Positions 1-33,811 of a stretch of 33,811 bases of DNA are shown piece after piece. The first letter of the stretch is position 1. Each line of letters opens with the position of its first letter. The translations under genes and the position numbers were made by a program. The DNA is taken from IMG/VR virus record IMGVR_UViG_3300010403_000019, positions 1 through 33,811 of that record. One strand, 5' to 3'. The DNA comes from a virus. The notes beneath the pieces were generated by a model that saw only the letters and a program-made list of their open reading frames with translations, made no database searches and was not told the DNA's origin.

Positions 1-46
1 AAGACTCAGGCCTATCAAACCCTGCTTGAAATATTGATATGCTCAT
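1..46 (-). CDS. Start of long Ser/Arg-repeat paralog (continues at 33811)
   Basis: The ATG at 46-44 is preceded on the minus strand by GGAATTAAAATG, a Shine-Dalgarno-like GGAA 6 bases before the start codon. Reading continues through base 1. Because 1-39 equals 33773-33811, it runs on without a frame change to the stop at 33512-33510, giving 102 residues in the circular molecule. The N-terminus is identical to that of the short paralog at 66-251. See the companion entry at 33510-33811 for the body of the protein. Confidence 0.55.
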   Translation of the reverse strand, partial: MSISIFQAGFDRPES

Positions 47-49
47 TTT
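1..49. repeat. Junction repeat copy A (39-bp terminal overlap, 49-bp internal direct repeat)
   Basis: Bases 1-39 are identical to 33773-33811, the very end of the window, which suggests a circular molecule or a contig cut inside a repeat. Bases 1-49 are also identical to 206-254 and diverge at base 50. On the minus strand the unit encodes the first residues (MSISIFQAGF...) of both Ser/Arg-repeat proteins. Whether the end identity is circular permutation, a true terminal repeat or an assembly overlap cannot be decided from the sequence. Confidence 0.9.
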
Positions 50-65
50 AATTCCATAAATAATT

Positions 66-251
66 TTAAGCCCTAGACCTAGACCTAGACCCAGACATAG
101 ACCTAGACCTAGACCCAGACATAGACCTACACCAAGACCTACACCAAGACCCAGACATAGACCTAGACCTAGACCAAGACATAGACCTACACCAAGATCT
201 ACACCAAGACTCAGGCCTATCAAACCCTGCTTGAAATATTGATATGCTCAT
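66..251 (-). CDS. Ser/Arg/Trp/Cys dipeptide-repeat protein, short paralog
   Basis: This is a 61-residue product. The first 14 residues (MSISIFQAGFDRPE) are unique sequence. The rest is a (Ser/Cys)-X repeat with X mostly Arg, Trp, Met or Gly, encoded by the hexamer array, ending SRSRSRA. The ATG overlaps the stop of the preceding gene (ATGA at 251-248), so translation is probably coupled to it. A second gene with the same N-terminus begins 19 bases after this stop. I recognise no family. The alternating pattern recalls low-complexity RS-type segments, but no function follows from that. Coding is supported by the coupled start, the paralog with its own Shine-Dalgarno and the absence of stops; translation remains an inference. 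Confidence 0.55.
   Translation of the reverse strand: MSISIFQAGFDRPESWCRSWCRSMSWSRSRSMSGSWCRSWCRSMSGSRSRSMSGSRSRSRA
72..210. repeat. Left degenerate hexanucleotide array
   Basis: This is a head-to-tail array of 6-bp units with plus-strand consensus CCTAGA and frequent point variants CCAAGA, CCCAGA, CATAGA and CCTACA. Variants recur in higher-order blocks: for example the series CCAAGA-CCCAGA-CATAGA also appears in the right array. Read on the minus strand the unit is TCTAGG, giving a Ser-X dipeptide repeat. The array lies inside the first Ser/Arg-rich gene. Slippage or recombination would add or remove whole codon pairs without changing frame. Confidence 0.95.
123..244. repeat. 122-bp direct repeat, left copy (identical to 33690-33811)
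   Basis: The 122 bases at 123-244 match 33690-33811 exactly by eye. They contain the end of the hexamer array plus the non-repetitive tail beginning TCAGGCCTATCAAACCCTGC. The sequences differ immediately upstream, so this is a duplicated array end and not simply the same contig end read twice. It corresponds to the N-terminal coding part of the two paralogous Ser/Arg-rich proteins. Such a repeat would be a hotspot for homologous recombination, and the element encodes its own Bet annealase. Confidence 0.85.
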
Positions 252-580
252 TTTTGTTTTTTTGGCAATTCATGCTTCCATTCTGTTGCATCAACTATGC
301 AATCTCTATTGACAATAACATTGTCAACAAATGGCTCTACTTCATCTAGCGTTCCGTCTTTTAGTGAATTATGAAATCTCCCGCTATCGGCGATCCATGA
401 GCATTCTTCTAATAGCAGCTCTTTATCTGTTAATAGAGTTAATTTTCCTACAAGATGCATTGTTACTGTTCTAATAAAATATGGCTTACCAATTATCCAT
501 GGCGATTTTTCAGTTGTTGGTTCTGAAAACATACTTTTAATTTCTTTTATCTGTGCAAATGTTAAGTTGTCTATGTTCAT
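248..580 (-). CDS. Conserved phage protein (DUF6948-like)
   Basis: This is a 110-residue protein starting MNIDNLTFAQIKEIKSMF. That start is chosen over the upstream in-frame ATG (619) because AAGGA lies about 8 bases before it (AAGGAACTAAAATAATG). The pattern SPWIIGKPYFIRTVTM, then WIADSGRF, a short acidic stretch with EVEPF, and IVDATEW followed by LPKKQK at the C-terminus matches a widespread small phage family with unknown function, which I believe is DUF6948. It sits downstream of bet in the early recombination operon. Its stop overlaps the start of the Ser/Arg-repeat gene (ATGA). No catalytic motif is visible. The family recall is from memory and unverified. Confidence 0.75.
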   Translation of the reverse strand: MNIDNLTFAQIKEIKSMFSEPTTEKSPWIIGKPYFIRTVTMHLVGKLTLLTDKELLLEECSWIADSGRFHNSLKDGTLDEVEPFVDNVIVNRDCIVDATEWKHELPKKQK

Positions 581-630
581 TATTTTAGTTCCTTTTGTTG
601 GTATATATTTTTCATGCACTCATTTTTCAT

Positions 631-819
631 TTAATCTGTGTGAATATAAGAGCTTATCCCGCAGGAAATACAATTAATTTTATTGTCTTTATTCTTTCCC
701 ATTAGGTAATGACCATAATTGTCATATCCTAATATTTCACCTAAAAATGACATTTTTTTTACTCCCGGGTTTATATTTAAAATATTGAATAAAATTTCAT
801 CTATATGCTTCGGTAACAT
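631..819 (-). CDS. Small hypothetical protein
   Basis: A 62-residue product lying 11 bases downstream of the bet stop in the same operon. The ribosome-binding site is weak (GATAAGATTATG). It has one Cys pair (CISC) near the C-terminus and no membrane segment. I do not recognise a family. It is kept because it fills the only gap between bet and the DUF6948-like gene and is co-directional with both; the gap could instead be non-coding. Confidence 0.5.
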   Translation of the reverse strand: MLPKHIDEILFNILNINPGVKKMSFLGEILGYDNYGHYLMGKNKDNKINCISCGISSYIHTD

Positions 820-830
820 AATCTTATCAA

Positions 831-1922
831 TTATTTAACATCGCTCTGACGTTTAACATAAATATAATTTAGCTCCGCATGGTTTTCGATAGGGCACTCT
901 CGAATCATGTCAGCTGCAATGTCGAGCGTGTCTCTGGATTTAGCTTTCTCAAGTTGCTTCTTAACCTGTTCATACATTATTGGAGATACAACATGATCAT
1001 GCTCAGGAATTTCATCAATATTTGCTGTTATCTCTCCATTTTTATCGAGAATGTCAAGTTCACCTGTTATTTTGTTCGCCTTGAAGAAGTCAGCTCTTTC
1101 CTTGTAAAGCTTCCTAAGCGATAAAACCTCTTCTGTCTGAAGATATTTTTTTGGAATCGTCAGAGCTATTTTGTCCATCTCAGCTATGCTCGTAGCATCT
1201 TCAAGCTGAGCTCTTAAAGCTACGAAATCTATTGAGCTTTCTTCTTTCTCAGAAATCAAATTATTGATGTGAGCAGAATAAATTTCTTTTCTGGACGTTT
1301 GCGTGCTAACAACGCCATCCTCGAATGTTTTCCCTTCCATCTCTTCAGCAGTAGGGGACTGATCTATAATGTCAGGGAATGCCTTTCTAAGGGCTTGAGC
1401 TTCAGCACACTTTGCTAGTTGAGCGTATGGCCTTTTCTTCCACATTGCGTTTGGTGATGAGCTATCCTTTCCAGATGTTGCATAGTTCTCTTTCCAGAAT
1501 TCTTTTGCTGAGAACTCAACGATAATTCCGTTATTCATCATTTTAGAAACAGTGACTTTGCACCACTTTGGATATGTTACTGTTACGCCGCTAATGGTCT
1601 CTGTAACGTCATCCCCGAACTCAGGGTCACTCTGGCCAGCATAGCAGCCAGATCGTTGAGCTTGAATGCGATACAAGCCAATTCCTGGCATAACTATGTC
1701 GCGCCAATCATACTTACCTGTTTTTGCGTCCTTAACACTCATTGGGACAATGTGAACTGGTTTTTGAAGAGGATCAAGTGATCTAGCTTTACAGTACGAC
1801 CAAACCATTGCAATGCTGCTATCCGCTGCCCCAGGATAAATTGAGTTTTTCATTGCTGAATAAACGTGCTCGTCAATTGTTGCTATATCAAATACTTGTG
1901 ATTTTGATTGTAAATTGCTCAT
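831..1922 (-). CDS. bet: Phage recombination protein Bet (RecT/Red-beta family annealase)
   Basis: A 363-residue protein. Residues about 20-200 hold the Bet core: an N-terminal segment with AMVWSYCKARSLDPLQKPVH, then MPGIGLYRIQAQRSG, a central beta-rich part, and MWKKRPYAQLAKCAEAQALR followed by KAFPDI. These are hallmark blocks of the lambda Bet/RecT single-strand annealing proteins, which form rings or filaments on ssDNA and pair it with a complementary strand. The C-terminal 150 residues are charged and variable, as usual. AAGGA lies about 10 bases upstream of the ATG. The neighbouring upstream gene is a RecE-like exonuclease, so the pair forms a two-component recombination system. It may also recombine the direct repeats of this genome. 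Confidence 0.93.
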   Translation of the reverse strand: MSNLQSKSQVFDIATIDEHVYSAMKNSIYPGAADSSIAMVWSYCKARSLDPLQKPVHIVPMSVKDAKTGKYDWRDIVMPGIGLYRIQAQRSGCYAGQSDPEFGDDVTETISGVTVTYPKWCKVTVSKMMNNGIIVEFSAKEFWKENYATSGKDSSSPNAMWKKRPYAQLAKCAEAQALRKAFPDIIDQSPTAEEMEGKTFEDGVVSTQTSRKEIYSAHINNLISEKEESSIDFVALRAQLEDATSIAEMDKIALTIPKKYLQTEEVLSLRKLYKERADFFKANKITGELDILDKNGEITANIDEIPEHDHVVSPIMYEQVKKQLEKAKSRDTLDIAADMIRECPIENHAELNYIYVKRQSDVK

Positions 1923-1935
1923 TTTTTATGATTCC

Positions 1936-2724
1936 TTAAATGCTTATTGTTTGAGTTTCGTAAGTTGGCCATTTGTTTTCGTTAAAGCACTTCTTGTAGT
2001 CAACTAAAGCCGACTTATAAAATTCACGTCCAATATCAATGGCAGCTTCGTCCAGAACATAAACAGCGCAAGCGTAAGGTGGGTTTTTCTCTATTGCAAT
2101 TATTATGAAATTATTGCAATTTGTTCCTTTAGCTGCATTCATTCCATCTAAGAGCATGGCTGCTTGAACATGATACCCATACTTTCTGATTGAATATCGA
2201 AATGTATCTGGATTTGCGTCATCTGTCGTTTTTAGATCAACAATCATATTGTTGCTCATGATGTCAGGTCGACATTTGCAAAGAACTCCTGTTAAAGGGT
2301 CGTTCCAGTATATTGAGTTTTCGTAAGTAGCATTGAATATAAGTCTACCAGCCTGATCATGGTTCATTAAACTGTTTGCCATATCGGATAATTGATTGTA
2401 GTCATCAATGTCAATAATTGATTTACCTCCTCTTTCTTCTTGAATTTTCGCCCAGTATTTTTTCCCGTCAGTAGTTCTCCTGTCGACTTTATCGCAAACT
2501 ATAAATCTATCTTTGAATGATTCGTTTTCAAGAATATAGGTATGAAATGCGTTTCCAAATATAGTAGATGGCGTATCTTTTTCTCTAGTCTCTCTTTTTG
2601 GATTTACATATTCATGCCAGTAATGAAGTGGAGATTTTTTGAATGCCATTACGCCTGATCTGCTTATCCCATCGCTGGAGTGATAGTCTTCATTTGATAG
2701 GCTATTATATATTCCTGGTTTCAT
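1936..2724 (-). CDS. RecE-like PD-(D/E)XK exonuclease (DUF3799 type)
   Basis: A 262-residue protein with the PD-(D/E)XK nuclease signature: H61 in GNAFHTYIL, D154 in CRPDIM, D163-x-K165 in IVDLKTT, and Q187 in YHVQAAM. The N-terminal phrase ISRSGVMAFKKSPLHYW is typical of RecE/exodeoxyribonuclease VIII-like phage enzymes. These resect dsDNA 5'-3' to leave 3' tails for the annealase. It lies directly upstream of bet, 13 bases apart. Its ATG overlaps the preceding stop (TTATGA) and GAGAGGA stands about 10 bases upstream, fixing the start. It is shorter than E. coli RecE (866 aa), as is normal for phage versions that keep only the catalytic domain. Confidence 0.9.
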   Translation of the reverse strand: MKPGIYNSLSNEDYHSSDGISRSGVMAFKKSPLHYWHEYVNPKRETREKDTPSTIFGNAFHTYILENESFKDRFIVCDKVDRRTTDGKKYWAKIQEERGGKSIIDIDDYNQLSDMANSLMNHDQAGRLIFNATYENSIYWNDPLTGVLCKCRPDIMSNNMIVDLKTTDDANPDTFRYSIRKYGYHVQAAMLLDGMNAAKGTNCNNFIIIAIEKNPPYACAVYVLDEAAIDIGREFYKSALVDYKKCFNENKWPTYETQTISI

Positions 2725-2936
2725 AAAGAATTAATCCTCTCTTTTATTTTGTTTATTTTTTCATCATAGAATTTCATGGACATGTAATGATTGTTTTTTA
2801 TAACCTTTAGTGTGTCATACAACGCTTTTCTATACGAGTCTAGAGCAATAAGATACATTTTTAGATCCTCTTTGCTTGATTTTGAGATTAAGTCTTCGTT
2901 CATGTCTTTAATTTCTGTGTATGAAGTTCTTTTCAT
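2721..2936 (-). CDS. Small coiled-coil hypothetical protein
   Basis: 71 residues starting MKRTSYTEIKDMNE. The ATG at 2936 is preferred to an upstream one at 2954 because it forms an ATGA overlap with the previous stop and has GAG at a suitable distance. The protein is predominantly helical and highly charged, with no Cys pairs or membrane segment. Its stop overlaps the exonuclease start. By position it may be an accessory to the exonuclease/Bet pair, but no motif supports a specific role. Confidence 0.65.
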   Translation of the reverse strand: MKRTSYTEIKDMNEDLISKSSKEDLKMYLIALDSYRKALYDTLKVIKNNHYMSMKFYDEKINKIKERINSL

Positions 2937-3175
2937 AATAAGCTCGGCAACCATTGATTTTTCATTAATAATTTTTCATGATTTATTGGCTTTTTCTTAC
3001 GGAGAAGATAGTCTAATAAATTTATTTGTATAGTTTTTTCACTTACTGTTAGTTCAAAACCATCATTTTCTAAAATAAACTTCTTTGCATCCTCTTTTGT
3101 TTTAAATATGTTTGTCATTTTTCCTGTTTTTCTTGATGTTATTATGTATTGATTAAACTCCATTGTTTCTATCAT
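2933..3175 (-). CDS. Small hypothetical protein
   Basis: 80 residues starting MIETMEFNQYIITSRKTGKM. AAGGAAATAAAATG gives a clear Shine-Dalgarno. The ATG overlaps the stop of the preceding membrane peptide (ATGA), so I use it in place of the upstream ATG at 3223. The middle (NIFKTKEDAKKFILEN) looks like a small alpha/beta domain used in many short phage proteins. I recognise no family. It is part of the chain of ATGA-coupled genes in the early left operon. Confidence 0.65.
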   Translation of the reverse strand: MIETMEFNQYIITSRKTGKMTNIFKTKEDAKKFILENDGFELTVSEKTIQINLLDYLLRKKKPINHEKLLMKNQWLPSLL

Positions 3176-3351
3176 TTTATTTCCTTGTTCATAATTCTGA
3201 ATATTGTTTTTTTTAATCCGCATGCCCTATTGTAGATAAATCGCTTTAATGACCCATATTCTCTACATAAATATGCAACTGAAAATATAACTATCATTGC
3301 ATCAGAGGATAAGGCTAGTAAAAATGCAGTAAAAACCTGGAAATCTGTCAT
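3172..3351 (-). CDS. Small membrane protein (59 aa)
   Basis: This is a 59-codon frame starting MTDFQVFTAFLLALSSDAM. Residues about 5-27 form one hydrophobic segment, followed by a basic C-terminal tail (LKRFIY, LKKTIFRIMNKEIK), consistent with a single-pass inner-membrane peptide with the positive tail inside. It fits exactly between its neighbours: the start lies 1 base after the previous stop, and its TGA overlaps the next ATG (AAAATGA). GGA lies about 10 bases upstream of the start. Its function is unknown; superinfection exclusion or interference with a host membrane process would be speculation. Confidence 0.6.
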   Translation of the reverse strand: MTDFQVFTAFLLALSSDAMIVIFSVAYLCREYGSLKRFIYNRACGLKKTIFRIMNKEIK

Positions 3352-3352
3352 T

Positions 3353-3583
3353 TTAATTATTCCTTGATGCTATAAAGTAGAAGTGATCAATCGTGATAAG
3401 GCCGTTATCTATAATTGATTTTATTACATCGCCCCTTCTGTTTTTTATAGATTCTTTTACTATTATAGGTATATATTTTCTTATAGTTTCTTCATCCTCC
3501 TCTACTTTTGAGTGACACGATAATAATTTAAGTCCTAAACTTTCTAATGATAATGAGATTATTTGTTTGTCTAAATTATTCAT
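3353..3583 (-). CDS. First gene of the leftward early operon, hypothetical
   Basis: 76 residues starting MNNLDKQIISLSLESLGLKL. The start at 3583 has AAGGA 8 bases upstream (AAGGATTTTAACAATG) and lies just after the promoter/operator region. An in-frame ATG at 3631 lies within operator 1 and is rejected. The protein is mixed alpha/beta with charged helices and no recognisable HTH, zinc site or membrane segment. As first gene after the leftward promoter it might be a regulator (cII/antirepressor-like position) or an anti-host protein. No motif decides. Confidence 0.65.
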   Translation of the reverse strand: MNNLDKQIISLSLESLGLKLLSCHSKVEEDEETIRKYIPIIVKESIKNRRGDVIKSIIDNGLITIDHFYFIASRNN

Positions 3584-3617
3584 TGTTAAAATCCTTTTTT
3601 TGTTAGTTCTAGGCCAG

Positions 3618-3644
3618 CTTATATCAATCATTGATACTCGTCAA
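3618..3644 (-). promoter_or_regulatory. Leftward early promoter
   Basis: On the minus strand the -35 box is TTGACG (3644-3639) and the -10-like box is TATAAG (3623-3618), with a 15-base spacer, slightly short. Operator 1 lies between and over the boxes. This would drive the recombination operon starting at 3583. Confidence 0.5.
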
Positions 3645-3659
3645 TATAAATGATTGATA
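3622..3659. promoter_or_regulatory. Two operators for the Cro/CI-like regulator
   Basis: Operator 1 (3622-3636) is TATCAATCATTGATA, a perfect dyad around its central C. Operator 2 (3645-3659) is TATAAATGATTGATA, the same site inverted with one mismatch. Their centres are 23 bp apart, roughly two helical turns. Operator 1 overlaps the leftward promoter and operator 2 overlaps the -35 box of the rightward promoter. The adjacent 62-aa HTH gene is the natural ligand. Binding is inferred. Confidence 0.65.
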
Positions 3660-3681
3660 TTTTTTTTATTTCTAGTATTAT
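3654..3681 (+). promoter_or_regulatory. Rightward promoter of the repressor-like gene
   Basis: The -35 box is TTGATA (3654-3659) and the -10 box is TATTAT (3676-3681), with a 16-base spacer. It lies 29 bases before the HTH gene start. The -35 box is inside operator 2, so autoregulation is likely. Confidence 0.5.
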
Positions 3682-3709
3682 CTGTAAATACAAACCTTGA
3701 GAGACTTAT

Positions 3710-3898
3710 ATGATAAAAATACGTGGGATTAAAAACTTAAGAATAGCTCTTTTAATGACACAGAAAGAGTTAGCCAGCGCGTTGTCAGTAACGCAACCCT
3801 TTATATCCTTTTTAGAAAAAGGGGGTAACTGCATCGATCGAACAAAGAAATTAATATTTGATCTTGCTGAAAGTAAAAATATAGAGTTTAAATTTTGA
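3710..3898 (+). CDS. Cro/CI-like HTH (XRE family) regulator
   Basis: A 62-residue protein that is almost entirely one helix-turn-helix domain. RIALLMTQKELASALSVTQP contains helix 2, turn and recognition helix 3, followed by FISFLEKGG, the usual XRE continuation. There is no C-terminal cleavage or dimerisation domain, so it resembles Cro or a minimal plasmid/phage repressor more than a LexA-like CI. It is transcribed divergently from the recombination operon, with two dyad operators in the 78-base gap before it. It is the only obvious candidate for the lysogeny switch. The Shine-Dalgarno is weak (GAGAG about 8 bases upstream). Confidence 0.85.
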   Translation: MIKIRGIKNLRIALLMTQKELASALSVTQPFISFLEKGGNCIDRTKKLIFDLAESKNIEFKF

Positions 3899-3928
3899 CA
3901 ATCAATTAGAAAAAATTGGAGTTTTATA

Positions 3929-4423
3929 ATGAAAAATTATTCATGGGTTTGGTTTTGTCCAATATGCAATTCTGTTTACGAAAAAGGGATAATAGATTGC
4001 TATATTTGTAGATCTAAAGAAGCCGAAGATTTTAAAAAACAGATGTCAAGTCCTGTGGTTAATAATAAAGATGAGGATATGAAACCATTTGATTTAGATA
4101 AAGCGATGGCGGGTGAGAAGGTTGTTGATAATACTGGAAGCATAGCAGTCGATTTTAAGTTTTGGGAAAAACTTAATAGCATTGAATTTTTATTTGAAAG
4201 AAGAGATGGGTATCTTTATTGCATGAAATATTCCATTGAGGGTTCATTTAATGGATTATTCATGGCTCCCACAAAAAAGAAAGGGTGGGTAAATTTATAT
4301 AAATCAAAACATGACTTGCCAACAACAAGTAGAGATATTTATTCATCAAAAGAAAAGGCAAAGCAGTGGGCTGAAGGTTTTGATATGGATTCAATACAAA
4401 TAGAAATCGAGTGGGAGGCGTGA
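3929..4423 (+). CDS. Zinc-ribbon phage protein with C-terminal conserved domain
   Basis: 164 residues. The N-terminus has two Cys pairs, CPIC (residues 10-13) and CYIC (24-27), suggesting a zinc ribbon. From about residue 50 the phrase MKPFDLDKAMAGEKVV begins a second segment I know from many phage hypothetical proteins (the kPFDLekAlaGe motif), here followed by a beta-rich stretch about residues 80-150. GGAG lies 9 bases upstream. It is the second gene of the rightward operon. DNA or protein binding is possible, but its function is unknown. Confidence 0.75.
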   Translation: MKNYSWVWFCPICNSVYEKGIIDCYICRSKEAEDFKKQMSSPVVNNKDEDMKPFDLDKAMAGEKVVDNTGSIAVDFKFWEKLNSIEFLFERRDGYLYCMKYSIEGSFNGLFMAPTKKKGWVNLYKSKHDLPTTSRDIYSSKEKAKQWAEGFDMDSIQIEIEWEA

Positions 4424-4424
4424 T

Positions 4425-4640
4425 ATGCCTGAAGTAAAAATTCCTGTCCAAGCATCAAAAATTTATTATTATTGCGATGAATGTTATTCTCCAGTTAACA
4501 ATGGTGTTAGATTATTTAACAAGCATATTTGTTTGTCGGTTCATCCTCCCAAGTATATTCATTATTGCCCGCTTTGCGATAAAGAGTTTAATCTTGATAA
4601 ATCATATCCATCGATTGAGTTTATTATGTTAGAGGAATAA
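4425..4640 (+). CDS. Small zinc-finger-like protein
   Basis: 71 residues with CDEC (residues 17-20), a central His and Cys (KHICLSVHPP), and CPLC (49-52), a four-plus Cys/His arrangement typical of a small zinc ribbon. The start codon lies one base after the preceding stop (TGATATG), with GGGAGG just upstream, so translation is coupled. It belongs to the cluster of Cys-rich small proteins on this side of the origin. Specific family unknown. Confidence 0.65.
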   Translation: MPEVKIPVQASKIYYYCDECYSPVNNGVRLFNKHICLSVHPPKYIHYCPLCDKEFNLDKSYPSIEFIMLEE

Positions 4641-4642
4641 AA

Positions 4643-4672
4643 ATGACTGAAGAAATCGAGAGGGAGGAGTGA
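4643..4672 (+). CDS. Tiny leader-like frame upstream of 4674 gene
   Basis: A nine-codon frame, MTEEIEREE, whose last codons encode the strong GGGAGGAG ribosome-binding site of the next gene and whose TGA ends one base before that ATG. It could couple translation between 4640 and 4674, or be the degraded end of a former gene. Only the overlap geometry supports it. Confidence 0.2.
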   Translation: MTEEIEREE

Positions 4673-4673
4673 G

Positions 4674-4967
4674 ATGAAAACAATAGTGATAATTGAAGAA
4701 CAAGACATCATTGATGCCACAAAAAGACACTATAATGGTCAGGCATTTAAACTGGTATCCAATCCTGAATATTCAGATTTATTTATAGGGTATGGAAATT
4801 ATTTGATGCCTCATCTTTTGCAAGGTTTTGAACTTCACTTGTACGAACTGATAGAAAAAAGAAACGGAGAGCCAATAAATTTGAGCAGCTTGTTAGAAAT
4901 AACGCCCGAGTTCAGATTAAAGTTAGCAGAATTAACGATAGTGGAAGGGGAAATTAATGGCCGCTAA
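4674..4967 (+). CDS. Hypothetical early protein
   Basis: 97 residues starting MKTIVIIEEQDIIDATKRHY, preceded by an excellent Shine-Dalgarno (GGGAGGAGTGAGATG). The composition is ordinary for a soluble alpha/beta protein. There is no Cys cluster or membrane segment and no family that I recognise. Its 3' end overlaps the 30-codon gene that begins at 4957. Its place between zinc-finger genes and YopX marks it as an early accessory gene of the plasmid/lysogeny side. Confidence 0.65.
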   Translation: MKTIVIIEEQDIIDATKRHYNGQAFKLVSNPEYSDLFIGYGNYLMPHLLQGFELHLYELIEKRNGEPINLSSLLEITPEFRLKLAELTIVEGEINGR

Positions 4968-5049
4968 ACCAAAAAAGATTATAACAGTAAAAGAGATTCG
5001 CAAAGAACTTAAAATGGCTCAAGTGGAGATCGAGGCTAGTGATGCGTGA
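4957..5049 (+). CDS. 30-aa basic peptide
   Basis: A short frame starting MAAKPKKIITVKEIRKELKM, ending EIEASDA. It has a strong Shine-Dalgarno (GGAAGGGGAAATTAATG), starts inside the previous gene and ends just inside the next one (ATG at 5042, stop at 5047-5049). The doubly overlapping, coupled layout and dense Lys/Arg helix argue for a real small gene. Function unknown; perhaps a small nucleic-acid-binding helix. Confidence 0.5.
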   Translation: MAAKPKKIITVKEIRKELKMAQVEIEASDA

Positions 5050-5335
5050 GATAAAGTTTAGAATTTTTATACAAAATAGGATGGTTGATTTTGATGATTT
5101 AAGAGAGTTTATTAATTGGATGTATCATGTTCACTATAGCGATGAATCAATTATAATGCAATACACAGGACTAAAGGATCAAAATGGTGTCGATATTTAC
5201 GAAAGCGATATTTTGAACGGAAACAGAATCGTTAAATGGGATAGCGAGTCAGCAGGGTTTTTTGTTGAGCATGGATTCTCGAAGTCTGACGTTGTAATTG
5301 GAAATATTTACGAAAATCCTGATTTAATAAAATAA
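5042..5335 (+). CDS. YopX family protein
   Basis: A 97-residue protein starting MREIKFRIFIQNRMVDFDD. The blocks IIMQYTGLKDQNGVDIYESD, then a beta-rich region, and VVIGNIYENPDL at the C-terminus are the signature of the YopX family (Pfam YopX), a small beta-barrel protein common in phages and plasmids with unknown role. The ATG at 5042 is favoured over the GTG one codon before it; GAGG precedes it by 6 bases. It is the last gene before the replication origin. Confidence 0.9.
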   Translation: MREIKFRIFIQNRMVDFDDLREFINWMYHVHYSDESIIMQYTGLKDQNGVDIYESDILNGNRIVKWDSESAGFFVEHGFSKSDVVIGNIYENPDLIK

Positions 5336-5340
5336 AAAAC

Positions 5341-5481
5341 GCCGCTAGGTTAGGGGACTTATCGGCAAAAGAAGGAATATACACAATAAACGAGGAGTTT
5401 ATTGCGCGCGAGTTTTCAAGGGCGACCATTCCGTGGAGCAACCAATTTTATGTTCCACGGCAAAATCTTATTAAAAATTAG
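5341..5481 (+). pseudogene. Open frame without start: possible 3' remnant of a lost gene
   Basis: The frame ending at TAG 5479-5481 reads AARLGDLSAKEGIYTINEEF and continues with about 27 more protein-like residues, ending QNLIKN, without any stop. There is no ATG, GTG or TTG start nearby, and the frame differs from YopX just upstream. The amino-acid composition is ordinary and not AT-skewed, and GC is higher than the surroundings. This suggests the tail of a decayed or transferred gene. It contains a 7-bp inverted repeat, CCGTGGA (5431-5437) with TCCACGG (5454-5460). It could also be chance. Confidence 0.3.
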
Positions 5482-5544
5482 TCATAAGTTTAACTCTTTG
5501 ATTCCCTTAAATTAACATCTCTTAATCTGAAATTGCGCACAGTC

Positions 5545-5567
5545 TTATCAACAGAATCTGTGGATAA
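5545..5567. promoter_or_regulatory. DnaA boxes
   Basis: TGTGGATAA at 5559-5567 is a perfect inverse of the consensus TTATCCACA. TTATCAACA at 5545-5553 is a one-mismatch box in the opposite orientation, 5 bases away. Host DnaA would bind here beside the iterons. Confidence 0.75.
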
Positions 5568-5577
5568 CTTTAAAATT

Positions 5578-5671
5578 TAGTCCCTAATTATACTTTTGTA
5601 GTCCCTAATTATACTTTTATCATGTTTTTTTAGTCCCTAATCATACTTTTGTAGTCCCTAATTATACTTTT
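5578..5671 (+). repeat. Four iterons (Rep binding sites)
   Basis: Units of TAGTCCCTAATTATACTTTT start at 5578, 5599, 5631 and 5652. Units 1, 2 and 4 are identical; unit 3 has C for T in TAATCATAC. Start-to-start distances are 21, 32 and 21 bp, so the two pairs are separated by exactly one extra helical turn and all sites face the same side of the helix. They immediately precede the AT-rich region and the Rep_3 gene, as in iteron plasmids. Confidence 0.92.
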
Positions 5672-5720
5672 TCTCGCCTACTTTCATATTAAAATCAACA
5701 GCTTACACTACCCTATAAAC

Positions 5721-5755
5721 AAGATTATAAACAAGCTTTTAAGATTATAAGCAAG
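5721..5755 (+). repeat. AT-rich direct repeats of the unwinding region
   Basis: AAGATTATAAACAAG (5721-5735) and AAGATTATAAGCAAG (5741-5755) are 15-bp copies with one mismatch, 20 bp apart. They resemble the 13-mer-type repeats where DnaA/Rep melt the duplex. Strand opening is inferred from position. Confidence 0.6.
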
Positions 5756-5802
5756 TAATAAACACGAGTCTCTTTTTTTAAAAAACCATTAAAAGCATTT
5801 TA

Positions 5803-5830
5803 TTTACTTTTTATAAAAAAGTAGTAAAAT
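5803..5830 (+). promoter_or_regulatory. Candidate rep promoter
   Basis: A TTTACT -35-like box (5803-5808) and a TAAAAT -10-like box (5825-5830) are separated by 16 bases, 31 bases before the rep start. The region is so AT-rich that chance matches are expected. Confidence 0.35.
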
Positions 5831-5861
5831 AAATAAAAGTAATTATTGATGGAGATGCTAA

Positions 5862-6593
5862 ATGGATTTAGAATTAAAACAAGACAAAACGAAGAGGTGG
5901 ATCATGGCAGACAAAGACATCTCTTTATACGCGATACACGGTTTAGATTTTAATGAGAAGAGAATATTGATAGCTGGTTTGTCTAAAGTTAATGGTAAGA
6001 GCGGTTTTGCTTCCTACAGAAAGATGATAACGATTACTGCTAAAGAATACTCAGAGCTTTATGGAATACCTCTAAATCACGCTTATGAAGACATGAAAGA
6101 AGCTTCAGATAAGCTTTACGAAAGAAGTTTGAAATTTATGGATGATAAAACAAGATCAATCCATTCAAAGGGCGAGCATAGATGGTTGGTTGGAAAACAT
6201 CACAACAAGGTTAAGGGAGAAATATCATTTTGCTTTAATCCTTATCTTGAAAGGTACTTCACGCAGTTGAAAAATAACTACACGATTTATCGAATAGAGG
6301 AAATGAGGGGCATAAAGTCGATGTACTCTCAAAGAATGATGGAAATAGTATTGACGTATCAAAAAACAGGAAAATGGATAGTTAGCGTCTCAGACTTATG
6401 TACCCTGATGGATGCTCCTAAAAGCTGTCAGGATGTTTACCATAATCTTAAAAAAGTGATCATAGATCGATGTGTAAATGATATGAGAAGAAAGGGGTGG
6501 CTAATTGATTATTTTGCTAGCGATAAGATTGGTAAAAAGATAATTCAACTAACATTCACATTTAAAAGAAATGAACAGCTGGAGTTAATGTAA
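5862..6593 (+). CDS. rep: Rep_3 family replication initiator
   Basis: A 243-residue protein with the tandem winged-helix layout of Rep_3/RepB plasmid initiators. It shows the N-terminal segment ISLYAIHGLDFNEKRILIAG, then ITAKEYSELYGIPLNHAYED followed by MKEASDKLYERSL, and in the second domain FNPYLERYFTQLKNNYTIYR with MYSQRMMEIVLTYQ. These match the pattern of RepE, pi and Acinetobacter-type Rep proteins that bind iterons as monomers, melt the AT-rich region and recruit the host helicase. GGAG precedes the ATG by 8 bases. Four iterons and DnaA boxes lie directly upstream. Within a podovirus genome this is the main evidence for plasmid-form prophage maintenance. Confidence 0.93.
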   Translation: MDLELKQDKTKRWIMADKDISLYAIHGLDFNEKRILIAGLSKVNGKSGFASYRKMITITAKEYSELYGIPLNHAYEDMKEASDKLYERSLKFMDDKTRSIHSKGEHRWLVGKHHNKVKGEISFCFNPYLERYFTQLKNNYTIYRIEEMRGIKSMYSQRMMEIVLTYQKTGKWIVSVSDLCTLMDAPKSCQDVYHNLKKVIIDRCVNDMRRKGWLIDYFASDKIGKKIIQLTFTFKRNEQLELM

Positions 6594-6979
6594 TGTCTGA
6601 ATATAAGTCAACTGGATTTTGCTTTACTTGCTCCAAACTTCACGATGCATGGGTTTTAATAAAATATGATAATAAAGATTTAAACGAAGAATACTGCGTA
6701 GACTGCTACGAAAAAGTAAGGCTAGAAAAAAAGAAAGGAAAAATAGCTACATGTTTTATCAATGAAAAATTAAGAAATTTAAAATACGGGTGCAATGAGT
6801 GCTGTAAAACTCTTTCTGTAGAAGACATTGTTTTGCCAAGCAATAACGAATGGATTTGTAGATGTTTAATATGCGATTACGTGGTGAGAGAATTTTCAAA
6901 CTTACCAAAAGAAGTAAGGGTAAAAATATCGGAAGCAGTTAGGTTTTTAAACAGCAATGAAAAATCATGTAGGGATTGA
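6593..6979 (+). CDS. Cys-rich multi-zinc-ribbon protein
   Basis: 128 residues. It has successive Cys pairs CFTC (10-13), CVDC (35-38), CNEC (67-70) and CRCLIC (89-94), which could form two zinc ribbons. The C-terminal third is helical and charged. The start overlaps the rep stop (TAATG), so the gene is translationally coupled to the initiator. That is suggestive of a role in copy control or replication, but no family is recognised. The spacing of Cys pairs also fits a small transcription-factor-like zinc protein. Confidence 0.7.
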   Translation: MSEYKSTGFCFTCSKLHDAWVLIKYDNKDLNEEYCVDCYEKVRLEKKKGKIATCFINEKLRNLKYGCNECCKTLSVEDIVLPSNNEWICRCLICDYVVREFSNLPKEVRVKISEAVRFLNSNEKSCRD

Positions 6980-6980
6980 A

Positions 6981-7307
6981 ATGAGCTACTACGACTTCTC
7001 AGAACCAATGCCAAAATCCGAACGAGCCAGAAAGCTAGAGTACGCTGATGAAAAAGAGAAATTTGCTGTGACAAGCAACTACGTAAAGCTCCCGTTCTCA
7101 AGCGAAGTGATTGCCAGGACAAAGAGAGAGCCAAGGGCTAAAAGTGTGTCTCCTTTGCTAGAATCATTCTTAAATGCCTCAAATTCAAAAGAATTTGAGT
7201 CAAAATCAATAGATAATAGAAATCCAATGGGTATGCCTAGGGTTATGTCAAAAGCCTCTGAAATCGCGCGTAACGAGGTTTTTAAGAAGCTGGGCATTGC
7301 TCGATGA
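6981..7307 (+). CDS. Hypothetical protein
   Basis: 108 residues starting MSYYDFSEPMPKSERARKLE. The start at 6981 is preferred to 6957 because AGGGA lies 8 bases upstream and the codon follows the previous stop by one base. The protein is hydrophilic and rich in Lys, Arg, Glu and Ser, probably largely disordered, with a conserved-looking helical end (ASEIARNEVFKKLGI). The function is not recognisable. The next gene overlaps its stop (ATGA). Confidence 0.65.
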   Translation: MSYYDFSEPMPKSERARKLEYADEKEKFAVTSNYVKLPFSSEVIARTKREPRAKSVSPLLESFLNASNSKEFESKSIDNRNPMGMPRVMSKASEIARNEVFKKLGIAR

Positions 7308-7537
7308 AAAAACACTATTGCGAGTTAAATTGCAGAATTTGCCTTCCTGGTGAAGAAATTGTTGCTTTGATACCCAGGAAAGTATGGCTTAAGAATAGGA
7401 TTTGTGAGTGCCTTGATATTATGAGCGAAGCAAGAAAGATAGAAGATTGGGAAAGTTTCAAGATTAGCGCAATGGAATTGGCTGAAGAGATATTGTACGC
7501 AACAACAGAATGGGATAAATTTTACAATGAAAAATGA
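7304..7537 (+). CDS. Small hypothetical protein
   Basis: 77 residues starting MKKHYCELNCRICLPGEEIV. It has Cys at positions 6, 10 and 13 and a CEC further on, so possibly a zinc site. The rest is helical (ARKIEDWESFKISAMELAEE). The ATG overlaps the previous TGA by ATGA coupling. Unknown family. Confidence 0.6.
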   Translation: MKKHYCELNCRICLPGEEIVALIPRKVWLKNRICECLDIMSEARKIEDWESFKISAMELAEEILYATTEWDKFYNEK

Positions 7538-7540
7538 GAG

Positions 7541-7562
7541 GGTATCAGTGGATGCCACTACC
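7541..7562. promoter_or_regulatory. Hairpin in the 36-base gap before 7574
   Basis: GGTA-tca-GTGG-atg-CCAC-TACC can fold as a small interrupted hairpin immediately before the next ribosome-binding site (GGAGA). No U-tract follows, so it is not an intrinsic terminator. It may stabilise or pace translation. Confidence 0.3.
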
Positions 7563-7573
7563 GGAGAGTCCTA

Positions 7574-7723
7574 ATGATTGATTTTGAAGAAAAAGATACT
7601 GAGCATTCCGAAGAAGAAGGGAAATTTTTGGTTATCATCATGAAAAACGATGGTTGTGAAAAAATAGAATGGAAGTCTCAATGTAATAATGAGGTTTTTT
7701 GTAAACTGGGGATTAAGAGATGA
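7574..7723 (+). CDS. Small acidic protein (49 aa)
   Basis: A 49-residue frame starting MIDFEEKDTEHSEEEGKFLV. GGAGA lies 8 bases upstream and the stop overlaps the next ATG (ATGA). The N-terminal half is strongly acidic; the C-terminal half has two Cys residues (SQCNNEVFCKL). Its beta-strand pattern (KFLVIIMKNDG) resembles the product of the gene at 7767, so the two may be distant relatives. Function unknown. Confidence 0.5.
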   Translation: MIDFEEKDTEHSEEEGKFLVIIMKNDGCEKIEWKSQCNNEVFCKLGIKR

Positions 7724-7770
7724 CGCCCAGAAAAATATGGATAAAAAATAGACCGGAGATGCCGAAATGA
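7720..7770 (+). CDS. 16-aa bridging peptide
   Basis: The frame MTPRKIWIKNRPEMPK begins in an ATGA overlap with the preceding stop and ends in an ATGA overlap with the next start. It carries the GGAG that serves the next gene. It may be only a translational bridge. Supported by geometry alone. Confidence 0.25.
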   Translation: MTPRKIWIKNRPEMPK

Positions 7771-7910
7771 AAGATGATAAAGTAATAGATTTACATGAAG
7801 ATCTTGGATTTTTTCATGTAATAATTAAAAATATTTATGGTGTTAAAGTTTGGTATACAGAACAAACAGTTTCGTATCCAGATAAGTTTTTGCAGAATTT
7901 GGAGGGATAA
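7767..7910 (+). CDS. Small hypothetical protein (47 aa)
   Basis: 47 residues starting MKDDKVIDLHEDLGFFHVII, with GGAG 9 bases upstream (CCGGAGATGCCGAAATG). A short beta-hairpin-like layout (FFHVIIKNIYGVKVWYTEQT) recalls the preceding 49-residue protein. There are no Cys pairs and no recognised family. It lies just before the VRR-NUC nuclease gene in the same coupled series. Confidence 0.5.
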   Translation: MKDDKVIDLHEDLGFFHVIIKNIYGVKVWYTEQTVSYPDKFLQNLEG

Positions 7911-7918
7911 GAAATGAA

Positions 7919-8275
7919 ATGAAGATAATACCAAAAGAGCATCAGATTCAGAAATCGATAATTGAATGGGCTAAATATAGTCCAATTCTAAGAGAGTATC
8001 TTGTGTGTATAGAAAACGAACGAAAAACAAGTCCCATTCAAGGGCTTAACAGAAAAAGAATGGGGGTGAAGTCTGGCGTGTCAGATCTTTTTTTGGCCTA
8101 CCCAAATGGTGGAAAGCATGGATTGTGGATTGAGTTAAAAAGAGATAAAAAATCGATAGTTTCCGCAAGCCAACAATCCTGGATTGACAAAATGAACTCC
8201 ATTAGTTACGAAGCTAAAGTCGCTTACGGATTTGAAGATGCAAAAAAAATAATAGAAACCTATCTGAAATTATAA
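7919..8275 (+). CDS. VRR-NUC domain nuclease
   Basis: 118 residues, the standard size of stand-alone phage VRR-NUC proteins. The signature blocks are HQIQKSIIEWAK at the N-terminus, then NERKTS, KRMGVKSGVSDLFLAYP with catalytic-site D56, and LWIELK with E72-x-K74 of the PD-(D/E)XK core, followed by SQQSWI. Stand-alone VRR-NUC enzymes process structured DNA such as Holliday-junction-like intermediates and are often found in replication modules of podoviruses. Here it closes the rightward rep operon. The start at 7919 has GGAGGG about 14 bases upstream. Confidence 0.9.
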   Translation: MKIIPKEHQIQKSIIEWAKYSPILREYLVCIENERKTSPIQGLNRKRMGVKSGVSDLFLAYPNGGKHGLWIELKRDKKSIVSASQQSWIDKMNSISYEAKVAYGFEDAKKIIETYLKL

Positions 8276-8287
8276 TATTATTTATTC

Positions 8288-8312
8288 GCCACGAAGGGCG
8301 AAATGAATAAGT
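8288..8312. terminator. Weak hairpin between convergent operons
   Basis: TTCGCC (8288-8293) and GGCGAA form a stem with a short loop (ACGAAG), extended imperfectly by TTAT/ATAA-type pairs, in the gap between the nuclease gene and the convergent operon ending at 8374. There is no clean U-tract on either strand, so termination efficiency is uncertain. Confidence 0.35.
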
Positions 8313-8373
8313 AATTGGCATAATATTTCAAAAACTTACATGTACAATATTAGCCTATTTGTTTATTGTTATT

Positions 8374-8562
8374 TTATAAAATAACGCATTTTGATTCTTT
8401 TGGAATTTGGATTAATTCTTCGTCTCTTTTTTCAATAGCTTCGTCAAGATTTGTATGGAACATTGTGTTTCTATTCGTTGAGTACCGATCTATTTCTGCT
8501 TCTCTAGAAATTTTTACTACTATCCTTTCTATTTTTTTAAGTTGATCATTTCTTGATTTCAT
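8374..8562 (-). CDS. Small charged hypothetical protein
   Basis: 62 residues starting MKSRNDQLKKIERIVVKISR. It is rich in Lys, Arg and Glu, probably helical, ending CVIL. The ATG overlaps the stop of the HTH gene before it (AAATGA), so it is the last of a three-gene minus-strand unit. No recognised family. Confidence 0.6.
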   Translation of the reverse strand: MKSRNDQLKKIERIVVKISREAEIDRYSTNRNTMFHTNLDEAIEKRDEELIQIPKESKCVIL

Positions 8563-8759
8563 TTTTTACACTCCCTATCTTTTATTTTAGATTCAATAAT
8601 TCTTAAATGAGAATCCTGAACCCCTCTCGACCAATTTTTTTCTCGACAAACAAACCACGGGTATATGTTTCTTGCTCTAATTCCTAGCATTTTTGCTATT
8701 TCTGAAATTGATAATTTGTGAGTAAGCATAATTTTTTTCAATTTATCGATGTTTCTCAC
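8559..8759 (-). CDS. Small HTH DNA-binding protein
   Basis: 66 residues, started at GTG 8759-8757, which overlaps the stop of the upstream membrane-protein gene (GTGA). The longer frame from 8837 would overlap that gene by 82 bases and is rejected. LTHKLSISEIAKMLGIRARN is a helix-turn-helix with the pattern of XRE/MerR-like small regulators, followed by IYPWFVCREKNW and a basic tail. It could regulate the divergent promoters at 9037-9104, which control its own operon and the late genes, but this is inferred from position only. Confidence 0.65.
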   Translation of the reverse strand: MRNIDKLKKIMLTHKLSISEIAKMLGIRARNIYPWFVCREKNWSRGVQDSHLRIIESKIKDRECKK

Positions 8760-9001
8760 AACCAACCCATTCCGTGAATTAACATGCTCATTAATGTTGC
8801 CCCAAAGCAAGCTACCATACCCATCATTATTGACCACATTCTGCTTTCTATTCTATCAAGCCTGTCATCTATTCCGTCAAATTTTTTTCCAAATCTCATT
8901 TCCGTGTCCTTGTAAACTGCTTCAATCCTTGATAACGAGCTCATTACTTGAGAATTTATTGTTTCTAGTATTGCAACTTTTGTTTCTGTATTTGCGATCA
9001 C
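8756..9001 (-). CDS. Coiled-coil plus transmembrane protein (XhlA-like layout)
   Basis: 81 residues, GTG start at 9001-8999 with AAGG about 10 bases upstream. Residues about 5-55 are heptad-like (INSQVMSSLSRIEAVYKDTE, then FDGIDDRLDRIESRM), and residues 56-76 form one hydrophobic helix (IMMGMVACFGATLMSMLIHG). This is the layout of XhlA/haemolysin-type small phage membrane proteins and some superinfection-exclusion proteins. It is remote from the endolysin genes and transcribed separately, so a lysogenic-conversion or exclusion role is as likely as a holin accessory one. Confidence 0.65.
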   Translation of the reverse strand: MIANTETKVAILETINSQVMSSLSRIEAVYKDTEMRFGKKFDGIDDRLDRIESRMWSIMMGMVACFGATLMSMLIHGMGWL

Positions 9002-9036
9002 TATGAATCTGCCTTAATTTGTTAAATTATTGAGCA

Positions 9037-9065
9037 ATAGTATCCTGATTTTTTTATAAAAGCAA
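9037..9065 (-). promoter_or_regulatory. Leftward promoter of the membrane/HTH operon
   Basis: On the minus strand the -35 box is TTGCTT (9065-9060) and the -10 box is TACTAT (9042-9037), with a 17-base spacer. It lies 36 bases before the GTG at 9001 and is divergent from the late promoter. Confidence 0.5.
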
Positions 9066-9074
9066 ACTTGCAAG

Positions 9075-9104
9075 TTGATTTTAATACATATTGTGTAGTA
9101 TTGT
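9075..9104 (+). promoter_or_regulatory. Candidate late promoter
   Basis: The -35 box is TTGATT (9075-9080) and the -10-like box is TATTGT (9099-9104), with an 18-base spacer, 22 bases before the first late gene. It is the only plausible promoter for the late operon start. The -10 match is imperfect, so an activator may be needed. Confidence 0.4.
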
Positions 9105-9126
9105 TTATAAAAATCAAAGGAGACGA

Positions 9127-9291
9127 ATGATGTCAAAACAAAATGGTCGAAAACCGAAAACTCAAGAAGAGATAAAGAAAGATAAAGAAGAGGCAGTAGA
9201 AGCATTGGCTGGAATTAGAAAAATGCATGGCGAAACAATGAGAAAAGTTGATAGAATGAGCGGAAGAATATTGTTTAACGACAGAGGTTAA
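9127..9291 (+). CDS. Small basic protein, first gene of the late operon
   Basis: 54 residues starting MMSKQNGRKPKTQEEIKKDK, with a strong AAGGAG ribosome-binding site 5 bases upstream. A second ATG follows directly, and either could be used. It is highly charged and helical with no recognised domain. Small genes of this type commonly precede the terminase/portal block. Function unknown. Confidence 0.6.
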   Translation: MMSKQNGRKPKTQEEIKKDKEEAVEALAGIRKMHGETMRKVDRMSGRILFNDRG

Positions 9292-9292
9292 A

Positions 9293-9490
9293 ATGCATAA
9301 GTCTACTCATAAAACTTACGGGACAGATTTAGGCGTGCACCAAATGGTTGGTGGTCCAAAAACTCAGGATACTAAGCACCGGGAGCCAATGAGCATTCCT
9401 TTTCCTGGATACAAGCCATATCACTGTAATCACGCTGAGCCTGTAAAGGTTTCGGTAAAATATAATGTCTCGAAGAATAAGATTGGTTGA
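9293..9490 (+). CDS. Small hypothetical protein
   Basis: 65 residues starting MHKSTHKTYGTDLGVHQMVG, with GAGG 6 bases upstream of the ATG. It is rich in His, Lys and Pro (FPGYKPYHCNHAEPVKV), with no membrane segment. The last 26 bases overlap the terminase-like gene, whose start lies at 9465. No family recognised. Confidence 0.5.
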   Translation: MHKSTHKTYGTDLGVHQMVGGPKTQDTKHREPMSIPFPGYKPYHCNHAEPVKVSVKYNVSKNKIG

Positions 9491-9920
9491 TATGATAGAG
9501 AAACCGCATGGATTAAGTAATCTGACTGAAGATGTTGCGCAGATTATATATGATGGAATAAAAGCGGGACTTCCAAATCGAATGTCTCATGAGCTTGCTG
9601 GTGTAAAAGAAAGATGTTTTTATAATTGGATGTCAAAAGGCGAAAAAGATATCGATGAAAACATAGAGACGGCGTACTCTATTTTTGTGCAGACTATAAA
9701 GCAGGTTAGAGCAAAATCTGCAATGAGAAAATTAAAATATATTAATTCAAAAGATAATAAATCTTGGCAAGCAAAGGCTTGGCTTCTTGAAAGATGTCAC
9801 GCAAGCTCATTTGCTGTGAATGCGCAGGAGATGCTAGAAATGAAAGATCAGATGAATGAGATAAAGGCTTTATTGAGCAAAGTTCTTGCGCCTCAGGAAA
9901 TCAAAAACGAAGATGAATGA
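9465..9920 (+). CDS. Terminase small subunit-like protein
   Basis: 151 residues. Residues about 20-60 contain an HTH-type fold with AGLPNRMSHELAGVKERCFY followed by NWMSKGEKD, the typical DNA-recognition segment of TerS proteins. After it come YSIFVQTIKQVRAKSAMRKL and SWQAKAWLLER, and then a coiled C-terminus (MLEMKDQMNEIKALLSKVL). TerS binds the packaging start site and hands DNA to TerL. It lies upstream of the portal, about 16 kb away from the large subunit at 26070, as in several T7/BPP-1-like temperate podoviruses. The Shine-Dalgarno is weak, so translation may depend on the overlapping upstream gene. Confidence 0.75.
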   Translation: MSRRIRLVDMIEKPHGLSNLTEDVAQIIYDGIKAGLPNRMSHELAGVKERCFYNWMSKGEKDIDENIETAYSIFVQTIKQVRAKSAMRKLKYINSKDNKSWQAKAWLLERCHASSFAVNAQEMLEMKDQMNEIKALLSKVLAPQEIKNEDE

Positions 9921-10347
9921 CATAAGCTCTATTTATTTGTTTATTTTTTATAATAAAGCTGTAGGGAAACAGGTAAGATACATACGAAATAAAAAATATC
10001 TTCATTGCAACATAATAGTTTTTGATGGGAAACACTATGTTCTGTTAGAAGTTTCAACATCAGGAATTGATTTTAGAATTGTAAGAACAAAAAGCTTATT
10101 AAAGTTGATTGGAAGACTTAAAACTATTGAATCAATTGAGTCTATGATTTGCTTGTCTACATCATCTCGCTACAAATCAAAATGGTTCCCTCTTTGCATC
10201 AAATCATGTAATGAGTTCTGCAAATCTGTAGCCGCTGTTGACATTGGGTTTACATATGATCCGGTTCATCTGTACAAAAAGTTATTAAAATACGATAATC
10301 AAAAGAATTTTGAAATTTTGTATGCATGGGAGAGATCAAATGGATGA
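9913..10347 (+). CDS. Possible permuted papain-like (NlpC/LRAT-type) protein
   Basis: 144 residues starting MNDISSIYLFIFYNKAVGKQ. The start at 9913 overlaps the terminase stop at 9918-9920. H31 in YLHCNIIVFDGKHYV precedes a Cys cluster SCNEFCK (C99, C103). A His followed later by a (N/S)CxxF-type Cys is the order seen in circularly permuted papain-like folds such as LRAT or the YiiX type. Proteins of this outline occur next to the portal in some podoviruses, perhaps acting on cell wall or lipid during entry. The assignment rests on motif order only and may be wrong. Confidence 0.4.
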   Translation: MNDISSIYLFIFYNKAVGKQVRYIRNKKYLHCNIIVFDGKHYVLLEVSTSGIDFRIVRTKSLLKLIGRLKTIESIESMICLSTSSRYKSKWFPLCIKSCNEFCKSVAAVDIGFTYDPVHLYKKLLKYDNQKNFEILYAWERSNG

Positions 10348-10546
10348 TAGAGAAGCAGATTCAAGCACTCAAAGAAGCAATGAATTGTTAGATAAGCAGA
10401 TTTCTCAAAATGAAGCAGATATTGAGACTAAGCGAAGATCAATGTACGACACAAGATTGTCAATTATAAAGTCATCGGGCAAGGAAAACTGGGCTAGCTC
10501 TAATCCGAATGTTGCAAAATCAACGAGTGACAGTGGAGCTTTATAA
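10340..10546 (+). CDS. Small hypothetical protein before portal
   Basis: 68 residues starting MDDREADSSTQRSNELLDKQ. The start at 10340 has GAGAGA upstream and overlaps the previous stop at 10345-10347. The product is hydrophilic, with a short coiled-coil (LDKQISQNEADIETKRRS) and a Ser-rich end. Its stop overlaps the portal ATG (TAATG). The position suggests a minor virion or packaging accessory. Confidence 0.6.
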   Translation: MDDREADSSTQRSNELLDKQISQNEADIETKRRSMYDTRLSIIKSSGKENWASSNPNVAKSTSDSGAL

Positions 10547-12129
10547 TGGATTATTCTAAATTAAGTGCAAGATACAACGAATCAAAACAATATAAAGACA
10601 GATGGCTTGCTCTATACAAAGATTTGTATTTTTATGTGATCCCAGATAGGGATGCTATGAATGTTAAATTCAATTACAGAGACGACGGAAAGCCAGTAAC
10701 TGCTAGCGTATGGGACAACACTGCCGTTTTAGCTGCATATCAGAGAAGCAATGATTTGCATGGTCTATTGTTGCCTAAAGATAGAACGTGGGGGAAACTA
10801 ACAATGGATCCTCACATGTTTAAGCAGGATGCGATAGAGGCGTCTAAGCCTATTTTGGACGAAATGAATGATCGGATATTCTTCTATATCAATCAATCCA
10901 ACTTATCTCGAGTGGTGTCTAGCAGTAATTTAGATCTTATTGGTGGTACAGGCGCGTTGTGGGTGGAATCGATTGACGACAATACGCCTCTTTATTTTAG
11001 AAGTATTCCTGCCGTCGCTCTTTACATTGAATATAGTACTGATGACGTTCTTAATACTTGTTGGTATCAATGCAAAATGACGGGCAGACAAGTTGACGAT
11101 GCATTTCCAAAATACAAAGGAACTCAAAAAGTAAATATAAAAGAATCTCCAAATGATATTTTTATTGTTATTTATGGGCAAATAAAATTATCAGAAGATA
11201 GTTTTTTCATATACGCAACGATGGAAGAAGACCCATTTAATCCATTATTTGAAGTTGAAAGAAATTATCCTCAAATTATAGTGTACAGAGATAGAGTTCG
11301 ACCAGGAGAGGCAGATGGAAGAGGTATTGGTGTCGACTTGCTTCCTATGATTCAAGATTTGAATAGACTTGTTATGTATAATAGACAATCTATGGCGTTC
11401 AAAGCAAATCCCCCTATGTTTTATGATTCGAACGCTTATTTCAATCCATACTCTGTCAGACAGTGGGCTGGTGCAATGATAGTTAGAAGCCCTCAAGGGA
11501 GAAATCCTGTGGAGGCCATGCAGATGCCGGAATATCACTCTGTTTTATCTGAGATACAAGACATGAGGCAATTTATAATAAAGGGATTTATGATTGATCC
11601 ATTGGGGGAAATAAATGCTCCTGTCAAATCTGCAACTGAAGTGTCTATTCGAGAAAACAGAGCGCAGCGAACAGCAAGCACCGATATTTCAAGATTGATA
11701 AATGAGCTTCCGAAGCAGATATTTGAAGTGTCAGCAAAAATACTACATCATAGGCGGTTGCTAACTTCTGATAGGGCAAACATTAGGAACTTTAATATTT
11801 CTAAATTTCGATTTTCATTTGAATCTCCACTTTTTGATCTTCAAAAACAAGATGATTTGAATCACTTCATAACAAATATGCAGATAAAGCAGCAGTTTTT
11901 TGGTCAAGGAGCTGCAATGGCAAGTATTGATATTGGTGAAACTCAAGAATTTTTAACGAACGTTCTTAATCTAAAGTCAAAATTATTTGTTTCAAAAGAG
12001 AAATTGATGCAAATGATGCAAATGGCGGCCAAGCAAGCTCAAGAAGCAAATCAGTTAGCTGCTCAGCCAACTCCAAGCACAGCGGCGGGTAAAGTTAGTT
12101 TTCCACAACAGTCTACAGTAGGGATTTGA
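10546..12129 (+). CDS. Portal protein (head-tail connector)
   Basis: 527 residues, matching the T7 gp8-type portal (about 535 aa). Diagnostic stretches are the N-terminal YKDLYFYVIPDRDAMN, the TASVWDNTAVLAAYQRSNDL block, LHGLLLPKDRTWGKL, then DLIGGTGALWVES, GRGIGVDLLPMIQDLNRL in the stem/clip region, and MIDPLGEINAPVKSATEVSI followed by RENRAQRT near the C-terminal third. The last 40 residues are Gln/Ala-rich. Twelve copies form the ring through which TerL pumps DNA and to which tail tubular protein A attaches. The family is Head-tail_con (PF12236). The next gene overlaps at TGATG. Confidence 0.95.
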   Translation: MDYSKLSARYNESKQYKDRWLALYKDLYFYVIPDRDAMNVKFNYRDDGKPVTASVWDNTAVLAAYQRSNDLHGLLLPKDRTWGKLTMDPHMFKQDAIEASKPILDEMNDRIFFYINQSNLSRVVSSSNLDLIGGTGALWVESIDDNTPLYFRSIPAVALYIEYSTDDVLNTCWYQCKMTGRQVDDAFPKYKGTQKVNIKESPNDIFIVIYGQIKLSEDSFFIYATMEEDPFNPLFEVERNYPQIIVYRDRVRPGEADGRGIGVDLLPMIQDLNRLVMYNRQSMAFKANPPMFYDSNAYFNPYSVRQWAGAMIVRSPQGRNPVEAMQMPEYHSVLSEIQDMRQFIIKGFMIDPLGEINAPVKSATEVSIRENRAQRTASTDISRLINELPKQIFEVSAKILHHRRLLTSDRANIRNFNISKFRFSFESPLFDLQKQDDLNHFITNMQIKQQFFGQGAAMASIDIGETQEFLTNVLNLKSKLFVSKEKLMQMMQMAAKQAQEANQLAAQPTPSTAAGKVSFPQQSTVGI

Positions 12130-12386
12130 TGGATATAAATAAATTGAAAGACTTGGTTTCTTCAAAAAAAATTGACAAAGTGCAGTTCAAAATTTATGCT
12201 TTGTTTGAATTAAGCGATCAAGGAAGAGAATTATTGAATATAATGTCAGAATCAGTTTTGATGGAAGAGCCTCAAGAGCTTAATGAAGCTAATTTTGCAT
12301 GGCATGATGGAAGGCGATCTGTGTGGAGACATATAAAATTAACTATTATCATGATTGATAAAATGGTAAATGATGATTTTTCCTAA
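12129..12386 (+). CDS. Bbp19-like structural protein
   Basis: 85 residues starting MDINKLKDLVSSKKIDKVQF. The start is the ATG in TGATG overlapping the portal stop. The segment YALFELSDQGRELLNIM, a central acidic loop and FAWHDGRRSVWRHIKLTIIM reproduce the pattern of Bbp19 of Bordetella phage BPP-1 and relatives (dGRevL ... eGRRSvvl.I), a small conserved protein between portal and scaffold. This supports a BPP-1-type temperate podovirus lineage. Exact role in the virion is not established to my knowledge. Confidence 0.75.
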   Translation: MDINKLKDLVSSKKIDKVQFKIYALFELSDQGRELLNIMSESVLMEEPQELNEANFAWHDGRRSVWRHIKLTIIMIDKMVNDDFS

Positions 12387-12579
12387 CTTGCCTAACGAGA
12401 TTTTTTTTGAAAATCTTGAAAAATCAATTCCAGGAGAAACAATTAGGGATAAATTGTTTTTTCTTAAAATTAGAAATTCAAATTTAGAGAATAAACTAAA
12501 AGGAATGGAGAGTGATTTAAAGTTTTTTTTAAAATCAAGATCCGTTTGCTTAAGGCCTCATAAAGATGATACCGGATAA
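12370..12579 (+). CDS. Small coiled-coil hypothetical protein
   Basis: 69 residues starting MMIFPNLPNEIFFENLEKSI. Residues about 25-55 are a predicted coiled coil (DKLFFLKIRNSNLENKLKGM). It overlaps the Bbp19-like gene by 17 bases and has only a weak Shine-Dalgarno (GGT). It is kept because it fills the space before the scaffold gene in the right strand. Unknown function. Confidence 0.5.
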   Translation: MMIFPNLPNEIFFENLEKSIPGETIRDKLFFLKIRNSNLENKLKGMESDLKFFLKSRSVCLRPHKDDTG

Positions 12580-12589
12580 AGGATTGAAA

Positions 12590-13252
12590 ATGTCAGAATT
12601 AATAAATGAAACAATTTCAGAATCAACAATAGCCTCTGTGATATCTGAGCCAAGATCATATGCTGGTAAATTTGGCTCAGTTGAGGAGCTTGAAACTGCA
12701 TACGGTCATGCCGTTAATGCAATTCGTGAGGCAAATGAATTAAAGAAGATGATGGTTGTTCCTGATGATTATTCTATTCCGGATGGAGTTTCTCTTCGGG
12801 ATATTGAGATATCCGAAATGAAGTCCATGGCTAAAAATGCAGGCCTTAATCAAGCGCATTTTGAAAAAATGACAAAAGACATGCATAGCAGGATCCAAAG
12901 TGGGTTATCTGCATTTGAAGAATCAAAGAAATCTTTAGGGGAAGAAAATTTAAATGTCATTACTGATTATGTAAAAAGGGTTTACCCTGAATCTTTGCAT
13001 GACACCGTGCTAACCAAACTTATAAAGGATAAAAATGCCATGAGCGATGCGATGAGGCACAGAAATGAGTTGTTGAATAGTCAGGCTCCTGGAATGAGCA
13101 GCGGATCAACATCGGTTCCTAAGTCATCTTATGATGGTGAGGGTGAGCTGCATAAGGTTGCTTTGGAATATAAGAAAAATCCAAATGAAAACAACAGAAA
13201 TAGATATATAAACTTGGCTCGTGAAGTTTCAGAGGAAAGATTTAAAAAATGA
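12590..13252 (+). CDS. Capsid assembly scaffolding protein
   Basis: 220 residues starting MSELINETISESTIASVISE with AAGGA 8 bases upstream; an upstream ATG at 12566 lacks a site. The protein is acidic and helical, with SYAGKFGSVEELETAYGHAV near the N-terminus and MVVPDDYSIPDG in the middle, and a Lys/Arg-rich C-terminus (NRNRYINLAREVSEERFKK) as in T7 gp9-type scaffolds, which contact the capsid with a basic helix-turn-helix end. It lies directly before the major capsid gene. Position and composition give the call. Confidence 0.8.
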   Translation: MSELINETISESTIASVISEPRSYAGKFGSVEELETAYGHAVNAIREANELKKMMVVPDDYSIPDGVSLRDIEISEMKSMAKNAGLNQAHFEKMTKDMHSRIQSGLSAFEESKKSLGEENLNVITDYVKRVYPESLHDTVLTKLIKDKNAMSDAMRHRNELLNSQAPGMSSGSTSVPKSSYDGEGELHKVALEYKKNPNENNRNRYINLAREVSEERFKK

Positions 13253-13254
13253 TA

Positions 13255-13282
13255 TTGCAATACACTTGAATTAGAGTATAAT
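13255..13282 (+). promoter_or_regulatory. Strong sigma70-type promoter of the capsid cassette
   Basis: TTGCAA (13255-13260), a 16-base spacer and a perfect TATAAT (13277-13282) lie immediately after the scaffold gene. This is the best promoter match in the window. It would give a leader of about 130 bases before the capsid ATG. Confidence 0.7.
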
Positions 13283-13312
13283 TTACTCATCCGCACGAAA
13301 GCTCTGGAAACA

Positions 13313-13419
13313 GGCAACCTTTTTTGTAAGATCATGACGTTATCGGCTCCTTGAATGGGCAACCCGATAGATGGTCAATAAGAAGCTATTATTGATTACT
13401 CTACTTAAAGGGGTTGCCC
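13313..13419 (+). promoter_or_regulatory. Structured capsid leader with two competing anti-Shine-Dalgarno arms
   Basis: GGGCAACCC (13357-13365) pairs perfectly with GGGTTGCCC (13411-13419), the bases immediately before the capsid ATG, covering part of the AAAGGGG ribosome-binding site. An inner stem TCAATAA (13375-13381) with TTATTGA (13389-13395) has a 7-base loop. A second upstream GGCAACC (13313-13319) could pair with the same GGTTGCC. Two arms competing for one target is switch-like. The structure probably tunes capsid translation; ligand or trans factor unknown. Confidence 0.6.
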
Positions 13420-14304
13420 ATGGCTAACCAAATAAATGAAGCGACTGCAATGCAGTTGTTTGATACCGAAGTAACACTAAAATATCAAAACAACATGAAG
13501 CTTATGGATACCGTTGATGAGCGTCATGGTACCAAAGGAACAACGTTAAATGTTCCAGTGTCTGACCTTATCGAAATGGATGAGGGAAATTTCGCGCCAA
13601 CCGACATCCCAATAAGTCCTGTCAATGAAACAAATCGTCAGGTCGTTACAAAAGATTTTCACGTTAAAACTGCCATTGGTGGTGGTGAAAAAACCTTGTT
13701 TAACTTCGACAAGATAGTTGATCATGCAAAATTACATGCATTAGCTGCTGCTCGTATGACTGATTTTATTAAAATTAATGCAATATTTAGTGATGCTGGT
13801 GTAGGAACAATTAATGTTATTCCAAGTACGACAGGCGTAAACACTTCATTAAATGAAGGAAAAATGGCCGCTGGTATTTCATATTTAGAAAGTCAAGGTG
13901 TTGATGTTCAGGATTACTCTGTTTCTGTTTGGTCTCCCGCACTATTAAAAGAAGGTTTTTATGACGATGACAAAGTTGTAAATTTCTTTTATAACGATGT
14001 AAAGCCTCTGACTGATAATAAAATTAGAGGTTATCTAGGTTGTGATATGAGGTTCCTTGGGTCTAATGGAATAAATCAAATTCCTTTCACATCTTCTTTG
14101 GGTGTAAATACATATCTTGTTCCTATGGTTCATCGTGATGCAATTGTTCAAAGTTTTAATCGAGATGTGTCAACATCAATAACTTGGTTGCCACAACAAG
14201 ATAGATGGGAGCTTCTAACAATCTTAACCAGTGGAGCGTTAATTATTCAATACAATGGTATTGTATTTTTGACTTGTAAAAACCCGTTCACTGAAAATGC
14301 ATAA
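13420..14304 (+). CDS. Major capsid protein
   Basis: 294 residues starting MANQINEATAMQLFDTEVTL. The ATG at 13420 follows AAAGGGG (13407-13413). An upstream in-frame TTG (13414) lies within the leader stem and is rejected. The arrangement of an N-terminal arm, KGTTLNVPVSDLIEMDEG, the P-loop-like FHVKTAIGGGEKTLFNFDKI region, a central A-domain (SVSVWSPALLKEGFYDDDKV), and an end with VHRDAIVQSFNRDV, then LLTILTSGALIIQYNGI, corresponds to the compact HK97-fold capsid proteins of BPP-1-like podoviruses. It is expressed from its own promoter and leader, as expected for the most abundant virion protein. Confidence 0.88.
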   Translation: MANQINEATAMQLFDTEVTLKYQNNMKLMDTVDERHGTKGTTLNVPVSDLIEMDEGNFAPTDIPISPVNETNRQVVTKDFHVKTAIGGGEKTLFNFDKIVDHAKLHALAAARMTDFIKINAIFSDAGVGTINVIPSTTGVNTSLNEGKMAAGISYLESQGVDVQDYSVSVWSPALLKEGFYDDDKVVNFFYNDVKPLTDNKIRGYLGCDMRFLGSNGINQIPFTSSLGVNTYLVPMVHRDAIVQSFNRDVSTSITWLPQQDRWELLTILTSGALIIQYNGIVFLTCKNPFTENA

Positions 14305-14315
14305 GGAGAAATATA

Positions 14316-15008
14316 ATGTCTGGTTTTGAAACTTTCACACCTATTTTTGGTGGTTTAGACGGATCCGCTGTTGGGCTATTTAGCGCATCAACAGCTGATA
14401 ACTATTCAACAATTACTACCGCTGGTTATCTTAATGATATCAATAAGCTTATTAAGCCAAACGATATTATTTATGTAAACTATTCAGATACCAGTGTATT
14501 TCCTATGAACACAGGTCTTTCTGCAACATTTGGGGCTTTTCAAGTAACTTATGATTCTATTTTAGAAAATTGGAGCCTGGTTCAAACTGCGCAAGATGTT
14601 CTGCATTCTCGAGTTGCATTAACAGCGGCTCAATGGAATGGAATGTATGCGACCCCAATTCTTTTGGTTCCAGCCTATGGTGCTAATACACTGATATCTG
14701 TAGATCAAGTTGATATTGGTCTTACTTATGGAACTGTTGTTCTTGCTGGTGGGGGAGTTGTTGGTGCTCAATATGACTCTACTGTTCATGGCGCTGGCGC
14801 AACCGCATCCACAACACTAGCAGCAGCTACATTTTTTGTAACAGCTAGTACAATGTTTCAGTTAGAAGATAGCCTAGGAACTGGTGCTCCTTTTTCTGAA
14901 TCTGTAAATAAGGGCATCTATTTGAGTAATGCAACTGGAGCATTCACAGGCGGAACTGGGTCAACATTTATTGTCGACACCTATTATAGAATTGTAGCAA
15001 CAGTATAG
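14316..15008 (+). CDS. Probable capsid decoration/cement protein
   Basis: 230 residues, ATG with AAGGAG 8 bases upstream, 11 bases after the capsid stop. It is rich in Thr, Ser, Ala and Gly with beta-strand character. After an N-terminal patch (TTAGYLNDINKLIKPNDIIY) typical of small phage head-decoration proteins come repeated Ala/Gly/Thr tracts (VHGAGATASTTLAAATF). The gene shares the capsid transcript and ends at a strong terminator, so it is made in capsid-like amounts. Direct homology is not certain, and a head fibre is an alternative. Confidence 0.65.
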   Translation: MSGFETFTPIFGGLDGSAVGLFSASTADNYSTITTAGYLNDINKLIKPNDIIYVNYSDTSVFPMNTGLSATFGAFQVTYDSILENWSLVQTAQDVLHSRVALTAAQWNGMYATPILLVPAYGANTLISVDQVDIGLTYGTVVLAGGGVVGAQYDSTVHGAGATASTTLAAATFFVTASTMFQLEDSLGTGAPFSESVNKGIYLSNATGAFTGGTGSTFIVDTYYRIVATV

Positions 15009-15017
15009 AAGAATTTT

Positions 15018-15046
15018 GGGGATACCACATGTATCCCCCTTTTTTA
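15018..15046 (+). terminator. Intrinsic terminator after the decoration gene
   Basis: A perfect 8-bp stem GGGGATAC (15018-15025) and GTATCCCC (15031-15038) with a CACAT loop is followed by a T6 tract (15040-15045). It closes the capsid-decoration cassette. Read-through or partial termination would set lower levels of downstream tail genes. Confidence 0.85.
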
Positions 15047-15062
15047 ATTAGGGGGTAATGTT

Positions 15063-15638
15063 GTGCCATCAAAATTAGAAGTTGTTAATCAAGTTCTTTC
15101 AGAAATAGGTCGCCCTCCTGTAGCAAATTTATCAAATAGTGATGATGCTAGCCTAATCATATCTCCAAGAGTTGACTTGTTGTCTCGAGAGTTGCTTCAA
15201 CGAACTGATTGGAATTTTGCTATAATATATAAAGCTGACGCTACACCTCTTCCTGTGAGTATCTCTCCTGATTTCCCATGGACTTTCCAACTTCCCTCTG
15301 ATTTTGGTTCGTTTTATAAGACATCTCCGCAGAATCCGAACTTTGGATTATATTATGAATTCATAAATAACTTTATTTGTACTAATGCAAATCCAATACA
15401 ATATTACTATGTAGTTAATCAAGTTGATTACTCTGTTATTCCAATTTTATTTATGAGAGCTCTTGTTTTATATACTGCTTCAACGGTTTCTCTTTCATTG
15501 ACAAATAATGCTCAATTAACAAGATTTTTAGAAGATAAATATGCCAGAAAATTGGACGATGCTATAAGGCAAAATGATATGCAAAGATATGCTCAATCTA
15601 CCCCTTATAATGATTTCAATAGGCAGACTTATATATGA
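15063..15638 (+). CDS. Tail tubular protein A (T7 gp11-like)
   Basis: 191 residues, close to T7 gp11 (196 aa). The GTG at 15063 is preceded by AGGGGG; the ATG at 15058 is out of frame. The start KLEVVNQVLSEIGRPPVANL and the pattern SRELLQRTDWNFAIIYKADA, then DFPWTFQLPSDFG and MRALVLYTASTVSLSLTNN with FLEDKYARKLDDAIRQND, are hallmark blocks of the gatekeeper ring that joins portal to nozzle. Overlap with the following gene (ATGA) couples the two tail proteins in the usual A-B order. Confidence 0.9.
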   Translation: MPSKLEVVNQVLSEIGRPPVANLSNSDDASLIISPRVDLLSRELLQRTDWNFAIIYKADATPLPVSISPDFPWTFQLPSDFGSFYKTSPQNPNFGLYYEFINNFICTNANPIQYYYVVNQVDYSVIPILFMRALVLYTASTVSLSLTNNAQLTRFLEDKYARKLDDAIRQNDMQRYAQSTPYNDFNRQTYI

Positions 15639-17632
15639 AAATGCCTAGGCAATCTAGTTTTACAATGGGAGAGGTTGACGCAATCAATTGGAAAAGGACT
15701 GATATTGAGTCTTATCTAAAAGCAGCTCAAAGCTTATTGAACTGCGAGGTCTCAACAACTGGTCTGGCGAGAAAAAGAAAAGGAACAAAGTTTCTTGGGG
15801 ATGTGTCTCAGTATATTGATATTAATTCTCAGATGTATGAATTTGTTGATAATAATGGGACTTTTTATTTATTGATATCTAAAGATATGCAGTTTAATGT
15901 GTTTACTATAAATCCATTCGCATTTGTTCAATCTATTTCAACTCCTTACGTGTCTACTGTTTTGCCTGACATAGATTACTCATTAGATAATGACGTTTTA
16001 ATTTTGTCTCATAACGCATATCCATCGGCAAGAATTTACATTAGTAGTTATAGCCCATCTATTGTATTTTCGTATCAAGTTTTGAATATATATCCTTTTC
16101 CAGCGTATGATTTTGGGGATATAAATTACAATAATTACACGGTAAGTTATTCAATTTCAGGAAGTGTTTTAACCTTTGTTATCACAGCTGGTGTTGGCGT
16201 CGCAACTGGGTTTACATCTGAATGGATAGGTGGCTCTATTATAGGGGCTGGCAATAGCGTGAATGATCCAATTGCTTATGCGATAATTACAAATGTTGTT
16301 AATAGCGGAAGTCCATCTGGGCATATAACGACATTTACGGCAAATATACAAATTCCTTTTTTGGCTTCAGGATTTAGCACTTTTGGCTCTCAATATTCAA
16401 TAAAGCAGCCTATTTGGAGTTCAACATTAGGATATGCTTCCAAAGTTGCTTTTTATCAAAATAGACTTTGGTTTGGTGGGACAAAATCGCTTCCTACGAC
16501 TGTCGCTGGATCAAAAACAAATTCTCCATTAAGCTTTGATGTTGGTATTGCAAGAGATACCGATGCTATTGTGTACACAATAGGACAATCAAACGCAGGA
16601 TCTATTCTTTGGATGAACGGTGGAAAACAATTTGAAATATATACTACAAATTATGAATTTGTGGCTCCTCAAAATGAAAATGTTGGATTAACTCCAGGAA
16701 CATTTTCTATCAGGCAGCAATCTGCTTATGGAAGTTCTGAAAACATAAAGCCGACTACGTATATAAATGATAGTTATTATGTTTCAAGAGAAGGAAATGC
16801 AATAATAAATTTTCACTTTGAGGGGGTTGGTCTTTCTTATACCTCTTCAAACATAAGTATTGCATCGGCTCATTTGGTTAAAAATCCAATTAATAGAGCT
16901 TTATTAAGAGGAAGTTCAATAAATCAGGACAATTTCATTTATTATTTAAATGATGATAATAGCGTTACAGCGTTTCAGTTCGCTGCAGAATATAAATTGG
17001 CTGCTCTTACCCCTGTGAAGTTTCAGGATAATGTCACCGTTAAAGATATTGTTTCAATAAACAATAAAATTTATTTCATTAAGAAATATGAGCTGACATC
17101 TCTTCATGCGATTGAAGTATTTGACGACAATGTAAAGGTCGATGGTTTTTTTGATGCTTTTATGGATGCTAGTGGATTAGTTCAAGGATTAAACTCTTTC
17201 AATGGATATACTGTTCAGGTTATTTCAAATGGTGAGGACTATGGTCAATATAAAGTTGTTAATGGAAGAATAACAGTTCAAAATGTTGGCGGAATTCCCG
17301 AGACTGTTATAATTGGATTATTGTATCCGTTAAGAATATCTCCGATGTATGTTTTCTCAGGAGCATCTCAGTCAAATTATTTTAAAAATGTTAGTAGAAT
17401 ATATGTGGATTATTTCAATACAATAAACTTCCAGATATCAGGAACACAAGTTGACTGGCAAACATTCGATGACATTCAGAATTCGACAGAAGTTGTTCCG
17501 AAAAATGGGACAGCAATTGTTTCGTTAGTAACTGGCTGGAATAGATTCGAAACATTTTCTATAACACAGAACTCTCCATTTGATTTGCAAATAACAGGCA
17601 TATCATATCAAATAGATTCTACAATTATATAA
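15635..17632 (+). CDS. Tail tubular protein B / nozzle (T7 gp12-like)
   Basis: 665 residues; T7 gp12 has about 794. It begins PRQSSFTMGEVDAINWKRTD, the standard opening of nozzle proteins (sl.nf..GevsP...gR.Dl..y....... N), with AQSLLNCEVSTTGLARKRKG following. The rest is beta-propeller-like, rich in Asn, Ser, Ile and aromatic residues, including YASKVAFYQNRLWFGGTKSL, where the FyqnRLwfgg block is diagnostic, and a Cys-free C-terminal half. Six copies form the tip of the short tail, and its fibres dock to the adaptor above. Coupled to tail tubular protein A. Confidence 0.92.
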   Translation: MKMPRQSSFTMGEVDAINWKRTDIESYLKAAQSLLNCEVSTTGLARKRKGTKFLGDVSQYIDINSQMYEFVDNNGTFYLLISKDMQFNVFTINPFAFVQSISTPYVSTVLPDIDYSLDNDVLILSHNAYPSARIYISSYSPSIVFSYQVLNIYPFPAYDFGDINYNNYTVSYSISGSVLTFVITAGVGVATGFTSEWIGGSIIGAGNSVNDPIAYAIITNVVNSGSPSGHITTFTANIQIPFLASGFSTFGSQYSIKQPIWSSTLGYASKVAFYQNRLWFGGTKSLPTTVAGSKTNSPLSFDVGIARDTDAIVYTIGQSNAGSILWMNGGKQFEIYTTNYEFVAPQNENVGLTPGTFSIRQQSAYGSSENIKPTTYINDSYYVSREGNAIINFHFEGVGLSYTSSNISIASAHLVKNPINRALLRGSSINQDNFIYYLNDDNSVTAFQFAAEYKLAALTPVKFQDNVTVKDIVSINNKIYFIKKYELTSLHAIEVFDDNVKVDGFFDAFMDASGLVQGLNSFNGYTVQVISNGEDYGQYKVVNGRITVQNVGGIPETVIIGLLYPLRISPMYVFSGASQSNYFKNVSRIYVDYFNTINFQISGTQVDWQTFDDIQNSTEVVPKNGTAIVSLVTGWNRFETFSITQNSPFDLQITGISYQIDSTII

Positions 17633-17641
17633 TGGTGAATT

Positions 17642-18106
17642 ATGTCAGATCCAGGAACGGCAATGATGGTTATCGCAGGCATTGGGGCTGTTAACAAAGC
17701 AGTTGGCGCAGGATATAAGATGGATGCTGCCGATGCAGCTGAGGAAGGGTTGGATCTTCAGTCAAAACAGCAAACTCTTCATTACCAACAAAAAGCACTT
17801 AATAATTATGCTATAACTGAAAAAATATTAGATAGACAGGTTGCTCAGGCTACTACAAGAGGGATTTCCATGTCATCCCCTAGTTTTAATGCTATTCAGA
17901 GAAATACATTGAATATTTCCGCAAAAGAAGGGGCTAATCTGGATATAGAGGAGGCTTTGGCAAAATCAAATATTGATGTAGAGAAGGCGAATGTAAGAAG
18001 AAGTTTATCAGCATCTTTATTTGGGGATATATTTGAAACTGCTGAATCTTTTGCGTCTATTTCAACAAAAATGCCTAGTTATAAGAAAAGTGGGAGTAAG
18101 AAATAA
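17642..18106 (+). CDS. Internal virion protein, gp14-like
   Basis: 154 residues with an Ala/Gly-rich, hydrophobic N-terminus (TAMMVIAGIGAVNKAVGAGY), then a long helix with heptads (LDLQSKQQTLHYQQKALNNY), GISMSSPSFNAIQRNTLNIS in the middle and a basic tail (KMPSYKKSGSKK). T7 gp14 has this arrangement, inserting into the outer membrane to start the ejection channel. It lies in the gp14 position between the nozzle and the gp15/gp16-like proteins. GGTGA precedes the ATG. Confidence 0.75.
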   Translation: MSDPGTAMMVIAGIGAVNKAVGAGYKMDAADAAEEGLDLQSKQQTLHYQQKALNNYAITEKILDRQVAQATTRGISMSSPSFNAIQRNTLNISAKEGANLDIEEALAKSNIDVEKANVRRSLSASLFGDIFETAESFASISTKMPSYKKSGSKK

Positions 18107-20214
18107 TGGCAGAAGAATTTGCTCAATTTCAAGAAGGGCAACCATTAATAAAAGAATCGGAAGTTAGAACAAAAGCTACTGGTTTTGAGAAAATGGGTGC
18201 CGTTCTTGGCGTGGCGGCAAAAGAATTATTTTCAAAATCTGAAAATATGGCCCAGGAAGCTAGCAGTACAAATTATTTGCAATCGCAAGCCATGCTTTCA
18301 GAATTAAATTCCTCTGCAAAAATGCAAATTCTTGAAAATCCTAATATGGGGCCAATGATCGCCGAAAAAACAAAAGAAAATGCAGAGATAATAAAAGAAA
18401 GCGCATTTTTGAACAGCTCAGATAGATCAAAATTTGATTCTATGGCAGATGATACAATGAGATCCCTTGCATTTGATGGTAAAAAATCTCAATTAGGAGT
18501 TATTCAAGAACAAGCAAAATTTGAAACTTTAAATAATTTTCAAAGAAATTTAGAAGCGTATAGCAAGTCAATGTTCTCTTTAGATCCTAAGGCCGCAATC
18601 GAGCAACAAAATGCAATGCTTGAATCAATTCGAGGGCAAGTTTCTCAAGGTATATTAACGGCGCATGAAGGCGCCCATATGCATAATATGATGTCAAATG
18701 AAATAAGGCGTCATGATGAAATAGTGAGCGCGATTAAACAAGGAAATGCAACAGCTTCCACATTTCATGCAATAAAAGCTTTTTCTAGCGATTCAACGAC
18801 AGACAATGCAAGACTTCCGACAAATGAAAATTCTAGGCAAATATATGACTTAAATTCTGAATATTCCTCTATAGAAGATGTTAAAGCAGCTTATGCGCAA
18901 GGGCATACAGTTAATCCCGCTATTTTCTATTCAATAAAGAGTCCTCATGCGATTATAAAATTAAATAATTACAAAGAAGGTGCTCACATTGCAGACGGAA
19001 TGATATATTCGGCTGATTCTTTCCCGAACATTCAAAATAAAATAAAAGAACTAAAATCAATTCATGAAAGGAATGGTTCTCAACAAGGAATGTTGGATAG
19101 GCTTAATAATATTGTATCCGACTTTGAAAATGGAGATGGTTTAAAGTATGTTTCAAATGTTCAGACCGGAGCTCAAGCTCAGGAAAAATATTTGACTCAA
19201 AAATCAGCTATAGAATCATCAAAAAATAGTGATGAGGTAAAATCAAAAGCGCTTACTGAAATACATAATGAATTTTTGACATCTATAAATCAAACATATG
19301 AATCGATGAAAATTCCCCAGCAATACAGAACATTATTTCCATCATCTCATGTTAATTCTGTTAAACGATCCCTATTTGATCCTGATGGGAAAGTTGTGGA
19401 AGGCCTGAACTACATATGGAAAACAAAAAAAGATGCATTGCCTTATTTGGCAAATCAAATGGGAAACCCTGCTCAGGCTATGACGGTAATGACTCTTGGA
19501 TTGTTAAAAGGAAAAGCTGACTCTGCATTTTTGACAAATCTTGCTATTACTCAAAAGCAAGGAATTGATTACAATAACTCTCTTATACAAATAAAAACAG
19601 ATTCCAACAAAAACCCTATTACTGATGGAAGAATAAAATCCGACTTAATGACAACGTCAGGGCTTGATGGTTTTAGAAAAATAAATGAACACTCTCCGTC
19701 TGTAAAGGGAGAAACTCCAATTTCGGCAACTGTTGAAATGGGCATGAATTATATAAAGGGGCGCGCTGTTCAAATGCGAGATCCTGAGATAAAGAAATAC
19801 AAAGAATATATGGAAGAATTTACATCAAATATATCTAGAGGATATGCTCCTATAGTTGGAAATAATTTTACTATAGATTCTAATGTTATTCCTGTTTCTG
19901 AAAGCCAGGCGGAAATGATATCTAATCATGCGATTCGGGATGTTTACAGAAAAAAACTCAAAGAAGGTTATACAAAGCAGCAACTAGAAATAGAGTATGT
20001 TAACAACCCATACAAGGTAATTAGCTCTCCAACAGGTCACCTGACAGTTGTAAATTTGAGAGGAAATGTTCTTTTGGATCCATCTGGTCAACCATATTAT
20101 GATCATTTATATTTAGGAACAACATTGTCTGCTGCTCGTGAGGATGTTGATAATCCAATATTTACTGCCTCTGGAAAAAGAGAGCACAATAGTGAACTTA
20201 GTAGGAGATATTAG
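18106..20214 (+). CDS. Internal virion (ejection) protein, gp15-like
   Basis: 702 residues, similar in size to T7 gp15 (747). The start overlaps the preceding stop (TAATG). The N-terminus is polar and helical (FEKMGAVLGVAAKELFSKSE), and the whole protein is a long run of charged alpha-helices without membrane segments, with KYVSNVQTGAQAQEKYLTQK in the centre and VDNPIFTASGKREHNSELSR at the end. In T7, gp15 polymerises in the periplasm to extend the DNA channel. The call depends on position, size and helical composition, because these proteins diverge strongly. Confidence 0.7.
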   Translation: MAEEFAQFQEGQPLIKESEVRTKATGFEKMGAVLGVAAKELFSKSENMAQEASSTNYLQSQAMLSELNSSAKMQILENPNMGPMIAEKTKENAEIIKESAFLNSSDRSKFDSMADDTMRSLAFDGKKSQLGVIQEQAKFETLNNFQRNLEAYSKSMFSLDPKAAIEQQNAMLESIRGQVSQGILTAHEGAHMHNMMSNEIRRHDEIVSAIKQGNATASTFHAIKAFSSDSTTDNARLPTNENSRQIYDLNSEYSSIEDVKAAYAQGHTVNPAIFYSIKSPHAIIKLNNYKEGAHIADGMIYSADSFPNIQNKIKELKSIHERNGSQQGMLDRLNNIVSDFENGDGLKYVSNVQTGAQAQEKYLTQKSAIESSKNSDEVKSKALTEIHNEFLTSINQTYESMKIPQQYRTLFPSSHVNSVKRSLFDPDGKVVEGLNYIWKTKKDALPYLANQMGNPAQAMTVMTLGLLKGKADSAFLTNLAITQKQGIDYNNSLIQIKTDSNKNPITDGRIKSDLMTTSGLDGFRKINEHSPSVKGETPISATVEMGMNYIKGRAVQMRDPEIKKYKEYMEEFTSNISRGYAPIVGNNFTIDSNVIPVSESQAEMISNHAIRDVYRKKLKEGYTKQQLEIEYVNNPYKVISSPTGHLTVVNLRGNVLLDPSGQPYYDHLYLGTTLSAAREDVDNPIFTASGKREHNSELSRRY

Positions 20215-22223
20215 TGTTTACAAACAACTATGATCCTCTATTAGCTAAGGGACAAGGAGAGCTTCCTGTCAAACCAACAGGATGGCAAAGTGCAAGAGAA
20301 AGTGCTGCTTTGGCAGGACATACTGCCGTTCTTGGGTTAGGGGCAATAGGATTAGTTGATCATGACATAAGAGAAAATGCCAAGTTATCTATCGATGCAA
20401 TTAGTGAATCCTTGAGCGATGAAAGATTTTCGTTTGGTCAAAAAGCCGGTAACTATATAAGTAACATGGCCGTTTATGGCCTTATTTCTGCTCCACTATT
20501 TATTTCTGCTGAGGCTGGAGCTTCTGCCTTAATTGGAAAAAGTGCGATCGCTTTATCGCCTGCATTGCCATCGGCAGTAGTAAATTTTGCTAGATCCCCT
20601 CTATCTAAAATTGCATCAGGAAAGTTGGCTGACTGGATACCATCAATAACCGTTGGAAAGGCTGCAAAAAGCGTAGCGGGGTTTTCTGCTGGGATGAAGG
20701 CGTCAATTTTTCCTGAAAAGTTAGCAGAAACCTATGATATTGCGACAGATTCATATAATTGGAAGAAAGCAGCAGATTTAACATTAAATGATAATCTTGG
20801 AATTGGTATAGGGATTACTCTTGGTGCATTTGGATTGATCGTTGGTAGAGCAATAAGAAATTCAAAAGTTAATTTGGCGGCAGAATCAACATCGAAATCA
20901 TTAAGACAAGAAGTTGAATTAAATAGAGCGCAAAAAGATACCGAAATAAAAGGTGCAATAAGTAAGGTTAAAGAAATCAAGGCTTATGAAAAATATGAAA
21001 CTGAGTCAAAAGAGGCTGTTGAATCAGCCCATAAGTCTGGTCAGTTATCTGATGAAGATTTAGAATATTACAAGTTACACGTAGAACATCCGGAAAATCC
21101 TGATTTATATTCAATGGCTATAAAGATTTTAGAGCGTGAGCAGCAGCCATTTGATCGTATTAGCGGAAAAATTTGGACAAAATTAATTCATTCTGAAGAC
21201 ATTAAAACATTAAAGTCATCAATTGGAGATGAATTGTCTTCTGGGGAATCAAATTATCCTAGAGCAGTCTCTCAGTATACTTTAAGAGAGAGGCTTGACT
21301 CTAATCGAGAGGAAATGATAGATAATCCATCGGTTAAAGATGGGCTTGATGCTTATGTTCATTATGCAAATAAAAAATTAAATGGGAAAGAGGCTAAGTT
21401 GCAAGAGCTTGACTCTATTCTTGACAAACATTTGCATAAAGGGTTGAAAAAAAAATCAGTTATTTCACAGAGAAATATTTACAATCATCTTAAGCATAAA
21501 GGAAAATATAATTCTGAAGAGTCTCCCTTTATAGTTCCTGAAAATGTTTCTTATAAATTAAAATTAAGAAAAAAACTAGAAGACTTGCAGTCTGGAAAAT
21601 CAAATCGTTATAAAAAATGGTTTAAAGATGATGCTATTTTAAAAATTAAAGAAGATATTAGATCCATTCCGTTTGAAACTCCCGCTCAAGAACTTAATTC
21701 TTTGCGTGAAAAGATATTAAGAAGACTGGATAATAACTATAGGAATAGCGCTCCATATCAAAGATTGTTAGATCTTTCTGAGGTTCATCCGCAAGCTGAA
21801 ATTTTATTGAGACGCATAGAGGATGAAGCTTTGATGATAAAGCATGAGGCTATGGCTGCTCTTGTAAGTCGATTTACTGACTTTGTTGATTCTCAGGTTG
21901 GCAAGTTAGCTAAACCTGAGAATGTTTTAAATTATATGAAAGAAAGATACGAAAGATTGACAGGTGATGCAAAAACAATTCAACCAATTAAATCAGAAGT
22001 TGTAGAAATAAAAGAAAAAATAAAAAACACGGTTAAAGAATTAAAGAACAAAAAAACTGATGATGCTATTTTGAATGATCAGACTAGAAGAGTTAAAAAA
22101 TCTGATTCTGAAAAGTTAGATCAGGATTTTCATTCAGAAAAAAACAAATATGAGCAATTTAGAGACAACGAATCTGTCTTTGAAAATTTAATAAATTGTT
22201 CAAAGGGGTTTATAAGTGGCTAA
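20214..22223 (+). CDS. Internal virion protein with membrane segments (gp16-like N-terminal half)
   Basis: 669 residues from a GTG start that overlaps the previous stop (TAGTG). It has three hydrophobic stretches: HTAVLGLGAIGLV near residue 40, YGLISAPLFISAEAGASALI near 90, and LGIGIGITLGAFGLIVGRAI near 205. The rest is charged helix with many Lys and Glu. The hydrophobic first third suggests insertion in the inner membrane during genome ejection. With the following 828-residue protein it totals about 1,500 residues, near the size of one gp16 (1,318). No lytic transglycosylase catalytic signature is seen. Confidence 0.65.
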   Translation: MFTNNYDPLLAKGQGELPVKPTGWQSARESAALAGHTAVLGLGAIGLVDHDIRENAKLSIDAISESLSDERFSFGQKAGNYISNMAVYGLISAPLFISAEAGASALIGKSAIALSPALPSAVVNFARSPLSKIASGKLADWIPSITVGKAAKSVAGFSAGMKASIFPEKLAETYDIATDSYNWKKAADLTLNDNLGIGIGITLGAFGLIVGRAIRNSKVNLAAESTSKSLRQEVELNRAQKDTEIKGAISKVKEIKAYEKYETESKEAVESAHKSGQLSDEDLEYYKLHVEHPENPDLYSMAIKILEREQQPFDRISGKIWTKLIHSEDIKTLKSSIGDELSSGESNYPRAVSQYTLRERLDSNREEMIDNPSVKDGLDAYVHYANKKLNGKEAKLQELDSILDKHLHKGLKKKSVISQRNIYNHLKHKGKYNSEESPFIVPENVSYKLKLRKKLEDLQSGKSNRYKKWFKDDAILKIKEDIRSIPFETPAQELNSLREKILRRLDNNYRNSAPYQRLLDLSEVHPQAEILLRRIEDEALMIKHEAMAALVSRFTDFVDSQVGKLAKPENVLNYMKERYERLTGDAKTIQPIKSEVVEIKEKIKNTVKELKNKKTDDAILNDQTRRVKKSDSEKLDQDFHSEKNKYEQFRDNESVFENLINCSKGFISG

Positions 22224-24702
22224 AGTAAAAAAACCTAAAATAGACAAAGGAAAGGGAGCAAGCAAGTCATCTGATGATTGCTTGTTAATTGCTCAGAAAT
22301 CACTGCATATGTTTGATCATTCAGAATTAAAAGAATACATGAGTAATGTTTTTGAAAAGGCAACTCAATATAAAGATTTGGGAAGTAATGCAGCTTTGAA
22401 GCAGGCGTTAAAAGAAACTCAATCGGATATTAGGCAATCATTGCTTGGAAGATGCGCGACAAAAGCAAATAATATATCAAAATTCGAACATAACACAAAA
22501 ATATTGAAAGAGAAAAAAATCAAATCATATAGCCTTCTTCGTGGATCAGCTAAGAATAAAGGACATAATGTTGAGAATGCCCAGTCAACAAGACGACATC
22601 AATTAATGAATTTTATGTTTGATGATTTAACGAAAGAAGAAACGCAATATTTAATCAATCCTGAAAATCAAATTGGAATATCAGAAGCTTATGATACGGG
22701 AAGATTCTCAAATCAATTTGAAAAAAAACTATCTGAAAAGCTAAAAAGTTATTTTCAATTTCAAAAAGAAACATTGGTCGAATCAAATGCAATGCCAATA
22801 GAATTTCTTAATGAAGACCGTTACTTTGGGAATCTTCATGACAGAAATAGAATTTTGGCTGGTGGTCGATCTATGGCTGATTCAGCTATTTCTATTTTTA
22901 AAGGAAATAAATATGGGACTGAAGGATCTGGTTCCTTATGGCGTGAATTTATAAAAACTAAAGTTAATATTGAGAAAATGTTTCGTGGATCTAAAGCAAG
23001 AAATGATGATGGATCCATAAATATGGAAGAGGTTGATAGAATATTAGACAATACTTATGTAAATATTACAGAAAACAGAAGTGAGATATTTACTAAGTCT
23101 GTTGCTGCAAATGATCGTGAGGCTGTTGAAAAAAAGTCTCGACAATTTTTTGTCTGGAAGGGAATGCGAGAAGCTATGGAGTATAGTGAAGAATATGGAT
23201 CAGGAAATCTTTTCCAGGAGTTAATAAAAGATCTAAATATGACGGCAAATAAATCTGGAATGGCGGACATATTTGGAGATAATCCATATTCAATGCTTAA
23301 TGATGTCAAGAAATTTGCTCAAAAAAACACGGAAGAACAAGCTTCGTCGGCTAAGCATACAGATAATATTTTTAATCAAGTAATGGGGCAGAATCATCTT
23401 TCTGTTGATCCAACAATTAATAATTTTATTAGGGCTCAGAGTACATTAACCTCTATGGCCAGATTGGGTACAGTTGCTTTGCAAAGTATCTCTGACATAT
23501 CAAATAGCGCTGGTGCAATATATAGACAGGGGTTTGGAACAAAAGGATTCATTGAAACAGCATTTGCTAATGTTAAAAATATTTTTAATAACCCATTGAT
23601 GAAAAGTGATGCCAGGCGCCATATGGCTAACATTTTCAAGACCGACATTGACACCATGATTGGATACATGGCTAAATTTAATGAGTCAAATATAGCCGGA
23701 AACTGGATAGATAAATTAGGCAATAAATTTTATTATTGGACTGGAACAAAAAGTCTTGAAAATGGTATTAGACATAGCACTCTTGAAATGCTTGCAAATC
23801 TTTATGGAAGAGAAACAAATAAAACATTTGATAAGTTAACTGCTCAGAATCAATACATATGGAAGCAGCATAATTTAACGCCTGACGAATGGGAGGTGTT
23901 AAAAAAACATTCATCGTTGATAGGTGGTAAAAAATTATGGAGTGTTGATTCGGTGGATAAGGTTTCAATTGATGATATTAGATCGCTATGGGAAAAATCT
24001 GACAAATCGGTTTCTTTTTCATCATATAAGAATTCATTGTACAGAAATGTATATTCCCTATTCAATACAACTGTTGAAAATGCAATAATAAATCCAGGTG
24101 CATTTGAAAAAATGTCAAGCACTTGGGGTGGTGTTGGAGGAATTCCAGGACTTGCCATAAAAAGCTTCATGCAATTTAAAAGCTACCCTCTAGGTCTTTT
24201 CAGGAAAACATTTTATGAAGCCTACAAGGATATGCAGGGCCCTCAGGCAAAGCTTCTTTATGCTGCTCATATGATCGTTATGACCGCTCCATTAGCGTAT
24301 GCTTCTCAATGGTTGGGTTATGCAGTTAAAGGAATGACTATGCCCGATTTTGAAGACATGAATGCCAATCAAAAGTTAAATTTTTTGATTGGATTGATGG
24401 CGCCAGGCGTTGGTATGTTTATGACAATATTGGATCCAAAAAAACAGAACCATGATATGGCGTTAAATTTTTTAGCTACTCCATCGATAAAATTACTGGG
24501 GAATGAGCTAGCCACTGTCGCAAAAATTGGTACAGGTGCTTTGACTGGAAACTTTCAAGGTCTAGACAATAGACTGGTGGAGTTGCTAGGCCAGATATCA
24601 CCTATTGCAACAGTTCCGGGGATCGAGCCTTATTTTGATAAATTGTTAGATAAAAAACCATACTTACAGCCAGGTCAAGAGCAATATGGCTGGGCACAAT
24701 AG
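22216..24702 (+). CDS. Internal virion protein C-terminal-like (gp16-like second half)
   Basis: 828 residues from a GTG at 22216 that overlaps the previous gene by 8 bases. A basic N-terminus (AKVKKPKIDKGKGASKSSDD) precedes a long helical region. From about residue 390 it reads NHLSVDPTINNFIRAQSTLT, with LTSMARLGTVALQSISDISN and IGYMAKFNESNIAGNWIDKL, and a hydrophobic stretch near residue 680 (YAAHMIVMTAPLAYASQWLG). These C-terminal blocks are common to large podoviral ejection proteins. It lies downstream of the other ejection proteins and before the tail fibre, the expected place. Confidence 0.72.
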   Translation: MAKVKKPKIDKGKGASKSSDDCLLIAQKSLHMFDHSELKEYMSNVFEKATQYKDLGSNAALKQALKETQSDIRQSLLGRCATKANNISKFEHNTKILKEKKIKSYSLLRGSAKNKGHNVENAQSTRRHQLMNFMFDDLTKEETQYLINPENQIGISEAYDTGRFSNQFEKKLSEKLKSYFQFQKETLVESNAMPIEFLNEDRYFGNLHDRNRILAGGRSMADSAISIFKGNKYGTEGSGSLWREFIKTKVNIEKMFRGSKARNDDGSINMEEVDRILDNTYVNITENRSEIFTKSVAANDREAVEKKSRQFFVWKGMREAMEYSEEYGSGNLFQELIKDLNMTANKSGMADIFGDNPYSMLNDVKKFAQKNTEEQASSAKHTDNIFNQVMGQNHLSVDPTINNFIRAQSTLTSMARLGTVALQSISDISNSAGAIYRQGFGTKGFIETAFANVKNIFNNPLMKSDARRHMANIFKTDIDTMIGYMAKFNESNIAGNWIDKLGNKFYYWTGTKSLENGIRHSTLEMLANLYGRETNKTFDKLTAQNQYIWKQHNLTPDEWEVLKKHSSLIGGKKLWSVDSVDKVSIDDIRSLWEKSDKSVSFSSYKNSLYRNVYSLFNTTVENAIINPGAFEKMSSTWGGVGGIPGLAIKSFMQFKSYPLGLFRKTFYEAYKDMQGPQAKLLYAAHMIVMTAPLAYASQWLGYAVKGMTMPDFEDMNANQKLNFLIGLMAPGVGMFMTILDPKKQNHDMALNFLATPSIKLLGNELATVAKIGTGALTGNFQGLDNRLVELLGQISPIATVPGIEPYFDKLLDKKPYLQPGQEQYGWAQ

Positions 24703-24714
24703 GAGATTTTAATC

Positions 24715-26073
24715 ATGTCAGAGCTTCCTCAGCAAGTTACTATTCAGCAATATATTGCAAATGGAATTGTTTCCGTATATTCCTATAATTTCCAAGTATT
24801 GATGGCTAATCCTCCTCCATCATTTAATGATATTGTTGTTTATGTTCAGCCTCCTGGGCAACCAGTTATTCCTGCCTCTCAGATACAACCTCTTGGTACG
24901 GCATATACGGTTCAAAATGTTGGCGAGATTCTCGGAGGAACAATAACATTTCAATCAGGATATATCCCCGTTTCTGGGGCAATCGTTACGATTTCTAGAA
25001 ACATGGCATTTACAATTGATACTGAGTTCAATCAAGTTCAGAACTTTAATGGTCAAAATCTAGATAATGCTTTTAATAGGGTTGTTTTGGAAATTCAGCA
25101 ATTAGCTAGCTTTCAAGATCTGAGATCTATTGGGTATGCTATAAACAGCTACCTTCCAATGTCAAACTCTGATCAGGTTTTACCTGTTTTGGGTAATCAG
25201 CAAATATGGCAGAAAATAAGCGGAGCTATACAGGCTGTAACATTAGAAGAAAATGTTGATGTAAGCACATTAAGATCAAATTTGCTTAGTGAAATCCCAG
25301 GTTCGGATGGTGCGAGTATTATAGGATATTATGATGCTGTTAATTTAGTTCCTCAGACATTAGCTGTATTTTTAAATAATTTGCCAACTTATATTCAAAA
25401 TGTAGTTAACCCAACAACAGCATTTCAGCCTGGAATGATTATTGATACAGGTTCAACTGTTGCTCCATCGGGATGGCTTTTATGCAATGGAGCCGAGGTC
25501 AGCAGAGTAACGTACTCGTCTTTATTTTCAAATATTACATTTGTTCAGTCGGCTCAATTAACTAGCGGTGATACGGCTGTCTCAGGATTATCTGACACTA
25601 GTATAATGTATCAAGGAATGTCCATTACGGGAACGGGGATTCAACCGGGAACTATCGTTGATGCAATTGTTGACGCAAACAATATTGTAATTTCTCCAAA
25701 TGCAACATCTACTTCAATTGAAAATTTACGATTTTATTCCTGGGGGGTTGGGGATGAGTCGACTACGTTTAATGTGCCAAATCTTAATGGACAAGTAACC
25801 ATGGGTTTCGGAGGGACATCTCTTCCTGCTATTGGAAATGTGATTGGTCAATCAGGTGGCGAGTCTAATCATTCGCTAACAATTGCTGAAATTCCTGCGC
25901 ATACCCATACGACAACCAATGGGGGTGGTATTGTTACGAATACAGGGAGTAATGCAATATATGCTTCAGGAACGTTGGGATCGGGAAATATTTCTTTAAA
26001 TACAACAGGATTAAATCAGCCTCATAATATTATTCAGCCGTCGGCGGTTGTTATGAAGATAATAAAAATATGA
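24715..26073 (+). CDS. Tail fibre with phage tail collar domain
   Basis: 452 residues. Residues about 5-140 resemble the N-terminal virion-anchoring domain of podoviral fibres (IQQYIANGIVSVYSYNFQVL, FNDIVVYVQPP, GAIVTISRNMAF, LDNAFNRVVLEIQQLA). From about residue 240 comes a tail collar domain: GSTVAPSGWLLCNGAEVSR, then WGVGDESTTFNVPNLNGQV, AEIPAHTHTTTNGG and a C-terminal VVMKIIKI. An insert of about 60 residues rich in Ser/Thr separates the halves of the collar domain. The HTH-T cluster may bind metal in the trimer. AGGAG lies 9 bases upstream. It overlaps terL by ATGA. Confidence 0.85.
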   Translation: MSELPQQVTIQQYIANGIVSVYSYNFQVLMANPPPSFNDIVVYVQPPGQPVIPASQIQPLGTAYTVQNVGEILGGTITFQSGYIPVSGAIVTISRNMAFTIDTEFNQVQNFNGQNLDNAFNRVVLEIQQLASFQDLRSIGYAINSYLPMSNSDQVLPVLGNQQIWQKISGAIQAVTLEENVDVSTLRSNLLSEIPGSDGASIIGYYDAVNLVPQTLAVFLNNLPTYIQNVVNPTTAFQPGMIIDTGSTVAPSGWLLCNGAEVSRVTYSSLFSNITFVQSAQLTSGDTAVSGLSDTSIMYQGMSITGTGIQPGTIVDAIVDANNIVISPNATSTSIENLRFYSWGVGDESTTFNVPNLNGQVTMGFGGTSLPAIGNVIGQSGGESNHSLTIAEIPAHTHTTTNGGGIVTNTGSNAIYASGTLGSGNISLNTTGLNQPHNIIQPSAVVMKIIKI

Positions 26074-27533
26074 GTTTTAGATCATTTCAGAAAGAATTGT
26101 CAGAAATAAAAGAAATTGCCTTGTCTAGGCAGTCATCGAATTATGTGATAACGAGAACAGAAAAAAGCAATTTGAAAATACAGTTTCAAGACGGTGCTAA
26201 TTTGATATTGCCAATGTTTAAATTTAGACCGTACCAGTTGGAAGTTCAAAAAAAATTATTTGTTGATGGAATTAAACGTTTTTTTCTTGTTAGGCCTCGC
26301 CGAGCTGGAAAAGAGGTTGAGAGTTGGAATTTATTAATTCAAGCAGCTTTGGAAACATCAGGTCTATATCTTATGATATATCCCACAAATGTCAGAGCAA
26401 GAATTGTTCTATGGGATGGCGCGATAATGCTTCCTGATGGAAATGGTTTGAAATTTATTGATATGATTCCAAAAAGATTCATTTCAAATTTGAATCAACA
26501 AGAAATGACAATAAAATTAATCAATGGATCCGTTATTAAGATATTGGGATCAGATATTGATCCCGATAAATTAAGAGGTGTGAATGTTAGAGGCGCTGTT
26601 TTTTCTGAATATGCTTTTTCTGACCCTCGTGTTTTAAATATTCTTATGCCTGTTTTCAGGCAAAATAATGGGTGGTTTATTCTTCAAACTACATTCAATG
26701 GAATGAATCATGCATATGCATACATGAAAGAGGTTCAAGAAAATCCAGCATGGTATTGCAGGATCGATAGCATTGAGACTCTAGTTGATGAAAATGGTCA
26801 TCGTTATATAACTGATGAAATGATTGAAGAAGACAGAAAATCAGGAATGCCTGAATATTTGATTCAGCAGGAATATTATTCTGTTGTAATGGCCAATCAT
26901 GAAATTCTTTATTTTTCTAACGAAATGTCGATGATTCATAATGATGGTAAATTGGTTTATGATTTAATAATCCCGCATTCAAGAGTTAGAATGTTCATGG
27001 ATTTAGGGTGGAATGATACAAATACTTGCGCTCTTGTGCAATTTGACCATCAAAATAACCCATTTATTATTGGATATCATGAGAACAATAATAAGCCATT
27101 GGAGTATTACATTCGATGGGGCGAGTCGTTCTGCATAAAAAGAGGACTGTCCCTTTCATCTGACGGTGTTTTTGTCCCCCACGATGGTCAAAAACATGAT
27201 GTTGGAAGCGGTAAAAATATAGTAGATTTTGGTAGAGATTTAGGGTATGAAATACAGATAGTTCCAAAACCATCTAGCAAAATTAACGCAATACAATCGT
27301 CTCGTAGAATGCTTTATAGAACAAAATTTAATAAGACAGAAACGCATAGATTGGTCGAATGTTTGTCCAATTATTCAAAAGAATTTGATTCAAAGAAAGG
27401 TGTCTATAAGGACTCGCCTCTCCATAATTTTGCATCACATGGATATGACTGTTATCAAACTATGGTATTGGCAATAGAAGGTGATATGATTAATAATAAC
27501 ATACAGCATGACGTGATTTACTACGGAACATAA
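26070..27533 (+). CDS. terL: Terminase large subunit
   Basis: 487 residues. The ATPase domain has Walker A RPRRAGKE (75-82), where the usual Ser/Thr after the Lys is Glu, a variant I know from related terminases as GKD/GKE. It has a Walker B-like hydrophobic run ending in FSEY (E180) and a QTTFNGMNH coupling motif (206-214). The nuclease domain begins near residue 300 with FMDLGWNDTNTCAL (D311, D316), then VPHDG (D372) and HGYDCYQTMVLAI near the C-terminus, the RNase H-like metal site. It packages the genome through the portal. It lies 16 kb from the TerS-like gene. Confidence 0.9.
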   Translation: MSFRSFQKELSEIKEIALSRQSSNYVITRTEKSNLKIQFQDGANLILPMFKFRPYQLEVQKKLFVDGIKRFFLVRPRRAGKEVESWNLLIQAALETSGLYLMIYPTNVRARIVLWDGAIMLPDGNGLKFIDMIPKRFISNLNQQEMTIKLINGSVIKILGSDIDPDKLRGVNVRGAVFSEYAFSDPRVLNILMPVFRQNNGWFILQTTFNGMNHAYAYMKEVQENPAWYCRIDSIETLVDENGHRYITDEMIEEDRKSGMPEYLIQQEYYSVVMANHEILYFSNEMSMIHNDGKLVYDLIIPHSRVRMFMDLGWNDTNTCALVQFDHQNNPFIIGYHENNNKPLEYYIRWGESFCIKRGLSLSSDGVFVPHDGQKHDVGSGKNIVDFGRDLGYEIQIVPKPSSKINAIQSSRRMLYRTKFNKTETHRLVECLSNYSKEFDSKKGVYKDSPLHNFASHGYDCYQTMVLAIEGDMINNNIQHDVIYYGT

Positions 27534-27544
27534 GCGGGGAATAT

Positions 27545-27838
27545 ATGATTACTCTAGGATTTACTTGTGGAATATCAAATCTTGTTACGTTAGATGTTCC
27601 TTTTACAGATGGGAATGGTGTGCCTATAACTAGCACTTACATAACGATACCAACTACAGGAACGGAGGGCGGTATTGCTTATTATAACAGTAATGGTGAT
27701 CCAATGTGGAAACCATATGCTGTTCTAGGATATAACCCAATAGCAGCTAAAATGATTGCAACTTCCGTCATTATCGACAGTGTTACATACACAACTACAG
27801 CTACACCAATGGATTGGGCTGGAAGCTATAAAGGATAA
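27545..27838 (+). CDS. Small hypothetical virion-region protein
   Basis: 97 residues starting MITLGFTCGISNLVTLDVPF. Thr-, Ile- and Gly-rich with beta-strand periodicity. GGGGA lies about 8 bases before the ATG. It is located between terL and the small RITE-repeat gene. It looks like a short beta-sandwich structural protein, possibly a fibre-associated chaperone or cap, without a family I can name. Confidence 0.6.
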   Translation: MITLGFTCGISNLVTLDVPFTDGNGVPITSTYITIPTTGTEGGIAYYNSNGDPMWKPYAVLGYNPIAAKMIATSVIIDSVTYTTTATPMDWAGSYKG

Positions 27839-27840
27839 TT

Positions 27841-27990
27841 ATGCATTTTTTGCACAAAATTTCGTTTCCTTTATTTTCTATCCTTCTTGGAAATGGGAAT
27901 GGCGGTCTTCCTCCTGGTGAACAAATAAGAATAACAGAGGATGATGAAACCAGATTGACAGAAGATGGGGACGTTAGAATAACAGAATAA
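27841..27990 (+). CDS. Small RITE-repeat protein (49 aa)
   Basis: A 49-codon frame starting MHFLHKISFPLFSILLGNG. It has AAAGGAT 6 bases upstream and starts two bases after the previous stop. The C-terminal half contains three near-copies of an acidic R-(I/L)-T-E-D motif: IRITEDDE, RLTEDGD and VRITE. Short proteins with this R-I-T-E-D-G repeat occur beside tail genes of many phages. The hydrophobic first 17 residues could be a membrane or signal-like segment. Function unknown. Confidence 0.6.
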   Translation: MHFLHKISFPLFSILLGNGNGGLPPGEQIRITEDDETRLTEDGDVRITE

Positions 27991-28006
27991 TTTAGAAGGG
28001 ATGGTT

Positions 28007-31000
28007 ATGTCGAAAAAAATTAGCGCGCTTCCTCCGATAACGGTTCAAAAATCAACTGATTTATATGAGAATTGTGATCCTGGAGTATTAAGCACAAAAG
28101 AATCCAGGCTTCAAAGAGATAACTATACAAAAAATTTCATATCATCAAAACAAATAGCAACATTAACAACGACATCAGCTATTTCTGCATTACAAATTCA
28201 TAATGGCGAGATTAAACTTGACCCGGCAGATGAGCTTCAAGAGTTTACACTTCCAACCAAAGCATTGTTATATGCGCAGATGGGATCACCTCCGGTTAAC
28301 TCTTCTATTCCATGCCAAATTCCAAATATTAGTGATTTCATATCTACTTTAGTTAATTCTGATTTTGATATAACGGGGATGCCTAGCTTAATCGTTCCAA
28401 AAAAATCAACATTCGACTTAAACTTTGTAGTAACTCAAACCTCTCCTTTGTTGATGAGCATTTTAGGTGGATTCATAGACGAACTTTTGACGTCTCCTTT
28501 GTCTCCCGAATTGGGCGGAACAGGAACGCCTGATCTTCCGTCGCATGGTAAAATATTAGTTGGAAATAGCGGATCTACTTATGATGTTGCTACCGTTGTC
28601 GGATCTGGAAATATTGTAGTTGCATATTCTGAAATATTCAAACAACTTACTATTGATGATTCTAGTGCAATTATAATGCTTCCTTTCGGGTACTGGTTCG
28701 GATTGCATGTATCTTATGTAAGCACCACGATGATCAATATGGCGTTGGGAGCTGCTTTAGACTCTAATAATCTTTATAATATTTACTCTGGAAGTAATGA
28801 TCTAGATACCTCTGTGACTGGCATTAATGGTATTGATACAGGAACAGTTGATCCAAACTCACAATACTATATTTATAATATTGGTGATTCAACGCAAGTA
28901 AACCCTGGAAGAGTTACTGCATCGTTAAGCCCCGTTTCACCAACGCTAACATCTCCTTATGATACTTTTAGAGGGATTGGTTCATTTCAAACCGATGGTT
29001 CATCGCGAGTAATAGAAAATTCGATAGTAGACTTAATTAACAAAGCTCCATTACATGATCCTTCTATAACGGGATCAATGGCGATTGATACGATTGTTGG
29101 TCGTACGGGTGACTTAAGAATAAATCCATTTGCTTCTGGCGGGACAGTTTTTATAGGACATGATCAAGCAGAAAGCAATGCGGTAGTCGGAGAGGGCAGT
29201 ACTCAGTCGTCGTTTAAAGTTAGAGATTCATCTGGTACGAATTTTGAAGTAAACATAGATGGTGATACGGTAGTCTCTAATAAATTAATAGCCAATAATA
29301 ATTCGCCGACTTTGGTTTTTATCGATGGGATAAATGGTGTAAATGATCCAGGAAATGGAAGTTATTATAATCCATATAAAACCGTCGCATATGCTGAATC
29401 ACAAATAACTGATGCTTCCATTACAAAACAATATACGATTATTTTTTCTGGAAAAATTACAGAAACACAAAGCGTGTCTTTAAAGGGGAATATATCGATT
29501 ATAGGAGAAGGTTCTTCATCTACAACATGGGAAATTCCTTCGCCCTTCACTTTATCTTTAGATTCTTCTGTCGGAATCGGAGATTGTTCAATGGAGATCA
29601 ATGGATTTTATTTTATAAATCCGGCCGGGACAGTTTTAGATTTTGGTTCTTTTACAAATGATATTTCTTCTAATTTTACTGATATTCAAACCTATGATTC
29701 TTTTCAAATAATTGATTCAGTGGCAGTGTCGCATAAAATATCAAATTGTTCTTTTGAAACTGGAAGTGCGTTAATTATTACAGACCCAATTAACATAAAA
29801 ATCGATAGCACTAACGTTTTCGGTTCTTATATTGTTAACTCTAATTCTACTGGGAATACCGGATCTGTTTATGCTTTAGATTGCGACATGATGCAATCTT
29901 CTCCGCACATCGTGAGTTTAAGTGGCTCAGATAGTTTGTATATTGAGTATAATAATTGCAAAGTATTTAATGCAGATTTTCAAGTACTCGCGGGAGATCT
30001 TGGACAGTTTTTGAGTATTACAACAAGAAATGGAAGTAACTTTAATCAACTAAATTGGCAAGACGATTCGCCGTCTGGTACAAGAATCTCATTCAGTAGA
30101 GACGCAGAAAGCGTACCATTAACTATTAATTTAATTTCAGGGAATTCTAGTAATCAAATATCATTAACCGATGTTTCGAGCGGTGTTGATACTTATAATG
30201 GATTTGCTGACGGTTCCCCAACTTCAAATTTCAATAATTTTAGGTATACCGCTACTCTTCGATCAGACGGTGATAATTTTGTTCATGGTAATAGTTGTAA
30301 TCCAGGCTCAGGGATATTTAATGATGTTGGAGGATCAGGCGCAGACGCAAATGGTTTTTCAGGAACACTGCTAAGGGGTCAACCAGGGGATTCTATTACA
30401 GCTAGCGGAGATGGACAGTGGATTTATAGTCAAACAGAAGCGGTATTGAAAGTTCCTAAATTTGCTATCGAGGGGACGGTTTTTGATAAAACAAGTTTTT
30501 CGACTATTAGTACTTCATCAACATTAACTGCTGCTCAGTTATTGGGCGTTAGTATTTTTGGTGCCCCAACGACTAACATAACCTACACGCTTCCAACAGC
30601 AGCTACTCTATTTGCTGGGTTAGGGAATTTAGTTTATGTCGGTAAGACTTTTAAGACGAAATTTACTAACATAACAGCAACCGATGGTGTAAAGATAACC
30701 TTAGCTTCTTCAGACACTGACCTTCCAGTAACTGGCATTTATACGATAATTGTTAAAAATGCATGTGCTGAAGTTGAATTTACGTTAACTCAAATTTCTC
30801 CACCTATTTTCAAATTAACTGGCGGATTTTTGCAAGTTGACTTAAGTGATATCGCAAAGCTTTCAGCTAATAACACTTATACTGGGAATAATACTTTTTC
30901 AGCTCCTGTTGAATTTGATGATTTAACGTTGTTTACTGATAATGCATATTATACTGATGATGCTGCATTTATTGCTATTGAATCGACTTATAATACTACG

Positions 31001-31303
31001 TCGACAATTACAGCAGATGATTTGGCAAATAAAGTTATCAAAAGCACTCCTGGTGCAGGCGGTATAACTCTAACTTTGCCAACAGCATCTGATTTGAATA
31101 CTAGATTAGGATCCCCACCGCCAAATACTGCCATTGAAAATATTTCTATTACTAATTTGAGTATGACAGATACGATTACTTTAGCTTCAGGAACAAATCA
31201 TTCTCTATCAGGAGTTCCAAGTCCTATCATATTGCCTGGAACGACGAGATTTTTTAAAGACAGAAAGTCTGCCACAACACCAGCCTTTGTTGTTTATGGA
31301 TAA
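28007..31303 (+). CDS. Large tail spike / fibre protein with beta-helix and repeated modules
   Basis: 1,098 residues starting MSKKISALPPITVQKSTDLY, with AAGGG 6 bases before the ATG at 28007. Residues 45-155 form module 1. A central region about 440-680 (FIDGINGVNDPGNGSYYNPY, TIIFSGKITETQSVSLKGNI, IIGEGSSSTTWEIP) is a right-handed beta-helix of the DUF1565/pectate-lyase-like type seen in tail spikes. Residues 830-945 and 995-1098 carry two further modules like the first, each with a (T/L)PTA-type strand before a LG loop. The modules suggest repeated receptor-binding or trimerisation domains. No catalytic triad is obvious, so depolymerase activity is unproven. Confidence 0.8.
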   Translation: MSKKISALPPITVQKSTDLYENCDPGVLSTKESRLQRDNYTKNFISSKQIATLTTTSAISALQIHNGEIKLDPADELQEFTLPTKALLYAQMGSPPVNSSIPCQIPNISDFISTLVNSDFDITGMPSLIVPKKSTFDLNFVVTQTSPLLMSILGGFIDELLTSPLSPELGGTGTPDLPSHGKILVGNSGSTYDVATVVGSGNIVVAYSEIFKQLTIDDSSAIIMLPFGYWFGLHVSYVSTTMINMALGAALDSNNLYNIYSGSNDLDTSVTGINGIDTGTVDPNSQYYIYNIGDSTQVNPGRVTASLSPVSPTLTSPYDTFRGIGSFQTDGSSRVIENSIVDLINKAPLHDPSITGSMAIDTIVGRTGDLRINPFASGGTVFIGHDQAESNAVVGEGSTQSSFKVRDSSGTNFEVNIDGDTVVSNKLIANNNSPTLVFIDGINGVNDPGNGSYYNPYKTVAYAESQITDASITKQYTIIFSGKITETQSVSLKGNISIIGEGSSSTTWEIPSPFTLSLDSSVGIGDCSMEINGFYFINPAGTVLDFGSFTNDISSNFTDIQTYDSFQIIDSVAVSHKISNCSFETGSALIITDPINIKIDSTNVFGSYIVNSNSTGNTGSVYALDCDMMQSSPHIVSLSGSDSLYIEYNNCKVFNADFQVLAGDLGQFLSITTRNGSNFNQLNWQDDSPSGTRISFSRDAESVPLTINLISGNSSNQISLTDVSSGVDTYNGFADGSPTSNFNNFRYTATLRSDGDNFVHGNSCNPGSGIFNDVGGSGADANGFSGTLLRGQPGDSITASGDGQWIYSQTEAVLKVPKFAIEGTVFDKTSFSTISTSSTLTAAQLLGVSIFGAPTTNITYTLPTAATLFAGLGNLVYVGKTFKTKFTNITATDGVKITLASSDTDLPVTGIYTIIVKNACAEVEFTLTQISPPIFKLTGGFLQVDLSDIAKLSANNTYTGNNTFSAPVEFDDLTLFTDNAYYTDDAAFIAIESTYNTTSTITADDLANKVIKSTPGAGGITLTLPTASDLNTRLGSPPPNTAIENISITNLSMTDTITLASGTNHSLSGVPSPIILPGTTRFFKDRKSATTPAFVVYG
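28154..28471 (+). repeat. Spike module 1
   Basis: First of three divergent copies of a domain of about 105 residues in the spike: LTTTSAISALQIHNGEI, then FTLPTKALLYAQMGSPP, ITGMPSLIVPKKSTFDL and TSPLLMSILGG. It aligns by eye with copies near 30495-30838 and 30985-31300. Confidence 0.45.
30495..30838 (+). repeat. Spike module 2
   Basis: Second copy of the spike module: STSSTLTAAQLLGVSIFG, YTLPTAATLFAGLGNL, ITATDGVKITLASSDTD, LTQISPPIFKLTGGF. Similar strand order to module 3, with a TLPTA followed by a L-G loop. Confidence 0.5.
30985..31300 (+). repeat. Spike module 3 (C-terminal)
   Basis: Third copy of the spike module: TTSTITADDLANKVIKS, LTLPTASDLNTRLGSPP, ITNLSMTDTITLASGTN and TPAFVVYG, ending the protein. 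Confidence 0.5.
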
Positions 31304-31306
31304 TTT

Positions 31307-31999
31307 ATGACTTCAAAAATTCAAGTTTTAAATAACGGACAGTGGACGCTTGATATAGTAATCAATGCTATTGACATCGCTAGCATTGAAGCAGCTAAGT
31401 TGATTCTTACTGATATTATATTATCACAATCTCAAATTACTAATTTGACTTCAGATATAAGTTCATTACAGTCTCAGATAAATACTAAGATTTCAGGAAA
31501 TCAAACTATAACTGCGACAGGAGATGCGACGGGATCAGGAACAACTTCAATCGCACTAACTTTATCGAACACGGGGACAGAAGGTACGTACGATTCGACT
31601 ACGATCGATTCTAAAGGTAGGGTTATTTCTGGTACGAATATTTCAGAATCTTCAGCAACCAGAACAATACAAACTGTAGCAGCATCGGCAAACGGTTGGC
31701 AAATCAGTGCTACGCGTCCTTCATTAGCATCATATAGTGTTTTAATAGGATGCGGAATAAATACGCGAGGTGATGTTGTAATAGAAGTAAATCCTAATAA
31801 TACATCGGTTGCAGGTTCGTGGATAGAAAAAAATAGAATTGCCAATGGTCAATCTGGTGGTCTTGCAGAACCTACGCATTCGGTTTGCCTGCAGATATCG
31901 GCATTAGTGCCAGCGGGATCATATGTAAGAATACGCAGCATAAATACTTCGGGTTCGCCCACATATACTTATATGAGCGGCCAAGAAGTATTATACTAA
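31307..31999 (+). CDS. Small tail fibre protein
   Basis: 230 residues starting MTSKIQVLNNGQWTLDIVIN, three bases after the spike stop. A coiled stretch at residues 40-62 (SQSQITNLTSDISSLQSQIN) leads into a fibre repeat ITATGDATGSGTTSIALTLS, then TGTEGTYDSTTIDSKGRVIS, the G-D-V/A-T-G-S-G and Y-x-x-V/T-x-D-x-K-G-R-V pattern of phage tail-repeat domains. A beta-rich C-terminal knob follows (ASANGWQISATRPSLASYSV). It probably trimerises at the spike or fibre tip as receptor-binding element. Its stop shares bases with the convergent holin-like stop. Confidence 0.78.
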   Translation: MTSKIQVLNNGQWTLDIVINAIDIASIEAAKLILTDIILSQSQITNLTSDISSLQSQINTKISGNQTITATGDATGSGTTSIALTLSNTGTEGTYDSTTIDSKGRVISGTNISESSATRTIQTVAASANGWQISATRPSLASYSVLIGCGINTRGDVVIEVNPNNTSVAGSWIEKNRIANGQSGGLAEPTHSVCLQISALVPAGSYVRIRSINTSGSPTYTYMSGQEVLY

Positions 32000-32274
32000 A
32001 TGCTCTTTTTAAGATGAAGAATAGTTAAAATGTCATCAGAAAGAATTTTTAATAATTCTTCTTTGTGGCGATGTTCTAGTTCTGCAAGCTTTAATATATA
32101 CTCAGGATCATTAGATATTGATTCTGAAATATTTTCTTCCCCATTTTTATGATCTATTCCAAATGCATTTAAAACAATGTTTAAAATAATCCCCGCTATT
32201 GGTGATCCAAGTCCTGTTGCTATAATTGGAGAAACTGTTTTAACTAAATCAATTAACTCTTCTGGTATTTTCAT
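31996..32274 (-). CDS. Short holin-like protein
   Basis: 92 residues starting MKIPEELIDLVKTVSPIIAT, from the ATG at 32274-32272 that overlaps the endolysin stop (ATGA). The segment SPIIATGLGSPIAGIILNIV is the N-terminal hydrophobic block of the 3TM holin family (PF11351), followed by LKLAELEHRHKEELLK, the linker. The two or three C-terminal membrane helices of that family are missing; the protein ends LTILHLKKSI. It is either a natural minimal holin-like form or a truncated gene, with the convergent tail gene ending at the same place. Gene order with the endolysin is the clearest support. Confidence 0.65.
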   Translation of the reverse strand: MKIPEELIDLVKTVSPIIATGLGSPIAGIILNIVLNAFGIDHKNGEENISESISNDPEYILKLAELEHRHKEELLKILSDDILTILHLKKSI

Positions 32275-32822
32275 TTGTAGCACCTTTTTAGCCATCCATT
32301 TAAGAATTCTTTCTGAGAGGGATCTTTCTCTACCAATAATCTGTAAAATCCTGATCGTTCTGACATCATGCATGACAATAGAGAGTATGCTGGTTGCCTG
32401 TTAATGTGTTTCAATGTTTCGAATCCAAATATCCCGTCATCTTTTACAATTTCGAATTTTTCATTTGCTGCCCACAAAGATCTTTGGACTATTTTTGTTG
32501 ATTGAGATTCTCCGTGATTAATGGACATGTCAAAGTAGTAATTGCAAACAATTTGTTTTTCTATCTGTTCAAATAGTTTGTTTTCCCAGAATTCTCCTTT
32601 ATAAATATTCTTTGCAGTCTCAATGCTCATGTTGGTAATGAGGTGTGTTAGATCTTTTTTGTCATAAATTTTAAAATACTTTACCATTCTTTTAAATGGA
32701 ATTCCTGATAAAAATCTTAACGATATTCCATGATTTGTTATGCCTCCTTTGTCTAGAGGATTATCGACAAGTCCTCCTTCATGTTCAAGAACTCGATTAA
32801 CTGATTCTTCAAAGTTTGACAT
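32271..32822 (-). CDS. GH108 endolysin (N-acetylmuramidase)
   Basis: 183 residues, the family's normal length. The N-terminus VLEHEGGLVDNPLDKGGITN with NHGIS after it is the glycosyl hydrolase 108 signature, with catalytic Glu15 in HEGG, Asp20 and the GGxTNxG loop. The C-terminal half, NYYFDMSINHGESQSTKIVQ and DDGIFGFETLKHIN, is the peptidoglycan-binding end (PG_binding_3). It cleaves the glycan backbone at lysis. No signal peptide is seen, so it needs a holin. Its start overlaps the preceding DUF6496-like stop (TAATG). Confidence 0.93.
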   Translation of the reverse strand: MSNFEESVNRVLEHEGGLVDNPLDKGGITNHGISLRFLSGIPFKRMVKYFKIYDKKDLTHLITNMSIETAKNIYKGEFWENKLFEQIEKQIVCNYYFDMSINHGESQSTKIVQRSLWAANEKFEIVKDDGIFGFETLKHINRQPAYSLLSCMMSERSGFYRLLVEKDPSQKEFLNGWLKRCYK

Positions 32823-32959
32823 TATTTTTTCTTCTTTTTTGATTTTCCTGCTTTTGAATATGCTATTGCAATAGCTTGTTTTTGAGATTTCCCTGATTTA
32901 ACTTCAGTTTTTATATTTTCTGATATTACTTTTTTTGATTTACCTTTTTTTAATGGCAT
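32822..32959 (-). CDS. DUF6496-like small basic protein
   Basis: A 45-codon frame starting [20 protein letters not shown], continuing [20 protein letters not shown] and ending in a Lys run. The phrase I-x-x-N-I-x-x-x-(V)-x-(S/A)-G-x-x-Q-K-Q-A-(V/I)-A-I-A-x-S-x-A-G is the DUF6496 signature found in many phages and prophages, with unknown function. It lies just upstream of the endolysin, overlapping its start by TAATG, and shares its minus-strand transcript. Confidence 0.82.
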
Positions 32960-32960
32960 T

Positions 32961-33101
32961 TTATTTGTCCAGTTCTGATATGATTGTTTTTATGGAGATT
33001 GTTGATATTTTTTTGCATTTTGAGCATATTTGAGAGTATCCATAGTACTTTCCATATTTATGTGTGCAAAAAAACTGTTTTATTTTTTTGATAATTTTCA
33101 T
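32961..33101 (-). CDS. Small Cys-rich peptide (46 aa)
   Basis: A 46-codon frame starting [20 protein letters not shown] with GGGA 8 bases upstream. A CTH...CSKC arrangement (C12, H14, C26, C29) suggests one zinc ribbon, and the N-terminus is basic. It is the first gene of the leftward lysis operon. Such mini zinc proteins occur commonly with DUF6496 genes in phages. Function unknown. Confidence 0.6.
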
Positions 33102-33127
33102 TATTTTCCCATGAAAGAGTTATTATG

Positions 33128-33155
33128 TTGTATTTTAAATTTTAAATGATAAAAT
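33128..33155 (+). promoter_or_regulatory. Rightward promoter of the Lys/Glu-rich gene
   Basis: TTGTAT (33128-33133), a 16-base spacer and TAAAAT (33150-33155), 28 bases before the gene at 33184. It overlaps the leftward lysis promoter, so the two compete for RNA polymerase. Confidence 0.45.
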
Positions 33156-33160
33156 ATCAA
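33132..33160 (-). promoter_or_regulatory. Leftward lysis promoter
   Basis: On the minus strand the -35 box is TTGATA (33160-33155) and the -10 box is TAAAAT (33137-33132), with a 17-base spacer. It directs transcription through the Cys-rich peptide, DUF6496-like, endolysin and holin-like genes. Confidence 0.55.
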
Positions 33161-33169
33161 TCAATTTCA
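33155..33169. promoter_or_regulatory. Partial repressor operator in the lysis control region
   Basis: TATCAATCAATTTCA shares its first nine bases (TATCAATCA) with operator 1 at 3622 and overlaps the -35 of the lysis promoter. The second half-site is degenerate, so binding of the Cro/CI-like protein would be weaker. The site could couple lysis to lysogeny control. Confidence 0.35.
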
Positions 33170-33183
33170 AATTAGGTGATTTT

Positions 33184-33345
33184 ATGAAAGAATCTGAAAA
33201 AGCTAGAGTAATTAAACATATGGAGAAGTCTAAAATGTATCAAGAGAAGGCAATGAATATTATGTTAAAAAAACACGAAGAAAAAGAATACAAAGAAGAA
33301 AAAAAAGAAATGAAAAAACTGAAGAAAAAAGTCAAAAAGAAATAA
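33184..33345 (+). CDS. Lys/Glu-rich helical small protein (53 aa)
   Basis: A 53-codon frame starting MKESEKARVIKHMEKSKMYQ, with AGGTGA 5 bases upstream. The second half is a single highly charged helix (HEEKEYKEEKKEMKKLKKK) that could form a coiled coil or bind nucleic acid. It has its own promoter and a strong intrinsic terminator, so it is a monocistronic unit expressed separately from structural genes. Such units in prophages are often lysogeny-expressed genes, but the function is not visible. Confidence 0.65.
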   Translation: MKESEKARVIKHMEKSKMYQEKAMNIMLKKHEEKEYKEEKKEMKKLKKKVKKK

Positions 33346-33437
33346 TGTAAATATTTTAATTAACCATTTTTAAGTATTTTTTTATCGTTACTTCATTCGT
33401 TGGTTCCTTCTGTATGTTTGTAATATATGTTTCATTT

Positions 33438-33471
33438 ATAAAGGCGTAAAAATACACGCCTTTATTTTTTT
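33438..33471 (+). terminator. Intrinsic terminator of the 33184 gene
   Basis: A ten-bp stem ATAAAGGCGT (33438-33447) with ACGCCTTTAT (33456-33465), an eight-base AT-rich loop and a T-tract to 33471. Strong and unidirectional; there is no T-tract on the other strand. The rest of 33346-33509 is AT-rich with no gene that I can see. Confidence 0.88.
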
Positions 33472-33509
33472 AAATTAATTATTATATTTTTATTAAATAT
33501 TAAGTAGAT

Positions 33510-33811
33510 TTATCCGTCTTCGTCTCTATCGACAGACCCAGACATAGACCTAGACCTAGACCAAGACATAGACCAAGACCTACACCTAGACCCAGACCTA
33601 GACCAAGACCTACACCTAGACCTACACCAAGACCCAGACATAGACCAAGACATAGACCAAGACCTACACCTAGACCCAGACCTAGACCAAGACCTACACC
33701 AAGACCTACACCAAGACCCAGACATAGACCTAGACCTAGACCAAGACATAGACCTACACCAAGATCTACACCAAGACTCAGGCCTATCAAACCCTGCTTG
33801 AAATATTGATA
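33510..33811 (-). CDS. Ser/Arg/Trp/Cys dipeptide-repeat protein, long paralog (body; start at 46-44)
   Basis: This continues from the ATG at 46-44 through the sequence junction and gives 102 residues: MSISIFQAGFDRPE, about 80 residues of (Ser/Cys)-X repeats with Arg, Trp, Met, Gly and Cys at the X positions, then a unique acidic tail SVDRDEDG. The frame is preserved exactly when the 39-bp overlap is closed (309 bases including stop), which is strong evidence for both circularity and coding. The N-terminus is identical to that of the short paralog at 66-251. The alternative minus-strand frame (Gly-Leu repeats) has no ribosome-binding site. No family recognised; the role may be structural or nucleic-acid binding. 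Confidence 0.55.
   Translation of the reverse strand, partial: SIFQAGFDRPESWCRSWCRSMSWSRSRSMSGSWCRSWCRSWSRSGSRCRSWSMSWSMSGSWCRSRCRSWSRSGSRCRSWSMSWSRSRSMSGSVDRDEDG
33532..33777. repeat. Right degenerate hexanucleotide array
   Basis: About 40 head-to-tail 6-bp units with the same variant set as the left array (CCTAGA, CCAAGA, CCCAGA, CATAGA, CCTACA). Longer blocks recur within it, for example CCTACACCTAGACCCAGACC near 33571 and again near 33662, showing expansion by block duplication. It encodes the repeat region of the long Ser/Arg-rich protein. The last 122 bases to 33811 are identical to the left copy. Confidence 0.95.
33690..33811. repeat. 122-bp direct repeat, right copy
   Basis: Identical to 123-244. 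Its last 39 bases also equal 1-39. Recombination between the two 122-bp copies in a circular molecule would delete or invert nothing essential except one paralog, making copy number likely to vary. Confidence 0.85.

Follow-up and report, generated by a model that had tools for sequence, protein, structure and literature searches.

The window is an entire IMG/VR record of 33,811 b. It is probably the genome, complete or nearly so, of a temperate podovirus that lives on in its host as a free circular plasmid, i.e. a phage-plasmid. Judged from its sequence, it holds an intact iteron-Rep_3 replicon inside a complete podoviral genome, and its early module is found again in a second viral genome, G081, combined there with another virion module. 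A reading made earlier from the DNA letters (hereafter the sequence-only reading) had reached the same interpretation, which is still the best supported one and is aided by G081; the absence of an integrase, to which that reading also appealed, lends it little weight.

The Rep_3 initiator and its origin

The gene at 5862-6593 had been read as a Rep_3 initiator, and the family scan agreed: Rep3_N (E=4.5e-25) and Rep3_C (E=5.7e-7) each matched above cut-off, and both parts of the WH1+WH2 initiator (PF01051 and PF21205) of a Rep_3 iteron-type theta replicon are present. When compared with the PDB by sequence, the protein matched RepE of F (2z9o/1rep, E ~1e-15) and also RepA of pPS10 (1hkq). A search against plasmid and phage records, which the sequence-only reading had recommended, returned Rep_3 matches in 4718 plasmid records versus 14 phage records; in the plasmid replicons related to that of the window, the repeats are spaced 20-22 bp and lie upstream of rep. 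The window Rep was absent from 16 genomes of the host order, in a search run without a positive control. Viral contigs scanned with Rep alone included none carrying the window's peptides. A Rep_3 profile scan of viral contigs gave 40 Rep_3 contigs, and over the stretch covered none of these had the core virion genes of the window. Structures modelled for Rep (from the single sequence) and for the protein encoded at 248-619 had very low confidence and were left unused.

Table 1. Features of the window, in order of position within each group
Feature	Position	Strand	Basis or remark
DnaA box TTATCCACA	5559..5567	-	consensus match; 11 bp ahead of first iteron
Iteron 1, perfect, TAGTCCCTAATTATACTTTT	5578..5597	+	repeat search
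Iteron 2, perfect, TAGTCCCTAATTATACTTTT	5599..5618	+	repeat search
Iteron 3, one mismatch to TAGTCCCTAATTATACTTTT	5631..5650	+	repeat search
Iteron 4, perfect, TAGTCCCTAATTATACTTTT	5652..5671	+	repeat search
AT-rich leader, candidate unwinding element	5673..5861	+	AT content
Direct repeats AAGATTATAARCAAG inside leader	5721-5735, 5741-5755	+	repeat search
Inverted half-iterons over promoter-like site, candidate rep autoregulatory operator	5803..5830	+	sequence only
Rep_3 replication initiator, 243 aa	5862..6593	+	Rep3_N and Rep3_C matches
Hexamer-unit array, second part	72..214		repeat search
RecT annealing protein	831..1922	-	family scan
RecE/exonuclease VIII-type nuclease	1936..2724	-	family scan/PHROGs
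Conserved protein, function unassigned	3353..3631	-	divergent from HTH gene; homologue in G081
Small XRE/HTH_3 regulator	3710..3898	+	divergent from leftward early operon; homologue in G081
Small cysteine-rich protein adjoining rep	6593..6979	+	family scans
Rep-proximal gene	6957..7307	+	kept beside Rep_3 in G081
VRR-NUC nuclease	7919..8275	+	replication gene directly upstream in relatives
Virion and packaging module, TerS to TerL	9465..27838	+	PHROGs; conserved in relatives
Fibre-like proteins	28001..31999	+	PHROGs
Lysis genes, endolysin and presumed holin	31996..32822	-	PHROGs; holin by position only
Hexamer-unit tandem array	33534-33777		within end feature 33534..33811

The region upstream of rep has the other elements of such a replicon, namely direct iterons in the 17-22-bp range, a DnaA box and an AT-rich region (Table 1), and together with rep they follow the order usual on plasmids. 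The 20-bp iterons had been described as perfect, which holds for three of the four; the copy at 5631 has a single mismatch. Any such iteron match was found in 0 of 100 shuffled sequences, and the whole window contained no further copy with up to 3 mismatches allowed. The start-to-start distances of 21, 32 and 21 bp correspond to about 2, 3 and 2 helical turns. Several DnaA boxes had been claimed, of which one consensus box was found at the origin. The leader, a candidate for the proposed AT-rich unwinding region, is 76% AT vs 65% genome-wide. An exact search for the window iteron in viral contigs gave no match, nor did Rfam match the window.

Within the leader, the half-iterons TACTTTT (at 5805) and AAAAGTA (at 5817) form an inverted pair that overlaps a promoter-like TTTACT-16-TAAAAT. 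These 7-mers occur 14 times in the window, of which 4 belong to the iterons and 3 more fall in the 189-b stretch ahead of rep (P=0.0026 for three in the leader, first-order shuffles). In the Rep_3 plasmids pPS10, R6K and F, Rep dimers repress rep at inverted half-iterons of the rep promoter, and the layout in the window is a candidate for this classic autoregulation arrangement, another mark of Rep_3 replicons.

Gene content and contig ends

PHROGs calls (TerS, portal/adaptor, MCP, two tail tubular proteins, large internal virion protein, TerL, fibre and endolysin) bore out the podoviral virion and lysis gene set that had been reported. Virion, packaging and lysis genes and a plasmid replication gene, as looked for in a phage-plasmid, are present together; a partition or addiction system, usual in phage-plasmids and not obligatory, was not found in the window. 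The label 'T7/BPP-1-like' applies loosely, to the portal/adaptor; the single-subunit RNA polymerase and own DNA polymerase of T7-like phages (Autographivirales) are absent from the PHROGs and Pfam matches.

As the sequence-only reading had stated, the window has no recognizable integrase, polymerase, helicase, ParA/ParB or toxin-antitoxin genes: Pfam and PHROGs family scans gave no match above cut-off to a polymerase, a helicase, a recombinase or a toxin-antitoxin pair, the window contains no ParA and no homologue of an O-like initiator, and no classical CI-type repressor was recognized in it. The tyrosine integrase expected of an integrating temperate phage is likewise missing from the window. 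We considered this absence as proof of episomal life and rejected it; it is weak evidence for plasmid life, because most relatives with ordinary lytic-type initiators also lack an integrase. Positions 1-25000 had no close DNA relatives among plasmid or phage records, and no host genome carrying the element was found.

The contig ends have a 39-b exact repeat in common, and the final 122 b are found again at 123-244; the end repeat of the 33534..33811 region is common to 1-39 and 206-244. These repeats are consistent with a circular genome, although only suggestive of it. Arrays of 6-bp units were seen in four phage genomes: the window (72-214 and 33534-33777), L132:613-799 and 1555-1789, L254:1-103 and L154:2191-2443. 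Their units differ in sequence (AGACCT, GAGCGG/TTACGG, AACCGG and CCAGAG), and in three of the four genomes homologues of the 248-619 gene are their neighbours. The arrays may act like a centromere or take part in packaging or recombination.

Relatives of the virion module and the replication slot

The virion module of the window recurs in dozens of environmental contigs, many of them 33-36 kb long with assembler-style end overlaps. Related portals occur in Rickettsiella massiliensis, Candidatus Aquirickettsiella gammari and one more Rickettsiella bin, and of 16 genomes from that order, 4 had one. The virion family infects Rickettsiella-type Gammaproteobacteria, which are intracellular, and its other members include integrated prophages. 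Among cultured phages, Vibrio and Pelagibacter podoviruses come closest, with ~25% portal identity. In R. massiliensis 20B (L072 and other stretches) we observed several decayed copies of the family's head protein gene. The large terminase frame of another genome, G006 (L009:13867-16203), is split by an insertion that looks intein-like by eye, with an HNH-type frame inside.

Rep_3 was absent in 67 of 67 virion-family records. Directly upstream of VRR-NUC, the relatives carry a gene for an O-like initiator, a VapE-like protein or a RepA-helicase-type ATPase; in nine of them the O-like gene has internal 18-24-bp repeats, as in lambda. Since the slot gene varies among the relatives and the window has Rep_3 near this lytic-initiator slot, the slot seems to be swapped often. 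Such swapping, together with the lack of integrase and par in the nearest relatives and of any other initiator found in the window, favours the chief rival explanation, namely that Rep_3 merely took the place of a lambda-O-type initiator and serves lytic replication only, in a virulent phage or in one that lacks stable maintenance as a plasmid. We consider this unlikely, though it deserves serious weight, since the window has a plasmid-style half-iteron operator and an XRE switch gene, and G081 carries an O-like initiator beside its Rep_3 origin, so that Rep_3 is not simply an O replacement.

Some members of the virion family show other lifestyle genes. The G010 genome encodes ParA and a divergent Rep-like gene (L047:9296-11156, G010 25796-27656) homologous to neighbours of ParA/MipZ on plasmids of Legionella antarctica and Aquicella lusitana; no clear iterons were found upstream of this Rep-like gene. 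A RelE/ParE-like protein near the G010 ParA was suspected by eye. In G060 (L137:2940-5279), TerL is directly followed by a ParA-type ATPase and a tyrosine recombinase, and the genome also encodes a relative of Legionella plasmid proteins. In the portal tree, G010 and G060 group with integrated prophages, and the window lies outside that integrase/ParA clade. The ParA genes of these two members speak for the phage-plasmid reading; the window's place in the tree, the lack of Rep_3 in the 67 records and the lack of recognized partition, toxin-antitoxin and CI-type genes in the window speak against it.

Integration had been named as an observation that would speak against an episome; it was seen in other virion-family members in Rickettsiella and not in this genome. 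We weighed whether the phage integrates by means of a host XerC/D-type or unrecognized recombinase, with Rep_3 as an auxiliary replicon. Relatives residing in Rickettsiella chromosomes or encoding tyrosine integrases make this conceivable, as does LME-1 of Legionella, which switches between integration and an episomal form (PMC5071653). By its description, LME-1 resembles the window as a ~30-kb phage-like element from a related host order, but it integrates at a 22-nt att site. This att sequence is absent from the window, which also has no host DNA flanks and no recombinase that we could find, and integration is improbable.

A second genome with the same early module and two origins

G081 (IMGVR_UViG_3300003320_000416, 37,914 b) was reached by a scan with the window RecT. 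Its virion genes are mostly unlike those of the window, whereas the early and lysis regions are homologous, with identities of 58% for the exonuclease, 58% for VRR-NUC, 49% for the rep-proximal gene, 48% for the small HTH protein, 46% for the endolysin and 42% for the 3353-type protein. The gene order HTH, Rep_3, 6957-type gene, VRR-NUC is the same in both genomes. This shared order rules out a simple join at rep, and the virion genes of the window are open and conserved; a plasmid-phage assembly chimera or a defective element, as might be suspected from the repeat arrays at each contig end and from the restriction of Rep_3 to the window within its virion family, is hence very improbable indeed.

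The G081 Rep_3 is only 26% identical to that of the window and is closest to the Rep of phage KS14. Its iterons, ACCGCACATACGTGTTTTTA, differ from those of the window; three perfect copies start at 5599, 5621 and 5654 (spacings 22 and 33). Two DnaA boxes, TGTGAATAA, lie directly ahead of them, as the window's box does relative to its own iterons. The order DnaA box, iterons with one wider gap, AT-rich leader and rep is common to both genomes; the origin architecture is thus retained even though Rep differs, and its iterons with it. That Rep is less conserved than its neighbours and has different iterons fits selection by plasmid incompatibility, although replicon replacement would look alike.

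No integrase was found in G081. It also encodes an O-like initiator (10173-10775) with 23-bp repeats inside the gene, and two origins can be placed, a Rep_3/iteron origin at L254:5599-5676 and a lambda-type origin inside the O-like gene at L254:10547-10621. Because of this O-like initiator with its intragenic iterons, the Rep_3 origin is not needed for lytic initiation in G081, where it is predicted to be a second, plasmid-type origin beside the lytic-type one. Phage P1 and its relatives, which are large, contractile-tailed and equipped with par, follow a two-origin logic, one plasmid and one lytic. G081 resembles them in this respect, whereas the window shows one origin only.

Discussion

For the free circular plasmid that we favour, the following working model can be drawn. 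Rep monomers would attach to the four iterons, which lie in helical phase next to the DnaA box; they would melt the AT-rich leader and load the replisome of the host, and Rep dimers on the inverted half-iterons over the rep promoter would limit copy number. The divergent XRE regulator may help to choose between maintenance and lysis, and during lytic growth RecT/RecE may aid DNA amplification that depends on recombination. Since a second initiator was not found in the window, lytic replication, too, probably begins at the Rep_3 origin. As a more specific and tentative proposal, the window would be a par-less podoviral phage-plasmid that uses one autoregulated Rep_3/iteron origin for both maintenance and lytic replication, and whose early module moves between unrelated virion modules, with Rep and iterons differing together, possibly under incompatibility pressure.

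A plasmid prophage had been considered unusual for short-tailed phages, but it has precedents among them. Sodalis phiSG1 (DQ785801), whose host is a symbiont, has short-tailed virion genes (P22/HK620-like), a Rep_3-family RepA and RecT/RecE, and four annotated 17-nt repeats before RepA. It differs from the window in its size of 52 kb, in carrying ParA and an integrase-like gene, and in a virion family unrelated by annotation; its Rep is only 24.5% identical to that of the window. The Burkholderia phages KS14 and FLC10 also have a Rep_3 initiator with repeats upstream, and KS14 was demonstrated to be a plasmid prophage (PMC3091744); unlike the window, both have a P2-like contractile-tailed virion, and KS14 has ParA and a serine recombinase. 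The prophage of the short-tailed Ochrobactrum podovirus POI1126 was shown to be a plasmid (PMC5492332), but this phage is 60 kb long, has partition genes and no recognized rep, and belongs to another podovirus group. With phiSG1, KS14 and POI1126 as precedents, the window is a further case of a known type: phage-plasmids, including Rep_3 and short-tailed ones, are already known, and what is unusual here is the lack of par and of a second initiator. No member of the window's own virus family is known to have a Rep_3 copying system as a plasmid.

On the interpretation favoured here, short-tailed phages associated with Rickettsiella-type intracellular bacteria would join the phage-plasmids. One virion family holds integration, ParA-type plasmid genes, Rep_3 and lambda-type lytic origins, which would make switches of lifestyle between lytic phage, prophage and plasmid comparable within it, and the window and G081 may serve as a pair for comparing one-origin with two-origin control of copy number.
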